From the NCBI GenBank assembly GCA_902561795.1, contig CACERG010000006.1:1-64000 (forward strand): a stretch of 64,000 nucleotides of DNA. Reading direction: 5' to 3'. The position numbers were made by a program, and so were the translations under genes. Under the pieces are notes generated by a model that ran no database searches, was not told where the DNA came from, and saw only the letters and a list, made by a program, of their open reading frames with translations. Shown here one piece after another: positions 1-64,000 of the stretch. Position 1 is the first letter of the stretch, and each line of letters begins with the position of its first letter. The DNA is from an uncultured Bacteroidota bacterium (GTDB lineage: Bacteria > Bacteroidota > Bacteroidia > Flavobacteriales > Flavobacteriaceae).

Positions 1-164
1 GACAAAACTTCTTGCTTTTGAAGAGCTTTAAGATAATATACTCTTAATAGGTGAAAGTTTGGATAAATTTTCATAAGTTCTTCAAACTGCGATAAATGAT
101 CCTTATTATTTGGATCAAATTGATCAATTAATGAAAATAGACTTTTAGAATCTTTTATTACCAT
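1..164 (-). CDS. Partial unknown protein following lptE
   Basis: An open frame begins at an ATG at 164 and runs off the left edge, giving the first 54 residues, which start MVIKDSKSLF. The start overlaps the lptE stop codon in an ATGGTAA arrangement, so the two genes are probably translationally coupled. The visible part is hydrophilic and probably helical, without a signal peptide or a recognisable motif. In flavobacteria a small TPR-like or unknown protein often follows lptE, so a helical-repeat protein is possible, but this is inference from context. Function is not recognised. Confidence 0.6.
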   Translation of the reverse strand, partial: MVIKDSKSLFSLIDQFDPNNKDHLSQFEELMKIYPNFHLLRVYYLKALQKQEVL

Positions 165-682
165 TTGGCTAAAGTGTCATTGAAAATATCTTGTGTAATT
201 CTATCAAAAATTTCTTTATGCGCTGAGTCAATTACATCGTAAACTTGAAGTTCAGCTGGGAAATCGTAAAAAAATGAATATGTTCTTTCGAAATTATCTT
301 CTTCTTTTTTAGCATTAAAAAAACGAAATGCTACTGCCATTCGCAAGCGGTTTTGTGCAGCTGTATTTTCTGCAGTTGCAGACATAGGAGTAACACTATA
401 TTCTGTAATTTCTCCCTCGTAGACAAGTTGACCTTCTTTGCTAACTAAATTCAAGTTTGTCTGATTCATAATTATATCTTGAAGAGCATTAGTAAAATCA
501 TTATCTAATCCAGGTTCAATTATTGAACCAGGTCGATTACCAGCTAGATTTTCAAAAAAATTAACCTGAAAGGTTGTTACTCCTGGAGGAATAGAGGCTC
601 CAGTGAAAGAATAAACACCACATTTATAACACAAGATTATAAATGTAAATAAAACAAAAAATTTAAATTTTTTCAGGCTCAT
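158..682 (-). CDS. lptE: LPS assembly lipoprotein LptE
   Basis: Outer-membrane lipoprotein that acts as the plug and partner of LptD in inserting lipopolysaccharide into the outer leaflet. The N-terminus is a short basic stretch (MSLKK), a hydrophobic segment and a lipobox-like YKC followed by Gly, so the mature protein would be lipidated at about residue 19. The rest matches the short, beta-rich Bacteroidota LptE family (about 165-180 aa), with the typical early VNFFEN segment and a helical C-terminus. I chose the ATG at 682; an in-frame TTG at 691 is a poorer start. The start overlaps the end of the sigma-54 regulator gene, and the stop overlaps the next gene. The order miaB, sigma-54 regulator, lptE is a familiar flavobacterial arrangement. 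Confidence 0.85.
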   Translation of the reverse strand: MSLKKFKFFVLFTFIILCYKCGVYSFTGASIPPGVTTFQVNFFENLAGNRPGSIIEPGLDNDFTNALQDIIMNQTNLNLVSKEGQLVYEGEITEYSVTPMSATAENTAAQNRLRMAVAFRFFNAKKEEDNFERTYSFFYDFPAELQVYDVIDSAHKEIFDRITQDIFNDTLAKW

Positions 683-1928
683 TAAGATCAAATTGTTTTA
701 TTTTTCTGTATAAAGTTCTTTCAGAAATGCCCAATTCTTGAGCTGCCAATTTACGTTTACCTTTACTTCTTATTAATGCTTGTTTAATCATCTCTAACTC
801 TTTTTCATGTAAGGAAAGAGGCTCTTCTTCTTCAATAGTTTCGGCGTAGGAATATTTATCTAATGGCTCTACTTTATTAATTTTGGGGGAATCGGTATCA
901 ATGGGTACTGAATCAAGTGTATTTTTTTCCGGTGCAGTTTCATTACCATAAATTTTTTCAATCAGACTTTGGTTTTTTTCATTTATTTCACTTTGACTTC
1001 CATTTTTTATTAAATCAAGTGTTAGTTTTTTCAAATCATTTAGATCACTTTTCATATCAAAAAGTACTTTATAAAGTATTTCTCTTTCAGAACCAAAATC
1101 ACTTTTACTGTCCTTTTTGTCAACTAATGCTGGCAGTTGAGACTTACGGTGAGGGAGATAAGTGCTCAAACAAGATGCATTAATTTCTCTTTCTTTCTCC
1201 AATACTGAAATCTGCTCAGCAACATTGCGAAGTTGTCTTATGTTTCCACTCCACCTATAGTTCATTAACAGTTTCTGAGATTGTTCATCAAGTTTTATTG
1301 GAGGCATATGATATTTTTGAGCAAAATCAGATGCAAATTTTCTAAAAAGTAAAACAATATCTTCCTTTCTTTCCCTTAGTGGAGGAAGGCCGATTTCTAC
1401 TGTACTTAATCTATAATATAAATCTTCTCGAAATTTTTCTTTTGATATTGCTTCAGAAATATTAAGGTTTGTTGCTGCTACTATTCGAACATCCGTCTTT
1501 TGCACTTTTGAAGACCCTACTTTTATAAATTCTCCACTTTCAAGAATTCTAAGTAATCTTACTTGAGTTTGCATTGGCAATTCACCCACTTCATCAAGAA
1601 AAATAGTACCGCCATCTGCGACTTCGAAATATCCAGCTCTTGTTTGTGATGCTCCCGTGAATGCACCTTTTTCATGACCAAAAAGTTCACTATCTATTGT
1701 ACCCTCTGGTATAGCACCACAATTAACAGCTATGTACTTATTATGTTTTCTGTGTGAATATTGATGTATAATTTTGGGAATGCTTTCTTTACCTACACCA
1801 CTTTCTCCTATTACTAGAACTGAGATATCGGTATTAGAGACGCCTAAACTCTTTTCTAAAGCACGATTTAGCCCCAGATTATTACCAATAATACCAAAAC
1901 GTTGTTTAACTAATTGTAATGAATCCAT
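663..1928 (-). CDS. Sigma-54 interaction domain regulator, Fis-type HTH
   Basis: AAA+ enhancer-binding protein expected to remodel sigma-54 RNA polymerase at -24/-12 promoters. From the start at 1928 (421 aa), Walker A GESGVGKE is at residues 41-48, the sigma-54 contacting GAFTGA loop at 88-93 and Walker B GGTIFLDE at 106-113. A Fis-type helix-turn-helix with AAQELGISERTLYRKI lies near the C-terminus. There is no receiver, GAF or PAS domain in front of the AAA+ domain, so its control must come from level or partner proteins. The open frame extends upstream to 2006 but would overlap miaB; starting at MDSLQLV leaves one base after the miaB stop. It sits between miaB and lptE in one apparent operon. 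The target genes cannot be read from this window. Confidence 0.9.
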   Translation of the reverse strand: MDSLQLVKQRFGIIGNNLGLNRALEKSLGVSNTDISVLVIGESGVGKESIPKIIHQYSHRKHNKYIAVNCGAIPEGTIDSELFGHEKGAFTGASQTRAGYFEVADGGTIFLDEVGELPMQTQVRLLRILESGEFIKVGSSKVQKTDVRIVAATNLNISEAISKEKFREDLYYRLSTVEIGLPPLRERKEDIVLLFRKFASDFAQKYHMPPIKLDEQSQKLLMNYRWSGNIRQLRNVAEQISVLEKEREINASCLSTYLPHRKSQLPALVDKKDSKSDFGSEREILYKVLFDMKSDLNDLKKLTLDLIKNGSQSEINEKNQSLIEKIYGNETAPEKNTLDSVPIDTDSPKINKVEPLDKYSYAETIEEEEPLSLHEKELEMIKQALIRSKGKRKLAAQELGISERTLYRKIKQFDLNEPEKI

Positions 1929-1929
1929 A

Positions 1930-3399
1930 TTAAATTCGATTTGAGATTTTAATTGCTTTACCGATAAGTGTTGCAGATGTGCAACTCTTAATTTTAACAT
2001 CCACAAAATCGCCTAGTTTATAATTCTCCTTTGGGAAAACAACAACCGTGTTTTGTTGAGTTCTACCACTCCAAAAATATTCTGATCGTTTAGAAACCTT
2101 TTCAATTAAAACGCAAACTATTTTACCTAAATATTGTTGGGTTCTATAAAGACTATGTTTTTGCTGTTTTTTAATAATTTCATTTAAACGCCTCTTTTTA
2201 ATGTTTTCATCGATATTATCATTTATTTTTTTTGCTGCCATGGTTCCAGGGCGTTCCGAATAAGCAAACATAAATCCAAAGTCATACTTAACATAATCCA
2301 TTAGCTTTAGAGTGTCTTGATGGTCTTGAATCGTTTCGGTTGGGAATCCGGCAATCATATCATGAGATATTCCACATTCAGGAAGAATTTCACGAATTGA
2401 ATCTATAAGCTGAAAATATTCTTTTATTGTATGCTGACGATTCATTTTTTTCAGAATTCTGTTGCTTCCAGATTGAACAGGAAGATGTATATAATTGCAA
2501 ATATTTTCATATTTAGCCATTATTTTTATAACCTTGATTGACATATCTTGAGGATTAGATGTGGAGAAACGAATTCTAATTTTCGGAAATGCTTCAGCGA
2601 CTATACTCAATAAGTTGTGGAATCTTAATGCATTTTTGCGCTGAATGCTGGCAGCATTTTTGAAGTCTTTTTTTAGACCACCTCCGTACCAAAGATAGCT
2701 GTCAACATTTTGTCCTAGCAAGGTAACTTCCTTATATCCCTTATATCTCAGATCTTCAATCTCACTTAAAATACTTTTAGGATCACGACTTCTTTCCCTG
2801 CCCCTAGTAAATGGAACAACGCAAAAGGTACACATGTTGTCACAACCACGTGTAATAGAAACAAATGCAGATATTCCATTTGAATTTAATCTTACAGGAG
2901 ATATATCTCCATATGTTTCGTCTTTTGACAAAAGGACATTTACAGCCTCATTTTCGTTTTCAACCTCTTGTAAAAGCCTAGGAATGTCTTTATAAGCATC
3001 AGGACCTACGACTAAATCAACAATTTTTTCTTCTTCAAGAAATTTCTTTTTTAATCGTTCTGCCATACATCCCATCACACCAACTGTAATTTTAGAATTC
3101 TTTTCTTTAATAGATTCAAAATATTGTAATCTTTTGCGAACTGTTCTTTCAGCTTTCTCTCTAATTGAGCAAGTATTTACAAGAATCAAAGAAGCTTCAT
3201 CTAACTTTTTAGTTACGGTATAACCATCTTTTATCAAAATAGAGGCCACTATTTCACTATCAGCAAAATTCATTTGGCAACCATAGCTTTCAATGTAAGC
3301 TCTTTTTGAAGTTTTATTTATCGACTTATTTGAATCGTGACAATTTGGAATTTCCGATACAACATTTTTGTCCAAAGATTTAAATTTGTCAGCACCCAT
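1930..3399 (-). CDS. miaB: tRNA-2-methylthio-N6-isopentenyladenosine synthase MiaB
   Basis: Radical-SAM methylthiotransferase that converts i6A37 to ms2i6A37 in tRNAs reading UNN codons. The N-terminal UPF0004 domain supplies three cluster cysteines (C41 in GCQMN, C77 in NTCSIRE, C111 in MGCMAE). The radical-SAM motif CxxxCxxC is C186, C190 and C193 in RGCDNMCTFC. A C-terminal TRAM-like domain follows from about residue 415. The YGCQMNFADSE and GRERSR segments separate it from the related RimO and MtaB families. At 489 aa it has an extra polar N-terminal stretch of about 30 residues. It is the first gene of the operon miaB, sigma-54 regulator, lptE. Confidence 0.95.
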   Translation of the reverse strand: MGADKFKSLDKNVVSEIPNCHDSNKSINKTSKRAYIESYGCQMNFADSEIVASILIKDGYTVTKKLDEASLILVNTCSIREKAERTVRKRLQYFESIKEKNSKITVGVMGCMAERLKKKFLEEEKIVDLVVGPDAYKDIPRLLQEVENENEAVNVLLSKDETYGDISPVRLNSNGISAFVSITRGCDNMCTFCVVPFTRGRERSRDPKSILSEIEDLRYKGYKEVTLLGQNVDSYLWYGGGLKKDFKNAASIQRKNALRFHNLLSIVAEAFPKIRIRFSTSNPQDMSIKVIKIMAKYENICNYIHLPVQSGSNRILKKMNRQHTIKEYFQLIDSIREILPECGISHDMIAGFPTETIQDHQDTLKLMDYVKYDFGFMFAYSERPGTMAAKKINDNIDENIKKRRLNEIIKKQQKHSLYRTQQYLGKIVCVLIEKVSKRSEYFWSGRTQQNTVVVFPKENYKLGDFVDVKIKSCTSATLIGKAIKISNRI

Positions 3400-3435
3400 A
3401 AATTTATAGAAAGCGCAATTATAAGTTTAAAAAAA

Positions 3436-3443
3436 CAAAATTA
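3436..3443 (-). promoter_or_regulatory. Candidate -7 element upstream of miaB
   Basis: On the minus strand this reads TAATTTTG, a match to the Bacteroidota -7 consensus TAnnTTTG, 36 bases before the miaB start. I see no convincing TTG-type -33 box at the usual spacing, so this rests on the -7 match and position only. Confidence 0.35.
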
Positions 3444-3588
3444 CAAAAAAGACTATCATGTTGTCATTTTGTCAGTCTTTTATCTGAAAATGAATAGAAA
3501 TTAATGTCTTCGTTAAGGTAATATAATTGGCTCGGTATTATAGTATTTGATATTAATATACTCTTTAAGTTTTTGGATTTTTTTAAAC

Positions 3589-4980
3589 TTATTTCACAGA
3601 AATTCCCAATCCTTTTCTTTTTAATGCATTAAATCCCCCTTTAATATCTATAAAATTATGAATTCCGTTACTTTTTAATATTGATGCAGCTATCATACTT
3701 CTATAACCTCCCGCACAATGCATATAAAAAGTATCTTTTAAACGGAAACTACTTATTTTTTGATTAACAAAGTCAAGTGGAATATTTTGAGCATTTGGAA
3801 TATATCCAGAAATGGATTCATCTGATTTGCGCAAATCAAACACTTTTAACTCTTTATTTTTAGTTAATTTTTTAAAATCAGCTGAGTCAATTACATTTAC
3901 ATTTGCTGTTGATTTACCTTGCATCATCCAAGTTTTTATGCCTCCTTTCAGGAATCCAAGACAATTATCAAAACCTACGCGGGCTAATCTTGTAACGGTC
4001 TCTTCAACTCTATCTTCAGGTGTTACTAACAAAATAGGCTTTGTAACATCTTCTATAATTGTTCCAACCCAAGGAGCAAAGCTCCCATCAATACCAATAA
4101 ATATTGAATTTGGGATGTGTCCTTTAGCAAAATCGTCCTGATGCCTAACATCAAGTATCAAAACATTTTTCATTTTAGCAATATTTTCAAATGAATCTGG
4201 ATCTAAAGGAGTTGTTCCACATGCGATAATTTTGTCTATATCATTATAACCCTCTTTATTCATTTTTACATTTAAAGGGAAATAATTTGGTGGTGGGGTT
4301 AACCCTTGGGTTACTTCTTTTATAAACTCATCCTTGGACATATTATCACGGAGAGCATAATTAGTTTTCTTCTGCTCTCCGATTGTGCTTACAGTTTCGC
4401 TACTTAAATTTTTCCCACATGCAGAACCTGCGCCATGTGCTGGATAAACCAGCACATCATCATCCAAAGGCATAATTTTTTCCCTAAGGCTGTCATAAAG
4501 AATTCCAGCAAGGTCCTCTTGACTTATATCGTTAGATTTTTGCGCTAGATCAGGACGCCCTACATCTCCAATAAAAAGTGTATCTCCACTAAAGATTGCA
4601 ATATCTTTTTTAGAAGAATCAGTCAATAAATAAGTTGTGCTTTCCATTGTATGACCAGGAGTATGCAAAGCTTTAATTGTAATTTCACCAATTCTAAACT
4701 CTTGTCCGTCTTCCGCTGTAAGTGAATCATATTTAGTATTAGCATTTGGGCCAAAGATAATTTTAGCACCAGTCTCTTTTGCAAGAGTTAGATGACCACT
4801 TACGAAGTCAGCATGAAAATGAGTTTCGAAAATAAATTTTATTTTTACATTAGCTTTTTTAGCTTTTTGGATGTATGGTTTTGTTTCCCTTAGAGGATCA
4901 ATGATAGCTGCTTCATTAGCACTCTGAATATAATAGGCCCCTTGAGATAAACACCCTGTGTAGATTTGTTCAATAATCAT
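3589..4980 (-). CDS. Metallo-beta-lactamase / tandem rhodanese protein (persulfide dioxygenase-like)
   Basis: Probable sulfur-detoxifying enzyme of the ETHE1/CstB group, in which a glyoxalase II-type domain oxidises persulfide sulfur to sulfite and rhodanese domains move sulfane sulfur. Residues 1-240 hold the metal motif THFHAD (H54, H56, D58, then H63), plus later PGHT, SGDTLF and PAHGAGS segments. Two rhodanese domains follow, at about 250-350 and 365-460. Only the second has an active-site cysteine, C422 in CAGGYRS; the first has VTPEDR there and is probably inactive. I start at MIIEQIYTG (4980), which is where family homology begins; the open frame extends to 5100 but would overlap the SulP gene. 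It lies 22 bases after the SulP stop and is probably co-transcribed with it. Confidence 0.87.
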   Translation of the reverse strand: MIIEQIYTGCLSQGAYYIQSANEAAIIDPLRETKPYIQKAKKANVKIKFIFETHFHADFVSGHLTLAKETGAKIIFGPNANTKYDSLTAEDGQEFRIGEITIKALHTPGHTMESTTYLLTDSSKKDIAIFSGDTLFIGDVGRPDLAQKSNDISQEDLAGILYDSLREKIMPLDDDVLVYPAHGAGSACGKNLSSETVSTIGEQKKTNYALRDNMSKDEFIKEVTQGLTPPPNYFPLNVKMNKEGYNDIDKIIACGTTPLDPDSFENIAKMKNVLILDVRHQDDFAKGHIPNSIFIGIDGSFAPWVGTIIEDVTKPILLVTPEDRVEETVTRLARVGFDNCLGFLKGGIKTWMMQGKSTANVNVIDSADFKKLTKNKELKVFDLRKSDESISGYIPNAQNIPLDFVNQKISSFRLKDTFYMHCAGGYRSMIAASILKSNGIHNFIDIKGGFNALKRKGLGISVK

Positions 4981-5002
4981 TGTCAAATTTAATTTTAATT
5001 TT

Positions 5003-6730
5003 TTAATCCATTGGATTGGACTGTCTACTGAGTTTTTTCTGTAGTGCAGTTTTTTTTGAAACACCATCAAAGCTGTCAGTTGCATCTCCAGAAGTGACAA
5101 ACAAATTTTGTTTTTTTAATATATCTATCAGTTTACTATTTATTATGATGTCTCTTGAAGGATCTATTGCCCCTACTACCATTACTCGTATATCTTTTCT
5201 TTGAAGTTTTTTAATTATTAGCACTAATTCTTCAGCAGCTGTACTATCTATGTAATTTATTGATCGCGCATTTATTATAAAACCTTTGATTTTTTTTGAA
5301 TTTTTTTCAACGGCTTCAAAAACTAATTTTTTAAAAAATTCAATATTCCCAAAAAATAGTTGCGCATCGAATTTTAGTATGATCAAATCTTCTCTTATAG
5401 TAACTTCATCAGGGAACCTCTCAATGTTTTGAAAATAATTTGTGTTTCTAATTCTGCCAAGAAAAGCATAGTGGGGTTTTGATACCCTGTAAACAAGAAG
5501 GAGAAGAGATAATATTATTCCAAAAAGAATTCCTTGGGTAATTCCAACAAACAAAGTCAAAATAAAAGTAAGTAATAAAACAGCGAATTCATCCTTTCTT
5601 GAATTGTAGAGTCTAATTGCATATTTAATATCAATTAATTGAATAACAGCCACAATAATTATCGCTCCAAGCACAGCTTTTGGCAAGTAAAAAAACCAAT
5701 GAGTAAAAAAGCTAAGTATAATAGCAACAACTAGTGCACAAACTAGTGAGGCAACTCCAGTCTTTGCTCCTGATTGATCGTTTACAGCTGTTCTAGAAAA
5801 TCCGCCTGTTGTTGGGTATGACTGGAATAAAGAACCAAAAAAATTTGAGGTACCTAAAGCGATAAGCTCCTGGTTTGGATCAAGTTTATAATATCTATGC
5901 TTCTCTGCAATTGTTTTTGATATTGAAATGGATTCCATATATCCAATAATCGCTAATGTTAATGAAATTGGGATCAAATTTTTAATAGTGTCAAATTCAA
6001 AATGAGGAATATTAAATGACGGGAGTCCACCAGGAACAAAACCGACTACTGCAACTCCCTCTTGGTCTTGTTTTCCAAAATAAATCCATAATGAGCTTAA
6101 AACAACCACAACCAGTGCAGATGGAACTTTTGGATTCCATTTTTTTAGAATTAGAAGAAAAAAAATACTTATTACACCAATTGCTAAAGTGGGATAATGA
6201 ATTGCCATTTCTGATTTCACTATTGAAATTGCAAACAATTGAATCTTATTACTCTGCAATAAAGGAACTCCTAGAATGTGTCTAATTTGACTCAATCCAA
6301 TAATTATTGCAGCACCAGATGTAAATCCTCTTATTAATGGTTTAGAAAGAAAAGAAACTAAAAAACCCATTTTGAGGAGACCTAATAAAAATTGTATTAT
6401 CCCTACTAAAAGTGCCAATAATATTGCTGATTGAATATAATTTTCAGGGCTTAAAATACTTATTGTTCCCAATCCTGTAGCAACAAGGAGAGAGTCCATA
6501 GCAACAGGTCCGACAGCGAGTTGTCTGGAAGTTCCCAAAATAGCATAAATAATCTGGGGTGAAAGAGCCGCATATAGTCCATATATTGGCGGTAGTCCGG
6601 CTATAAGCGCATAAGCCATTCCTTGAGGAATTAGCAAGACTGAAACAGTAATTCCAGCAATAAAATCACTTTTGAATGTTGAGCCATTATAATCAGGCAG
6701 CCAGTTTAGTACAGGGAAATATTTTTTCAG
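5003..6730 (-). CDS. SulP family inorganic anion transporter with STAS domain; non-ATG start
   Basis: Membrane transporter of the SLC26/SulP family, usually carrying sulfate, bicarbonate or related anions. It has the family segment IPQGMAYALIAGLPPIYGLY, many hydrophobic helices and a cytoplasmic C-terminal STAS domain from about residue 430. The expected N-terminus (KKYFPVLNWLPDY) is encoded in frame but preceded only by a CTG at 6730; upstream the frame has no ATG or GTG before a TAG stop. The first TTG in frame, at 6637, would delete the conserved start. An ATG at 6737 lies in another frame and would need a one-base shift in the following A run. I use 6730 as the homology-based start. The neighbour is the persulfide-dioxygenase-like gene, which suggests sulfite or sulfate as substrate, but this is inferred. 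Confidence 0.85.
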   Translation of the reverse strand: MKKYFPVLNWLPDYNGSTFKSDFIAGITVSVLLIPQGMAYALIAGLPPIYGLYAALSPQIIYAILGTSRQLAVGPVAMDSLLVATGLGTISILSPENYIQSAILLALLVGIIQFLLGLLKMGFLVSFLSKPLIRGFTSGAAIIIGLSQIRHILGVPLLQSNKIQLFAISIVKSEMAIHYPTLAIGVISIFFLLILKKWNPKVPSALVVVVLSSLWIYFGKQDQEGVAVVGFVPGGLPSFNIPHFEFDTIKNLIPISLTLAIIGYMESISISKTIAEKHRYYKLDPNQELIALGTSNFFGSLFQSYPTTGGFSRTAVNDQSGAKTGVASLVCALVVAIILSFFTHWFFYLPKAVLGAIIIVAVIQLIDIKYAIRLYNSRKDEFAVLLLTFILTLFVGITQGILFGIILSLLLLVYRVSKPHYAFLGRIRNTNYFQNIERFPDEVTIREDLIILKFDAQLFFGNIEFFKKLVFEAVEKNSKKIKGFIINARSINYIDSTAAEELVLIIKKLQRKDIRVMVVGAIDPSRDIIINSKLIDILKKQNLFVTSGDATDSFDGVSKKTALQKKLSRQSNPMD

Positions 6731-6743
6731 ATTGCATTTTTTA

Positions 6744-6751
6744 CAAAAGTA
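6744..6751 (-). promoter_or_regulatory. Candidate -7 element of the SulP gene
   Basis: The minus strand reads TACTTTTG, matching TAnnTTTG. It ends only about 13 bases before the CTG at 6730 and about 6 before the out-of-frame ATG at 6737. If real, the transcript would start almost at the coding region, giving a nearly leaderless mRNA. No clear -33 box was found. Confidence 0.4.
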
Positions 6752-6917
6752 AGTTTCTTGTATCTAAAATGTTATAGATATTAACTACTTTTTTTATAAT
6801 TCACTTTAATTAATTAAATATTTTGATTGTAGAAAAAATTTGGTGTTTGAATATGTCAAAAACACTTTAATTTGAGTAACTAGATTTAAAAATTTTATAG
6901 ATCAGAAAAAACTTGCA

Positions 6918-6925
6918 TACTTTTG
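6918..6925 (+). promoter_or_regulatory. Candidate -7 element of topA
   Basis: TACTTTTG, a match to the Bacteroidota TAnnTTTG element, 19 bases before the topA ATG. It gives a short leader. The sequence 17-23 bases upstream is T-rich but has no clean TTTG. The 200-base divergent region between the SulP gene and topA otherwise contains only AT-rich sequence. Confidence 0.45.
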
Positions 6926-6944
6926 TGAGCAAATTTATTAAGCC

Positions 6945-9407
6945 ATGGCTAAAAATTTAGTTATTGTAGAGTCCCCTGCTAAAGCAAAAACGATTGAGAA
7001 ATTTTTGGGCAAAGATTACAAAGTAGCATCGAGTTTTGGTCATATAGCCGACTTACCATCTAAAGAGCTTGGTGTAAATGTAAAGGGTGATTTTTCAGCA
7101 AAATACATTATAAATGATGACAAGAAAAGAATTGTTAAGGAACTAAAAAGTCTAGCAAAAAAAGCTGAAACAATTTGGTTAGCAAGTGATGAAGATAGAG
7201 AAGGTGAGGCCATAGCATGGCATTTAGCGAATACTTTAGAATTGACTGATTCCAATTCTAAAAGAATTGTCTTCTCAGAAATTACAAAAAATGCAATTCT
7301 AAAGGCGATAAAAAATCCAAGAGATATAAATTATAATCTTGTTAATGCCCAACAAGCTAGAAGAATTCTTGATAGATTGGTTGGATATGAGCTTTCACCG
7401 GTATTATGGAGAAAGGTCAAAGGTGGACTCTCAGCAGGGCGTGTTCAATCAGTTGCAGTAAGATTATTGGTTGAAAGAGAAAGAGAAATTAGGGCCTTTT
7501 TGACTGAAAGTAGCTTCAAAACTAAAGCTCTTTTTAAAACAAAAAACGATAAATCTATTTCTTCTCAGCTTGAAAAAATTTTAAAAAATAAAGATGAAGC
7601 CTACAAATTTTTAGAAACAAACATATCTTCTAACTTTCATGTTAGTGATATAAAAAAGCGACCCGCAAAAAAAGCTCCAGCCCCGCCTTTTACAACATCT
7701 ACACTCCAGCAAGAGGCTTCTAGGAAATTATATTTTTCAGTTAGTAAAACCATGAATGTTGCACAAAGACTTTATGAAGCAGGATACATAACTTATATGA
7801 GAACAGATAGTGTAAATTTGTCTGAAGAGGCAAAAAACAACATAAATAATCAAATCAAACTTTCTTATGGTGATAAGTATCTTCAAATAAGACAATTTAA
7901 GACAAAAAATAAGGGTGCTCAAGAGGCTCACGAAGCAATACGACCAACAGATTTCTCAAAGAAAAAACTAAATATAGATTATGATCAAGCTCGTTTATAT
8001 GAATTAATATGGCGAAGAGCACTTGCTTCTCAAATGAGAGACGCAGAACTTGAAAAATCTCAAATATTAATTAAAACTGATGATTATAATGAGAGCTTTA
8101 CAGCCAGAGGCGAGATAATTACTTTTGATGGATTTTTAAAACTTTATTTAGAGGGGGTAGATGATGAAGTTGACGATGACAGTACTATTTTACCTCAAGT
8201 AAAAATTGGAGAGGAACTCCAATTAGACTCTATCACTGCAACGGAGCGTTTTTCTAGACCCCCTTTTAGATATTCAGAGGCTTCTTTGGTCAAAAAAATG
8301 GAAGAGTTAGGAATTGGCAGACCCTCTACTTATGCCCCAACAATAACCACTATCCAAAACAGAAAATATGTAGAAAAAGGCTCATCAGATGGAAATGAAA
8401 GAAATTTTGTTCAACTTTCTCTAAATAAAGGGAAAATTAAATCAGAGGATCTCAAAGAGAGATTTGGAAGTGATAAAGGGAAATTAGTTCCAACTGATAT
8501 AGGCATAATAGTAAATGACTTTCTTGTTGATAATTTCGAAGCCATTCTTGATTTCAATTTCACAGCAGAAGTAGAGAGAAACTTCGATGATATTGCAAGA
8601 GGTGGTAAAGATTGGACAGAAATGTTAAAAGCTTTTTATGGTAAATTTCATAATACTGTAGAAGATGTCAAGGAAAATGCTCAGAGAGAATCAGGTGAAC
8701 GTATACTTGGGCAAGATCCAAGTTCAGGAAGAATAGTTAAAGTCCGCTTAGGAAAGTTTGGACCAATAGCACAAATTGGAGATCAAAAAGATGAAAAGAA
8801 ACCGATTTTTGCAAGTCTCAGTCCCGACCAACAATTGGAAAGTATTACCTTCAAAGAAGTACTCAAGCTTTTTGAAATGCCAAAAAGCTTAGGGGATTAT
8901 CAAGGTCAAGAAATTACAGTTAACAATGGAAGATTTGGGCCTTATTTGAAACACAAAGGTGTTTTTATTTCAATTCCCAAGGAGTTTACATCTAATGAAA
9001 TTGACCTTTCTAAAGCAATAAGACTAATTGATGATAAGCAAAAGGCTGATGCACCTGTCTATATTTATGATAAACTGCCTGTAACAAAAGGGATAGGACG
9101 CTTTGGGCCTTATTTAAAATGGAATGGTCTTTTTATAAATGTTAACAAGAAATATGATTTTGATAATCTTAGCGACGACAATATTGTGTTTTTGATTCAG
9201 GATAAAATTCAAAAAGAGAAGGATAAGATTATTCAAAATTGGTCTGAAGAAGGAATAAGAATTGAAAAAGCCAGGTGGGGAAGACATCACATTATAAGAG
9301 GTAAACAAAAAGTTGAGATAGGAAAAGAAATTAATGCATCCAAATTAACTTTATCACAGGCGGAAAAATATTTAGGGGATTCAAGTACTAGAAAAAAAAG
9401 AAAATAA
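6945..9407 (+). CDS. topA: DNA topoisomerase I (type IA)
   Basis: Relaxes negative supercoils by cutting one strand through a 5'-phosphotyrosine. The N-terminal TOPRIM domain starts MAKNLVIVESPAKAKTIE and has the acidic DEDREGEA motif. The catalytic tyrosine is Y284 in ITYMRTDS. The central toroid is followed by two or three repeats of the GRFGPYLK type (for example VNNGRFGPYLKHKG and GIGRFGPYLKWNG) in place of zinc fingers, the form usual in Bacteroidota. At 820 aa it is full length. It heads a run of plus-strand genes leading through the arginase-like gene to gldKLMN, an order common in flavobacteria. The lysine-rich end (STRKKRK) suits DNA contact. Confidence 0.96.
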   Translation: MAKNLVIVESPAKAKTIEKFLGKDYKVASSFGHIADLPSKELGVNVKGDFSAKYIINDDKKRIVKELKSLAKKAETIWLASDEDREGEAIAWHLANTLELTDSNSKRIVFSEITKNAILKAIKNPRDINYNLVNAQQARRILDRLVGYELSPVLWRKVKGGLSAGRVQSVAVRLLVEREREIRAFLTESSFKTKALFKTKNDKSISSQLEKILKNKDEAYKFLETNISSNFHVSDIKKRPAKKAPAPPFTTSTLQQEASRKLYFSVSKTMNVAQRLYEAGYITYMRTDSVNLSEEAKNNINNQIKLSYGDKYLQIRQFKTKNKGAQEAHEAIRPTDFSKKKLNIDYDQARLYELIWRRALASQMRDAELEKSQILIKTDDYNESFTARGEIITFDGFLKLYLEGVDDEVDDDSTILPQVKIGEELQLDSITATERFSRPPFRYSEASLVKKMEELGIGRPSTYAPTITTIQNRKYVEKGSSDGNERNFVQLSLNKGKIKSEDLKERFGSDKGKLVPTDIGIIVNDFLVDNFEAILDFNFTAEVERNFDDIARGGKDWTEMLKAFYGKFHNTVEDVKENAQRESGERILGQDPSSGRIVKVRLGKFGPIAQIGDQKDEKKPIFASLSPDQQLESITFKEVLKLFEMPKSLGDYQGQEITVNNGRFGPYLKHKGVFISIPKEFTSNEIDLSKAIRLIDDKQKADAPVYIYDKLPVTKGIGRFGPYLKWNGLFINVNKKYDFDNLSDDNIVFLIQDKIQKEKDKIIQNWSEEGIRIEKARWGRHHIIRGKQKVEIGKEINASKLTLSQAEKYLGDSSTRKKRK

Positions 9408-9415
9408 TCTAAAAA

Positions 9416-10567
9416 ATGAGTTTAGAACTTCTTCAACCCGTTGATTATGAATTCCTTCAAGGAGAATCAATTTTACCAAAGCAAATTTTGGGGAAAAACA
9501 TCTTGATACACACTAAAAACTCTGGATTGCCTGACCTCAAAGGACTTCAGATAGTTATTATCGGTCTATCAGAAATAAGAAATAGTTTCTTTGTAAATGA
9601 CAATTATAGAGCAAATAACTTCAGAAAAGTTTTTTATGAATTATATCCAGGTAATTGGAGCTTAAAAATAGCGGACCTAGGGGACCTTCCCAATGGAGCT
9701 AATGTAAACGACACTTATTATGCTATTAAAGAAATTGGGTATTACTTAAAGCAAATGAATATAATTCCAATCTTTATTGGAGGAAGCCATGACTTGATAT
9801 TTCCTTTGTATCAAGTATATCAAGATTTCAAACAATTAGTTAATATAGTTTCGGTGGATCGCTCTTTTGACTTTTCACAAGAGGACGAACTAATTTCAGG
9901 GAGATCGTATATGAGTAAAATAATCATGGAAAAACCTAACGTACTAAATAATTATACAAATATGGGTTATCAAAGCTATTACTGTGCAATAGAAGAAAAA
10001 GATCTTATGGACAAATTATACTTTGATGGAATTCGTTTAGGGCAATTACTCGACAATACAAAACTATCGGAACCAGTATTTCGTGATGCTGATATTGTAG
10101 GGTTTGATATGAAGTGTTTATCATGGAATGCTTTGGCAGATCCATTAAAAGGACAACCTAATGGAATTGATTCAAGATCTATTTGTGCCTTGAGTCGGTA
10201 TGCAGGAATTAGTGACAGGGTTAGTTTTTTTGGGATTTATGAAATTTCATCAACCCCAATGATGGACCAATTACTAGCTCAAATTGTTTGGTATTTTATT
10301 GAAGGAGTGTACTACAGGTTTAATGAATATCCGGTGAATGTTGATAATGGTTTTTTAAAATATTCGGTAACACTTTCAAACCAAACGATAATATTTTATA
10401 AAAGCAAGAAAAGTGATAGATGGTGGATGGAATTGACAAATGATTCATATTTAGATAATAAAACAAAAACTACAACGTTATTAGCATGCACAAAAGAAGA
10501 TTATGACTCTGCTATTTTGGATATCATACCACAAAGATGGTACAATGCAATTAAAAGACTGAACTAA
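9416..10567 (+). CDS. Arginase/formimidoylglutamase-fold protein, probably not catalytic
   Basis: Member of the ureohydrolase superfamily as found between topA and gldK in flavobacteria, where it is usually annotated as formimidoylglutamase or arginase. GGSHD (H125) keeps the first metal histidine. The DAHxD motif reads DRSFD at 148-152, so the histidine ligand is a serine. The later SxDxD motif reads FDMKC, where D231 remains but the second aspartate is lysine (K233). Two of the six classical manganese ligands are therefore missing, so hydrolase activity is doubtful. The C-terminal 130 residues (WYFIEGVYYRF, KSDRWW) are a family-specific extension. It starts 9 bases after topA. A role linked to gliding or secretion is only suggested by position. 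Confidence 0.75.
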   Translation: MSLELLQPVDYEFLQGESILPKQILGKNILIHTKNSGLPDLKGLQIVIIGLSEIRNSFFVNDNYRANNFRKVFYELYPGNWSLKIADLGDLPNGANVNDTYYAIKEIGYYLKQMNIIPIFIGGSHDLIFPLYQVYQDFKQLVNIVSVDRSFDFSQEDELISGRSYMSKIIMEKPNVLNNYTNMGYQSYYCAIEEKDLMDKLYFDGIRLGQLLDNTKLSEPVFRDADIVGFDMKCLSWNALADPLKGQPNGIDSRSICALSRYAGISDRVSFFGIYEISSTPMMDQLLAQIVWYFIEGVYYRFNEYPVNVDNGFLKYSVTLSNQTIIFYKSKKSDRWWMELTNDSYLDNKTKTTTLLACTKEDYDSAILDIIPQRWYNAIKRLN

Positions 10568-10684
10568 AATAAATGAATGCATGATCTACAGATCTCGTAT
10601 TATTATGTTGTATTACAGAAATTTAAACTATAGTAAAAATTTAACTAGATTTATATTGTTAAAACATAAACCAGTACTAATATA

Positions 10685-12070
10685 ATGTTGGTTAAAAGGC
10701 TTTTATTCTTATTTACACTATCCATAGTGATGTTATCATGTGGTGCTCCTAGTAATAGGGGTGAACTAATAGGGGTAAAACAGAAGAAATGGTTCGGTGA
10801 AAAACCCTACGGCATGGTACTTGTCGAAGGTGGGGCTTACATAATGGGTAAATCAGATGAGGATATTGCTCAGCTTCGAAATGCTCCTGCTAAAACAGTT
10901 ACCGTACCATCGTTCTACATGGATGAAACTGAAATTACAAACAGTGAATATCGCCAGTTCGTTTATTGGGTTAAAGATTCTATTGCTTTATCGTTGCTTG
11001 CAAGAAAAGCTGATGAACTCGAATTAGGTGAAGATAATAAGGACGGTATAGGTCAGTTTGCTTTTAAAGATGCAGATACCACGAAATTGAACGAGTTTCA
11101 AAAATATATGCGTGAGAACTATTATGACTTGTCTGAAGACATTTATGCAGGCCGAGCTCTAAATTGGGACGCGGACTTAGCTTGGGATACTGAAGATTAT
11201 TATGACAGTAACTATGCAGAAGTTATGGATTCACTTTATTTACCCCCTGAATTATGGTATAATGGTGAAGTAAAAATTGATGTTGAAAAGCTTGTTTATT
11301 CTTACACATGGTTCGATGCAGAGAGTGCGGCTGCTGAGTCAAAGAAAACAAGAACACAATTTATTGATAGAAAACCTTTTATTAAAAAAGAAAAAATTCA
11401 AATATATCCTGACACGACAGTTTGGATAAAAGATTTTACATACTCTTATAATGAACCTATGCACAATGATTATTTTTCTCATCCAGCATACCAAGATTAT
11501 CCTGTTGTAGGGATATCATGGAATCAAGCTGTAGCATTTTGTAATTGGAGAACTAATTTCAAAAATGGCTACCAAAGAGAAAAAGGAAAACCTAATGTAA
11601 GCAGATTTCGATTGCCAAATGAAGCAGAATGGGAGTATGCTGCTCGTGGAGGAATTCCATCTGGGACTTATCCCTGGGGATCCCCTTATTTGCTAAATGA
11701 TCGTGCGTGTTTTCTTGCAAACTTCAAACCATTGAGAGGAGACTATGCTGTTGATCAAGCAGTCTACACAGTTGAGGCAAAGTCTTATTTTCCTAATGAT
11801 TTTAATCTTTATAATATGGCAGGGAATGTAGCAGAGTGGACAAATTCTTCATATAATGCTGAAGCATACGATTACGTGGCTACACTTAATCCAAATATGT
11901 CCTTTGATGATGAGAATAGAAAAGTTGTAAGAGGAGGATCTTGGAAAGACGTTGCTTATTTTTTGAGAGTGAGTTCAAGAGATTACGAATATTCTGATAC
12001 ATCAAGAAGCTATATTGGCTTTAGAACAGTTCAAGACTACCTAGGTTCTCAAAAAGTTAAGATGAAATAA
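10685..12070 (+). CDS. gldK: Gliding/type IX secretion lipoprotein GldK
   Basis: Outer-membrane lipoprotein that forms, with GldN, the periplasmic ring of the type IX secretion system (PorK in Porphyromonas). A signal peptide ends in the lipobox MLSCG, with the lipidated cysteine near residue 19. The rest is a formylglycine-generating-enzyme/SUMF1-type fold, visible as PSFYMDETEITNSEYRQF, FRLPNEAEWEYAARGG, YNMAGNVAEWTNSS and VRGGSWKD. In GldK this fold is structural and not known to be catalytic. A family-typical insert of about 150 residues lies between the first two motifs. The order gldK, gldL, gldM, gldN is intact, with gldL starting 53 bases later. Confidence 0.95.
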   Translation: MLVKRLLFLFTLSIVMLSCGAPSNRGELIGVKQKKWFGEKPYGMVLVEGGAYIMGKSDEDIAQLRNAPAKTVTVPSFYMDETEITNSEYRQFVYWVKDSIALSLLARKADELELGEDNKDGIGQFAFKDADTTKLNEFQKYMRENYYDLSEDIYAGRALNWDADLAWDTEDYYDSNYAEVMDSLYLPPELWYNGEVKIDVEKLVYSYTWFDAESAAAESKKTRTQFIDRKPFIKKEKIQIYPDTTVWIKDFTYSYNEPMHNDYFSHPAYQDYPVVGISWNQAVAFCNWRTNFKNGYQREKGKPNVSRFRLPNEAEWEYAARGGIPSGTYPWGSPYLLNDRACFLANFKPLRGDYAVDQAVYTVEAKSYFPNDFNLYNMAGNVAEWTNSSYNAEAYDYVATLNPNMSFDDENRKVVRGGSWKDVAYFLRVSSRDYEYSDTSRSYIGFRTVQDYLGSQKVKMK

Positions 12071-12074
12071 ACAA

Positions 12075-12082
12075 TATATTTG
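12075..12082 (+). promoter_or_regulatory. Possible internal -7 element before gldL
   Basis: TATATTTG matches TAnnTTTG and lies directly after the gldK stop, 41 bases before gldL. It could allow extra transcription of gldLMN. No -33 box was recognised and the region is very AT-rich, so a chance match is quite possible. Confidence 0.22.
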
Positions 12083-12123
12083 AATATATCTTTATATTTA
12101 TTCAATTAATAAATCAACAAAAA

Positions 12124-12741
12124 ATGACAGACAAAGCTTTAAATAAAAGATTACGAAGTAAAGTAGCAATGCATATGCTATTTGGACTTGGGGGTGCAGT
12201 TGTAATTATAGGTGCACTATTTAAAATTTTACACCTTGAAATAGGACCAATAACAGGTGGACTTGTTTTAGGTTTAGGACTTGGCACAGAAGCACTTATT
12301 TTTACTGTAGCTGCATTAAATACTGGTGAAATAAAAGAGGAGCATCAGGATTTTGTAAAAAAATTGAAAGGTTCTGGTTCAGCATCTCCGTCCAGCGCAG
12401 GAGATGGTGGTCTTTCCTCTAAAATTGATGCTTTAATGGCAGAAGCTAAACTTGATGTTAACTTAATGAATTCATTAGCAAAAAGTATTAAAAACCTTGA
12501 ATCTTCAGCGAAAGCACTTAGTCCTGCTTCAGAAGCTGCTTCGGCTTCTCAAAACTATTCGCAGGAATTAGCAAAAGCGGCTTCTCAACTAGAGCAACTA
12601 AATGCAAATTATCAAAAACAAATTTCCGTTAATCAAAATGCGGATCAGCTTAGGAAGCAAATGGAAAATTTATCTGCCAATCTTGCTGCCCTTAACAATG
12701 TTTATGGTGGAATGCTAAATGCAATGTCAAAAAATAATTAG
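12124..12741 (+). CDS. gldL: Gliding/type IX secretion motor protein GldL
   Basis: Inner-membrane stator protein which, with GldM, forms the proton-driven rotary motor of the type IX secretion system. Two transmembrane helices span roughly residues 18-60, including the FKILHLEIGP turn; the glutamate in that segment fits the conserved charged residue reported for the GldL membrane part. The remaining 130 residues are a cytoplasmic alanine- and serine-rich coiled-coil region. Length (205 aa) is normal for the family. The gene ends two bases before gldM. Confidence 0.94.
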   Translation: MTDKALNKRLRSKVAMHMLFGLGGAVVIIGALFKILHLEIGPITGGLVLGLGLGTEALIFTVAALNTGEIKEEHQDFVKKLKGSGSASPSSAGDGGLSSKIDALMAEAKLDVNLMNSLAKSIKNLESSAKALSPASEAASASQNYSQELAKAASQLEQLNANYQKQISVNQNADQLRKQMENLSANLAALNNVYGGMLNAMSKNN

Positions 12742-12743
12742 TA

Positions 12744-14321
12744 ATGGCAGGTGCAAAAGAGACCCCAAGACAAAAACTTATTAGTTTAATGTACTTGGTA
12801 TTCATTACCATGTTAGCATTGAACGTAAGCAAAGAAGTTCTAGATGGTTTTGGGCAAATGTTTGAAAAAATAACAGATGCTAATGAAAGAGTTCTAGAAA
12901 GTAATAATCTTCTTTTGGAGAATATTATTGTCAACGCTGAAGAGAAAGGTGGCAAATGGATAGGCCACAAAAGAACAGCTGAACAAATTAAAAAAGAGTC
13001 TGATGCCTTTTACAATGAAATAGAAGGTTTAAAAAAACGTATTACTGAAAAACAAAGAGAAAAAGATCCTGATCTTAAAGAATTTGCTCAAATGGATAAA
13101 GGTGAAACTTTAGATGTGATATGGTTTAAGGAGGGATCATCTGATGAAAAATCTAAGTTTATTGAAATGATTCAGGAATACAAAATGCATGTTATACAAG
13201 TATTTGGAAGCCAATATCCTGAATCAATTGAAATGGTTGAGGCACGATTTTTCACTGGAGATATGAATAATAATATAAAAAATAGAGATGATGTTGACGA
13301 GCCCTGGTTAGATGCAAATTTTAAAGGATTCCCATTAATTTCATCTTTAGCAAAATTGACTATGATGCAGAACGACATTAGGCAGACTGAGCATGACGTA
13401 TTAACTACACTAATGGGGAAAGAACTAAAAATGTCGTCTAAGGTAAATCAATCAAATTATACTAGTTTATTGGTAACTGAAAAAGGAGCTTATTATCCTG
13501 GAGAAAAATTTGATGGAAGTGTTATCCTTGGTAGAAAAGGGGGTGCTCAAAATCCAAATGGAGTTGATTTAAAGATAGATGGAAGAAAACTTTCTGATAA
13601 AGATTATGAATTGATTCCTGGGGGAATTAAATTAAATGTAAATTCTGGAAATCCTGGGGACCACACCATTGAAGGTGATTTAATATTTCTTAATGACGGT
13701 GAAGAATCAAAAATAAAAGTAAGTCAAATATATACTGTTATCTCTAAGCCAAATTCTGCTGTCATATCTGCGGACAAGATGAATGTAGTTTACAGAGGGG
13801 TTCAAAACCCAATTACAATATCAATCCCAGGAGTCATAGATAGCAAAGTAAGAGCATCTGCGCCTGGTTTGAGAAGGGTAAGGGGAAGTAAATACAACCT
13901 TTTCCCTGGCAAAGGGAGAGAAGTAAAAATTAATGTTTCTGGGACACTACCTGATGGTAATAGAGTTTCTTCTGTATCTACATTTAGAATTAAAGATATA
14001 CCAAAACCTGCTGGGTACTTTAGAGGACAATCGGGTTCCTTTACAATACCAAAGTCAAGTTTAGAAAGAGGTACTGTCGAAGCAAGACTTGAAGACTTTG
14101 ACTTTGATTTACCCCTAGAAACAAAATCATTTAGATTTAGAGCACCTGGACAACCAAGTGTTGTAGTCAGCGGGAATAGGCTTGATGCAAAGGCAAGACA
14201 AATGTTAAGTAGAATTAAAAATGGTCAAACTGTAATTATTTCTGATATAGATGTAATAATTCCGACAAATCCGAGTTATAAATTAAAACAAACTTCTCCG
14301 ATATCAATTACTATTAACTAA
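12744..14321 (+). CDS. gldM: Gliding/type IX secretion motor protein GldM
   Basis: Periplasm-spanning shaft of the type IX secretion motor, anchored by one N-terminal transmembrane helix that inserts into the GldL pentamer and reaching the GldK/GldN ring with its periplasmic domains. The N-terminus MAGAKETPRQKLISLMYLVF is characteristic, with the helix at about residues 11-30. A helical domain (D1) is followed by beta-rich domains D2-D4 with many Gly/Pro-bounded strands. It has 525 aa, as is usual, and sits between gldL and gldN. Confidence 0.95.
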   Translation: MAGAKETPRQKLISLMYLVFITMLALNVSKEVLDGFGQMFEKITDANERVLESNNLLLENIIVNAEEKGGKWIGHKRTAEQIKKESDAFYNEIEGLKKRITEKQREKDPDLKEFAQMDKGETLDVIWFKEGSSDEKSKFIEMIQEYKMHVIQVFGSQYPESIEMVEARFFTGDMNNNIKNRDDVDEPWLDANFKGFPLISSLAKLTMMQNDIRQTEHDVLTTLMGKELKMSSKVNQSNYTSLLVTEKGAYYPGEKFDGSVILGRKGGAQNPNGVDLKIDGRKLSDKDYELIPGGIKLNVNSGNPGDHTIEGDLIFLNDGEESKIKVSQIYTVISKPNSAVISADKMNVVYRGVQNPITISIPGVIDSKVRASAPGLRRVRGSKYNLFPGKGREVKINVSGTLPDGNRVSSVSTFRIKDIPKPAGYFRGQSGSFTIPKSSLERGTVEARLEDFDFDLPLETKSFRFRAPGQPSVVVSGNRLDAKARQMLSRIKNGQTVIISDIDVIIPTNPSYKLKQTSPISITIN

Positions 14322-14335
14322 ACCAAAAAAGACTG

Positions 14336-15241
14336 ATGAAAAACTTAATATTTTTTGCCTTATTATTAGTTTTCTTGTTTTTCAATACTTTGAGTGCACA
14401 ATCAAATTTGTTGAATGCAAAAGTACCACAAGAAGTCGGCCAAATGAATGAGCAACAAATTGATGCAGAAAATGTTACACCAGTCGAATACGGATATGTT
14501 GACGACAGAGACATACTATGGTCTAAGACCATATGGGAAACTATTGATTTAGATGAAAGAATAAACTTTCCCTATTATTATCCTACTATAAATAATGGTT
14601 ATCTTTCAAGTAACAGAAAATCTTTATTTAGAGTTTTAATGGATGGCATTATCGAAGGTAATATTACTGAAGTTTATTCTACCGACTATTTTAATGATAA
14701 ACTTACATATGAAGACCTCCAAGATGTACTTGAATTAAGAAGACTGTCTCCTGAAGGAATTTCAAAACAAAATGCTGGAGAAAATGTAACAGAAGACGAT
14801 TACGATATTTATAAGATTGAATCTGACAAAGTAATTCAGTATAAGATTAAAGGCACATGGTATTTCAACAAGCGACTAGGAGAATTAAGATATAGAATGC
14901 TAGGGATTGCCCCTGTAGCTCCGGATGTTTCTACATTAAGTGAAGGACCAGAGGCTATGGCGAATGCATTAGTACCTTTATTTTGGATTTGGTTTCCTGA
15001 TGCTAGGGAAGATTTGAATAAAAACAAAGTTTTTAACACAAGAAATTCATCTCAACCTATTACCTTCGATATGATGTTAAATTCAAGACGATTTAACTCA
15101 ACAATCTACAAAGAAGAAAACGTTTATGAGGATAGAGAGGTTAAAGAATATATTTATGAAGATGCTTTGCGTCAACTTTTAGAATCTGATAGAATCAAAT
15201 CTGTTATAAGAGATTTCGAACAGGATATGTGGAATAATTAA
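14336..15241 (+). CDS. gldN: Gliding/type IX secretion protein GldN
   Basis: Periplasmic partner of GldK in the type IX secretion ring (PorN in Porphyromonas). A cleavable signal peptide (about residues 1-21, ending FNTLSAQ) precedes the GldN domain, recognisable by the DDRDILWSKTIWETIDLDERIN segment near residues 58-78 (quoted in part) and the PEAMANALVPLFWIWFPDARE-type core. 301 aa, normal length. It is the last gene of the gld block: a strong hairpin terminator follows within 20 bases of the stop. Confidence 0.94.
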   Translation: MKNLIFFALLLVFLFFNTLSAQSNLLNAKVPQEVGQMNEQQIDAENVTPVEYGYVDDRDILWSKTIWETIDLDERINFPYYYPTINNGYLSSNRKSLFRVLMDGIIEGNITEVYSTDYFNDKLTYEDLQDVLELRRLSPEGISKQNAGENVTEDDYDIYKIESDKVIQYKIKGTWYFNKRLGELRYRMLGIAPVAPDVSTLSEGPEAMANALVPLFWIWFPDAREDLNKNKVFNTRNSSQPITFDMMLNSRRFNSTIYKEENVYEDREVKEYIYEDALRQLLESDRIKSVIRDFEQDMWNN

Positions 15242-15256
15242 TTTTATAACTAAATT

Positions 15257-15293
15257 TAAAAAGCGTTTTAGGAGACTAAAACGCTTTTTTTAT
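15257..15293 (+). terminator. Rho-independent terminator of the gld operon
   Basis: An 11-bp perfect stem AAGCGTTTTAG / CTAAAACGCTT (15261-15271 with 15276-15286) closes a four-base GAGA loop and is extended by A:T pairs, followed by a T run. It lies 16 bases after the gldN stop. The flanking A run means it might also end transcripts coming from the trxB side. Confidence 0.9.
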
Positions 15294-15387
15294 TTTACAT
15301 AACTATAAAATATCTCAATAACTTTTAAGATGATTTTAACCTCTATGTTGAGATTTAAAATTACTTGGAATTTAGAGGACAAATTTA

Positions 15388-16326
15388 TTAATCCTTCAAA
15401 CTTTGTAGATAGCGTTCAGCATCTAGAGCTGCCATACATCCTGTTCCAGCTGCCGTTACTGCCTGACGGTATTCTTTATCTTGAACATCTCCCGAGGCAA
15501 AAACACCCGGTATATTTGTATGAGTAGTTTTGTTTTTAGTAATTAAATAACCTGATTCATCCATCTTTATTTGTCCTCTAAATAGGTCAGTGTTTGGTTT
15601 GTGACCTATGGCAATAAATAAACCAGAAACTGAAATTTCTTCATTAACATTTGTCTGATTATTCTTAATACGAACTCCTTCAACTACTTGGTCGCCTAAA
15701 ACTTCTTCAATTTCTGAATTATACCTTAAATCAATATTAGCTGTTTTCAGAACTCGGTGCTGCATTGCTTTGGAGGCTCTCATCTGATTTTTTCTAACTA
15801 ACATTGTAACTTTAGAACATATTTTTGCTAGGTAAGTAGCTTCTTCAGCAGCAGTATCTCCTCCGCCAACGATAGCAACCTCTTGCCCTTTAAAAAAAAA
15901 TCCGTCACAAACGGCGCAGGCGGAAACACCACCGCCTCTAAGTCTTTGCTCGCTTGGAATTCCAAGATATTTTGCTGAAGCTCCTGTGCTTATTATTATA
16001 GTTTTTGTATTAATTTCAGTCCCGTCCTCAGTAAATACTTTGTGTATTCCTCCGCGATTTTTTGAAAATTCAACTTTACTAATAAAACCATTATTGACTT
16101 TAGTTCCAAAACGCTCGGCTTGCTTTTGTAAGTGAATCATCATTGTCGGCCCATCCACTCCTTCTGGATATCCAGGAAAATTATCAACCTCAGTTGTAGT
16201 AGTTAATTGACCTCCAGGTTCCATCCCAGTATAAACTACTGGCTCTAAATCAGCACGGGCTGCATATATAGCAGCAGTGTATCCCGCAGGACCACTTCCA
16301 ATGATTAAAGTTTTAAGTACTTGCAT
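15388..16326 (-). CDS. trxB: Thioredoxin reductase
   Basis: NADPH-dependent flavoenzyme that reduces thioredoxin in the cytoplasm. The FAD-binding GxGxxG motif (GSGPAGYTAA) is at residues 10-19. The redox pair is C137/C140 in SACAVCDGFF. The NADPH-binding motif VGGGDTAAEEA follows, and the C-terminal FAD segment GVFASGDVQDKEYRQAVTAAG is present. At 312 aa it has the normal low-molecular-weight TrxB length. It is a single-gene unit, convergent with gldN and divergent from the lipoprotein gene at 16415, with a palindrome overlapping its promoter. Confidence 0.96.
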   Translation of the reverse strand: MQVLKTLIIGSGPAGYTAAIYAARADLEPVVYTGMEPGGQLTTTTEVDNFPGYPEGVDGPTMMIHLQKQAERFGTKVNNGFISKVEFSKNRGGIHKVFTEDGTEINTKTIIISTGASAKYLGIPSEQRLRGGGVSACAVCDGFFFKGQEVAIVGGGDTAAEEATYLAKICSKVTMLVRKNQMRASKAMQHRVLKTANIDLRYNSEIEEVLGDQVVEGVRIKNNQTNVNEEISVSGLFIAIGHKPNTDLFRGQIKMDESGYLITKNKTTHTNIPGVFASGDVQDKEYRQAVTAAGTGCMAALDAERYLQSLKD

Positions 16327-16329
16327 TTA

Positions 16330-16345
16330 TTTGATTTAAATCAAA
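16330..16345. promoter_or_regulatory. 16-bp perfect palindrome in the trxB leader
   Basis: TTTGATTTAAATCAAA reads the same on both strands. It lies 4 bases before the trxB ATG and overlaps the candidate -7 element. Its position suits an operator site for a dimeric repressor, but no binding protein is identified. Confidence 0.4.
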
Positions 16346-16349
16346 AGTA
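16342..16349 (-). promoter_or_regulatory. Candidate -7 element of trxB
   Basis: The minus strand reads TACTTTTG (TAnnTTTG). A TTG at 16376-16374 could be the -33 box, with a spacing of 24 bases, slightly long for the Bacteroidota consensus. Confidence 0.42.
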
Positions 16350-16414
16350 AATTATATCTTTTATTTGTTTTCGCAATTTCTATTAGATTTATTAATAATT
16401 TATTAAAGTTTTTT

Positions 16415-17146
16415 ATGAAACGCGGATTTTTTTTATTGTGTATATTTTTCTTAAGTTGTTATTCTGAACACTCAAAAGAAAAACAAATCATTGAAAAATC
16501 AGTGCAGGTATATGGATGGAATCAAAAAAAATTTTCTATTGTATTTGATTTTCGCGACTATAGATATAAGTTGACTCGCAAACCAGATTTTTTTTCTTAT
16601 CAAAGGTCTACATTTAAGAAAGGAGTTTTAGTTAGAGATATAATGACTTCAAATTCAAAGCTAAAACGATATTTAGATGAAAATCCTTTTATACTTAGTG
16701 ATAGTCTAACGGATATTTATTCAAACTCGCTCAACTCAGTTATGTATTTTTTTCAACTACCAAGACCGCTAAATGACCCAGCAGTAATTGCAAATTATAA
16801 TGGTAAAAAAACTATTTCAAATAAAGTTTATTGGACACTAGAAGTAAAATTTCAAGAAAAAGATGGTGGGAAAGATTTTCAAGATGAATTTCGTTATTGG
16901 ATAGATCCAAAAAGTGGACATATAGACTATTTGGCGTATAGTTATTTAACTGATGGTGGGGGTACAAGATTTCGTAAGGCAAAAAATATAAGAGAAAATA
17001 ATGGGTTTATTTTCCAAGACTACACAAACTTTAGGCCAGAAAAAAAATTTACATCTTTAGATTCACTTCCAATACTTTATGAAAAAGGAAAATTAATTTT
17101 AGTTTCTGAAATTGAAAATAAAAATATTAAAGTACTTAACAGGTAG
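16415..17146 (+). CDS. Putative lipoprotein, DUF6503-like
   Basis: Secreted lipoprotein of unknown function. The signal peptide is MKRGFFLLCIFFLSC, with the lipidated cysteine at about residue 15. The mature part is beta-rich and resembles the DUF6503 family common in flavobacteria (segments YWTLEVKFQEK and YWIDPKSGHIDYLAYSY), in which a lipocalin-like or LolA-like fold has been suggested. It is transcribed away from trxB, with a short divergent region between them. It could bind a lipid or hydrophobic ligand; the sequence shows no catalytic motif. Confidence 0.65.
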   Translation: MKRGFFLLCIFFLSCYSEHSKEKQIIEKSVQVYGWNQKKFSIVFDFRDYRYKLTRKPDFFSYQRSTFKKGVLVRDIMTSNSKLKRYLDENPFILSDSLTDIYSNSLNSVMYFFQLPRPLNDPAVIANYNGKKTISNKVYWTLEVKFQEKDGGKDFQDEFRYWIDPKSGHIDYLAYSYLTDGGGTRFRKAKNIRENNGFIFQDYTNFRPEKKFTSLDSLPILYEKGKLILVSEIENKNIKVLNR

Positions 17147-17231
17147 ACGAGATGCCAATACTTATATATTATTTCAATTTAATTAATTAAAAAAAAAATG
17201 AAATATAAAAGTTCTTACCGAACATAAACCT

Positions 17232-17239
17232 TAAATTTG
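17232..17239 (+). promoter_or_regulatory. Candidate -7 element of the nagB fusion gene
   Basis: TAAATTTG matches TAnnTTTG and lies 19 bases before the ATG at 17259. No clean -33 TTTG is present at normal spacing. Confidence 0.4.
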
Positions 17240-17258
17240 AGCTTGCAACAATTTTTTT

Positions 17259-19190
17259 ATGGTTGATCAAGAAAAAATAAAAATACTTGATTATAAGACT
17301 CCAGGAAGTTTTGAGGAAACTCGTTACGAAAAACTTCATAGTTTTATTTTAGACAGTTCTACTGAGGGCTCAATAGTTATAGCAAATTATATCGCTAACC
17401 TAATTTTGGAAAAACAGAAAAAAAACGAAAAATGTGTTTTAGGTCTTGCAACTGGTTCAAGTCCACTTAGTATCTACAAGGAATTGATCCGAATGCATAA
17501 TGAGGATGGATTAAGTTTTCAAAATGTAATTACTTTCAATCTTGATGAATATTATCCCATATCAAAAGATAATAATCAAAGTTATTATTACTTTATGCAT
17601 GATAATCTTTTCAATTACATTGATATAAAGCCAGAAAATATAAACATTCCAAATGGAGAGATTGATCAAAAGGATCTTAGGGCTCATTGTATTTTCTATG
17701 AAAAGAAAATTAAAAAGCTAGGAGGGATTGACCTTCAAATTTTGGGTATTGGGAGAACTGGCCATATAGGTTTTAACGAACCAGGGTCCCATATGAACTC
17801 ACAAACTCGAACTATTACACTACATCATTTAACACGTTTTGATGCAAGCTCTTCATTCAAAGGAATAGAGAATGTTCCTAGAAAAGCCATAACCATGGGT
17901 ATAAAGACTATTCTAGATGCTAAAAAAATTATTTTAATGGCATGGGGCAGTTATAAGGCTGAAATCATTCAAAAAGCAGTTGAAGGAGAAATATCAGACA
18001 ATATTCCTACTACATATTTACAAAACCACAAGAATACAACCTTAATTCTTGACAATGAAGCTGCATCTGAATTAACAAGAATAAAATCTCCATGGCTGGT
18101 GAATAATCTAGATTGGAATAATGAAAATCGTTTCAAAGCAATTGCTTGGCTCTGTAAAAAAACAAAAAAATCAATATTGAAATTAACAGATGAAGATTAT
18201 AACCAAAATGGAATGTCTGATTTGTTGGCCCAATATGGCTCATCATACGATTTGAATATAGAGATGTTTAACCGCTTACAGCATACAATAACAGGTTGGC
18301 CTGGCGGTAAACCTAATGCAGACGATTCCAATCGCCCTGAAAGAAAGGATCCTAGCAAAAAAAGAGTTATTATTTTTAGTCCTCATCCTGATGACGATGT
18401 GATATCAATGGGAGGAACTTTTGATCGATTGGTCTCACAAGGCCACGAGGTTCATGTAGCATATCAAACCTCAGGGAACATAGCTGTATCTGATCAAGAT
18501 GCTTTAAAATTTATAGAAGTCAATAGCGATATTATGGTGGCTGATGGCACTGAAACAGTAAGTGATTTAAAAAATGCTATTCAAAGTATCAATACTCAAA
18601 AACCTGCTCCTAAATTAATATGTGATTTAAAAGCCAGCATTAGGAAGCGTGAGTCACTTGCAGCAACCAGATATATTGGAATACCTGATAGTCAGGTACA
18701 TTTCATGAACCTTTCTTTTTATGAAACTGGTACTATTAAAAAAAATCCTTTCTCAAAAAAAGATATTGATGAGACAATTTTATTAATTGAATCTATAAAA
18801 CCGCACCAAATATTCGCTGCCGGGGACCTTTCAGATCCGCATGGAACACATAGAGTATGTCTAAATATTATTCTAGAATCATTAAAACTTCTCAAAACAA
18901 AGAAGTTTATGAATGATTGTTGGGTTTGGTTATATAGAGGTGCTTGGCATGAATGGGACATTCATGAAATTGAAATGGCTGTTCCCATGAGTCCAGATCA
19001 AGTTTTGAGAAAAAGAAAAGCCATATTTTACCATCAGTCTCAAAAAGATGGTGTCATGTTTAAAGGAGATGACCATCGTGAATTTTGGGTACGTGCAGAG
19101 GAACGTAATTCTAACACTGCAAAAGATTATAAATCTTTAGGGCTTGCTGATTATGCCGCTATGGAAGCATTTAAAAGATATTTTTATTAG
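17259..19190 (+). CDS. nagB: Glucosamine-6-phosphate deaminase fused to PIG-L/LmbE deacetylase domain
   Basis: The N-terminal half (about residues 30-275) is a NagB-type deaminase that turns glucosamine-6-phosphate into fructose-6-phosphate and ammonia. It shows ATGSSPLSIYKEL, the catalytic NLDEYYP and GIGRTGHIGFNEPGS. The C-terminal half (about 365-600) is a zinc-dependent PIG-L/LmbE domain with HPDDD near residue 375 and DPHGTHR, a family that removes N-acetyl groups from sugars. Long two-domain NagB proteins of this type (about 640-660 aa) are known in Bacteroidota. The fusion suggests that deacetylation and deamination of an amino sugar are coupled, but the substrate of the second domain is not established. 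It has its own likely promoter. Confidence 0.92.
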   Translation: MVDQEKIKILDYKTPGSFEETRYEKLHSFILDSSTEGSIVIANYIANLILEKQKKNEKCVLGLATGSSPLSIYKELIRMHNEDGLSFQNVITFNLDEYYPISKDNNQSYYYFMHDNLFNYIDIKPENINIPNGEIDQKDLRAHCIFYEKKIKKLGGIDLQILGIGRTGHIGFNEPGSHMNSQTRTITLHHLTRFDASSSFKGIENVPRKAITMGIKTILDAKKIILMAWGSYKAEIIQKAVEGEISDNIPTTYLQNHKNTTLILDNEAASELTRIKSPWLVNNLDWNNENRFKAIAWLCKKTKKSILKLTDEDYNQNGMSDLLAQYGSSYDLNIEMFNRLQHTITGWPGGKPNADDSNRPERKDPSKKRVIIFSPHPDDDVISMGGTFDRLVSQGHEVHVAYQTSGNIAVSDQDALKFIEVNSDIMVADGTETVSDLKNAIQSINTQKPAPKLICDLKASIRKRESLAATRYIGIPDSQVHFMNLSFYETGTIKKNPFSKKDIDETILLIESIKPHQIFAAGDLSDPHGTHRVCLNIILESLKLLKTKKFMNDCWVWLYRGAWHEWDIHEIEMAVPMSPDQVLRKRKAIFYHQSQKDGVMFKGDDHREFWVRAEERNSNTAKDYKSLGLADYAAMEAFKRYFY

Positions 19191-19224
19191 ATAGCCTTAT
19201 TTTCTTATTCTATTTTATTTGTAC

Positions 19225-19242
19225 TTTGGATTAAAATCCAAA
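19225..19242 (+). promoter_or_regulatory. Short hairpin just upstream of the M20 gene
   Basis: TTTGGAT, a TAAA loop and ATCCAAA form a perfect 7-bp stem ending 5 bases before the ATG at 19248. In mRNA it would cover the initiation region; in DNA it could be an operator. It lacks a T run, so it is not a terminator for nagB. Confidence 0.3.
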
Positions 19243-19247
19243 TAAAC

Positions 19248-20846
19248 ATGAAAAAAGTTATTTCAAAATCAGTCAAGCTTTTCCTCTTTATTATTGTTTT
19301 CCAATTAACTGCAGCTAATGCTCAAAAAAGCTTTTCAAAAAACCAAATTCAAAAATTAAAAAAACAAACTATAAACTTGGTTCAATCAAATCATAAGATG
19401 ACCCAAGTTATGATTGATAAAGTCTTCAGTTTTGCTGAATTAGGCCATCAAGAATATGAAACTTCTAAATACTTATCATCAATTCTTGAATCATCAGGAT
19501 TTGAAATTGAATATGGAATTTCAGGAATTCCAACAGCTTGGATGGCAAAATGGAGTAACGGTAATGGGCCTGTAATTGCTCTTGGAAGTGATGTGGATGG
19601 TATACCAAAAGCATCTCAATATCCTGGAGTAGCTTACCACAAGCCTATGGTTGAGGGAGCTCCTGGCCATGGAGAAGGGCATAATTCAGGATTACCGGTA
19701 ATTATAACATCTGCATTAGTTGTTCAAAAGCAGATGAAAGAAAATAATTTAGGCGGCACACTTGTTATTTGGCCTGGAATTGCAGAGGAGCAACTTGCTG
19801 CAAAAGCTTGGTATGTAAAAGATGGATATTTCAATGATGTAGACATGTGTATTTTTACTCATGTAAGTAGTAATATGGCAGTTTCTTGGGGTCAGTCTAC
19901 AGGAACCGGTTTAATTTCAGTCGAATATACATTTGAAGGAGTTTCTGCTCATGCAGGGGGTTCACCTTGGAGAGGTAAAAGTGCTCTTGATGCGGCTGAG
20001 CTAATGAATATTGGGTGGAATTATAAAAGAGAGCATTTGCATCCATTAAGAAGATCTCATTCGATATTTACAGATGCTGGTGATCAGCCAAATGTTGTCC
20101 CATCGAAAGCGTCCATATGGTATTTCCTAAGGGACATAACTTCCGAGGGCATTTTAGAAATGTATAATGATGCAAACAATATCGCAAAAGGAGCGGCATT
20201 AATGACTGATACAAAAGTAACCTCTAAAATTCTAGGTGCAGCATCACCAAGACATTTCAATAAAGTTATTGCTGAGACAATGCATAAGAATATATTAGAA
20301 GTAGGATTACCAAAGTGGTCTGAAGAAGATCAAAAACTTGCAAAAGCAGTTCAAAAAGAAGTTGATTCAGAAATTACAACCGGTCTATCAACTGAACTTT
20401 CGGAACTAGGGAAGCCTAGAAAAGAACCAAAAAGTGGTGGATCAGATGACATTGGAGAGGTATCATGGAAAGTACCTACAGTTACTTTAAGATTTCCTTC
20501 TAATATGCCTGGACTCCAAGGGCACCATTGGTCTAACTCAATTACTATGGCTACTCCAATAGCTCACAAAGGGGGAACAGCTGGTGCAAAAGTTGTCGCA
20601 ACAACAGTAATTGATTTTCTTACTCAACCTTCATTATTAGTTAAAGCAAAAGATTATTTTGAAAATGTTCAAAAGAAGAATGGGGAATATATTCAACTTA
20701 TTCCTGATGATGCTCCTCCACCAATTTTTTTAAATAAGGAAATCCAGAGTGAGTTTAGAGAGGAGTTGGAAAAGTTTTATTACGACGAAACTAAGTATGA
20801 TACTTATTTGGAACAGTTAGGAGTTAAGTACCCAACCTTGAGGTAG
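19248..20846 (+). CDS. Exported M20-family amidohydrolase (AbgB-like)
   Basis: Zinc peptidase or amidohydrolase of the M20 family, closest in layout to AbgB (p-aminobenzoyl-glutamate hydrolase) and related amidohydrolases. A cleavable signal peptide (ending TAANAQ, about residue 26) exports it, unlike cytoplasmic AbgB. Metal-site segments include GSDVDGIPKASQ, APGHGEGHNSG and GIAEEQLAAKA. The C-terminal GGSDDIGEVSWKVPTVTLRF segment is typical of this group. It has 532 aa, with an extra C-terminal tail of about 60 residues. It precedes, 9 bases apart, a small SnoaL-like protein and then an SLC13 transporter, so the three may handle an N-acylated or dicarboxylic substrate together; this is inferred from position. 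Confidence 0.85.
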   Translation: MKKVISKSVKLFLFIIVFQLTAANAQKSFSKNQIQKLKKQTINLVQSNHKMTQVMIDKVFSFAELGHQEYETSKYLSSILESSGFEIEYGISGIPTAWMAKWSNGNGPVIALGSDVDGIPKASQYPGVAYHKPMVEGAPGHGEGHNSGLPVIITSALVVQKQMKENNLGGTLVIWPGIAEEQLAAKAWYVKDGYFNDVDMCIFTHVSSNMAVSWGQSTGTGLISVEYTFEGVSAHAGGSPWRGKSALDAAELMNIGWNYKREHLHPLRRSHSIFTDAGDQPNVVPSKASIWYFLRDITSEGILEMYNDANNIAKGAALMTDTKVTSKILGAASPRHFNKVIAETMHKNILEVGLPKWSEEDQKLAKAVQKEVDSEITTGLSTELSELGKPRKEPKSGGSDDIGEVSWKVPTVTLRFPSNMPGLQGHHWSNSITMATPIAHKGGTAGAKVVATTVIDFLTQPSLLVKAKDYFENVQKKNGEYIQLIPDDAPPPIFLNKEIQSEFREELEKFYYDETKYDTYLEQLGVKYPTLR

Positions 20847-20855
20847 TGATTTATT

Positions 20856-21302
20856 ATGAAAATATTTCTATATATATTTTTTTTTATATCTATAAACCCT
20901 GTAGTTTTTTCTCAACAAAAACTTGAAACTAAAGATTCACTTGCAATTATCGATATACTTAATAAACAAGAAAAGGATTGGAATAGAGGAGATATAGATG
21001 AATTTATGAAGGGTTATTTAAAATCTGAAAAACTTGTTTTTTCAGGATCAAGTGGGCCAATCTACGGATGGAAAGCAACTCTAGATCGCTACAAGAAAAC
21101 TTATTCAGATAAAGAAAAAATGGGAAAGTTAAAGTTTGAGATTTTAAATATTATTGCTTTAAGTCCAAAAGTTATTCAATTACAAGGTAAGTTTAATTTA
21201 ACTAGATCCATTGGAGATGCTTTTGGTTATTTTACCCTTAATTGGATAAAGGTTAAAAACCGGTGGTATATAATCTCAGACCATACGTCTGGCTCAAATT
21301 AA
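20856..21302 (+). CDS. Exported SnoaL/NTF2-like (DUF4440-type) protein
   Basis: Small alpha+beta-barrel protein with a signal peptide (residues 1-19, ending VVFSQQ). The motif LNKQEKDWNRGDIDEFMKGY and the end FTLNWIKVKNRWYIISDHTS fit the NTF2-like DUF4440 fold, which often binds small ligands or steroids but has no fixed function. It lies between an M20 amidohydrolase and an SLC13 transporter with gaps of 9 and 4 bases, so it is almost certainly co-transcribed with them. Confidence 0.8.
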   Translation: MKIFLYIFFFISINPVVFSQQKLETKDSLAIIDILNKQEKDWNRGDIDEFMKGYLKSEKLVFSGSSGPIYGWKATLDRYKKTYSDKEKMGKLKFEILNIIALSPKVIQLQGKFNLTRSIGDAFGYFTLNWIKVKNRWYIISDHTSGSN

Positions 21303-21306
21303 TAAA

Positions 21307-22746
21307 ATGCAAAAAAAAATAGGCTTTATTCTAGGGCCTTTAACATTTATAATTTTAATGTTTATTGGTCCTTTTGAAGGTTTATCTCAACCTGCACATT
21401 CAATTTTGTCATCAACATTATGGATAGCAATCTGGTGGATCACAGAGGCTATTCCAATTGCAGCAACTGCTTTAATTCCAATAGTTCTTTTTCCTCTTTC
21501 AGGCGGATTAGATTTATCAGCTACAACAGCATCCTATGGACACAAATTCGTTTTTCTGTATTTAGGAGGATTTTTAATTGCAATAGGTATTGAAAAATGG
21601 AAATTGCACAAAAGGATTGCAATTAATATAATTTCCTTTATTGGAATTGATGCACGAAGAGTGATACTTGGATTTATGTTAGCAACTGCATTTTTATCAA
21701 TGTGGATTTCAAATACGGCTACCTCAGTCATGATGCTTCCAATCGGAATAGCTATTATTAAGCAATTAAATGAAAATAAAATTTTTGGTAAAGCATTAAT
21801 GCTAGGCATAGCTTATAGTGCTTCAATAGGGGGTGTAGCAACTGTGATTGGCACTCCCCCAAATTTAGTTTTAGCAGGAGTTATTTCTGAAATCTATGGG
21901 TATGAAATCACTTTTTCAAAATGGTTTTTGTTTGGATTTCCAATTTCAATTATACTTTTATTTTTTTGTTGGATTTATTTGACAAGAGTGGCATATAAAT
22001 TTGAAAGTAACAGTTTTCCTGGAGGAAAAGCAGAAATCCAAACAATAAAAAAAGAGTTAGGTCCTATATCTTATGAAGAGAAATTAGTTGCAATTGTTTT
22101 TGCTTTAGCAGGTTTGTGTTGGATTAGTAGATCATTTTTCTTGCAGAAAATTTTACCATCATTAGATGATACTATCATAGCAATAAGCTTTGGTCTTTTA
22201 TTATTCATTTTACCATCAAAACAAAAAAGCGCTGCATTACTAAGTTGGAGAGATACTATTAATTTACCATGGGGAATTATAATTCTTTTTGGAGGAGGAA
22301 TGGCACTAGCGAGAGCATTTGAAACCAGCGGTTTGGCTTTGTGGCTTGGAGAGCTAATGACCTCATTTAGTGTTTTACCTCTGTTTTTACTTATTCTTTT
22401 ATTAATTGCGGCAGTAAATTTTTTAACTGAAATAACATCAAATTTGGCTACAACTGCAATGCTTTTGCCTGTATTAGCTCCTTTAGCTTTAGAGATCAAT
22501 ATTCATCCTTTTGGACTAATGGTTGGGGCTGCTGTTGCAGCTTCTTGCGCATTCATGCTTCCAGTAGCTACACCCCCAAATGCAGTTGTTTTTGGCTCGG
22601 GATATTTAAAAATTCAAGATATGGTTACACGAGGTGTTATTATGAATATATTTTCAATTATTTTAATTACACTAATGGTATATATAATATTACCTATTGT
22701 TTGGGGTATAGAATTATCTTTCTTTCCTGATATACTAAAACCTTAA
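21307..22746 (+). CDS. SLC13/DASS sodium:dicarboxylate-type transporter
   Basis: Inner-membrane symporter of the divalent anion:sodium family, expected to take up dicarboxylates such as succinate. Two symmetric SNT-type motifs are visible, ISNTATSVMMLPIG in the first half and TSNLATTAMLLPVL in the second. The conserved GGVATVIGTPPNLVL and VATPPNAVVFGSGY hairpin segments follow each of them. It has 479 aa and about eleven hydrophobic helices. It ends a three-gene operon with the M20 amidohydrolase and the SnoaL-like protein. Sulfate or citrate is an alternative substrate in this family. Confidence 0.92.
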   Translation: MQKKIGFILGPLTFIILMFIGPFEGLSQPAHSILSSTLWIAIWWITEAIPIAATALIPIVLFPLSGGLDLSATTASYGHKFVFLYLGGFLIAIGIEKWKLHKRIAINIISFIGIDARRVILGFMLATAFLSMWISNTATSVMMLPIGIAIIKQLNENKIFGKALMLGIAYSASIGGVATVIGTPPNLVLAGVISEIYGYEITFSKWFLFGFPISIILLFFCWIYLTRVAYKFESNSFPGGKAEIQTIKKELGPISYEEKLVAIVFALAGLCWISRSFFLQKILPSLDDTIIAISFGLLLFILPSKQKSAALLSWRDTINLPWGIIILFGGGMALARAFETSGLALWLGELMTSFSVLPLFLLILLLIAAVNFLTEITSNLATTAMLLPVLAPLALEINIHPFGLMVGAAVAASCAFMLPVATPPNAVVFGSGYLKIQDMVTRGVIMNIFSIILITLMVYIILPIVWGIELSFFPDILKP

Positions 22747-22784
22747 TTAAATTTTTAAGGTGTAGATTTTTCAGAAATTATTAC

Positions 22785-23471
22785 TTACTCAACTGTAAAG
22801 TCAAAGTATTTATTTGGGTAGGGTTCATTGATTAAAGTAAAATGCCACCATTCTTTATCATAGGGTTTAAATCCAAATGTTGTCATTACATCTCGAAGTT
22901 TTTTTCGATTTTGTATTTGATTTTTATTAAGATCTTGAAATCCATAATTTGAAAGATCTCCAAAAAAATCCCAGTTCCCTCCCATGTCTAATTTTTTTCC
23001 TCTGCATTCTCTAGATAAATAAACTAAAGTTAAATCAACAGTACTTCCCCTGCTATGTCCACTTTTACTTGCTATGAATCCTAACTCAAATAACTTGGCT
23101 TTAGATAAATAAGGATAATATTTAGATTTTTTTAATGTGTCATTTTTTACTCTAGACCAAGCGATGAAATTATTTACGGCGCGTTGAGGTCTATAAGCAT
23201 CATAGATTTTAAGGCCTAGACCTTCGGGCTTTAATTTTTTTTGAACTCGCTTTAAAGCTTTAGCTAATTCTAAAGTCCCTATAGCTTTCTGTCCACTCTT
23301 ATAGCCTTCGACCATTTTACCTAAGAAATTATCATCCTTGGAATAGCGAAGGTCAACTATCAAATTTGGAATTACATTTTCTAAGAATACGAATCCTTCT
23401 GGAAGTGTTTGGCCATTTAAATGAATAAATGACATAGATATAATTAATACAACATTAATTCTGAACAGCAT
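22785..23471 (-). CDS. Exported D-Ala-D-Ala dipeptidase, VanX/DdpX family (M15D)
   Basis: Zinc dipeptidase of the peptidase M15D family. Zinc ligands are H139 and D146 in SGHSRGSTVD and H210 in KEWWHF, with E207 the catalytic base and R94 in AYRPQRA the conserved arginine. A signal peptide (about residues 1-21, ending LNGQ) directs it to the periplasm, so it probably works on peptidoglycan-derived D-Ala-D-Ala or related dipeptides and not on resistance to vancomycin, which does not cross this outer membrane well. Its start overlaps the upstream serine hydrolase gene by 17 bases. Confidence 0.92.
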   Translation of the reverse strand: MLFRINVVLIISMSFIHLNGQTLPEGFVFLENVIPNLIVDLRYSKDDNFLGKMVEGYKSGQKAIGTLELAKALKRVQKKLKPEGLGLKIYDAYRPQRAVNNFIAWSRVKNDTLKKSKYYPYLSKAKLFELGFIASKSGHSRGSTVDLTLVYLSRECRGKKLDMGGNWDFFGDLSNYGFQDLNKNQIQNRKKLRDVMTTFGFKPYDKEWWHFTLINEPYPNKYFDFTVE

Positions 23472-24723
23472 AATCTAGTATTGATGATCTAATATTTAAA
23501 TCATATATTCCTCTTTGAGTTCTATATGGATATACTCTATTAGTTAAAAGAATAAGAAAAAAATTATTTGTTGGATCAACCCAAACCATTGTTCCAGTAT
23601 AACCAGAATGGCCAAAGCTTTCAGGACTAACCATTGCGGATGGGTATCGCTCCTTGTCATATTCTACAGAAGGTTTATTAAATCCAAGACCTCTTGGGTT
23701 AGTTCCATTTGGGTAGGTCCTTTTTGTAAAAAGCGAAATTGTTTCAGAATTTAAATAACGTTTTTCATCATAGAGTCCATCTTGCATTAGCATCTTGGCT
23801 AAAGGGAAAATGGATTTAGTATTAGCAAAAAGACCAGCATTTCCAGATATTCCACCCATCAGAGATGCAGCTTCGTCATGAACCCAACCGTGAACAAGTT
23901 GCTTTCTGAAAATACTATCTTTTTCTGTGGGAACTATCTCAATTTTTGAAAACTTTTGAGTTGGTAAAAAAGTTATTCGATTTAATCCCATAGGCTCAAA
24001 AAAATGATAATTTAAAAATCTACGAAATGATAAGCCACTTATCTTTTTTACAAGTGCTGGTATAAAAAAATAGATTAATCCAGAATAAACCATTTCACCT
24101 TGATCTGTAATATTTGTTTTTTTGATTCTCCTAAAAATTTTATTTTGATAATCTTTATGAACGAATAAACAGTCAATAACTTGATCCGGGAAATGAGAAC
24201 TTTTCAAGTGAGAAAGAGTTTTTTTTCTAAATCCCCCATTCTTTTTATAAACTAAATTTTGATGAGTTAAATATGGAATCCAACCGGCACTATGACTCAA
24301 AATTTGTTTTAGACTGTGATTTTTTTTATTACTTCTTTTAAGCAAAGGAAACAAATTTGAAAATGGAGCTTCTAAGTCAATATTATAGAGTTCATAGAGC
24401 TTCATTAAAGCTAGTGTACTTGCTAAAATTTTGGTTACAGATGCTAAATCGTAAAGATCATTTGATTTAACAGGGATCAAAGAATCATATGTATGATACC
24501 CATAAGGTTTACTAATAAGAATAGAATCTTTTTTATAAATTAATATCTGAGCACCTGGGAATGCCATTTTCCGAATTCCATCATTGATGATGCTATCAAT
24601 TTTTTGATCAAAAGATAATTCTATATTTTTTTCATATTCTTGAGAGAAACATAATATATAAGCAAACAAGAAAAAACTATAAATTAAAACTCCTCGAGTC
24701 ATCATAATCTTTGGTTTAGACAT
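23455..24723 (-). CDS. Exported serine hydrolase of the beta-lactamase/class C PBP family
   Basis: Periplasmic serine hydrolase with the penicillin-binding-protein fold. The nucleophile motif SxxK is present as ASVTK, the YxN-like motif as YSG and the third motif as GHSGYTG in place of KTG. The HSG form is typical of esterase or D-peptidase members and argues against a true beta-lactamase. The signal peptide covers the first 27 residues or so; starting at MMTRG inside it is also possible. Overlap with the VanX-like gene and their shared export suggest joint processing of D-amino-acid peptides from the cell wall. 422 aa. Confidence 0.87.
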   Translation of the reverse strand: MSKPKIMMTRGVLIYSFFLFAYILCFSQEYEKNIELSFDQKIDSIINDGIRKMAFPGAQILIYKKDSILISKPYGYHTYDSLIPVKSNDLYDLASVTKILASTLALMKLYELYNIDLEAPFSNLFPLLKRSNKKNHSLKQILSHSAGWIPYLTHQNLVYKKNGGFRKKTLSHLKSSHFPDQVIDCLFVHKDYQNKIFRRIKKTNITDQGEMVYSGLIYFFIPALVKKISGLSFRRFLNYHFFEPMGLNRITFLPTQKFSKIEIVPTEKDSIFRKQLVHGWVHDEAASLMGGISGNAGLFANTKSIFPLAKMLMQDGLYDEKRYLNSETISLFTKRTYPNGTNPRGLGFNKPSVEYDKERYPSAMVSPESFGHSGYTGTMVWVDPTNNFFLILLTNRVYPYRTQRGIYDLNIRSSILDYAVQN

Positions 24724-24815
24724 AAAATTATGAATCTATTCATTTTAATCAATTAAATAAATCTCCATATCTTTAATTTAAATACTAATACCTGTTTTTC
24801 AAGACTTGGCTATTT

Positions 24816-25754
24816 ATGTTTTCTAAACGTATATTTCTAATTTCTTTATTTTTTTTAGGGCAAATACTTACGGTTTATTCTCAAGACGAGGAGGAAGACA
24901 CAACTGAAGATACGGTTCCTTTTGATGCAGTTATTCAATCTGAAATGGGTGGAAAGAGAGTTAAATTTTATGGAAATACAAGTTTAAATTTCAACCAGGC
25001 ATATTTTTCAAATTGGATTTCAGGTGGCGAAAGCTCTCTAACAGTTTTATATAGACTAAATTACAATTTCAATTATTCAGACAGAACAGGTCTTGTTTGG
25101 GATACTAATATTTTATTTTCATTAGGAACCACCTACATATCAGGGAATAAATTTTTAAAAAAAGCAGACGATAGAATTGAAATATCTTCTCTTTTAGGTA
25201 AACAAATAAATCAATTCTGGAGTTACTCTTCATTATTTAATATTAAAACCCAATTGCTTCCAGGATATAGATATTACTTTGAAGATGGCATTGAGGTTAG
25301 AGAAAAAGTTTCTCAATTTTTATCTCCTGGGATTGTTCAAACTGGTTTAGGATTGTACTATAAAAGGAGTGCAGATTTTAGGTTAAATCTTTCACCACTT
25401 TCTGCAAGAGCTATTATAGTCTCTAAAAATTTTACTAATGTTCTATCAGAAGGAGCTCAATATTTTGGCGTAGATAAAGATAGAGGGATAAAATATTTTT
25501 TCGGGGCTTTAATATCTGGGTATTACAGAAAACAGATAATGAAAAATGTAATTTGGGAAAATAATTATAGCGTATATGTCAATTATCTTGAAAAAACTAA
25601 AAATGTGGATTTTGACTGGAATTCAAATATTAGATTTAAAGTAAATAATCAGATTTCAGGAAATTTTGTACTTCACTTACTTTATGATGACGATTTAATT
25701 GGAGACTTACAAGTAAGAGAATTACTTGGTCTTGGGATAAATATCGATTTATAG
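24816..25754 (+). CDS. DUF3078 outer-membrane beta-barrel protein
   Basis: Predicted outer-membrane barrel of the Bacteroidota DUF3078 family. A signal peptide ends near residue 22 (TVYSQ), followed by an acidic stretch (DEEEDTTEDT). The family signature FNQAYFSNWISGGESSL lies at about residues 65-81, and alternating aromatic strands continue to the C-terminal GLGINIDL. 312 aa is normal. The function of the family is unknown. It is convergent with the short exported protein gene at 25759, only four bases away. Confidence 0.85.
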   Translation: MFSKRIFLISLFFLGQILTVYSQDEEEDTTEDTVPFDAVIQSEMGGKRVKFYGNTSLNFNQAYFSNWISGGESSLTVLYRLNYNFNYSDRTGLVWDTNILFSLGTTYISGNKFLKKADDRIEISSLLGKQINQFWSYSSLFNIKTQLLPGYRYYFEDGIEVREKVSQFLSPGIVQTGLGLYYKRSADFRLNLSPLSARAIIVSKNFTNVLSEGAQYFGVDKDRGIKYFFGALISGYYRKQIMKNVIWENNYSVYVNYLEKTKNVDFDWNSNIRFKVNNQISGNFVLHLLYDDDLIGDLQVRELLGLGINIDL

Positions 25755-25758
25755 ATTT

Positions 25759-26262
25759 TTACTGACCACGAGCCCTTTTGATAAACCAATCGTAATTGTA
25801 AAATGTAACAAAAACATTGTAAACAGTTCCTTGCCCTCTAGGATATAATTCAATTAAAACAGTTTTATCTTCATCTACAAATCGGACTCCTGGAAGATTT
25901 TTCATTATTAAATTAGGATTTGACCAATTTTCTTGAGCGTAAACAACGTTATAGTTTTGTGATTCAAAATGCGATCTAGTATTTTTTAAATAATTTGTGG
26001 CTTCTAGAAGTGTTAAATTTTGCTTACTCCAGATATTTATACTTACTAATTTATTGTCTCTCTCAACAAAAGATCTATTCCTAAAGGAGTAATTAGTTCC
26101 ATTACCAAACGACAGTTTTTTCAGTGTCTTTGAATTTTTATTTAATATGGCTTTTGCGTCATCTATTGGCATTTGAAAATAAAATGATTTAAAAAGATTT
26201 TGCGCAGATAAATAAGAAAAAGATAGAAAACAAAAGATTGTAAATAGACAAGAATACTTCAT
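25759..26262 (-). CDS. Exported protein of unknown function
   Basis: A 167-residue protein with a clear signal peptide (residues 1-20, ending SYLSAQ). The mature part has two alpha/beta segments and a central YAQENWSNPNLIMKNLPGVR stretch; I do not recognise the family. The predicted strands after residue 120 (VLIELYPRGQGTVYNVFVTF) suggest a small compact domain. It is tail to tail with the DUF3078 gene and has no operon partner. Confidence 0.6.
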   Translation of the reverse strand: MKYSCLFTIFCFLSFSYLSAQNLFKSFYFQMPIDDAKAILNKNSKTLKKLSFGNGTNYSFRNRSFVERDNKLVSINIWSKQNLTLLEATNYLKNTRSHFESQNYNVVYAQENWSNPNLIMKNLPGVRFVDEDKTVLIELYPRGQGTVYNVFVTFYNYDWFIKRARGQ

Positions 26263-26365
26263 CCGTTATATTATGGCTAACACAAAGATAAATAAGTTTA
26301 ATAATTTTTTTTTTGAATATAAACTCAAAACTTATTTTTTAAATTGAAAAAAATACAGAATTTAA

Positions 26366-27166
26366 ATGATAAATGAATATGCATTAATAACTGGAGCATC
26401 CTCGGGAATAGGACTTGAGATTTCAAAATGTTTGGCAGTAAGAGGCTATTCATTAATTCTTGTTTCTCGGAGAAAGCAAATACTAGATGAGATTAGGAAT
26501 GACTTAACTAATCAATTTAAAGTTAATGTAGATATAATTCCTGCTGATCTAGAAGATGAAAAAACACCTGATTTAATTTATGATTATTGTATAGGCAAGG
26601 GATATTTTATTAATTTATTAGTTAATAATGCAGGTTATGCTCTACCAAAACCATTTCATGAAACTCCAATGGAGGATGAGGAGAAATTTCTTCGTGTTTT
26701 AGGTATTTCAGTAGTAGCACTAACAAAATTATTTATTAGAGATATGATAAGAGAAAAAAAAGGTAAAATCATGATGATTTCGTCTGTGGCCGCATTCGCA
26801 CCCCCATCGTCCATTCAAACACTTTATGGCCCCATAAAAACATTTATTAACAGATTTAGTGAAGGATTAAATCTTTCATATAATTCGTTAGGAATTACCT
26901 CAACCGCAATCTGTCCTGGTTATACCATAACAAATTTTCACACTGCAAGTGGGGTTCAGAATGAAATAGATCGTGTTCCTTCATTTATGAAAAAAAAGGC
27001 CTCCCGTGTTGCTGAAGAGGCAGTCGTAGAAACATTAAAAGGTAAAAAAGTTTATGTACCTACTTTAACTTTTAAAATTATAGTTTTTTTGTTAAAGGTA
27101 ATGCCGCAATCTTTATTTTGGTTTTTTAGTAAAAGATTAGCCCCTGGGCGATATGAGAAAATATAG
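26366..27166 (+). CDS. Short-chain dehydrogenase/reductase
   Basis: Classical SDR oxidoreductase with the NAD(P)-binding TGASSGIG motif at residues 8-15, the NNAG motif, a catalytic serine in MMISSVAAF and the active-site YGPIK (YxxxK). The arginine pair after the glycine motif (SRRKQ) favours NADPH. The C-terminal hydrophobic stretch (LTFKIIVFLLKVMPQSLFWF) is typical of DltE/YqjQ-like SDRs that sit at the membrane. The substrate is unknown. The adjacent methyltransferase on the other strand ends one base after it. Confidence 0.88.
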   Translation: MINEYALITGASSGIGLEISKCLAVRGYSLILVSRRKQILDEIRNDLTNQFKVNVDIIPADLEDEKTPDLIYDYCIGKGYFINLLVNNAGYALPKPFHETPMEDEEKFLRVLGISVVALTKLFIRDMIREKKGKIMMISSVAAFAPPSSIQTLYGPIKTFINRFSEGLNLSYNSLGITSTAICPGYTITNFHTASGVQNEIDRVPSFMKKKASRVAEEAVVETLKGKKVYVPTLTFKIIVFLLKVMPQSLFWFFSKRLAPGRYEKI

Positions 27167-27167
27167 T

Positions 27168-27779
27168 TTATTTGATTCCAGTTACAATTAGCGTTCCTTT
27201 CCAATCTTCTTTTTCACCATACCTCCATGATTTAATGTCATTATATCCTGCACTTTTAAAAAAATTCATCCAGTCTTTTTCACTAAATAATTTCATACCA
27301 TTTATCCCAAAACTTTCAGGCCAGCTGTGAGAAATTTTATTTTCAAAATAGAAATCAATACCAATAATTAGCCTTCCATTAGGTTTTAGCCAAAAGTTAA
27401 AAATATCATTTATTAATTTCTTGGGATCTTCAACATAGTAAATAACCTCCATCGAATGAACTATGTTTACCTTTTCGTGTGGTCTCCAAGTCATTAAGTC
27501 TGCACAATGATATTCATATCCAGGAAGTATTTTTTTTGCCTTTGCAATCATTTTTTTTGAGCCATCTACCCCAATGGCTTTTTCACACTTTTTATTTTCA
27601 GAAACTTTCCTTATTAACCAACCGTTTCCACAACCAGCATCTATAAATGTAAAGTTATTTAAATTTTTTATTGAATAATTAATCATGTTAATTACTGAAT
27701 CTTTATGGTTTTTTTCCATACCAAAATCCTTATCTAAATCAGCCCATTCTCCAAATACCTCAATTGCATTTTTTTTCAT
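27168..27779 (-). CDS. Class I SAM-dependent methyltransferase
   Basis: Small methyltransferase of Rossmann type. Motif I is FIDAGCGNGWLIRKV, followed by the acidic GVDGSK loop that binds the SAM ribose, and the VHSMEVIYYVEDPKKLI segment (motifs II-III). No substrate-recognition domain is present, which suggests a small-molecule substrate. 203 aa. The gene ends one base from the convergent SDR and starts 19 bases after the YqaA-like gene, with which it is likely co-transcribed. Confidence 0.87.
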   Translation of the reverse strand: MKKNAIEVFGEWADLDKDFGMEKNHKDSVINMINYSIKNLNNFTFIDAGCGNGWLIRKVSENKKCEKAIGVDGSKKMIAKAKKILPGYEYHCADLMTWRPHEKVNIVHSMEVIYYVEDPKKLINDIFNFWLKPNGRLIIGIDFYFENKISHSWPESFGINGMKLFSEKDWMNFFKSAGYNDIKSWRYGEKEDWKGTLIVTGIK

Positions 27780-27798
27780 TTTATTAAACTATTAAATG

Positions 27799-28251
27799 TT
27801 AAAAGAAAAAATTATAACCTAAAATAGTGATTAAGGCCCAAAAGAAATATCTTATCATTTTACCTATAAACATCCATAGGCTAACCTTAAAAAAATTTAT
27901 TTTATAAAATCCTAGTCCAACAGCAAAGACGTCACCTACTAAGGGCAACCAACAGAAAAATGCTAAAGGACTTTTCCATTTATCAACCTTCTCTTTAACT
28001 TTTCCAATTTTTGTTTTATTCAAACCTGTAAAATATTTTATATAAGTCCATTCTCCTAGTCTTCCTAAACCATAACTACTTATTCCTCCTAGCCAGTTTC
28101 CCAGCGTTGCAATAATTAGACACGTTGCAAGTGGATATTGATTTGCAAGTAGAATGCTCAAAACTAATTCGGAACTAAAAGGTATTATAGTAGCAGCAAT
28201 AAAACTCGAAATAAAAAGCCCTAATAGACCCAGTTCAAAAAAATTCTCCAT
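27799..28251 (-). CDS. YqaA-like DedA/VTT membrane protein
   Basis: Short integral membrane protein (150 aa) of the YqaA branch of the SNARE-associated/DedA superfamily. The signature runs from FIAATIIPFSSELVLSILL through TLGNWLGGISSYGLGR to CWLPLVGDVFAVGLGFYK, with re-entrant hydrophobic segments. DedA relatives flip undecaprenyl phosphate or phospholipids, and a role in membrane lipid homeostasis is possible here. It is the first gene of a two-gene unit with the methyltransferase. Confidence 0.87.
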   Translation of the reverse strand: MENFFELGLLGLFISSFIAATIIPFSSELVLSILLANQYPLATCLIIATLGNWLGGISSYGLGRLGEWTYIKYFTGLNKTKIGKVKEKVDKWKSPLAFFCWLPLVGDVFAVGLGFYKINFFKVSLWMFIGKMIRYFFWALITILGYNFFF

Positions 28252-28374
28252 TTATTTCTAATTTGGTTTCATGATAATTTAGTTTTATGACAGATAACAA
28301 TTGGTTAAATTAATATTTATTAAGAATCAAATTTGATTATATTTATGTGTCAATATTATTCAAATTAATTTATA

Positions 28375-31300
28375 ATGAGGCTGACCATAAACCTATCCTT
28401 ACACCTTTTTCTCTCATTATTTTTTGTTGTTGCCCAAGAAAAGTACACCTCTAATGTTAACGATAAAAAACTCGGCAACCTTGAAATTAAGAATTATACA
28501 AATAAATTTTTAGAAAGGCCAGAGTCTGTCTGGTCAGTAATACGGTCTAGTGAGTCAAAAAAAATATTTTATGGGACCTATGGGGGAGTTCTTGAATACG
28601 ATGGAATAAATGTAAAATCAATAGAAATTGGCGGTCCAATAGAAAATGAAATTAGAACATCATTTACAAGAACTTTACTAGAGGATCAAAACAAAAATAT
28701 TTATGCTGCAGGTGGAGGATTTTTTGGGAAAATTATAGATAGTGATTTTGGTGGGTCTGAATATGTTTCATTGATGGAAAAAATTCCTGATACGATCAAT
28801 CCATATATCCAAGTTTTTTGGGGGGGTGTTAACAAAGAAAATGACATTTATCTGTACACACGTGACTTGATATTTAAATATAATGGACAAGAATTTGATA
28901 AAATATTTAGGATTTCAGATAGAGAAGAAGGGGTTGATTCCTATGGCTCAATCCAAACAATATTAAAAGTTGATGACAGAATTTTCGCAAGAGTTTGGGG
29001 AATAGGCTTGTTTGAATTGATAAATGATAATTTTCAATTTATAGAAAACTCTGAGCTTTTTTCATCAAATAGGATTGAGTCTATGGTCTCTTTGGATGAT
29101 AACAAAATAGCTATTTTCAGCAGCAAACTAGGTGTTGTAATTTTTGATAATCTCAATAATTTTAAATTACTCAATAAAAAACAAGTAAATAAGTGGTTAA
29201 AAGAGAAACTTATTTATAACGTATCAGAAGTAAAAAAACTTTCAGACGGAAAAATACCCTTAATTTCTTTTGAAGGAGGAGTTTTGGTACTTAATAAAAA
29301 TTTAGATGTAGTCGATGTAATTGATCAGAGAGATGGATTACTTTCCAATACTATCACCTCAATTTATGTTGATCAAAATGATGATATTTATTCTACTAGT
29401 CTTTTATCTGCCTCCAAAATTAAGTTAAGTAATTCAGTTACAAGCTTTACAGAATCCAATGGGATAAAAGGTCTTGTTCAGAAAATTAAAAAAATTGACA
29501 ACAACATCTATTTTAGCACAACAGAGGATATTTTTCGTGTTGATGAAAGTAAATCGTCACTAAATAATAACAAAATTGTAGATCTTCAAATAAATGATAT
29601 CCCCAAAGACTTCATATCGTTTGGTGGAAATATTCTATCAGTAAATAATCTAAACTCTTTACTTATTCGAAAGCAAAACAAAAGTTTAGTATCTAATGAT
29701 AGACTTTTAGAATCTCCGTTAAAAAGTATGTTGGATGATAGACTCTTAATTATGGCTCATCCCATTGAGGGTATTATTTTCTTTAAACGAATTAATGATA
29801 ATAGTATAATTAAAATTAAAAGTGGTAAAATACTGAATCAACAAGGAGTCTTAGGTATCAAGGAAATTGCAAAGGGAGTTTTATTCGTTGAAACTATAAA
29901 CAATGAAGGGTCTTTTATCTGTATTTATGATAAAAAAGGCAATATAAAGTCAAAAAGATTACTGACTCCTGATAATCAAAGGGTTTTTAATTCTGAGAAT
30001 TTTCCAAATGATCAAATATTTAATTCACAAATAGACCAGGAAGAATATTTTATTCCATTGGAGTTAAATTTGATTAGTACAGGTGCAGGGTTTTTCATTT
30101 TTGATCAAAATCTAGATCTATATGGTTTTACTGAGGAATTTGATTTAAGTTCAACAGGACAGAATTTACTCTCTATTTTTGAAAAAAATCTCACCAATTT
30201 TGACCCAATAACAAGACTTGCTAATATATCTGGAAGGCAGCAATTTACTTCTGTAAATCCCATAACAAAAAATAATTGGTTCCTATCCAGTCTGGCCTTA
30301 ATTGAAGTAAGTTTTAAAGAAAACGGTCAGTATGAGATTGTTGGAGAATATCCATACGGAGTTATTGATATAAATGAATTGTCAGGAGCTATTCTTGCAG
30401 ACAATATTGGTTCAGAAAACCTTTTATGGCTGGGTTCTAAGGATTCAAAATTAATTAGCTATCTCCCAAATAAATATATTAATGAGAAAAAAATTAATGT
30501 AAAACCGATAATAAATAGTGCTTTTTTTGGTGGTCAAATTGTTAATCTATTTCAAAATGATTTTACTTACAATGATTCTAGAAATATTAAAATCGATTTT
30601 AGTTTTCCATCGCTTGAAAAAGTTGAGGAAAATCTTTTCAGATATAGGTTAATTGGGTTAAATGAAAATTGGACAGATTGGTCTGCAACTACCGAAGGTA
30701 TTTTTACTAACCTTTATGAGGGAGATTATATTTTTGAGGTGCAAGCTTTAGATGCAAATTTTAATGAAAGTGAAATTGAAAGTTACCTATTTTCTATCAG
30801 CCCTCCTTGGTATAGATCATTTTTAGCCTATTTTATTTATGTTCTGGTTATAGTAGGATTAATATGGTTTTTTGGAAAATATCAAGCTAAACGATCATTG
30901 GCTAAGGCTGAAAATGAGAGAAGAGAAAAAGATCTTGAGGAAGCTAAGCAAATTCAGGAAAGTATGCTACCGAAATCATATCCAAAAATTGAGGGTCTAA
31001 GTATAACAGCTGGATTAATAACATCAACAGAAGTAGGTGGAGATTATTACGATTTTTTTGAAAGTAATGATAAAAGCGATAGCGTTCATGTTATTTGCGG
31101 TGATGCTACTGGGCACGGTACTGCAGCTGGTATGATGGTATCAATTATAAAATCTGCTCTTAATGGGCTTCCGAATCTTCCTGTCAATGAAATACTTGAG
31201 AGATTAAATAATATCGTGAAGAAAATTAATTTGGGTAGGTTAAGGATGAGTTTAAATGTTGCTAAAATTGATAAAAATCAAATCCAAATAAGTGCTGCAG

Positions 31301-31644
31301 CAATGCCACCAACATATCTATTTAATGCAAAATTAAATGTCTGTGAGGAAATTATGATTGAAGGATTACCTCTAGGGGGCTTAAAAAATGAAAAATTCAC
31401 AATGCTTAAGAAGAAATTTCAAAAGGGGGACGTCCTAGTAATGCTTTCAGATGGATTGCCAGAAGCATCAAATGAAGACAAGGAGATGTATGACTATGAT
31501 AGAATTAAGGAATTAATATCTAAAAACCATTTAAAAGAGCCAAAAGAGATTAAAAAAGAAATGTTTGAAAGTCTTAATGAATGGATTAATGGTGGTGTAC
31601 CAGAAGATGACGTGACATTAGTTATTGTTAAAAAAGTAGCTTAA
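28375..31644 (+). CDS. Transmembrane propeller sensor with SpoIIE/RsbU-type phosphatase domain
   Basis: Large signalling phosphatase (1089 aa). A signal sequence leads to a periplasmic region of about 700 residues made of propeller blades of Reg_prop type (for example RVWGIGLFEL and DGLLSNTITSIYVDQNDD). A Y_Y_Y domain follows at about 705-800, with RYRLIGLNENWTDWS. One transmembrane helix lies at about 813-835, then a charged coiled-coil linker with EEAKQIQESMLP. The cytoplasmic PP2C/SpoIIE domain (about 870-1088) keeps GGDYYDFF near 887, CGDATGHG, SDGLPEA and PEDDVT acidic residues. Known members dephosphorylate a phospho-STAS anti-sigma antagonist. It stands near an RsbW-like and a STAS gene, so those are the likely partners; the signal sensed outside is unknown. 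Confidence 0.92.
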   Translation: MRLTINLSLHLFLSLFFVVAQEKYTSNVNDKKLGNLEIKNYTNKFLERPESVWSVIRSSESKKIFYGTYGGVLEYDGINVKSIEIGGPIENEIRTSFTRTLLEDQNKNIYAAGGGFFGKIIDSDFGGSEYVSLMEKIPDTINPYIQVFWGGVNKENDIYLYTRDLIFKYNGQEFDKIFRISDREEGVDSYGSIQTILKVDDRIFARVWGIGLFELINDNFQFIENSELFSSNRIESMVSLDDNKIAIFSSKLGVVIFDNLNNFKLLNKKQVNKWLKEKLIYNVSEVKKLSDGKIPLISFEGGVLVLNKNLDVVDVIDQRDGLLSNTITSIYVDQNDDIYSTSLLSASKIKLSNSVTSFTESNGIKGLVQKIKKIDNNIYFSTTEDIFRVDESKSSLNNNKIVDLQINDIPKDFISFGGNILSVNNLNSLLIRKQNKSLVSNDRLLESPLKSMLDDRLLIMAHPIEGIIFFKRINDNSIIKIKSGKILNQQGVLGIKEIAKGVLFVETINNEGSFICIYDKKGNIKSKRLLTPDNQRVFNSENFPNDQIFNSQIDQEEYFIPLELNLISTGAGFFIFDQNLDLYGFTEEFDLSSTGQNLLSIFEKNLTNFDPITRLANISGRQQFTSVNPITKNNWFLSSLALIEVSFKENGQYEIVGEYPYGVIDINELSGAILADNIGSENLLWLGSKDSKLISYLPNKYINEKKINVKPIINSAFFGGQIVNLFQNDFTYNDSRNIKIDFSFPSLEKVEENLFRYRLIGLNENWTDWSATTEGIFTNLYEGDYIFEVQALDANFNESEIESYLFSISPPWYRSFLAYFIYVLVIVGLIWFFGKYQAKRSLAKAENERREKDLEEAKQIQESMLPKSYPKIEGLSITAGLITSTEVGGDYYDFFESNDKSDSVHVICGDATGHGTAAGMMVSIIKSALNGLPNLPVNEILERLNNIVKKINLGRLRMSLNVAKIDKNQIQISAAAMPPTYLFNAKLNVCEEIMIEGLPLGGLKNEKFTMLKKKFQKGDVLVMLSDGLPEASNEDKEMYDYDRIKELISKNHLKEPKEIKKEMFESLNEWINGGVPEDDVTLVIVKKVA

Positions 31645-31656
31645 TTTAAAAATATT

Positions 31657-32022
31657 TCAGTTTGTTGAGTAGGTTGAATAAGTTTGTGGAGTTTTACTCT
31701 GGTAAGTATAATTATTCTTTTTGTTCTTTTCCGAGCTTTTCACCTTTTCCTTTTTTGAAATATTAGACTGTTTTACTGAATTTGAGCCATAACCATTGTA
31801 AGAAACATTTTTCTTCAATGAGCTTTTTTTGTCTATGTTAACAGCAACAGAGTTTTTATAATTGATTTTTCTATCTTGTTGAGTGAATAAATTTTGGCTT
31901 TTTGCGTCGATTTTTGAGAAGGCGTTAATGATTTCTTCACTACTTGTTTGATCGGAGTTTTTTTCATTACATGAAACAAAAATCAAAGCCATGGTAATGA
32001 AAAAAGAAAAAAATTTATTCAT
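31657..32022 (-). CDS. Small polar lipoprotein, copy 2 of a duplicated gene
   Basis: A 121-residue lipoprotein: signal peptide with lipobox IFVSC (C18), then a lysine-, serine- and asparagine-rich chain ending TYSTN. It is a paralogue of the protein encoded at 32967-33323: both have NAF.x.ID, LFT, a YxNSV segment, a YxGYGS box and a C-terminal YSTN. The low-complexity basic C-terminal half is probably disordered in the periplasm. I do not recognise the family. It is last in a four-gene minus-strand operon made of two short/long lipoprotein pairs, with gaps of 5-7 bases. Confidence 0.65.
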   Translation of the reverse strand: MNKFFSFFITMALIFVSCNEKNSDQTSSEEIINAFSKIDAKSQNLFTQQDRKINYKNSVAVNIDKKSSLKKNVSYNGYGSNSVKQSNISKKEKVKSSEKNKKNNYTYQSKTPQTYSTYSTN

Positions 32023-32029
32023 GGAATTT

Positions 32030-32959
32030 TTATTTAATTCGTTTGTAAACTAATCCTCTTCCAGTAGCTTCACTATTATTAATCAATCCTGAATTGGATT
32101 TATCTATCTGAAGAAATAAATCATCATTATAAAAGGTTATTTCATGTGTTTGTCTGTTAACTTTTGGGTCAAATGTTGGAGTAGAAATTCCAGAGCCCCA
32201 TTCTTGATATTCATATAACATATTATTTTCGATGTCCAATTCAAATGATCCGTAACCACCTAAACCTCCATATAACATCTCATTGGGTTCAGCAAAACCA
32301 GTTAAGTCTAGTTGATACATATATCTACCACCAGACATAATCTTTACATCCAAAATAACATCACCTGGTGCAGAAGTAGTGTCAACAGGAATATCATTTA
32401 CATATGCAATTTCATAAACTCTTTTCCATACACCGTCGATTTTTGACTTTGGCGCTAAATCAGGGAGCTTCTCCCAATATTCAGCATAGTTGCTTTCAGC
32501 ACTATTTTTTTGTGAAAAAGTTTCGCTATTAACTAAATTAATACTCATATTCCATGCTTGGGAATTTGTCCCTTGTTTATCCTTATACTCCTTCAATCCA
32601 GATCCCATTAATCCTGTCCCATTAGACATTAATTCAGTCAAAGAATCCCTTGAGTAAATATTAAACTTACCATAGCCTCCGGACCCTCCTTTCCATGGAG
32701 CAGTAGAATCTTTCCAAAAGTTATTTAACCACATAACACGATCGCTTAAATAAGCTTTGATTTGCTTATTATCAGGATTTTCAGAATCTTTAAAAGCTAA
32801 GGTATCAACTTCAATACCATTCATTAATTGGATGGTTCCAACTCTATTCCAAAAACCAAGAATATCTTCTTCATAAGAATCAACATTAGGTTTTGTTTGA
32901 TTGTTACCGCAAGAAGATATTAATATTATTAGTAGTACAAAAAATATTTTTTTTATCAT
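32030..32959 (-). CDS. Two-domain lipoprotein, copy 2 of a duplicated gene
   Basis: A 309-residue lipoprotein (lipobox LISSC, C17). It holds two similar halves, each starting with a tryptophan-containing opening (GFWNRVG near residue 35, GVWKRVYE near 172). Each half has a VDT element (IEVDTLAF, IPVDTTS) and a glycine-rich GGYG box (GGSGGYGKF, GGLGGYGSF). The fold looks beta-rich and lipocalin-like, but this is a guess. The whole protein is paralogous to the one at 33329-34267 and both end with an [LI]VY[KR]RIK-type tail. It lies 7 bases after its short partner gene. No known function. Confidence 0.7.
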   Translation of the reverse strand: MIKKIFFVLLIILISSCGNNQTKPNVDSYEEDILGFWNRVGTIQLMNGIEVDTLAFKDSENPDNKQIKAYLSDRVMWLNNFWKDSTAPWKGGSGGYGKFNIYSRDSLTELMSNGTGLMGSGLKEYKDKQGTNSQAWNMSINLVNSETFSQKNSAESNYAEYWEKLPDLAPKSKIDGVWKRVYEIAYVNDIPVDTTSAPGDVILDVKIMSGGRYMYQLDLTGFAEPNEMLYGGLGGYGSFELDIENNMLYEYQEWGSGISTPTFDPKVNRQTHEITFYNDDLFLQIDKSNSGLINNSEATGRGLVYKRIK

Positions 32960-32966
32960 AATATAT

Positions 32967-33323
32967 CTAATTTGTTGAATAAGCTGAAAATTGAAGATTA
33001 ACTTTTGGCTTTGATTTAACTTTCACTTTTTTGGCTTTTTGGAGGTCATCCTTTTCAACTTTTTTCTTTTTATTATTTAATGATCCATAACCACTATATC
33101 CTGAGTTTGTGTTTGATGTTAATGATTTTTTCAATGACTCAGCTTTATTTACAGAATTGTTGTAAGATTTAATTCTTTCTTCTTTGGTAAAAAGTTTTTT
33201 GTCTCTATTATCAATATTATCGAAAGCATTAGATTTAGTTTTACTTTCTTTAGCGTCAGCTTCTGAACATGTGTTGAGTATCAGTAGTGGAAATAGAATT
33301 AAAAGGTAACTTAAACTTTTCAT
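32967..33323 (-). CDS. Small polar lipoprotein, copy 1 of a duplicated gene
   Basis: A 118-residue lipoprotein with signal peptide and lipobox ILNTC (C19). The mature part is polar and lysine-rich, with NAFDNIDNRDKKLFTKEER, a SGYSGYGS box and the C-terminal AYSTN shared with the protein at 31657-32022. The conserved end suggests a functional C-terminal tag or contact. It lies 5 bases after the long lipoprotein gene at 33329 and 7 before the second long one. Function unknown. Confidence 0.65.
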   Translation of the reverse strand: MKSLSYLLILFPLLILNTCSEADAKESKTKSNAFDNIDNRDKKLFTKEERIKSYNNSVNKAESLKKSLTSNTNSGYSGYGSLNNKKKKVEKDDLQKAKKVKVKSKPKVNLQFSAYSTN

Positions 33324-33328
33324 GGGCT

Positions 33329-34267
33329 TTATTTTATTCTTCGGTATATTAAACCCCTTGTTCTTTCTCGTTGACCCTGAAGATCAGGGGCATTTTTTCC
33401 TATTTGTAAGAAAGTATCATCATCATAAAATGTCATATCATGGTACCAAGTCCAAGATCTTGGTATTGTATCCAATACAAAGTTGCCAGAGCCATACTGA
33501 ATATATTCTCGTAATTCATCATTCGAGTATTCTATTTCTCCAAAGCCTCCAGCTCCACCAAAGCCAGGCTTGGTTGGATCTGTTTGGATTTTTGTTCTGT
33601 CAACCTGATATAAAAAATAACCATCTTTCATAACTTTTATGTCAAGAATTACATCTGACGGAACTGAGGTTGTATCTACAGCGACACCATTTACATAAAT
33701 TATTTCATATGCCCTTTTCCAAACACCATCAATTTTTGATTCTGGTAAACTTGGCATTTTTTCATAAAATTCAGCCATAGCAATACCTTCTTCATTAGCT
33801 TCTCCTTTTTGAATATAATTCTTTTCTGTTAGGGTATAACCAAATTTAAATGGTATAGTGGAGGTTTTTGCCTCATCTCTCAAATTTTTCATGTACATAG
33901 CCATATCTCCAGTGGCGTGAGACATAAATTCTGTAATTGAATCCTTTTCAATTTTAAATTTACCATATCCGCCCATTGAACCCTTCCATGGTGAGTTTGG
34001 GCTTGGATTATTCATAATCCAAAAAATGTTTCCATCTAAAAAGGCCTTCATCTGAATAAAATCCTTTCCAGGGGGATCTAAATCACCATCGGCATAATAA
34101 AGAGTGTCTACCGGTTTGCCATTCACAAATTGGACCATTCCAGTTCTTTTCCAAAAACCTTCAATCATTGAAGATTCATCAGGCGTAGTTGCTTTGTCTT
34201 TTGGTGCTTCACCACATGAAATTGCGAGTAAAATTATTAGTGAGCTTAATGATTTGGTTAATTTCAT
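33329..34267 (-). CDS. Two-domain lipoprotein, copy 1 of a duplicated gene
   Basis: A 312-residue lipoprotein (lipobox LAISC, C18) with two internal repeats: GFWKRTG near residue 38 and GVWKRAYE near 182. They share PVDTLYY/AVDTTS elements and GGYGKF/GGFGEI boxes. It is clearly paralogous to the protein at 32030-32959; VWKR.YEI.YVN..VDTTS.P.DVILD.K is shared between the second halves. It is the first gene of the four-gene lipoprotein operon, transcribed away from the RsbW-like/STAS/cyclase operon across a 93-base AT-rich gap that must hold both promoters. Function unknown; a role as an outer-membrane signal or cargo-binding part of the island is possible. Confidence 0.7.
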   Translation of the reverse strand: MKLTKSLSSLIILLAISCGEAPKDKATTPDESSMIEGFWKRTGMVQFVNGKPVDTLYYADGDLDPPGKDFIQMKAFLDGNIFWIMNNPSPNSPWKGSMGGYGKFKIEKDSITEFMSHATGDMAMYMKNLRDEAKTSTIPFKFGYTLTEKNYIQKGEANEEGIAMAEFYEKMPSLPESKIDGVWKRAYEIIYVNGVAVDTTSVPSDVILDIKVMKDGYFLYQVDRTKIQTDPTKPGFGGAGGFGEIEYSNDELREYIQYGSGNFVLDTIPRSWTWYHDMTFYDDDTFLQIGKNAPDLQGQRERTRGLIYRRIK

Positions 34268-34360
34268 AGATAGAAATTTTATATTGATTTATGATTAATT
34301 TTTTATAAATATAAATTTTATATAAATTAGATCCAAGTATTCATAAACCAATTTTAGATA

Positions 34361-34783
34361 ATGAAGAAAAACCCTACTGTCGAACTAAAACTTCCGATTT
34401 TAAAGGACATGGAGCTTGTTGCTACACATACTTCTGATGTTGTAGCTAAGTACATGAATTTATCTGAGGAAAAATCTGCTGAAATTTCAATGGCACTTAT
34501 CGAAGCATGTATCAATGCTTTTGAACATTCTGAAACAAAAGAAGATATATACATACATTTTATAATTAGTGATGATGTGTTGACGATTAAGGTCATAGAC
34601 AAAGGTGTTGGATTTGATGCTTCTTCTATAGAATTGCCTAATATAGATAAAAAAATTACCGACGAAAGAAAACGTGGCTGGGGACTTATGCTAATTAAAG
34701 AGCTAATGGATAAAGTTGATTATGAATCCGATAATACTGGAACAACATTAACAATGACTAAAAATAAAGAAACTGATGAGTAG
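34361..34783 (+). CDS. RsbW/SpoIIAB-like serine kinase (HATPase)
   Basis: Small GHKL-fold protein of the anti-sigma-factor kinase type, 140 aa. The N-box EACINAFEHS gives E48, N52 and H56, the G1 box is DKGVGFD (80-86) and the G2 box is RGWGLM (105-110). These are the residues that bind ATP and magnesium in SpoIIAB and RsbW, so kinase activity is plausible. Its stop overlaps the start of the STAS gene by 8 bases. By homology it would phosphorylate that STAS protein and, when the STAS protein is dephosphorylated, be captured by it and release another partner. No sigma factor gene is nearby. Confidence 0.92.
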   Translation: MKKNPTVELKLPILKDMELVATHTSDVVAKYMNLSEEKSAEISMALIEACINAFEHSETKEDIYIHFIISDDVLTIKVIDKGVGFDASSIELPNIDKKITDERKRGWGLMLIKELMDKVDYESDNTGTTLTMTKNKETDE

Positions 34784-35117
34784 TATTACAGGTAAAAGTA
34801 TTAGGGATGGAATTGTAATTATTTCAACAGAAGGTTATTTTAATAAAGATTTGGGTGAAGCATTAAAAGCAGTATCCGAGGAAGAAATTCAAAATGGCCA
34901 TAAAAACTTTCTAATTAATCTTGAAAACTCAAAAATTGTAAATAGTATCGGGGCCTCAATTTTAATTGAAATAATTGAAGATCTTCAGTCCATGGACGGC
35001 TCATTAAATTTTTGCAACTTAGCTCCTATCATTGCTAAGACTTTCAAGATAATGGGGTTAACAAAGTATTGTGAAACTTTTGAAAATGAAGATGCAGCCA
35101 TAGCTAAATTGGCTTAA
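34776..35117 (+). CDS. STAS-domain antagonist (RsbV/SpoIIAA-like)
   Basis: Single STAS domain of 113 aa. The phosphorylation loop reads KIVNSIGAS: S57 aligns with the phosphoserine of SpoIIAA (S58 of MDSSG) and RsbV, but the aspartate before it is asparagine (N56) and the next Ser/Thr is isoleucine. The C-terminal helix FKIMGLTKYCETFENEDAAIAKL is typical of the family. It is translationally coupled to the RsbW-like kinase gene and one base before the cyclase gene. It should be the substrate of the kinase and of the two SpoIIE-type phosphatases in the window; this pairing is inferred. Confidence 0.9.
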   Translation: MSSITGKSIRDGIVIISTEGYFNKDLGEALKAVSEEEIQNGHKNFLINLENSKIVNSIGASILIEIIEDLQSMDGSLNFCNLAPIIAKTFKIMGLTKYCETFENEDAAIAKLA

Positions 35118-35118
35118 A

Positions 35119-37074
35119 ATGCAACTCGATTTTTCCTCTTTTTCAAAAGTTTATGACAAAGAGAAACTTCCAAATAAAAAAATCGATTTAATTGTTGAAT
35201 GGCTTGAAAAAAAAGGTTTTCAAGTAAAGTTTTTTTTAGACAATAAAAATCTATTGTCAAAATCAAAAAAGGCTTCCTTTGTTAAGATTGAAAGTTTAGA
35301 TTTCTCAAGTTTATTTTCAAAAAAAAATCTCCTTCCCTATTCTAAAATTTCTAAACATTTTCATACCAATTTATTTGACGATGACAATAATTCACTAAAC
35401 AACCTCGAGGGATTAGTTGCTGGACTAAAGGTTAAATCTTCTTATGTTGGAGCATTTTATTTGTGGAACTCTAAAGTTGATAATCAGGATTTGATCACAA
35501 CAATTGAATATTTTAAGCATTTGGTTCAATCAAACTTTAGAGAATTACTCTTAAGTAAAAAGTTGAGAAAAAATACTTCAGATTTAAGAGATAAAAAATT
35601 AGAAATTGAATCATTTATTGACATATCAGAGCTATTAAGTGGAACAAGTGAGTCAGAAATTTTATTTCAAAACCTTTTAGAATATCTTGTGTTTACAATG
35701 AATGCAACAAAAGGAATAATTCTTTCTAAAGAACCTAATTCAGGAATTTATGAGATAAAAGCAACATTAGGAATAAAAGACGATCTAGATAAAAAAATCT
35801 TTAGAGAAAATAAGGGAGTTTTATCAATTCTTAAAAAAGAAAAAAAATCATTTCTGCTTAATTTCTCAGAGGGTTTACCATTACTATCTTTTTCTGAAAA
35901 AAATTCTGTAGTTGGTCCTTTTTTAAATGGTAAAAATCTTAATGGTTGTATAATATTATATGACAAGGAAAGCAGAAAAGGTTTTGTTGATTTTGATCAA
36001 TACGATTTAAGATTTTTTAATTCTATTGTTAAAAAAATCTCTTTATCCTATAACAACATAATTTTATTGGACAATGTCAAAAAATCAAAAAAACTTATTG
36101 ATAACATAATGTCTTCGATTTCCACAGGTATTGTAAAAATTAATCTGATGGGTGAAATAGAATATATCAATGATTCGGCAATAGATATTTTTCAGCTTGA
36201 CAAATCCATACTACTAGATAATCATTATGCAATGGTCTTTGAGGGGAATCCTGAACTTGTAGAATTAATAGAATTTGCGGAAAGTAGAAATCATATACTT
36301 TACGAGGAAAATTTGAAAGTAAAAAAACAAGACAAAAATGAAACTAACATTAATCTCACCATTTCTCCTGTTTTTGATGATGGTGTTAATTCAGGTTCGG
36401 TAATCTCATTTGAGGATTTATCTGATATAAATAAAGTGAAATCAACTTTTAAAAAATATGTGTCTGAAAATATAGTTGATGAATTACTTTTGAATGAGCA
36501 TTCTTTAGAGCTTGGTGGAGTAGAACAGGAAGTATGCGTGCTATTTTCAGATATTAGGGGCTTTACTTCTATGTCCGAGCGAATGGAGCCTTCTAAGGTT
36601 GTTACTCTTTTAAATAGTTTTTTTGATAAAATGATAGATGTCGTTTTCAAATATAATGGGACTTTAGATAAAATTATTGGCGACGAATTAATGGTACTTT
36701 ATGGAGCGCCACTAAAAAAATCAGATGATATTTTAAATGCTGTAAAAACTGCAAAAGAGATGTTTATAACACTTGATAAATTTAATATCAAAATGATTGA
36801 TGAAGGGTATCCCAAATTGAATATTGGAATTGGTATTAATTATGGTAAGGTAATATGTGGTAATATAGGTTCTGAGCAACAGATGAACTATACAGTAATT
36901 GGTGATACTGTAAATTTAGCTTCAAGATTGTGTTCAGCTGCTAGACCAGGCGAAATTATAATTTCTGATAGTGTTTACAAAAATCTAGATGACAATAAGG
37001 GTTTTTCAATTAATGAAGAATTATTATTAAAGGGTAAAAAGCAACCAGTAAAAAACTGGAAATTTTCTTATTAG
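35119..37074 (+). CDS. GAF-PAS class III nucleotide cyclase
   Basis: A 651-residue soluble protein. Residues 1-150 are a domain I do not recognise. A GAF-like domain lies at about 165-310, a PAS-like domain at about 325-435 and a class III nucleotidyl cyclase domain at about 465-651. The metal-binding aspartates are D478 (FSDIRGFTS) and D522 (DKIIGDELM). K518 is in the purine-reading lysine position. The TVIGDTVNLASRL segment has Thr where class IIIa enzymes have Asp, plus the transition-state Asn and Arg. Lys/Thr is the pattern of class IIIb adenylyl cyclases, so cAMP is the first guess, but base choice must be tested. It is the last gene of the kinase-STAS-cyclase operon, and its stop touches that of a convergent PycTM-like gene. 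Confidence 0.92.
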   Translation: MQLDFSSFSKVYDKEKLPNKKIDLIVEWLEKKGFQVKFFLDNKNLLSKSKKASFVKIESLDFSSLFSKKNLLPYSKISKHFHTNLFDDDNNSLNNLEGLVAGLKVKSSYVGAFYLWNSKVDNQDLITTIEYFKHLVQSNFRELLLSKKLRKNTSDLRDKKLEIESFIDISELLSGTSESEILFQNLLEYLVFTMNATKGIILSKEPNSGIYEIKATLGIKDDLDKKIFRENKGVLSILKKEKKSFLLNFSEGLPLLSFSEKNSVVGPFLNGKNLNGCIILYDKESRKGFVDFDQYDLRFFNSIVKKISLSYNNIILLDNVKKSKKLIDNIMSSISTGIVKINLMGEIEYINDSAIDIFQLDKSILLDNHYAMVFEGNPELVELIEFAESRNHILYEENLKVKKQDKNETNINLTISPVFDDGVNSGSVISFEDLSDINKVKSTFKKYVSENIVDELLLNEHSLELGGVEQEVCVLFSDIRGFTSMSERMEPSKVVTLLNSFFDKMIDVVFKYNGTLDKIIGDELMVLYGAPLKKSDDILNAVKTAKEMFITLDKFNIKMIDEGYPKLNIGIGINYGKVICGNIGSEQQMNYTVIGDTVNLASRLCSAARPGEIIISDSVYKNLDDNKGFSINEELLLKGKKQPVKNWKFSY

Positions 37075-37608
37075 CTAAATAGCATAAATACTAATAAAAA
37101 ATAATGTTATAAATATTAGTGATCTCAGTAAATGTTTGAGTCCCTTATTAACGTTTAGAAATTTAGTTGATGCAATATTCGCTGTGGCATAAACAGATTG
37201 AGTTAAATGTTTTCTGTAAGTGTTTTCATCATTTAGTACTTCTTCTAGAGAATCATAAAAGTTTTCAAAGTTTTTGTATTTAGATACATCCCCGAAAAAT
37301 AATGGAGATTTTTTAACTGTAAAATCAAATCTTGGTAGAATACACATAACACATCTTCTTAAAGATGCGATAATAAAAAAAAAGGATACACCGAGAAGTA
37401 AAATGTGTACTACTCCGGAAAATCCTGAAGAAAAAGAATAAATATTTTCTTCATCCAATATGTCTAGTGTGTAACCTAAACCGAAAATTAGACTATAAAT
37501 TGATATTATAGCCGTAGCTTTAACTTCGGCAAACTGAATCTGACCATAATTGTAATTGATAACATTCCAATAATCTTCAATATCAATATTTTTGAGTTTG
37601 CCGCTCAT
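37075..37608 (-). CDS. PycTM/DUF5706-like membrane protein (Pycsar effector family)
   Basis: A 177-residue membrane protein that matches the layout of the Pycsar effector family PycTM (DUF5706). The N-terminal soluble helix carries YNYGQIQFAEVKATAIISI (20-36 in part), then TM1 at 31-51 and TM2 at about 65-90, followed by the LPRF motif (91-94). The SPLFFGDV segment (101-108) is next, then a helical region with a KHLTQSVYATANIASTKF segment, and a final hydrophobic helix (157-177). In Pycsar defence such proteins damage the membrane on binding cCMP or cUMP made by a neighbouring cyclase. Here the neighbouring cyclase is convergent and controlled by sensor domains. Whether it is a defence effector or a housekeeping cyclic-nucleotide responder is open. 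Confidence 0.82.
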   Translation of the reverse strand: MSGKLKNIDIEDYWNVINYNYGQIQFAEVKATAIISIYSLIFGLGYTLDILDEENIYSFSSGFSGVVHILLLGVSFFFIIASLRRCVMCILPRFDFTVKKSPLFFGDVSKYKNFENFYDSLEEVLNDENTYRKHLTQSVYATANIASTKFLNVNKGLKHLLRSLIFITLFFISIYAI

Positions 37609-37659
37609 AAGATTTTGTATATGGTTTATTAGTTACTTTTTTAAATATAAAAATTTAAA

Positions 37660-37827
37660 TTGAGAAAAATAAGAAGTAAAAGCTGCCAGCGATGTCAAAA
37701 AATTGAGAATGTTATGTATAGAGTAACATATCAAAAAAACCTTGGTTGGCAATTTTTATGTAAGCAGTGTGTGCTTGAGGTGAAAAATGATGCCTCATAC
37801 AAATATGGGGGTACATGGAAAAAATGA
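37660..37827 (+). CDS. 55-aa zinc-ribbon-like protein with TTG start
   Basis: A short frame, starting at TTG (37660) and preceded in frame by a stop at 37648. It encodes a 55-residue protein with two paired cysteines, C9/C12 (CQRC) and C34/C37 (CKQC), the layout of a zinc ribbon, and a basic end KYGGTWKK. Conserved small proteins with this CxxC-CxxC pattern and a YKYGGTWK end are common in Bacteroidota; their function is unknown. It lies between the PycTM-like gene and the lipoprotein at 37840. Codon use and the intact cysteines argue that it is real. Confidence 0.72.
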   Translation: MRKIRSKSCQRCQKIENVMYRVTYQKNLGWQFLCKQCVLEVKNDASYKYGGTWKK

Positions 37828-37839
37828 ATTATCAATTAT

Positions 37840-38280
37840 TTACTGCAGTTCTGGGCAAAGTATATCAAAACCTTGCTCAGCCTCATAAAAACTTGTTATG
37901 TTACTTGTTGGGTAAATTGAACTACACTCATCATAGGTTCTGAATAGTTCTCCCTGATTGTTGAGATAGTAAGTAAAAGTTCCACAGTGATTTAATCTTT
38001 CACCGGTAACCCTGTAACCTAATTTTAATGTATCTGTACCACTTTTCAATATGGTATATTGAAATTCATTACCTCTTATGTCCTTTGGATTTTCAGTAAA
38101 TTCCAAACAAATTCCATCTTCAACAAGAATCAGTCTAAAAGGATCATTTTTAAAAATCTTGTAATTTGATCCTCTTGTCCAAACAATATCACTAACTTTT
38201 TCTAGAAATAATTCTTGCTTAGTTTCCTTACTACAGGAGAAGAGAACAATCAACATAAAGAGAAGTAAAATCTTTTTCAT
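37840..38280 (-). CDS. Putative lipoprotein of unknown function
   Basis: A 146-residue lipoprotein: signal peptide with lipobox VLFSC (C16). The mature part is beta-rich with VWTRGSNYKIF, CLEFTENPKDIRG and a cysteine-containing CGTFTYYLNNQGELF. It has three or four cysteines beyond the lipobox (for example in DGICLEF, HCGTF, DECSS and ILCPEL) that could form periplasmic disulfides. The family is not recognised. It is convergent with the zinc-ribbon gene. Confidence 0.6.
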   Translation of the reverse strand: MKKILLLFMLIVLFSCSKETKQELFLEKVSDIVWTRGSNYKIFKNDPFRLILVEDGICLEFTENPKDIRGNEFQYTILKSGTDTLKLGYRVTGERLNHCGTFTYYLNNQGELFRTYDECSSIYPTSNITSFYEAEQGFDILCPELQ

Positions 38281-38283
38281 AAT

Positions 38284-38373
38284 TCAATTTTTTTTCACGA
38301 AGTCTTTAGCAATAGCAATAAGCACAATAATCATGGTAATTACAACAACAACTGCTACACCTTTAGGAGTCAT
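38284..38373 (-). CDS. Possible 29-aa single-pass membrane protein
   Basis: A 29-codon frame starting ATG at 38373, encoding MTPKGVAVVVVITMIIVLIA and a short basic tail (IAKDFVKKN). It is almost entirely one transmembrane helix with positive C-terminal residues. It lies 3 bases upstream of the lipoprotein gene on the same strand, as if in one unit. Small size alone makes it uncertain; the helix and charge pattern favour a real miniprotein. Confidence 0.4.
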   Translation of the reverse strand: MTPKGVAVVVVITMIIVLIAIAKDFVKKN

Positions 38374-38455
38374 AGAATTTTTTTTAACTCTGCAAATATA
38401 AAAAAACAGCTGTATTGATTTAATTTAGTGTTGTAATTAATAAATAGATTTAAGC

Positions 38456-38914
38456 TTGATAAAATTAAGAGAAGCCAAAATAAAAGATTTATCTACGCTA
38501 TTGGAATTCGAAAAAAGCCTTATCGAATATGAAAGGGCTTTTACTCCTAATCTAAAAAAAAGTGATTTCAATTATTACGATTTGGAATCTTATATTAAAA
38601 ATCCTGAAATTTCAGTTGTAGTTGCAGAAAAAGAAAATTCTTTAATCGCTTCAGGGTATGCACTTATTCGTTTAAACAAAACGTATAAAAACCCCTCACA
38701 TATAGTATTTCTTGGATTTATGTATGTAGTACCGAACTATAGGGGTAAGGCAGTCAACAAAAAAATTTTAGATTACCTATTAGACTGGGGCAAAAAAAAG
38801 GGGTATTCAGAATTCCAACTTGATGTTTACGCTCCAAATCAAAGTGCAATAAAAGCCTACAAAAAAGCTGGATTTGAATTTGAAACAATTACAATGAGGT
38901 TAAATATAGAATAG
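38456..38914 (+). CDS. GNAT family N-acetyltransferase
   Basis: A 152-residue GCN5-type acetyltransferase. The acetyl-CoA loop is VVPNYRGKAVNKKILDYLLD, a Q/RxxGxA-type motif in degenerate form, and the C-terminal DVYAPNQSAIKAYKKAGFEF is the typical beta6-beta7 segment. The start is TTG at 38456, since no ATG fits. Acceptor substrate unknown. It is monocistronic between the miniprotein and the plug-domain gene. Confidence 0.87.
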   Translation: MIKLREAKIKDLSTLLEFEKSLIEYERAFTPNLKKSDFNYYDLESYIKNPEISVVVAEKENSLIASGYALIRLNKTYKNPSHIVFLGFMYVVPNYRGKAVNKKILDYLLDWGKKKGYSEFQLDVYAPNQSAIKAYKKAGFEFETITMRLNIE

Positions 38915-39003
38915 TCAACATTTGATATATTTAAAAACTATAATGATTAAGCTTTTTTTTTAAATTCTTTTATTTATTTTGTAATGACTATAAATTAATT
39001 GAA

Positions 39004-40548
39004 TTGAAGAAATACATACTAATTTTCTTAGTATTAAATCCAATAATGCTTTTCTGCCAACAGGGAAGAAACATTGACCTAGATGAAGTTGTCAATACTG
39101 CTGGAATAATTCCAAGAATAAATATAGACGGTTTGATCTATTCGGTCAGAGATAGAGATCAAATAATGACAAACATTTTGAAATCACCTTTCTGGAAAAA
39201 GGGTTACAAGTTCACTATTAATCTTGAGGATTATGATACTGGGAAAAAATATTTTTATCAAAATAAAGGAAGACTAAGGATTTTAATAAATAATATTGAA
39301 TTAACATCAAGGCACAATTTTAAAACATATAAAACAATCAATGAGCTTTTAAAAAATTCAGAAGATATTTCTATCATTTCAAGTTCTGAATTTGTAAAAA
39401 AAGAATCAAACGAATTAAATCTTGACTATGTAGCTGGTCAACCAATTTATTCAGGAGCTGAAAAAGAAGAAGTCCCTGTAACGTTTATTAAAATAAGTTC
39501 CATTTTGGGGAGTGACGTAGTCTACAACAAAGCAAGAAAAGAAAGAAAAAAATTAAAAAAACTTTCAGATTTTAAGGTAATATCAGAAAAACAAGAGATT
39601 CCTGTTGCAGCTAATGGTCCAGGCGCGACTTTTTTGCAACCTGGAAGTGTTGCGACTATTGACCAAGTTAAATCAATAGAATTAGACAATGTTGATTTAA
39701 CACAGAACATTGAAGATGACGGTGTGGTATACACCCCAAAATTAGTTAACGGACAAATTACTTTTACAAAAAACGCAAAGCTTACAAGAATAAAAAAACA
39801 AAGTGAACGGTATAAAAGGATGGGTCTCAATGAATGGGGTATAGACGTAAACGCAAACACCTGGGCACAAGCTTTAAGAGCTCATCTTAAAGGTAAGCAA
39901 ACTTTTGTAACCAGTGACGGTTTCCCAGTACTTTTTGCAGCTGTAACTCTTGGAAGCCGACAACCTCAGCCAATGTGGGTTGTCGATGGTGTTTATTTAA
40001 ACGAGGCACCTGTAAATGTGAGATCTTTGGCATATTTAATTCGTGAAGTAAATGTTTATAAATATGATACAGCAAAGTTTGGCTCAAGGGGAGCTGCGGG
40101 GGTTATTGAAATTTTTACATTAAGTGGTTTTTCAGAAAGTACAGGTAGCTATAAAAGAAGTTTTGAGGTAAAAGGGAAAGAAAATATTAAGTTAATGGAG
40201 ACGTTCCAAAGTTTTGAAAAACAATTTTTATCTAGAAGAGAAGAACTGAATGATGTGAGAAAAATTTTGATTCAACTCAATGAACCTGAAAGAGTTGATT
40301 CAATACAAGGATTATTAGAATCATTAACATTAAAAAGCTACTTATTTACTGCTAATTTTGCAATTAATAACGCTGAATTTGAGATTGCTCCATATCTAGC
40401 ACTTACTAAAATATCTGATGCTCAACTTCCTATACTAGAATCTATAGAAAAAAAATTATCTCCGCAGGTGAGAAAATCTAAATATGGGAAAAGGTTTATT
40501 GAATTTTTAGAAAACAAAAAACAAAAAGATTCGACAAATTTTCAATAG
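39004..40548 (+). CDS. Exported protein with an orphan TonB-receptor plug-like domain
   Basis: A 514-residue secreted protein with signal peptide (residues 1-19, ending MLFCQQ) and a TTG start at 39004. The central part (about residues 280-380) resembles the plug of SusC-type receptors: PMWVVDGVYLNEAPVN followed by VYKYDTAKFGSRGAAGVIEIFT. No beta-barrel follows; instead there is about 120 residues of helical sequence ending with a lysine-rich tail. A DUF-like beta region occupies residues 20-250. A plug without a barrel cannot form a pore alone, so it may bind another receptor or serve as a soluble sensor. Function unknown. Confidence 0.7.
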   Translation: MKKYILIFLVLNPIMLFCQQGRNIDLDEVVNTAGIIPRINIDGLIYSVRDRDQIMTNILKSPFWKKGYKFTINLEDYDTGKKYFYQNKGRLRILINNIELTSRHNFKTYKTINELLKNSEDISIISSSEFVKKESNELNLDYVAGQPIYSGAEKEEVPVTFIKISSILGSDVVYNKARKERKKLKKLSDFKVISEKQEIPVAANGPGATFLQPGSVATIDQVKSIELDNVDLTQNIEDDGVVYTPKLVNGQITFTKNAKLTRIKKQSERYKRMGLNEWGIDVNANTWAQALRAHLKGKQTFVTSDGFPVLFAAVTLGSRQPQPMWVVDGVYLNEAPVNVRSLAYLIREVNVYKYDTAKFGSRGAAGVIEIFTLSGFSESTGSYKRSFEVKGKENIKLMETFQSFEKQFLSRREELNDVRKILIQLNEPERVDSIQGLLESLTLKSYLFTANFAINNAEFEIAPYLALTKISDAQLPILESIEKKLSPQVRKSKYGKRFIEFLENKKQKDSTNFQ

Positions 40549-40622
40549 TTTTATTAAGATATTCAATTATAAACCCTAAGTCTATATAGCAAATAACAAA
40601 TTGATAACTCAAAACTAAAACC

Positions 40623-42212
40623 ATGAAAAAAATAATTTTTTTAATTCTAACCTTAATAATTGCCTCATGTTCAGAGAAAAAAGATGTTTTAGAGATTCCA
40701 CTCACATCTGATTCTCCTGAAGCAATTTCAATTTTATCAGAGGAATTATTTTTTAAGACAAATAAAATTTCATCTGGACTAATTAATAGATTTTTTAATC
40801 CGGATCTTTATACAGCATTGAAGAAGGCATTAGAAATTGACCCTAATTTTGTATTTGCAAAAGCATTACTTGCTGACTCAGATGACCAGTTAACAAGGAG
40901 TGATATGATATCATTGTTAGATGAATCTTTTAAAGCTCGAAATAGTGTTTCAGATATTGAAAAAGGATTAATTGAAGCTATTTATTTTTATCGTGTTAAT
41001 GGTGATAAAGTAAAAGCTGCTCAAATACTTGATAAGCTAGTATTGGATAATCCTGAATATTATTATTTAAGACTTTTTAACGGTAATTTTAAGAATTTTG
41101 TAATGTTAGATCCGAAAAGTTCTGAGAGTAACTGGAAAGAAGCATTAAAAATAAACCCCAATGCTGATATTGCAAAAATCCTTTTAGCTCAACTTCATTT
41201 TGTAACTGTGCCAAATTTTGTGCTTTTAGAATCAGATGAAATAGACTTAGATTTTGCTAAAAAAATGATTAAAGAAGTTGAAAAGAATAAACCAAATTCC
41301 TCAACTCCACAAAGACTTTTAGGGAATGTGTATAGAGTCGAGGGTGACTTTGATTCTTCATTAAAGGCCTATGAGAGTGCTATGAAACTTATCAAAGATA
41401 AAAGTAGTTCTTTATACGGTAATTTACTTCTAGTTAGTGGACATGTTTATTTATTTAAAGGTGAATATGAAAAAGCAAGAGAATATTATAAGAAATCCAC
41501 TGAAAACGGTTCAATTGGTAATATTGTAAACATTTTAGCTTGGTCGTCAAATTCATATTTGTATGAAAAAAAATATAATAAAGCTTTGATTGCAATTGGC
41601 GAATTACAAAAAATAGTGAGTAAATATGAGGTAGATCCTTTGACCAAAAATAATTTATTATTCAGGTGTGCTCAAGAAAAATTTATAGCTTATGGGCATA
41701 GCCAAATGAAGAACGAAACAAAACAAGTAGTCAGCGAGATTAGAGATATAGAAGATAAAATAAAATCTATTCGATTGGAAAACGTTAGCTCTGAATCTGA
41801 GAAAAGAAATATAGAATTACAAAGCGAACTGAGTCAATCTTTCTTTCAAATATGGTACAACATATTATTTGGAGAGTATCAAATTGCAAGAGAATCTTTA
41901 AGAAATTTTTCACTCCTTTCAAGTGAATTTTTAAGTTTTGATTCTAAGGCCATGATAAACTTTTATAAGCTTTCAGGTTATTTGAATTTAATGGAGGGAA
42001 ATGTTAACCAATCTATCTCATTTTATGAGCAAATCCCAACAGAATTACTGGAAGGCGATAATTATCAACTATATTTTTATGCTTTAGCTAAAAAGGCTAA
42101 CGGGAATACAAAAAAGAGTAATGAGTTATTTGATTATTTAGCCAATTACAATTTTGCAGGCTGGGAAAATTCAATAATCAGACCTTTAGCCAAAAACCAA
42201 ATTAAAGATTAG
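40623..42212 (+). CDS. TPR-repeat lipoprotein
   Basis: A 529-residue lipoprotein (lipobox LIIASC, C17) made of tetratricopeptide-like helices. Recognisable units include ALKKALEIDPNFVFAKALLA, YRVEGDFDSSLKAYESAMKL and FKGEYEKAREYYKKSTENG. TPR lipoproteins usually act as scaffolds on the periplasmic side. The gene ends 15 bases before the second phosphatase gene, so the two are likely co-transcribed. The TPR protein may therefore tie an envelope signal to that phosphatase's periplasmic propeller; this is inferred. Confidence 0.82.
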   Translation: MKKIIFLILTLIIASCSEKKDVLEIPLTSDSPEAISILSEELFFKTNKISSGLINRFFNPDLYTALKKALEIDPNFVFAKALLADSDDQLTRSDMISLLDESFKARNSVSDIEKGLIEAIYFYRVNGDKVKAAQILDKLVLDNPEYYYLRLFNGNFKNFVMLDPKSSESNWKEALKINPNADIAKILLAQLHFVTVPNFVLLESDEIDLDFAKKMIKEVEKNKPNSSTPQRLLGNVYRVEGDFDSSLKAYESAMKLIKDKSSSLYGNLLLVSGHVYLFKGEYEKAREYYKKSTENGSIGNIVNILAWSSNSYLYEKKYNKALIAIGELQKIVSKYEVDPLTKNNLLFRCAQEKFIAYGHSQMKNETKQVVSEIRDIEDKIKSIRLENVSSESEKRNIELQSELSQSFFQIWYNILFGEYQIARESLRNFSLLSSEFLSFDSKAMINFYKLSGYLNLMEGNVNQSISFYEQIPTELLEGDNYQLYFYALAKKANGNTKKSNELFDYLANYNFAGWENSIIRPLAKNQIKD

Positions 42213-42227
42213 TTTGGTTTAGACCTT

Positions 42228-45200
42228 ATGACAATAATAAAAAATATTTTTTGTTGTATTCTATTTTTTGGTTTGAGTCATTCGTTACTTGGACAGACTT
42301 CCTATTCTAAGTATAATCTCAGCTCAAATTATATCGAAAGTATTTTTTATGATAGGGATGGAAAGTTGTGGATTGGAACAGACGAGGGCTTAAACCTAAT
42401 TACTAGCCATGATCAGTATCAATTCCTAGCTGACATCTCTGATGAAAAAGGCATACTAGATTCGGAAATTTTCAAACTCATCAACTTGAAAAATGGTAAT
42501 CTTGCAGCCTTCTCAATTAATGGTTTAAGTATATTTAATCCTAATGAATTTAATTTCAAACAGATTGCATTAAAATCTAAGCCGGTTTCTATCTATTTTG
42601 ATATTAACACAGATTCTTATTGGATTACCACTGAGGAAAGCGGTATTGTAGTTGTTGATGATAAATTTGAAATAAAAAATGATTTTTCTTTTGATCCTTT
42701 AAATCCACTTTCTGTTTCGTCTTCAAGGTTTACAGGCGAAAATAAAATTGTTTTTGATAATCAAAATGCTTTTGTTGGGACTAGCAATGGGTTTAACATT
42801 TTTAATAAAGAACAACAAACTTTTAAGAGATTTTATTCGGGGAAAAATGGATTGGATTCAAATCTAATAATAGGAATTTTTAAGTTAGACAAGGATTCTG
42901 TTTTGGTTGCAACAGCTAATAAAATATTCCTTTTTGATATTTTGTCTGAAAAATTCAAACCCCTTAATCTCGAAATAGAAACCTTGGATGAAATAATTCA
43001 GATAAGTACAAATGAATTCTTTTTATCAAGTGAATCTAGCGTTTATTCAATTCAACTATTAAATGATTTAAGTTTTAAAAAAGAGTCAATACACAGTTTC
43101 AAATCTAAAAAATCAGCTAGTTTTAAAAAGTTAGAAGAAGGGATTTTAATTTTCAATCAAGACCTAGATTATATTTTAAAGTTTGATACAAAATCTAAAT
43201 CAATTTCCAAATATTTAGTTTTTAATAATATTAATGCTGTTGAAAAAATTAATTCAAGACTAATTATTGGAACAGACCTTGGTATAATAGAAAAACCATT
43301 GTTTCAAAATATTATAAACACGAAGAAAAATGACAAAGATTTGTTCTTCTACGATAATAAATATAATAATGAAACACGAGTCTATAAATCCCTTATTAAA
43401 ATTAAATCAAATGGTTTGCAAAAATCATTTAGTATTCCTAAATCGATAGCAGTAAATAGAAACACTCTATTTGAAATAAATGATGATTATTTATTCATCT
43501 TTGATAATAAACTTCATGTATTTGATTTTAGTTCTAGATCATTTGAGACGAAGCTAACAACTTTTGATGATTATCTTAAAGGTGAAATTACATCTATAAA
43601 GCTCATTGATAAATATTTGTACTTATCAACTGGGAATGGAATTGTTGGTATCAATATAAAAAAATCTAAGAACCCAAGAAAGTCATTCAGAAGCAGTATA
43701 GAAAAATTTGAATATAATAATTTACTTAACAATGAAGTTCCTAAATCATTCTCAGATATAGAAAAAGTTGGGAATTATTTTTTTGTTGGGAGTGAGAATG
43801 ATGGGCTTTCACTTTATAAAAATGCCTTTAACCAATTGATTAAAAAATTTGATTATGAGAGGGAGAATCTTAAAACACTTTCGTCTAAATCGATTGTCAA
43901 AATTTTCAATGATGATTTGGAAAATCAATTATTATTGGCGACAAGAGGTAGTGGCTTATTTACTTTAAATTTAAGTGATAGTTTATTTACAAATTACAAT
44001 TTAAGTGATGGCCTACTTTCTAATAATATAAATGATTTCGCAAAAATTGATGGTAAAATTTGGATACAATCTGGCAATGGGATTAATTTTTTTGAAAATG
44101 GGGTGCTAAGAAATATAAACCCTGATGATGGCATAAAAATAAATTCATTTCATAAAGAATCTATTCATAAGCTGGATGGAAAAATATTTCTTACTGGTTA
44201 CAAAAATTCACAAACTTTTAATCCAAATGATATTAAGAAATTCCAATCTTATAAACTCAAAGTTGGAGTTTTAAATATTACAGGATATGACGATGAAAAT
44301 ACTGGGAGAATTATACCAAAATCTGATAGCCTAATAACCATAGATGACGGTGTTAGTTCACTGGAATTAAATCTTTTCACCAACGCTTCAAATAAAAATA
44401 ATTTAGTCCAATATTCTTACAAAACTTCTTTCGGAGAAAAAATAATTGAAGTAGATAATTTCAAAAATAAAATTAAGTTAAACTCTTTGCCATTTTATGA
44501 TTCTCAAATACAAATTTTTGCAAAAGATGGTAATGGGAATAAAAACTCAAACACTCTCATTTTAAATTTCTACAATATTCCCCCCTGGTGGTTAAGAATT
44601 GAGACAATTATTTTTTATGTTGTTTTCAGTATAATATCTATTTATTTGATTGTTAAGTTCAGAGAAAATCAAACAAAGAAAAGAATTGAGGGAGAACGTA
44701 AATCTAAGGAACTTGAGGAAGCGAGAAATCTCCAAAATAGTCTTTTACCAAAAATTAACCCAGAAGTTGACGGTTATCAAATTAGTACATTTTTAAAATC
44801 AGCAACAGAAATTGGAGGTGACTATTATGACTTTTTCTATGAAAAAGGGAAATATTTTTATGCTATTTGCGGGGATGCAACGGGGCATGGTGTAATTTCT
44901 GGAATTATGGTTTCAGTAACAAAAGCCGCATTAAGCGGAATTCCCATGAGTTCACCGAGTAAAATTTTAGAGCAATTGAATGGAATTGTTAAAAAAGTAA
45001 ATTTTGGAAGATTAAGAATGAGTTTAAGCGTTGCAAAAATTAATGAGGACTCAATTGAGTTAAGTTCTGCTGCAATGCCACCTACTTATTATTTTAATTC
45101 CAAAAAAAATAATCTTGAAGAAATTTTGGTTCCAAACCTACCTCTTGGCGGTATTCAAAGGGAAAAATTTGACGGAATAAGACTAAACTTCAAAAAGGGT

Positions 45201-45416
45201 GATATAATTGTTATGATTTCTGATGGCCTTCCTGAATTACCTAATCCGAATGAAGAGATTCTCGATTATGAGAAAGTTGAGCAGTGTTTAAAAAATAATT
45301 CAAAGAAAGGAGCTGAGGAAATAAAAGATGCATTAGTAAATCTTTCCGAAGAATGGTCAAATGGCATGTTAAATCCTGATGATATTACAATTGTTGTAAT
45401 TAAAAAAGCAGCTTAG
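42228..45416 (+). CDS. Second transmembrane propeller sensor with SpoIIE/RsbU-type phosphatase domain
   Basis: A 1062-residue paralogue of the protein at 28375. A signal peptide ends near SLLGQ. The periplasmic propeller part begins with SKYNLSSNYIESIFYDRDGK and continues as Reg_prop-like blades (LWIGTDEGLNLI, TNYNLSDGLLSNNI). The Y_Y_Y region is weak (about 665-780) and one transmembrane helix lies at about 790-812. The SpoIIE domain has GGDYYDFF near residue 862, CGDATGHG, SDGLPELPNPNEE and NPDDIT. Compared with the first copy the catalytic residues are kept but the outer part has diverged strongly, so it probably senses something else. It follows the TPR lipoprotein gene by 15 bases. Confidence 0.92.
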   Translation: MTIIKNIFCCILFFGLSHSLLGQTSYSKYNLSSNYIESIFYDRDGKLWIGTDEGLNLITSHDQYQFLADISDEKGILDSEIFKLINLKNGNLAAFSINGLSIFNPNEFNFKQIALKSKPVSIYFDINTDSYWITTEESGIVVVDDKFEIKNDFSFDPLNPLSVSSSRFTGENKIVFDNQNAFVGTSNGFNIFNKEQQTFKRFYSGKNGLDSNLIIGIFKLDKDSVLVATANKIFLFDILSEKFKPLNLEIETLDEIIQISTNEFFLSSESSVYSIQLLNDLSFKKESIHSFKSKKSASFKKLEEGILIFNQDLDYILKFDTKSKSISKYLVFNNINAVEKINSRLIIGTDLGIIEKPLFQNIINTKKNDKDLFFYDNKYNNETRVYKSLIKIKSNGLQKSFSIPKSIAVNRNTLFEINDDYLFIFDNKLHVFDFSSRSFETKLTTFDDYLKGEITSIKLIDKYLYLSTGNGIVGINIKKSKNPRKSFRSSIEKFEYNNLLNNEVPKSFSDIEKVGNYFFVGSENDGLSLYKNAFNQLIKKFDYERENLKTLSSKSIVKIFNDDLENQLLLATRGSGLFTLNLSDSLFTNYNLSDGLLSNNINDFAKIDGKIWIQSGNGINFFENGVLRNINPDDGIKINSFHKESIHKLDGKIFLTGYKNSQTFNPNDIKKFQSYKLKVGVLNITGYDDENTGRIIPKSDSLITIDDGVSSLELNLFTNASNKNNLVQYSYKTSFGEKIIEVDNFKNKIKLNSLPFYDSQIQIFAKDGNGNKNSNTLILNFYNIPPWWLRIETIIFYVVFSIISIYLIVKFRENQTKKRIEGERKSKELEEARNLQNSLLPKINPEVDGYQISTFLKSATEIGGDYYDFFYEKGKYFYAICGDATGHGVISGIMVSVTKAALSGIPMSSPSKILEQLNGIVKKVNFGRLRMSLSVAKINEDSIELSSAAMPPTYYFNSKKNNLEEILVPNLPLGGIQREKFDGIRLNFKKGDIIVMISDGLPELPNPNEEILDYEKVEQCLKNNSKKGAEEIKDALVNLSEEWSNGMLNPDDITIVVIKKAA

Positions 45417-45494
45417 CATAATTATTTTACGTACATTTTAATACCTTGTTTTATTAGTTTAACTTAAGAATAATTATCTTTTAAGGTCAACTTA

Positions 45495-47159
45495 ATGGAA
45501 CCAAATAAAAAAATATTAAAAATCCACCCTTTGGACAACTTAATTGTTGCTCTTTCTGACCTGAATAAGGGAGAGATTTTTAATATCGGTAATAAAAAGA
45601 TAAAATTAAAAACAGATGTAAAAGCAAAACATAAATTTGCAATCGATAATTTGAATTTGGGAAGCCAACTATACTTATACGGAGTTGTTGTCGGAAAAGC
45701 AATTAAATCTATATCTGAGGGTGAGGCAGTAAATACGCAAAACATTTGTCATTATACAAAAAGATATTCCTTACCTAAAAATCTAAAAAAAACATCTACA
45801 TCCAATTTATCTAATAATCAATATAGCAGTAAAACCTTTGATGGTTATCATAGAGAGGATGGCAAAGTAGGAACGGAAAATAATTGGCTTGTAATTCCAC
45901 TTGTATTTTGTCAAAATCGAAATATAGACGAATTGAAAAAAGCTTTATTAAGTGGCTTAGGATACATTAGTTCAAGAGAAAGAGTTTTTGATCTTGAAAG
46001 ATTAATTTCAAATTTTAAAGCTGGTGCAACGAAATTAGAATTATTGAATCAAAAAGTATTAACATCAGAAAAGGACAGTTCAAAAAAACCATTATTTTCA
46101 AATGTAGATGGGATATATTTTATAAATCATGAAGGGGGATGTGGAGGTTCAAAACATGATTCTGTTAGCCTCTGCAATTTAATTGCAGGATATATTAATA
46201 ATCCTAATGTTGCTGGAGCAACTATTTTAAGCCTAGGTTGCCAACATGCCCAAATAAGTCTTTTGGAAAAATCATTGAAAAGAATAGCTCCGGATCTTAA
46301 AAAAACAATTTTCTTTATGGAGCAGCAAAAAAGTAATTCAGAAGAAGAATATTTAGCAGAGTGTATTAAAAAAACATTTGTTGGTCTTATCGAGGCGAAT
46401 AAAATTAAGCGTAAACCTGCATCCATACGTAAACTTACCTTAGGATTAGAATGTGGAGGTTCAGATGGTTTTTCTGGGATATCAGCCAATCCAGTTTTAG
46501 GATTTGTTTCTGATATAGTTGTTGGACAAGGCGGCTCAGCAATTTTATCTGAATTTCCCGAATTAAATGGCGTTGAACAAGAGTTAATTAATCGATGTAC
46601 TACTATTGAGAAAGCAAAAAAATTTAAAACTTTAATGCAAAATTATAATAGAAAAGCAACTGCCTTAGGGGCAGGTTTTGATTCTAATCCATCTCCAGGA
46701 AACATTAAAGATGGTCTAATAACAGATGCTATTAAATCAGCTGGAGCTGCAAAAAAAGGTGGAACCTCCCCGATAGTTGATGTATTAGATTATACAGAAC
46801 AAACCATTATTCCAGGCTTGAATCTTTTATGTACTCCTGGAAATGATGTTGAATCAACAACAGCACTTGCAGGATCTGGTGCCAATATTATATTATTTAC
46901 AACAGGTTTGGGAACTCCCACAGGAAACCCTGCAGTTCCTGTTGTTAAAGTTTCCTCTAATACAAGTCTATATAATAGCATGGGAGATATTATTGATTTT
47001 AATACAGGTAATATTATTGATGGAACTAGTACAATTGAGGATTGTGGAGAAAAACTTTTAAATTTTGTTTTAGAAGTGGCAAGCGGAAGAGTAAAAGTTT
47101 GTGCTCGGGAACTTGGCCAAAATGATTTTATTCCATGGAAAAGAGGTATGTCACTATAA
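45495..47159 (+). CDS. UxaA-family dehydratase, likely L-fuconate dehydratase
   Basis: Altronate/galactarate dehydratase-type enzyme of 554 aa. Residues 1-95 are an SAF-like N-terminal domain and the rest is the UxaA core with HEGGCGGSKHDS, ECGGSDGFSGISANP and TPGNDVESTTALAGSGAN. It heads the fucose operon. In the pathway L-fuconate must be dehydrated to 2-keto-3-deoxy-L-fuconate, and no enolase-superfamily dehydratase occurs in the cluster, so this enzyme is the candidate. The family also acts on altronate and galactonate, so the substrate is inferred from neighbours. Confidence 0.87.
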   Translation: MEPNKKILKIHPLDNLIVALSDLNKGEIFNIGNKKIKLKTDVKAKHKFAIDNLNLGSQLYLYGVVVGKAIKSISEGEAVNTQNICHYTKRYSLPKNLKKTSTSNLSNNQYSSKTFDGYHREDGKVGTENNWLVIPLVFCQNRNIDELKKALLSGLGYISSRERVFDLERLISNFKAGATKLELLNQKVLTSEKDSSKKPLFSNVDGIYFINHEGGCGGSKHDSVSLCNLIAGYINNPNVAGATILSLGCQHAQISLLEKSLKRIAPDLKKTIFFMEQQKSNSEEEYLAECIKKTFVGLIEANKIKRKPASIRKLTLGLECGGSDGFSGISANPVLGFVSDIVVGQGGSAILSEFPELNGVEQELINRCTTIEKAKKFKTLMQNYNRKATALGAGFDSNPSPGNIKDGLITDAIKSAGAAKKGGTSPIVDVLDYTEQTIIPGLNLLCTPGNDVESTTALAGSGANIILFTTGLGTPTGNPAVPVVKVSSNTSLYNSMGDIIDFNTGNIIDGTSTIEDCGEKLLNFVLEVASGRVKVCARELGQNDFIPWKRGMSL

Positions 47160-47169
47160 ATTTAATCCG

Positions 47170-47955
47170 ATGAATAATAAATTTTCTTTAAAAAATAAAA
47201 CTGTTATTATAACAGGAGGTGGAAGTGGAATTGGTGAAGCTATTTCATGGACCCTCGCATCCCAAGGTGCAGTTGTTCATATCTTGGATAATCAACTTGA
47301 ATCTGCATTGGAAACAGTAAAACATATCATAAAAAACAACTTTATTGGGGTGGCCCACGAATGCGACGTTTCAAACAATGTAGAAGTCAATCAAGTCATT
47401 CTTGAAATTTGTAAAACATCAAATATTGAAATTCTAATTAATAATGCTGGAATTGCTCATGTCGGGAATATAGAAAACTGTAAAGAAGAAGATTTAGACA
47501 GATTGTATAATGTTAATATAAAAGGAGTTTATAATTGTTCAAAAGCGGTTATTCCAATTATGAAAAAAAACAAAAATGGTTTGATTATCAATCTTGCATC
47601 TATAGCCTCTAGTGTTGGTATTAGCGATCGATTTGCATATTCGATGACAAAGGGTGCTGTTCTTACTATGACTTATTCAATTGCTAAAGATTATGTGAAA
47701 GATAACATTAGATGTAATTGTATTTCACCTGCCCGAGTTCATACTCCCTTTGTAGATGGATTTATAAAAAAGAACTATCCTAATGAAGAAAAAAAAATGT
47801 TTGAAAATCTATCAAAAACTCAACCCATAGGACGCATGGGGACCCCACAAGAGATAGCAGACCTTGCATTATACCTTTGTTCTGTGGAAGCAAAATTTAT
47901 AACCGGATCAAATTTTGCAATTGACGGAGGATTTGTAACTCTTAATTCACAATAA
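47170..47955 (+). CDS. SDR, likely 2-keto-3-deoxy-L-fuconate dehydrogenase
   Basis: Short-chain dehydrogenase with cofactor motif GGGSGIGEA, NNAG, catalytic serine in NLASIASS and YSMTK. The C-terminal ISPARVHTPFVDGF segment is characteristic of 2-keto-3-deoxy-L-fuconate dehydrogenases of the Xanthomonas type. The start is the ATG at 47170 (MNNKFSLKN); the frame extends upstream to 47101 inside the dehydratase gene. It would oxidise 2-keto-3-deoxy-L-fuconate to the 2,4-diketo acid. It is followed one base later by the hydrolase gene. Confidence 0.88.
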   Translation: MNNKFSLKNKTVIITGGGSGIGEAISWTLASQGAVVHILDNQLESALETVKHIIKNNFIGVAHECDVSNNVEVNQVILEICKTSNIEILINNAGIAHVGNIENCKEEDLDRLYNVNIKGVYNCSKAVIPIMKKNKNGLIINLASIASSVGISDRFAYSMTKGAVLTMTYSIAKDYVKDNIRCNCISPARVHTPFVDGFIKKNYPNEEKKMFENLSKTQPIGRMGTPQEIADLALYLCSVEAKFITGSNFAIDGGFVTLNSQ

Positions 47956-47956
47956 T

Positions 47957-48820
47957 ATGAAACTAATTAGATTTGGTGAACTCAAAAAAGAAAAGCCAGG
48001 CATATTAAAATCTGATGGAAAGAGACTCGATGTTTCTGGCTTTGTATCGGATTATGATGAAAACTTTTTTAAAGAAGAAGGGTACAAAGGTCTTAATAAA
48101 TGGCTTTCTCTAAATGAAAATTCTTGTCCTGTAGTTGATAAAAGTACCAGATGGGGTTGTCCCTTAGCAAGGCCATCAAAAATTGTCTGCGTGGGATTAA
48201 ATTATGCTAAACATGCCAAAGAAAGTGGTATGGAAATACCAAATGAACCTGTTTTATTTTTTAAATCGACTTCTGCAATTGTAGGACCATATGATCCAAT
48301 TGTCATACCCAAAGGAAGTGTTAAGACAGACTGGGAGGTAGAACTTGCAATAGTTATTAGTAAGCAAGCTTCTTATGTTTCAAAGCATGAGGCTTTAAAA
48401 TATGTAGCTGGCTATGTTCTTCATAATGATGTAAGCGAACGTTCTTTTCAATTAGAGCGTTCGGGACAGTGGGTAAAAGGGAAGAGTAGTGACAGTTTTG
48501 CTCCTGTAGGCCCATTTATTGCCACTAGTGATGAAATTATAGATCCAAATAATCTTAACCTTTGGCTTAAACTTAATGGAGAAACTATGCAGGATAGTAA
48601 TACATCTGATTTTATTTTTAATGTTCAAGAAGTAATAAGTCATATTAGTCAATTTATGACTTTACTTCCAGGTGATATTATTTCAACAGGAACACCCTTT
48701 GGAGTAGGCCTAGGACTAAATCCACCAAAGTACTTAAAAGAAGGAGATGAAGTAGAATTGGGTGTTGAAGGTCTGGGAATTTCAAAACAAATATGTGTAG
48801 CTTATAAAAATGATAATTGA
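47957..48820 (+). CDS. FAH-family hydrolase, likely 2,4-diketo-3-deoxy-L-fuconate hydrolase
   Basis: Fumarylacetoacetate-hydrolase fold of 287 aa. CVGLNYAKHAKESG, FFKSTSAIVGPYDPIV, the acidic metal residues in DWEVELAIVI and the LLPGDIISTGTPFGVG segment are all present. In this pathway it would cut 2,4-diketo-3-deoxy-L-fuconate into pyruvate and L-lactate, which matches the lactate oxidase gene at the end of the operon. The gene overlaps the next one by 11 bases. Confidence 0.89.
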   Translation: MKLIRFGELKKEKPGILKSDGKRLDVSGFVSDYDENFFKEEGYKGLNKWLSLNENSCPVVDKSTRWGCPLARPSKIVCVGLNYAKHAKESGMEIPNEPVLFFKSTSAIVGPYDPIVIPKGSVKTDWEVELAIVISKQASYVSKHEALKYVAGYVLHNDVSERSFQLERSGQWVKGKSSDSFAPVGPFIATSDEIIDPNNLNLWLKLNGETMQDSNTSDFIFNVQEVISHISQFMTLLPGDIISTGTPFGVGLGLNPPKYLKEGDEVELGVEGLGISKQICVAYKNDN

Positions 48821-49634
48821 TAGCCATCAACATTTTTGGAATTACAATCCTGAAAGAGATACTTGGATAGATGAATCAATGCAAGCACTTAAAAAAAATT
48901 TTCTTCCAGAAAATTTAAAACCAATTTTAATTGATAATGGAATAGATGGTTGTATTTCAGTTCAAGCAGATCAATCATATAAAGAAACTGAGTTTTTACT
49001 AAAATGTGCCTCCAATAACAAGTTTGTAAAAGGTGTTGTTGGTTGGGTTGATTTATGTTCACCTGATCTAGAAAAAAAATTAAAAAGGTACAGTACAGAT
49101 AAAAAATTAAAAGGTGTGAGACATATTGTTCAATCTGAACCTAACGAATATTTACTTCGAAAGGATGTACAAGTTGGAATATCAAAATTATCCAATTTCA
49201 ACCTTACTTTTGACTTGCTAGTTACTCCAATTCAGCTCCAATCTGCAATTAAGTTGGTAAAGACTTTTCCTAATCAAAAGTTTGTTCTGGATCATATCGC
49301 AAAACCTCGCATATCTGAGCCATTAAACAAAACTTGGGTAAGTGACATAATTAATCTATCGAGACAGAATAATGTCTTTTGTAAGATTTCCGGATTAGTA
49401 ACCGAAACAAAAGGATATAATTTTTTGGAAACCGATTTTTTACCTTTTCTAGATATAATATTTCAATATTTTGGTTTTGATAGGATAATGTATGGTTCTG
49501 ATTGGCCAGTTTGTTTGCTAGCCGCAGACTACAAAAAAGTACTTGAAATAATTACCAATTATTTATCAAAATACGATTCTAAAACTAGAAAAAAAATAAT
49601 GGGAACAAATGCCCAAATATTTTATAACTTATAA
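48810..49634 (+). CDS. Amidohydrolase-fold L-fuconolactonase
   Basis: Metal-dependent hydrolase of the amidohydrolase_2 family, 274 aa. It shows DSHQHFWNYNPER at the N-terminus (HxH metal pair), FVLDHIAKP and MYGSDWPVCLL with the final aspartate. Fuconolactonases and related lactonases share all three. It would open L-fucono-1,5-lactone to L-fuconate. Start ATG at 48810 overlaps the FAH gene. Confidence 0.9.
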   Translation: MIIDSHQHFWNYNPERDTWIDESMQALKKNFLPENLKPILIDNGIDGCISVQADQSYKETEFLLKCASNNKFVKGVVGWVDLCSPDLEKKLKRYSTDKKLKGVRHIVQSEPNEYLLRKDVQVGISKLSNFNLTFDLLVTPIQLQSAIKLVKTFPNQKFVLDHIAKPRISEPLNKTWVSDIINLSRQNNVFCKISGLVTETKGYNFLETDFLPFLDIIFQYFGFDRIMYGSDWPVCLLAADYKKVLEIITNYLSKYDSKTRKKIMGTNAQIFYNL

Positions 49635-49639
49635 TTAAA

Positions 49640-50422
49640 ATGGATTTAGGATTAAAGGGTAAAATAATAATTGTAACTGGTGGCTCAAAGGGTATTGGTT
49701 CTGGTATTGTTTCAGTTTTGCTAGAGGAAGGCGCTATACCCATTATAGTGGGAAGAGACAAAAAGACTATTATAAGTGCAGTAAATAAATATAAAGAAAG
49801 AAATCTTGAAGTTGGATTTGCATTTGCAGAGTTGACTGATCCGAAGCAATGCGAGCAAGCTGTAAAAAAAATAATTAATGACTTTAGAAAAATTGATGGT
49901 CTAGTAAATAATGCTGGAGTTAATGATGGAATAGGTTTAGAAAAGGGGACATATGAAGACTTTTTAAATTCAATAAATAAAAACGTTGCTCACTATTATA
50001 AAATGACTCAACTAGTGTTACCCGAACTAAAAAAAAATAAGGGTGCAATTGTAAATATTGGCTCAAAAGTGTCGGCTACAGGACAAGGGGGGACTTCTGG
50101 ATATGCTGCTTCATGTGGTGGTAGAAATGCATTAACTAGAGAATGGGCAGTAGAATTAATACCTTATTCCATAAGAGTTAATAGTGTAATTGTAGCAGAA
50201 TGTTATACACCTTTGTATAAAAAATGGGTAGAAAGTTTCGAAAAACCAAAAGAAAAGCTCGCTTCAATAACTGATAAAATACCCTTAGAAAAGCGAATGA
50301 CAACCATTGAAGAGATTGCTAATACAGTAGCTTTTTTGATTTCAGAAAAATCGAGCCATACAACTGGCCAATTGATTTATGTTGATGGTGGTTATACTCA
50401 TTTAGATCGAACAATTTTATAA
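49640..50422 (+). CDS. SDR, likely L-fucose dehydrogenase; catalytic Lys replaced
   Basis: Short-chain dehydrogenase of 260 aa with TGGSKGIG, NNAG and a serine in NIGSKVSA. The start MDLGLKGKIIIVTGG and the REWAVELIPYSIRVNSV segment resemble L-fucose dehydrogenases. The active-site YxxxK reads YAASC: tyrosine Y155 is kept but the lysine is cysteine (C159, codon TGT at 50114). The lysine normally lowers the tyrosine pKa, so mechanism or activity may be altered. The first pathway step, fucose to fuconolactone, otherwise has no candidate. Confidence 0.83.
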   Translation: MDLGLKGKIIIVTGGSKGIGSGIVSVLLEEGAIPIIVGRDKKTIISAVNKYKERNLEVGFAFAELTDPKQCEQAVKKIINDFRKIDGLVNNAGVNDGIGLEKGTYEDFLNSINKNVAHYYKMTQLVLPELKKNKGAIVNIGSKVSATGQGGTSGYAASCGGRNALTREWAVELIPYSIRVNSVIVAECYTPLYKKWVESFEKPKEKLASITDKIPLEKRMTTIEEIANTVAFLISEKSSHTTGQLIYVDGGYTHLDRTIL

Positions 50423-50437
50423 CTGATTCAATTAAAT

Positions 50438-50800
50438 ATGGAGACCGATGATAAAAAAAGGTACTGTTTAGCGCTAGATTTAAAAAATGATCCAAAAAAA
50501 ATTCAGGCTTATATAGATCATCATAAAAATGTATGGCCTGAAATTAAAGAAAGTATAAAAAATGCTGGGATTAATCATCTTGAGATTTTTCACACTCACA
50601 ATCGATTGTTTATGATTATTGAAGCAGATAAAAATTTTTCAATCCAAAATAAATCTAAAATGGATTCAGTAAATCCTTTTGTTCAAAAATGGGAACAATT
50701 AATGTGGGAGTATCAAAAATCACTGCCCAATACGAAAAAAGGAACTAAATGGGTTATGATGGAAAAAATTTATGATTTAGATAAATCACATCGTGATTAA
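50438..50800 (+). CDS. L-rhamnose/L-fucose mutarotase, RhaM fold
   Basis: A 120-residue ferredoxin-like protein of the RhaM family. The segments CLALDLKNDP, YIDHHKNVWPEIKESI and HLEIFHTHNRLFMIIE, with the histidines typical of the active site, are present. It would equilibrate alpha and beta anomers of imported deoxy-sugar. In fucose operons of Bacteroidota and Proteobacteria this RhaM type often replaces FucU. It lies 18 bases before the permease gene. Confidence 0.88.
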   Translation: METDDKKRYCLALDLKNDPKKIQAYIDHHKNVWPEIKESIKNAGINHLEIFHTHNRLFMIIEADKNFSIQNKSKMDSVNPFVQKWEQLMWEYQKSLPNTKKGTKWVMMEKIYDLDKSHRD

Positions 50801-50817
50801 AAATAGTTATTATACTT

Positions 50818-52113
50818 ATGAATGTAAAATCTCCATCTTTAGTTTCTAAGCAAGTATTAGTACCTTTTATATTGGTTACTTCTCTTTTTGCTCTTTGGGG
50901 TTTTGCAAATGACATTACAAATCCAATGGTAGCTGCATTTGGAACGCTTATGGAACTATCAAACGCTAAAGCAGCTTGGGTACAGTTAGCTTTTTATGGT
51001 GGCTATGCAACAATGGCAATACCAGCTGCAATTTTTGTAAGGAGATTCAATTATAAAAAAGGAATTCTTCTTGGTCTGGCACTATATTCATCAGGTGCAC
51101 TTCTTTTTTATCCAGCCGCAAAATTTGAAGCATTTGGATATTTTTTGATGTCATTATACATATTAACATTTGGATTAGCTTTTTTGGAAACAACTGCTAG
51201 TCCTTACATAATGTCAATGGGTGAAGACAATACTGCAACTCGAAGACTCAATTTAGCACAGGCCTTTAATCCTTTTGGATCTCTCCTGGGTATGTTTGTT
51301 GCATCTAATTTTATTCTTTCAAAATTAAAATCAGATCAAAGAGATATTTCAGGAGAATTACTATTTAATTCTTTGGGGGATGCTGAAAAAGCAATAATTA
51401 GAACACATGATTTAAGCATAATTAGTATGCCTTATATTATTTTAGGTTTCTTTGTAGCTGGGATGTTAATCTTAATTACCATTACTAAAATGCCAAACAA
51501 AATTAGTGAATCACATTTATCAAATGAACTTGAGGGCTTTATAAGATTATTTCGAAATGCCAATTATAGGGAAGGAGTAATTGCTCAAATGTTTTATGTT
51601 GGTGCACAAATTATGTGTTGGACATTTATAATACAATACGCTGATAAATTGGGAATACAAAAAGCTCAGGCTCAAAATTATAATATTTTAGCAATGAGTA
51701 TTTTTTTAACAAGTAGATTTCTATGTACATATTTAATGAAGTTTATAAGCTCAAAAAAAATGCTAACTCTATTTGCAGCTGGAGGGATAATCTCAATTTT
51801 TGGAGTTATTTTTATTCATGATATTAGAGGGCTTTATTTTCTAATTGCCACCTCTGCATTTATGTCTTTAATGTTTCCAACAATATATGGTTTGGCACTT
51901 CATGGTTTAGGAAGCGATACTTCATTAGGGGCTGCGGGACTTGTCATGGCAATCGTAGGAGGAGCACTTATGCCTCCCTTACAGGGATGGATTGTAGATT
52001 TTGAAGCTGTGGGGAACTTTAGGGCAGTAAACATTTCTTTTGTTTTACCTTTAATTTGTTTTTGTGTTATTGCGACCTATGGTTACCGGACATTAAAAGT
52101 TCATAAAAATTAA
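50818..52113 (+). CDS. fucP: L-fucose:proton symporter
   Basis: MFS permease with twelve predicted helices, 431 aa. The FucP signature LFALWGFANDITNPMVAAF (17-40 region) is present with the membrane-embedded acidic residue in the first helix, then AFYGGYATMAIPA and ETTASPYIMSMG. Uptake of L-fucose across the inner membrane fits the enzymes around it. Other FucP-family members carry glucose or galactose, so the substrate is inferred from the operon. Confidence 0.92.
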   Translation: MNVKSPSLVSKQVLVPFILVTSLFALWGFANDITNPMVAAFGTLMELSNAKAAWVQLAFYGGYATMAIPAAIFVRRFNYKKGILLGLALYSSGALLFYPAAKFEAFGYFLMSLYILTFGLAFLETTASPYIMSMGEDNTATRRLNLAQAFNPFGSLLGMFVASNFILSKLKSDQRDISGELLFNSLGDAEKAIIRTHDLSIISMPYIILGFFVAGMLILITITKMPNKISESHLSNELEGFIRLFRNANYREGVIAQMFYVGAQIMCWTFIIQYADKLGIQKAQAQNYNILAMSIFLTSRFLCTYLMKFISSKKMLTLFAAGGIISIFGVIFIHDIRGLYFLIATSAFMSLMFPTIYGLALHGLGSDTSLGAAGLVMAIVGGALMPPLQGWIVDFEAVGNFRAVNISFVLPLICFCVIATYGYRTLKVHKN

Positions 52114-52118
52114 ATATC

Positions 52119-53276
52119 ATGAAAACAGACATTCATTACATTAATAGTAAATATCCTTCAATACCCGACCTAAGAAATAAAGCTAAATCTAAAATTCCCA
52201 GATTTGCTTTTGAATATTTAGATGGTGGCTGTAATGATGATGTAAACTTGAAACGAAATACACAAAGAATTCGAGAAGTGGAGTTAAAACCTAAATATTT
52301 AGTTTCATATAAAGAACCTAGTTTAAAGGTAAACCTATTCGATGAAACATATGATTCACCTTTTGGAATTGCACCTATAGGGCTACAAGGTTTAATGTGG
52401 CCTAAGGCACCAGAGATTCTTGCCAAAGCTGCTTTTAATCACAATATTCCTTTTATTTTAAGCACCGTATCTACGTCAAGTATAGAGACTATTTCTGAAA
52501 TAACTGAAGGGAAATTCTGGTTTCAATTATATCATCCAACCGAAGAAAGTGTAACTAAAGATTTATTAAAAAGAGCTCAATTATCAGGATGTAAAGTTTT
52601 AATTATTCTCGCAGATGTCCCTTCTTTTGGTTATCGCCCTCGAGATATTAGAAATGGATTAGCTATGCCACCTAAATTATCTATCAAAAACGTAATTCAA
52701 GTTTTAAAAAGACCCGAGTGGGCTTTAAAAACTTTGATAAATGGGCAACCATCATTTGAGGTTTTAAAACCCTATATGCCAAAGGGTTTAAATTTAAAAC
52801 AATTAGCAAAATTTATGGATAGTACTTTTTCTGGAAGACTAAATGAAGAAAAAATAAAAAAGCTTCGAGATAGTTGGAGAGGTAAATTGGTCATTAAAGG
52901 GACTGAATCTATTCACGATATTGAAAAAGCATACAAATTGGGAGTTGATGGTGTTATAATATCTAATCATGGAGGAAGGCAAGTTGACGTTGGACAGGCA
53001 ACAGTAGATTCATTAAATACCATTGCACCAATCTACAAAGGCAAATTAAAAATAATGATGGACAGTGGAATCCGAGGAGGTGCTGATGTTGCAAGAGTTT
53101 TAGGAGTTGGGGCGGACTTTACATTTTTAGGCAGGTCGTTTATGTATGGTGTTTCTGCTCTAGGCTCAACAGGAGGTACTCATACAATATCTGTAATTAA
53201 AAAGCAGTTGAAACAGATTATGGAGCAACTAGGTTGCGGTGAAATAAAAGATTTTGTTGATACAAGAATAGATTAG
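52119..53276 (+). CDS. lldD: FMN-dependent L-lactate dehydrogenase (alpha-hydroxy-acid oxidising)
   Basis: TIM-barrel flavoprotein of the LldD/glycolate oxidase family, 385 aa. It shows YLDGGCNDDVNLKRN near the start, FGIAPIGLQGLMWP, the active-site histidine in SNHGGRQ and the FMN-binding MDSGIRGGADVARVL. It would oxidise the L-lactate released by the FAH-family hydrolase to pyruvate. It ends the fucose operon, 6 bases after fucP. Another hydroxy acid cannot be excluded. Confidence 0.91.
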   Translation: MKTDIHYINSKYPSIPDLRNKAKSKIPRFAFEYLDGGCNDDVNLKRNTQRIREVELKPKYLVSYKEPSLKVNLFDETYDSPFGIAPIGLQGLMWPKAPEILAKAAFNHNIPFILSTVSTSSIETISEITEGKFWFQLYHPTEESVTKDLLKRAQLSGCKVLIILADVPSFGYRPRDIRNGLAMPPKLSIKNVIQVLKRPEWALKTLINGQPSFEVLKPYMPKGLNLKQLAKFMDSTFSGRLNEEKIKKLRDSWRGKLVIKGTESIHDIEKAYKLGVDGVIISNHGGRQVDVGQATVDSLNTIAPIYKGKLKIMMDSGIRGGADVARVLGVGADFTFLGRSFMYGVSALGSTGGTHTISVIKKQLKQIMEQLGCGEIKDFVDTRID

Positions 53277-53341
53277 TGGCAAATAAATTTAAAATCCATC
53301 CTAACCTATTAACAGAGATTATTATTTAAAAGTACAAACTG

Positions 53342-55567
53342 TTAAAGTGTGCTAACTATTTTAATATTGGAGTTATTTATCAACTTAAGAAGATCTAATA
53401 ACTGATCAATATTTCTCATGTAATGTTTAGCTGCAGTTTTTTTCTTTCCAATTTTTATTTTATAACTCTTTGAGGGTAAACTCAAGAACATACTTTCATC
53501 TGTTACGTCATCTCCTGCCGCGAGACAAAATTCATATTTTTTTTGGTTAATTAGATCAAGAGCAGTTACCCCTTTATTTATATTAGAAGGGATTAGTTCT
53601 AGAACTTTATTTCCATCTAGTAAAGTCAAATCATTTGGCAATAAACTTTTTAAAACTGTTTTTAATTCTACTGCTCTTTGAATACCTAGTTCAGGATCTG
53701 CTTTTCTGTAATGCCATGAAAGAGAATTTGTTTTGTGTTCAATAAATGTTCCTGGTGTGTTATCTGTGAATGTGTTTAATACAGGAAGCAAATGTTCAAT
53801 CCATTTTTTACTAAGTCCTTTTTTCTGATGCCATTCACTATTTTTTTCCTTTAAATAAAGACCGTGCTCAGCAACTAAAGTAAGGTTCAATCCTGCAAAA
53901 TGTTTATCTAAAAAGGAATATGTTCTACCACTCATAATGACAACATCAGTGTTTTCATGAGAATTTATATTATCCAATAAATCTAAAAGTGATTTAGGTG
54001 GAACAACTTTTTCTGGATTTTCATTGAATCCTACAAGGGTTCCATCATAATCTAATAATAAAAGTCTTTTTTTAGATTCTTGGTATGACTGTAATATTTT
54101 TTTTGTAATTGCAGGCGTAACCAATTTAACTTTTGAAGAAAATTCCTTTTTTGATGTCTCATTAAGTGTATCTATAAAATTTGATGACCATTTATTTATA
54201 TCATAGCGTTTAATACGATTTCTTAGGATTAAATTTCTTTCCTTTTGCTCTTTTAAAGGCATCTCAACAGCAGTTTTTATTGCTTGAGAAAGTTGTTCTA
54301 TATCGAAAGGATTTACTGATATTGCTTGAGGTAATTCTTTTGAGGCCCCTGCTAGTTCACTTAATATTAAAACACCATCATTATTAATACGTGTTGCTAA
54401 ATACTCTTTAGCAACTAAATTCATTCCATCACGAAGAGGTGTTATCATTGCAACATCTGATGAAACATACAAATCAATTAAATTTTCAAAAGGCATTGAA
54501 CGATAATAGTACCAGACAGGTGTCCAATTTACTGATGCAAATTTACCATTTATCCGACCTACAACTTCATCTGTTTGTCGTTTTAAAATCTTGTATTGCG
54601 GAACCTTTGATCTTGACGGTACTGCTAACATTACTAACCTGATTTTATCATGATATTCTGGGTTAGTATCTAGAAATCTTTCGAAAGCCAACAATCTATT
54701 TAATACTCCCTTTGTATAATCTAGCCTGTCAATGGAAAGGATTAGCTTTCCCTCATTAGCCAACTTATGGGTATTGATTTGCCTTTTTAACTCAGAACTG
54801 CCAGGAGAAATCCGTAAGTTTTTTTGTGCGGCCTCTTCAAATTTTTTGAAATCTATACCCATTGGGAAGGTATTTACAACTATTTCTCTACCCTGATAAA
54901 TCACAACATTAAAGTTAACTTCTAAGTTTAATATTCTTTTAACAGAACTTAGAAAATGCCGCTCATAATCATAAGTATGAAAACCTAAAAGATCCGCTCC
55001 TAACATTCCTTTTAATAGCTCCTCTCTTTTAGCAAAAATTCTAAAAATTTCAAATGAAGGAAACGGTATATGAAGGAAAAAGCCAATTGTAACATTTGGA
55101 TTAACATCTTTAATCATCTGGGGACAAAGCAGAAGTTGATAATCGTGAACCCATACTTTATCTCCATCTTTGACAACTTTTAAAACCTCGTCTGCAAACT
55201 TTTGATTTACTTCTTTATAAGACTCCCACTGATGTAAATCGAATTTGTGAATTTCAATAAAGTAATGAAATAATGGCCAAAGGCATTTGTTGGAAAACCC
55301 AAAATAAAAATTATCTAACTCTAATTCATTAAGAAAGACCGGACAAAACTGTTTATCCAATAAATCCTCATTAATATGCCTTTTACTTTTTTTATCTAGA
55401 ATATCTGAACTTACCCCTGGCCAACCAACCCATAATGATTTACCTTCACTATGAAACGATTTTAAACCGGTAGCAAGCCCACCGCTAGTAGGAGAGAAAA
55501 ACCATTCACCGTCTTTATTTTCGGCTTGAACAGGAAGCCTGTTCGATACGATTATATTTTTAGCCAT
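53342..55567 (-). CDS. Fused trehalose-6-phosphate synthase / trehalose-6-phosphatase
   Basis: A 741-residue bifunctional enzyme making trehalose from UDP-glucose and glucose-6-phosphate. The OtsA part (about 1-460) has a GT20 start IIVSNRLPVQ, GLATGLKSF, WVHDYQLLLCP, LSIDRLDYTKGV and the nucleotide-site LRDGMNLVAKEY. The OtsB part (about 490-741) is a HAD phosphatase with LLDYDGTL near residue 500 and GDDVTDESMF. A single-gene unit with its own likely promoter, divergent from a GH15 gene. Trehalose would serve as an osmolyte or stress protectant. Confidence 0.94.
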   Translation of the reverse strand: MAKNIIVSNRLPVQAENKDGEWFFSPTSGGLATGLKSFHSEGKSLWVGWPGVSSDILDKKSKRHINEDLLDKQFCPVFLNELELDNFYFGFSNKCLWPLFHYFIEIHKFDLHQWESYKEVNQKFADEVLKVVKDGDKVWVHDYQLLLCPQMIKDVNPNVTIGFFLHIPFPSFEIFRIFAKREELLKGMLGADLLGFHTYDYERHFLSSVKRILNLEVNFNVVIYQGREIVVNTFPMGIDFKKFEEAAQKNLRISPGSSELKRQINTHKLANEGKLILSIDRLDYTKGVLNRLLAFERFLDTNPEYHDKIRLVMLAVPSRSKVPQYKILKRQTDEVVGRINGKFASVNWTPVWYYYRSMPFENLIDLYVSSDVAMITPLRDGMNLVAKEYLATRINNDGVLILSELAGASKELPQAISVNPFDIEQLSQAIKTAVEMPLKEQKERNLILRNRIKRYDINKWSSNFIDTLNETSKKEFSSKVKLVTPAITKKILQSYQESKKRLLLLDYDGTLVGFNENPEKVVPPKSLLDLLDNINSHENTDVVIMSGRTYSFLDKHFAGLNLTLVAEHGLYLKEKNSEWHQKKGLSKKWIEHLLPVLNTFTDNTPGTFIEHKTNSLSWHYRKADPELGIQRAVELKTVLKSLLPNDLTLLDGNKVLELIPSNINKGVTALDLINQKKYEFCLAAGDDVTDESMFLSLPSKSYKIKIGKKKTAAKHYMRNIDQLLDLLKLINNSNIKIVSTL

Positions 55568-55583
55568 ACTAAGTTTATGAACA

Positions 55584-55614
55584 CAAAACTACCACCATTC
55601 GAAAACTAAAAGCC
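55584..55614 (-). promoter_or_regulatory. Candidate promoter of the trehalose synthase gene
   Basis: On the minus strand TTTG (from 55617) is followed after 22 bases by TAGTTTTG (55591-55584), which fits the Bacteroidota -33/-7 pattern TTTG-N17-23-TAnnTTTG. The start codon is 17 bases beyond the -7 element. It is the best two-box match I found in the window. Confidence 0.5.
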
Positions 55615-55802
55615 AAAAAAATCAATTTAAATTAAATTTATCCTAATTTGAGAATCTTCAATGCTAATTAAAGAGAATATTTCAATAAATCACATCTAAT
55701 ATTTCAAATATGAACCGCTTTAGTGTTTTCCTCGATTAAAATCTAAAAAAGTTATTTATTCATCTTAAATTTAAATAAAGGAATTTATCAAACTATGAAA
55801 TA

Positions 55803-57581
55803 ATGTTTGTGGATAAGAATTTAAACTATGGTATTATTGGTAATTGTAGGTCTGCTGCCCTAATAAATAGTAAAGCATCTATTGACTGGTGTTGTTTACC
55901 AAAGTTTGATTCCTCATCAGTATTTGCAAAAATCTTAGACGACGAAAAAGGGGGAGGATTTTGGATAGAAACAAAACAAAAATTTCATATTTCTCAAACA
56001 TATCTAAAGAACACCTGTATTCTTAGAACTGTTTTTAGAAATGAAAATCATGAATTTGAGGTGATAGACTTCATGCCCAGATTTATAAAAAATAAAGGAG
56101 AGTTTTACGCACCTCCTGAAATAATTAGAATTGTAAGACCAATTAAAGGATCTCCAGAAATTAAGTTTAAGTATGACCCGAGATTAGAATATGCTCAAGG
56201 GGAAACTAAACATGTTGTTAAAAAAAATATGATTAGAAGTCGTGTAGATAGTCCAAAACATGATACCCTTTTTTTGTACACAAATATTGAAAATATCAAA
56301 ATAATTCAGTCCAATTTGCATAAACTTGAGGAAACAATTTTTTTTAATATTTCATACAATGAAAAATTAAAAACACCCCAGCTTTCAGATTGTCTTTTAA
56401 ATTTTGATAGGACAAAAGTTTATTGGCTGAATTGGTGTTCAAAAACACCTGTTTTTAAACATTACAATGATCAAATTTTGAGAAGTGCTATGACATTAAA
56501 GCTAATGTCTTATGACAAAACTGGTGCAGTATTAGCAGCAGTAACTACATCATTACCTGAAACTATCGGAGAAGTAAGAAATTGGGATTATCGTTTCTGT
56601 TGGATTCGTGATGCCTCTATGGTCATTAGAGTAATTTCAAAACTCGGCCATAAAAGAATTGTGAAAAACTTTATAAATTTCATTATAGAATTAATTCCTG
56701 ATAAGGCACAAAAATTGCAAATAATGTATGGAATAAATGGCGAGGAAATTCTTACAGAAGAATTTTTAGATCACCTTTCAGGTTACGAAAATTCAAAGCC
56801 AGTAAGAATTGGAAATGCTGCATATACTCAAAAGCAAAATGATATTTATGGAATTTTAATGGATGCAATTCATGCTGAAATTAAACAGTTTTCCATTGGC
56901 TTTGAAAGATTACAAGAAATTTGGTCAATTGTTAAGGGAATAGTTTGGGTTGTGAAAAATAATTGGCAAAATCCTGATAAAGGAATATGGGAATTTAGAT
57001 CTGAGGATCTTCATTTTACCTTTTCTAAAGTATTATGTTGGGTAGCAATTGATCGTGCAATAAAAATAGCAGAATTGTTAGATAAAAATGGAGCTGCTAA
57101 AAAATGGGAGCCTTTGAAAAAACAGATTAAAGATGATATCGAAAATAAAGCATGGAATGAAGAGATACAGGCTTATACACAGTCCTACGGATCAAAACAT
57201 CTCGATGCCTCAGTTTTACTAATAGAACAATATGGATTTATAAGTCCAAATGAGTCTCGATTCATAAGCACAGTCAATGCTATTGAAAAAGAGCTCGCAC
57301 ATGAGGGTCTATTATATAGATATAAAAACCACGATGATTTTGGTTTACCCTCTTCGTCATTTACTGTATGTACCTTTTGGTTTATAAATAGCCTTATCAA
57401 GATTGGGGAAGTAGATAAAGCAAAAACTTATTTTGATAATTTATTAAGTTACGGGAACCATCTGCAACTTTTTAGTGAAGATATTGACTTTAAATCAAAA
57501 CGTCTTCTTGGAAATTTCCCACAAGCATATTCTCATCTTGCACTTATTGATACAGCATTATCATTTAATTTGGCGTGCTGA
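55803..57581 (+). CDS. GH15 glycoside hydrolase (glucoamylase/trehalase type)
   Basis: A 592-residue cytoplasmic GH15 enzyme with no signal peptide. The N-terminal NYGIIGNCRSAALINSKASI and the catalytic-domain segment VRNWDYRFCWIRDASMV are typical, and the C-terminal YRYKNHDDFGLPSSSFTVCTFW part is complete. The (alpha/alpha)6 domain follows an N-terminal beta domain. GH15 includes glucoamylases and bacterial trehalases, and the divergent trehalose synthase gene makes trehalase activity plausible. The stop overlaps the next start (TGATG). Confidence 0.9.
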   Translation: MFVDKNLNYGIIGNCRSAALINSKASIDWCCLPKFDSSSVFAKILDDEKGGGFWIETKQKFHISQTYLKNTCILRTVFRNENHEFEVIDFMPRFIKNKGEFYAPPEIIRIVRPIKGSPEIKFKYDPRLEYAQGETKHVVKKNMIRSRVDSPKHDTLFLYTNIENIKIIQSNLHKLEETIFFNISYNEKLKTPQLSDCLLNFDRTKVYWLNWCSKTPVFKHYNDQILRSAMTLKLMSYDKTGAVLAAVTTSLPETIGEVRNWDYRFCWIRDASMVIRVISKLGHKRIVKNFINFIIELIPDKAQKLQIMYGINGEEILTEEFLDHLSGYENSKPVRIGNAAYTQKQNDIYGILMDAIHAEIKQFSIGFERLQEIWSIVKGIVWVVKNNWQNPDKGIWEFRSEDLHFTFSKVLCWVAIDRAIKIAELLDKNGAAKKWEPLKKQIKDDIENKAWNEEIQAYTQSYGSKHLDASVLLIEQYGFISPNESRFISTVNAIEKELAHEGLLYRYKNHDDFGLPSSSFTVCTFWFINSLIKIGEVDKAKTYFDNLLSYGNHLQLFSEDIDFKSKRLLGNFPQAYSHLALIDTALSFNLAC

Positions 57582-58510
57582 TGGAACTGTTTTTTAATAT
57601 TCTACTAAGATTATTTTTAGTATTAAATTTTATAACTGATTCAAATGCCCAGAGTTTAAAAAAAAGTAAAATTTCAAGCAATTTATATTTATATGATTTA
57701 ATTGAAAAAAAATCAAAATTATTAAAAAGTGAAAATAGACACATTGAAGCTCCTAATTGGGATCCTAACAATAACTTTTTAATTATAAATTCTAATGGAA
57801 GATTAGAAAAATATGATACCGAAGGGCATTATATTGGAGTAATTCCTACAGGCTCCTTAAATAAATGCAATAATGATCATGGCATATCTTACGATGGTAA
57901 AAATTTGTTTTTTTCTAGTGGGAAAAGAAAAATTAAGGGTCATAGCTCATTCATATATAAGGTTTCTATTTTAGGGGGAAAGCCAGAACTTTTGACAGAA
58001 AATTCACCCTCATATTGGCATGGTGTTTCATCTGATGGGAAAGATATTGTTTACACAGCTAAAAGGAATGATAACTACGATATTTACAGGATGAATATTG
58101 ATGAGAAAAAAGAAGTTAGGTTGACTTTTGCACAAGGATTAGATGACGGCCCAGAGTATTCACCTGACGGTAAATTTATATATTTTAATTCCTTCAGAGA
58201 AGGGAAAATGGAAATTTGGCGAATGCTAATAGATGGATCTAGTCAGGAGAAATTAACCGATGATGATTATTCTAATTGGTTCCCGCATGTAGCTCCTGAT
58301 AATAAAAAGTTTGTATTTCTAAGTTATGTTGAGGATCAAAAACAAAATCATCCTTTTGGTAAAAATGTTAAATTGAGACTATATAATTTAATTACAAAAT
58401 CAATAGAGGATATTACACCAACATTTTTTGGAGGGCAAGGGACAATTAATGTTTCATCATGGAGTCCTGACGGAACTAAGTTCGCATATATATCTTATTC
58501 GTTTCAATAA
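57581..58510 (+). CDS. Exported TolB-like PD40 propeller protein
   Basis: Periplasmic or secreted six-bladed propeller of the TolB/PD40 type, 309 aa from the ATG at 57581, which overlaps the GH15 stop by one base. A signal peptide ends near FITDSNAQ. Repeats include ISYDGKNLFFSSGKRK, VSSDGKDIVYTAKRND, YSPDGKFIYFNSFREGKM and SPDGTKFAYISYS. Such proteins are ligand- or protein-binding scaffolds. Translational coupling to the GH15 gene is visible, but no shared function is obvious. Confidence 0.84.
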   Translation: MELFFNILLRLFLVLNFITDSNAQSLKKSKISSNLYLYDLIEKKSKLLKSENRHIEAPNWDPNNNFLIINSNGRLEKYDTEGHYIGVIPTGSLNKCNNDHGISYDGKNLFFSSGKRKIKGHSSFIYKVSILGGKPELLTENSPSYWHGVSSDGKDIVYTAKRNDNYDIYRMNIDEKKEVRLTFAQGLDDGPEYSPDGKFIYFNSFREGKMEIWRMLIDGSSQEKLTDDDYSNWFPHVAPDNKKFVFLSYVEDQKQNHPFGKNVKLRLYNLITKSIEDITPTFFGGQGTINVSSWSPDGTKFAYISYSFQ

Positions 58511-58594
58511 TTAACAATTTAGCTCGAGTTCTTTAATAAAATAGTTTTTTGTATTTTCAATGTTAGAGTTAGCGGAGAATACAATTAAAAAAAC

Positions 58595-59095
58595 ATGTTC
58601 AAATTAAAGTACTTTTTTTTCTTTTTTTATCTAGTTAGTGTAAATATTTTATCAGGTCAAGAAGTTACTTCATATTACTTAATAAGACATGCTGAAAAGG
58701 TTCTCACAAATCCTAATAATCCGAATCCACATTTAACTACAAAAGGCCATAAGCGCTCACTTGAATGGAAAAAAATTCTTGAAAAAATTCATTTCGACAG
58801 GATTTACTCTACATCTTATTACCGAACTTTAGAGACGGCAAAACCATTAGCTGATGAGCGTAATATTGAAATTCAAAAATATGACCCAAATAATTTATTC
58901 AACGAAAATTTTAGAAAAAAAAATATAGGTAAAACATCACTAGTAGTAGGTCATAGCAACACAACTCCCATTCTAGCTAATAAAATTATAGGGAAAGAAA
59001 TATATTCCTCAATAGATGAAAGAATACATGGGTATCTATTTTTTATACAAATAATAGGTAAAAAAACAACATACCAATTGCTCAACTTAGAATGA
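58595..59095 (+). CDS. Exported histidine phosphatase family protein
   Basis: A 166-residue protein with a signal peptide (about 1-20, ending ILSGQE) and a SixA/phosphoglycerate-mutase-type core. The RHAEK motif follows YLI near residue 33, the IYSTSYYRTLETAKPLA segment gives the second arginine site, and VVGHSNTTP carries the second catalytic histidine. The export signal implies a periplasmic phosphatase, not a SixA-like regulator of phosphorelay. It may be co-transcribed with the next gene, 30 bases away. Confidence 0.88.
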   Translation: MFKLKYFFFFFYLVSVNILSGQEVTSYYLIRHAEKVLTNPNNPNPHLTTKGHKRSLEWKKILEKIHFDRIYSTSYYRTLETAKPLADERNIEIQKYDPNNLFNENFRKKNIGKTSLVVGHSNTTPILANKIIGKEIYSSIDERIHGYLFFIQIIGKKTTYQLLNLE

Positions 59096-59125
59096 TAAAA
59101 AATGAGAAACAAAATTTAATATTTC

Positions 59126-62100
59126 ATGAAAAATTTTTTTTATACAGCAATAATAATTGCTTTTACACAACTTTTATTTGCTCAGGATAACAAAGAAAAT
59201 GAGGTGGAAAAGGGATTGCCTCTCAAAGCCACAAGAGCAATAGATATTAATACTAATGAAGGGACATGGATCTCACTAGATGTTCATCCTAGTGGCGAGA
59301 AAATTATCTTTGATCTTTTGGGTGATATATATGAACTTCCTATTAGCGGAGGTAAAGCAAATCGTATTACAGAAGGTCTGGCTTTTGATTCTCAGCCAAA
59401 ATATTCTCCAGATGGAAATTCAATTTTATTTTTGTCAGATAGAAGTGGGGGAAATAATGTTTGGATAATAGATCGAAGTGAAAAAGACACTGTTCAACTA
59501 ACAAAAGGGAACACCTTTAAGATGCAGTCTGCAGATTGGTCAAGCGACGGTAATTATATAGCTGTAAGCAAGGGGACTCGAAATTTTAAGTTACACCTCT
59601 ACCATAAAGACGGCGGTGGTGGAAGTCAGTTAATAAAAGAGCCAGAGAGACTAAAAATTTCAGAACCCACCTTTAGTGCAGACGGACGCTTAATATGGTT
59701 TTCACAAAGAATGGGGGCCTGGCAATATAATGCTCGATTTCCTCAATATCAACTAGCAACTTATGATCGCGAAGACGGAGAAAAAGAGATTATGACTTCG
59801 CGCTATGGATCTGCTTTCACTCCCACACTTTCTCCAGATGGTAATTGGCTTGTTTATGGGAGCCGTTTTAATGATCAAACTGGACTTGTAAAAAGGAATT
59901 TGATTACACAAGAAGAGGATTGGTTAGCTTATCCGGTTCAACGTGACGAACAAGAATCCATTGCTCCTTTAGGTGTACTCCCAGCAATGTCTTTTACCCC
60001 AGATAGCAAAGAAATTATTGCTTCATATGGTGGTAAAATTTATAGAATTCCGATAGATGGAGGAGAGGCAATAAACATTCCATTTAAGATAAGTGAAAAA
60101 TTGGTTATGGGTCCTCAATTAAAATTTGACTATCCCGTTGATGATTCGTCTACATTTCTGGTAAATCAAATTAGGGATTCCAAAATTTCTCCAGATGGCA
60201 ACTCAATTGTTTTTTCAGCTTTGAATAAACTATACATTATGAATTTTAAAGATCAGATACCTAGAAGACTAACCAATTTTTCTTTTATAGAGGCTATGCC
60301 CGCATGGAATAAAAATGGTAAAGAGATTGCTTTTGTTACTTGGGATGAAGAAAATGGGGGTAGTGTTTACAAGCAGAGAGTTGATAAAATTTCAAAGCCA
60401 ATAAAAATGACTCAAGAATTAGGAGTCTACACTGAACCTGTTTGGAGTTTAGATAATAGAATCGTTGTTTTTAAAGGATCATCTCAGCAATTTAAAAATT
60501 CTTACGGTCCAAGATCATTTATGCAAAAATCAAATTTGGTTTGGCTTGACGGCAAGAGACCTGGTAAAACTAAATTAATAACTAAGGCTTCAGGTCTGTC
60601 AAATCCACATTTTGCACAAAATGATAATCGGATTTATTTAAATTCTAAAGATGGTTTAGTTTCTATTAAATGGGATGGAACTGATATGAAAAAATATTTG
60701 TCTGTGGATGGAATTACAGTTTATGGTTCTTCACACGATCATAATCATTTATTATCTGATACACCGTCAGCACCTAAGAAAAAACCATCCAAAGCCTCAA
60801 TATTGATTCGTGCTCCAAAAGGGCCTTATGCACTTGCTCAGATAAATAATGATATTTATATAGTTACTGTACCATATTTAGGAGCTGATGGGGCAAAAAT
60901 AAATGTGAATGATCCAGATGAAGCTGATTTCCCCTCTCGTAAACTTACAAAGTTTGGAGGACAATTTCCTAGTTGGGATTCAAGTGGTAATGTAGTTTAC
61001 TGGACACTTGGTAAAACTCTCTTTCGTTATGATATTCTAATAGCAAAACAGGTTGATAAAATAAATAAGAAACAAGAGAAAGCTATTGAAATTGAAAATG
61101 AAAAAAAGAGTGTTTCCTCATCAAGTGATGAAGATAAAAGCACTGAAGAATATCGAGCAAATGAAAAAGATATTTTGGTTAAAATACAAAGAGCTATTCC
61201 AAAAGGTAGTTTAGCATTAACTAATGCAACATTGATTACCATGTCTGGAAAAGAGATTATTGAGAATGGTACAATTATTTTAAAAAACAATAGAATTGAA
61301 AAGGTTGGTAAATCCAATGAAATTGTATTACCTAAAGATGTTAGAGAAATCAATTTGGAAGGTAAATATATAATACCTGGATTTGTAGATACTCACGCCC
61401 ATTTGCGTCCTGCTTGGGGACTTCATAAAAACAGTGTTTGGAGTTATGCAGCAAATCTTGCTTACGGTGTAACAACAACTCGTGATCCTCAAACTGGAAC
61501 AACTGATGTTTTGACATATGCTGATATGGTTGTAGCTGGAATAATACCTGGACCTAGAATCTATTCCACTGGACCAGGTTTAGGATATTGGGGATATAAT
61601 ATTAAAAGTTTAGACCACGCGCGAGATGTATTAATACAATATTCCAAATATTATAATACCAAGACTATAAAGATGTATTTGACTGGAAATCGTCAACACA
61701 GACAATGGATTATCCAAGCAGCAAAAGAGCAGAAATTAATGCCAACAACTGAAGGGGGGTTAGATTTTAAATTAAATATTACTCAAATTTTAGACGGGTA
61801 TCCAGGACATGAACATTCATTTCCGGTATATCCGTTGTATAAAGATTTCATTGATTTTGTATCGGCTTCTAAGACATCTTATACACCCACCTTACTCGTT
61901 TCTTATGGTGGGCCATGGGCTGAAAATTATTATTATGCAACAGAAGAAGTGCAGAAAGATGAAAAAATTAATCGCTTTACCCCTAAATCAGAATTAGATA
62001 GAAAGTCTAGAAGGAGAAATTCAGGATGGTTTATGAAAGAAGAATATGTTTTTGAAGACCACGCTGTATTTGTAAAAGATTTAGTTGAGGCCAATGGAAT

Positions 62101-62470
62101 AGCAGGAGTAGGTTCACATGGGCAACTTCAAGGACTAGGCTACCATTGGGAACTCTGGAGCATGTATTCAGGAGGTATTTCAAATCATGATATGTTAAAA
62201 GTTGCCACAATACTTGGAGCAGAGGCTTTGGGATTGGAGAGTGACTTAGGAAGCATTGAAGAAGGTAAATTGGCAGATTTAGTTATTTTAGAAAAAAATC
62301 CGTTGAATAATATCCGAAACACTAACGAAATAAAATATGTTGTTAAAAATGGATTTATTTATGATGCTGAAACTTTGAACATGATTTATCCAAAAGAGAA
62401 AAAGCAAAAATACCAATGGACACAAGAGGCCCCCTCTTTTAATCTACCTGGTATCAAAAAAATAAAATAA
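59126..62470 (+). CDS. Exported PD40-propeller / amidohydrolase fusion
   Basis: An 1114-residue secreted enzyme. A signal peptide (about 1-20, ending LFAQ) precedes a propeller of PD40 repeats (about 40-650), for example YSPDGNSILFLSDRSGGNNV, LSPDGNWLVYGSRFND and ISPDGNSIVFSALNK. A polar linker with a run of acidic and serine residues follows, then an amidohydrolase domain from about residue 690: IPGFVDTHAHLRPAWG with the HxH pair, VGSHGQLQG, and the closing SIEEGKLADLVILEKNPL. Such fusions are common in Bacteroidota and predicted to cleave imidodipeptides or cyclic amides; the substrate is unknown. Confidence 0.9.
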   Translation: MKNFFYTAIIIAFTQLLFAQDNKENEVEKGLPLKATRAIDINTNEGTWISLDVHPSGEKIIFDLLGDIYELPISGGKANRITEGLAFDSQPKYSPDGNSILFLSDRSGGNNVWIIDRSEKDTVQLTKGNTFKMQSADWSSDGNYIAVSKGTRNFKLHLYHKDGGGGSQLIKEPERLKISEPTFSADGRLIWFSQRMGAWQYNARFPQYQLATYDREDGEKEIMTSRYGSAFTPTLSPDGNWLVYGSRFNDQTGLVKRNLITQEEDWLAYPVQRDEQESIAPLGVLPAMSFTPDSKEIIASYGGKIYRIPIDGGEAINIPFKISEKLVMGPQLKFDYPVDDSSTFLVNQIRDSKISPDGNSIVFSALNKLYIMNFKDQIPRRLTNFSFIEAMPAWNKNGKEIAFVTWDEENGGSVYKQRVDKISKPIKMTQELGVYTEPVWSLDNRIVVFKGSSQQFKNSYGPRSFMQKSNLVWLDGKRPGKTKLITKASGLSNPHFAQNDNRIYLNSKDGLVSIKWDGTDMKKYLSVDGITVYGSSHDHNHLLSDTPSAPKKKPSKASILIRAPKGPYALAQINNDIYIVTVPYLGADGAKINVNDPDEADFPSRKLTKFGGQFPSWDSSGNVVYWTLGKTLFRYDILIAKQVDKINKKQEKAIEIENEKKSVSSSSDEDKSTEEYRANEKDILVKIQRAIPKGSLALTNATLITMSGKEIIENGTIILKNNRIEKVGKSNEIVLPKDVREINLEGKYIIPGFVDTHAHLRPAWGLHKNSVWSYAANLAYGVTTTRDPQTGTTDVLTYADMVVAGIIPGPRIYSTGPGLGYWGYNIKSLDHARDVLIQYSKYYNTKTIKMYLTGNRQHRQWIIQAAKEQKLMPTTEGGLDFKLNITQILDGYPGHEHSFPVYPLYKDFIDFVSASKTSYTPTLLVSYGGPWAENYYYATEEVQKDEKINRFTPKSELDRKSRRRNSGWFMKEEYVFEDHAVFVKDLVEANGIAGVGSHGQLQGLGYHWELWSMYSGGISNHDMLKVATILGAEALGLESDLGSIEEGKLADLVILEKNPLNNIRNTNEIKYVVKNGFIYDAETLNMIYPKEKKQKYQWTQEAPSFNLPGIKKIK

Positions 62471-62554
62471 TTACTTTATTCACCAATGCTACACATTATT
62501 AATAGTAACACATCAAAATTTTTTTTCAGTGCCAAGAATCATTTAAAATCTAAA

Positions 62555-64000
62555 ATGCCAAAAGCCTCATTTATTTTTTTATTTCTCATTATACATATGG
62601 TTAAATCTCAAACTCCTTTACCGGAGCACCCTAGACCAGATTTTAATAGGCCAACATGGAAAAATTTAAATGGCTCTTGGGATTTTAAATTTGATTCTGA
62701 TAATAGGGGATTAAAAGAAGGGTGGTTTAAAGGAACAAAATTTGATAAAAAAATAATTGTTCCTTTTCCTTGGGGATCAAAATTATCTAAAGTAAAGGAT
62801 GAAGCTAATATTGGATGGTATTATAGAGAAATTAACATTCCAAAAGACTGGAGAACAAAAAGAACATTTATAACGATTGGAGCTTCAGATTGGGAAACTT
62901 CAGTTTGGATTGATGGAAAATTTGTTGGCAAACATCAAGGAGGTTATGTCCCTTTCTCTTTTGATTTAACGCCCCACTTAAAATATGGCCAAAATCAAAA
63001 ACTTACCATTAGAGTTGATGATGATGCTGGGGATCCAAAAAAATTCAATAGAGGATATGCGTTATATGGAAAACAGGGATATGGTAATGCAAGAGGCATT
63101 TGGCAGACTGTTTATTTAGAAGCTAGAGGGAAAAATTTTATTGATGCAATTCATTTTACCCCAGACATTGATAATAAAAAAGTAAATGTTACAGCATACT
63201 TAGATGGATATGCTTCAAAGGAGTTACCCCTTAAAATAAAAATTGATACTGATAAAGGATCTATAAATCATGAAATTAATTTTAAGCCAGGACAGCTTAA
63301 GCGAAATTTTGACATTAATATTCCAGACATGAGATTATGGAGTCTTGAAGATCCTTATCTATATGATGTAGAAATAAAATTAGAGGATGATACTGTAAAT
63401 TCTTATTTTGGGATGCGAAAAATTTCAACAATAAATCTACCAGGCACTCAGTATCCGTATGTTGCTTTGAATAATCAACCAATTTATCTGCAGTTAGCTC
63501 TTGACCAATCATATCATCCAGAAGGCTTTTACACTTTCCCAAGTGACAAATTCATAAAAGAAGAAATTTTAAGAAGTAAGTCTATAGGATTGAATGGGAT
63601 TAGAATTCATATAAAAGCTGAGGTACCAAGAAAACTTTTTTGGGCAGACAAATTAGGTCTTTTAGTAGTTGAAGATTTACCTAATTCTTGGGGTGATCCA
63701 GATAAATATATGCGAAATGAGTCTGAGTACACACTCAAAGAAATGATAAAAAGAGACTATAATCATCCTTCTATTTTTTCATGGGTTCTATTTAACGAAC
63801 AGTGGGGACTTTCAACCAAAAATGATCCAGAGGATAATAAAAAAAACAAAAGCGAAATACTTCCAGAAACATTTGACTGGGTTACTTCAATGTATTATTT
63901 GGCCAAATCAATGGATAAATCAAGACTTATTGAGGATAATTCATTGTGTTGTGGAGGTGTACACACTGCAACTGATATTAACTCATGGCATGTATATCTT
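62555..64000 (+). CDS. Partial GH2 family glycoside hydrolase
   Basis: First 482 residues of a gene that continues past the right edge. The frame is open to the end. A signal peptide (MPKASFIFLFLIIHMVKSQ) is followed by the GH2 sugar-binding domain (WKNLNGSWDFKFD, IGWYYREINIPKDW, VWIDGKFVGKHQGGYVPFSF). An immunoglobulin-like domain comes next, then the start of the TIM barrel with the catalytic acid in HPSIFSWVLFNEQWG. An ATG at 62486 is in frame too, but the later one gives a cleaner signal peptide. Beta-galactosidase, beta-glucuronidase or a similar activity is possible. Confidence 0.88.
   Translation, partial: MPKASFIFLFLIIHMVKSQTPLPEHPRPDFNRPTWKNLNGSWDFKFDSDNRGLKEGWFKGTKFDKKIIVPFPWGSKLSKVKDEANIGWYYREINIPKDWRTKRTFITIGASDWETSVWIDGKFVGKHQGGYVPFSFDLTPHLKYGQNQKLTIRVDDDAGDPKKFNRGYALYGKQGYGNARGIWQTVYLEARGKNFIDAIHFTPDIDNKKVNVTAYLDGYASKELPLKIKIDTDKGSINHEINFKPGQLKRNFDINIPDMRLWSLEDPYLYDVEIKLEDDTVNSYFGMRKISTINLPGTQYPYVALNNQPIYLQLALDQSYHPEGFYTFPSDKFIKEEILRSKSIGLNGIRIHIKAEVPRKLFWADKLGLLVVEDLPNSWGDPDKYMRNESEYTLKEMIKRDYNHPSIFSWVLFNEQWGLSTKNDPEDNKKNKSEILPETFDWVTSMYYLAKSMDKSRLIEDNSLCCGGVHTATDINSWHVYL

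Follow-up and report, generated by a model that had tools for sequence, protein, structure and literature searches.

A variable lipoprotein gene array between a SpoIIE-type phosphatase and an RsbW-STAS-cyclase operon in Flavobacteriaceae

Four lipoprotein genes of an uncultured member of the Flavobacteriaceae stand between a sensor phosphatase gene and a divergent kinase operon, and their placement raises the question of whether they form the envelope part of that signalling system or are neighbours for some other reason. The stretch of DNA analysed (the window, 64,000 nucleotides) belongs to a genome of 1.73 Mb in 41 contigs with an estimated completeness of 80.8%. In the open-licence literature searched, the signal input of SpoIIE-type phosphatases with large periplasmic sensor parts seems little studied in Bacteroidota. 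The parts of this locus (partner switch, lipoproteins, cyclase and PycTM) are of known kinds, and the same search returned no description of the gene combination or of an exchangeable lipoprotein array and no paper covering both SpoIIE and Pycsar. A conserved core with an exchangeable module of one to three lipoprotein pairs would be a natural experiment on sensor input, and at this locus a Pycsar-type effector has a partner switch as its neighbour.

The lipoproteins and their relatives

All four genes are on the minus strand and are transcribed in the order LONG1-S1-LONG2-S2, from 34,267 to 31,657; with intergenic gaps of 5, 7 and 7 bp they look like one operon. LONG1 (33,329 to 34,267) encodes a lipoprotein of 312 residues with two tandem domains at about residues 33-172 and 177-312, and LONG2 (32,030 to 32,959) encodes a two-domain lipoprotein of 309 residues. 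The short lipoproteins are S1 (32,967 to 33,323; 118 residues), which has a Lys-rich tail and the C-terminus FSAYSTN, and S2 (31,657 to 32,022; 121 residues), which ends in YSTYSTN. Each of the four has a lipobox-like N-terminus, as judged by eye. The original prediction of two head-to-tail copies of a short/long lipoprotein pair is thus borne out. The LONG proteins are 44% identical (E 1.6e-67), the S proteins match in BLASTP with 37% identity over 86 positions (E 6e-11), and S1 and S2 have the motifs NAF, LFT, GYGS and YSTN in common.

Profile-profile comparison with hhalign shows homology between the N and C halves of LONG (probability 98.3%, E 1.6e-14), in agreement with the two internal repeats predicted for each long member. 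The accompanying claim that the locus carries four copies of one domain is right for the halves of the two LONG proteins but not for the S proteins, which constitute a distinct, smaller family. Tandem duplication of the pair is likewise upheld to the extent that the pairs are homologous, but the event is not recent, because LONG1/S1 and LONG2/S2 form separate lineages in trees and keep the same positions in six species. The LONG and S trees are concordant for position classes 1, 2 and 3.

The family had been called unknown, and no curated family scores above its cut-off. Pfam and NCBIfam gave only sub-threshold matches to the four window proteins; S1 as a Peptidase_S39 (19.3 bits against a cut-off of 21) was judged a chance match. 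Among 16 LONG proteins, no Pfam match was above its cut-off or below E 0.046, none of the 16 matched DUF4488 (PF14869), and a PF14869 search of the window genome was empty. The LONG domain itself is nevertheless widespread. When a single sequence was searched against 296 genomes of the order, weak matches appeared in six other genomes; the proteins there are single-domain LONG relatives of about 150 residues whose profile aligns with the LONG N domain (hhalign 99.5%, E 7.7e-23); in five of these six genomes, at least one relative adjoins what we take to be a thioredoxin reductase gene. At a threshold of 1e-6 the LONG profile was positive in 141 of 397 sampled family genomes, the window genome included; among the matches listed, of which few proteins were read, most cover one domain. 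No relative of the A1 profile was found on viral contigs.

It is through the single-domain relatives that LONG can be linked, weakly, to DUF4488 and lipocalin-like proteins. One relative matched DUF4488 over positions 1-96 of 123 (E 3.4e-4, 20.9 bits, cut-off 27), others matched Lipocalin_4 and Lipocalin_8 below the curated cut-offs (E 0.044 and 0.037), and their profile matched PDB entry 4gzv, a 'hypothetical protein', over most of its length (E 0.0051); a PDB search with mixed domains gave one match at chance level. AlphaFold2 models of LONG from 4- and 8-row alignments of window and L012 sequences had pLDDT values of 31.4 and 35.6, too low for either to be used. On these profile comparisons LONG is a lipoprotein in which a common, likely lipocalin-like domain is duplicated, and it differs from DUF4488 and lipocalin domains in being itself unmatched, in its two-domain lipoprotein form and in its tie to a signalling locus.

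With respect to cell location, surface export of lipoproteins in other genera is signalled after the Cys by K-(D/E)2, by Q-A-(D/E)2 or by S followed by two acidic residues, according to the portion of the source available to us (PMC5080379). By those criteria none of 16 LONG proteins and one of 16 S proteins (S2 of G301) carries such a signal, the S1 proteins of G325 and G331 having been judged by eye and found to lack it. Because the signal is so rare, a periplasm-facing position is favoured for LONG and S. The S tails are Lys-rich (18-32%) and end in [F/Y]S[A/T]YSTN in 16 of 16 aligned proteins, while the S protein of G322 ends in FSAYSTN; four S proteins from two other genera have the looser endings YSAYATN, FSAYTTN (twice) and FSAYGQN. 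In the window genome the pattern matches S1 and S2 only, and the reversed control matches nothing.

Linkage to the phosphatase and the kinase operon

As predicted, the array lies between the first phosphatase and the kinase operon. Downstream and convergent, 12 bp away, is SPOIIE1 (28,375 to 31,644, plus strand), a sensor in which domain searches found Y_Y_Y and a cytoplasmic SpoIIE phosphatase, with propeller matches below cut-off. Across a divergent gap of 93 bp, domain searches identified on the plus strand an RsbW-like kinase with HATPase_c_2 (34,361 to 34,783), an RsbV-like STAS domain protein (34,776 to 35,117) and a PAS-containing class III nucleotide cyclase (35,119 to 37,074); convergent with the cyclase is PycTM, a Pycsar-type membrane effector recognised by PADLOC and by its neighbourhood (37,075 to 37,608, minus strand). 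The locus resembles RsbU/RsbV/RsbW modules in bringing together a SpoIIE phosphatase, a STAS protein and an HATPase_c_2 kinase, the components of a partner switch, but here the sensor has a periplasmic-type N-terminal region, the kinase operon includes a class III cyclase and a lipoprotein array is interposed. It resembles Pycsar in its adjacent PycC-like and PycTM-like genes, which match the PADLOC models with E-values of 4e-25 and 7e-21, respectively; none of the PADLOC models matched LONG, S, SPOIIE1 or the kinase. Unlike in Pycsar, the cyclase is long, contains PAS, converges with PycTM and sits beside a partner switch and lipoproteins, and its motifs TLDKIIGD and NYTVIGD, present in 15 of 15 cyclases read, are residues that we presume to be of the ATP type.

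This arrangement recurs. Among the matches listed, two-domain LONG occurs in at least 12 species of four genera, and a SpoIIE-type gene is near it in all 12 species read, the co-occurrence whose absence had been named as evidence against the signalling proposal. In 11 of the 12 loci the lipoprotein genes have a SPOIIE1-type phosphatase on one side and RsbW-STAS-cyclase on the other. The remaining locus, that of G844, is close to the end of its contig: PycTM and TPR genes adjoin LONG, a piece of a phosphatase stands at the contig edge, no S was seen and neither kinase nor cyclase is in view; its second LONG domain was judged by eye. PycTM adjoins 10 of 11 assessable LONG loci, being absent from G780 (G325 was not assessable). 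All of these counts come from related, incomplete genomes and are not independent events.

Within the genus, two-domain LONG was found in 8 of 38 genomes, a ninth match (G319) being single-domain and located elsewhere. The nine genomes of these 38 that have S are also the nine that have SPOIIE1, leaving out a weak S match in G318 (E 0.0071) and counting for SPOIIE1 eight genomes found by search plus G325, which has a C-terminal piece at a contig end; in G322 the sequence stretch ends just after S. The cyclase occurs in 13 genomes, including all nine of these. Pairs number one in G324 and G332, two in G000, G325, G301 and G321, and three in G323 and G331. Restriction of LONG to the genus is ruled out by two-domain copies in three more genera: among the matches listed, at least 4 of 397 family genomes (G692, G885, G780 and G844) have them, and the first three hold SPOIIE1 (46-56% identical), LONG/S and RsbW-STAS-cyclase together. 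G885 lacks one whole pair that G692 has. The pairing is not strict, since G780 has two LONG genes and one S, and no S was seen in G844. Among the matches listed, in sampled genomes with few candidates scored per genome, no full two-domain LONG lay away from such a locus. The S family was seen only beside LONG or SPOIIE1, weak chance-like matches aside; apparent S relatives in six genomes outside the genus (E 3.8e-4 to 0.0066) align mostly at the signal-peptide end and were taken as chance. A scan of genome contigs found a sole relative, a contig of 5.1 kb from isolate AG-920-B11 (uncultured Bacteroidetes bacterium), which was entered as one with the G325 contig.

In four genomes (G303, G308, G313 and G316) RsbW-STAS-cyclase is present but neither LONG/S nor SPOIIE1 is, so LONG/S is not needed for the core. 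This bears on the possibility that the lipoproteins are outputs of the pathway, that is, envelope proteins under control of the switch that are adjacent for co-regulation and sense nothing on its behalf. Envelope or stress functions are common targets of partner switches, the four genes are closely spaced, and the divergent region between LONG1 and the RsbW operon (34,268 to 34,360) has 53 invariant columns in eight aligned loci, with an insertion on the LONG side in G324. As raw counts in AT-rich sequence, uncorrected for chance, TTTATGA is found there in 8 of 8 loci and TCATAAA, the same motif inverted, in 7 of 8. This conserved region borders the lipoprotein genes that are the least conserved of the locus. 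However, an output would be expected to track the core, and S and LONG instead track the SPOIIE1-type sensor, which weakens the proposal and leaves us regarding it as unlikely.

A divergence island

The strongest feature of the array, and one beyond the reach of the original prediction, is that it is an island of divergence. In 400-bp bins, G000 and G301 have 86-98% DNA identity in the flanks and 64-77% in the array, with edges near 31.6 and 34.4 kb. Ranked by synonymous difference, the four array genes (pS 0.49-0.76) take the first four places among 32 orthologues, the non-orthologous SPOIIE2 row having been left out; RsbW comes next (0.45), and the 29 non-array rows have a median of 0.18. 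Against G331, with the S2 row matched to an S3 gene, array pS is 0.74-0.83, the highest but near saturation, and other genes reach 0.67. LONG1 of G000 is about 48% identical to its counterpart in G301 or G331, against 91-92% for the phosphatase. The pattern against G325 is mosaic, with a break near 33.1 kb: the LONG2/S2 bins are 95-97% identical, S1 and LONG1 70-87% and the kinase side 87-95%, in line with a dS of 1.13 for LONG1 and 0.10 for LONG2, although RsbW (0.68) exceeds S1 (0.60).

Other comparisons show the same contrast with exceptions of their own. Between G323 and G331, dS is near 1.3 for LONG1 and S1, 0.79 for LONG2 and 0.58 for LONG3, against 0.16-0.28 for SPOIIE1, RsbW, STAS, cyclase and PycTM, but S2 and S3 are not raised (0.22 and 0.21). 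Between G692 and G885, whose SPOIIE1 proteins are 93.8% identical over 601 positions, pS is 0.32 for LONG and 0.30 for S, against 0.05-0.13 for RsbW, STAS, cyclase and four genes past PycTM, but PycTM itself is as high as LONG (0.32). Array and flanks also differ in their trees. G301 joins G321, G323 and G331 in the LONG trees of two analyses (support 96/95 or 81/86 for LONG1; 87/91 or unresolved for LONG2), a grouping that the flanking proteins reject (log-likelihood loss 322, p-AU 0.00015). The constraint G000+G325+G301 is mildly rejected by LONG1 (p 0.037) and not by LONG2 (p 0.33) or the flanks (p 0.40). We take the raised dS to mean diverged alleles. Pairwise dN/dS is at most 0.43 where computable and offers no evidence of positive selection at the codon level; the simplest reading of these alignments is repeated exchange of diverged alleles under purifying selection. 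Its variability relative to its neighbours suggests that the array may be a changeable, outward part of the signalling system.

Local divergence with conserved flanks is a mark of variable surface receptor loci. The array might be a variable receptor, or a bait, that phage, toxin or predator would attack; it would be under selection for diversity and stay next to the Pycsar-type effector so that such an attack sets off this membrane effector of the cell. The sharp edges, the mosaic break, the conflict between array and flank trees, the PADLOC matches and the adjacency of PycTM are all compatible with this. Working against it, the lack of export signals in LONG makes a surface target less likely, the cyclase motifs look ATP-type on our reading, LONG, S, SPOIIE1 and the kinase are outside the PADLOC models, and dN/dS gives no hint of positive selection; we consider the idea quite unlikely. 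In the portion of the source available to us, the receptors of Bacteroidales secreted antimicrobial proteins are described as highly variable (PMC12853789), and the likeness is that of a variable locus; here, however, LONG has no surface-export signal and the array is tied to a signalling sensor. A more elaborate version, very unlikely in our estimation, would make the array the diversified periplasmic bait of a Pycsar-like immune circuit, in which an attacker, or something it produces, would disturb a LONG allele, S would pass this on to the conserved sensor phosphatase, and the partner switch would set off the cyclase and PycTM, the core staying constant while recognition lipoproteins are swapped between lineages.

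A candidate envelope input

That the array is an unrelated periplasmic or surface cassette at a recombination hotspot, linked to its neighbours by ancestral synteny only, is highly improbable: six of the seven genus neighbourhoods read far enough (window included; G321 differs) also retain DedA, MTase and SDR as outer neighbours, but in the other genera the immediate outer neighbours vary and yet SPOIIE1-LONG/S-RsbW-STAS-cyclase stays intact in three of four loci, and in G692 two pairs face each other, one inverted within the same gap.

We give even credence to the proposal that the LONG/S operon is an envelope-side, periplasm-facing input to the phosphatase of a partner switch that feeds the cyclase and, probably, a Pycsar-type membrane effector. 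The linkage is an observation across genomes, and every contact and the signalling direction in the scheme are inferred. LONG and S would have their lipid anchors in the outer membrane and lie on its periplasmic side, where the LONG domains might bind a variable partner, a ligand or a foreign protein. S, which is probably a flexible, basic tether and whose C-terminal [F/Y]S[A/T]Y..N peptide is conserved, would dock LONG onto the conserved periplasmic part of SPOIIE1. Docking would set the activity of the SpoIIE phosphatase and thereby change STAS phosphorylation and RsbW binding; the STAS/RsbW switch would then control the cyclase, whose cyclic nucleotide would act on PycTM.

The proposal that these genes are the envelope part of the signalling system is thus partly supported: linkage to the phosphatase in 12 of 12 loci, and to RsbW-STAS-cyclase as well in 11, extends to phosphatases of only 46-56% identity, and S and SPOIIE1 coincide in the genus. 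The agreement of the LONG and S trees on position classes, the C-terminal motif of S, the conserved divergent region and the absence of surface-export signals in LONG are also consistent with an input. Counting against it are the loose pairing in G780 and G844, the four genomes with a core and no LONG/S, and the disparity in conservation between LONG1 and the phosphatase, which makes a tight LONG-phosphatase interface unlikely unless it is formed through conserved residues or through S. The input proposal also has a parallel within the window: a second phosphatase, SPOIIE2 (42,228-45,416), has directly upstream of it a TPR lipoprotein gene (40,623-42,212; lipobox judged by eye), and the two are paired in G303, G308 and G316 as well, suggesting a dedicated lipoprotein partner for each sensor phosphatase.

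The cyclase and its convergent neighbour

The window cyclase matched the PADLOC model PycC (E 4e-25) and the gene convergent with it matched the PycTM model (E 7e-21), the two together occupying 35119-37608. The cyclase motifs have what we take to be an ATP-type look. In three same-genus genomes (G303, G313 and G316) PycTM is likewise found close to the cyclase, in loci that lack both the two-domain (LONG) and the short (S) lipoproteins. A Pycsar-type effector adjoining a SpoIIE/STAS/RsbW switch may merit separate study.

Neighbouring segments

At 37840-40548 lie a lipoprotein gene (37840) and gene 39004, the latter with a sub-threshold TonB-plug match. Both are 93-97% identical to their G301 counterparts versus 55-65% for those of G331, also of this genus; the segment is possibly a second exchanged one. 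A second SpoIIE sensor phosphatase follows with a TPR lipoprotein immediately upstream (40623-45416). This pair and PycTM form one row facing RsbW-STAS-cyclase in G303 and G316; in the neighbourhoods compared, the pair is absent from the corresponding site in G301, G323 and G331.

Intergenic repeat and LONG relatives

The conserved divergent intergenic region (34268-34360) contains an inverted TTTATGA/TCATAAA, whose second copy (TCATAAA) occurs in seven of eight loci; it could be a shared regulator site or, given the AT-rich DNA, a chance occurrence.

G133 carries two single-domain LONG relatives of 148 aa each, side by side (L007, 845-1818), and close to both is a thioredoxin reductase-like gene.
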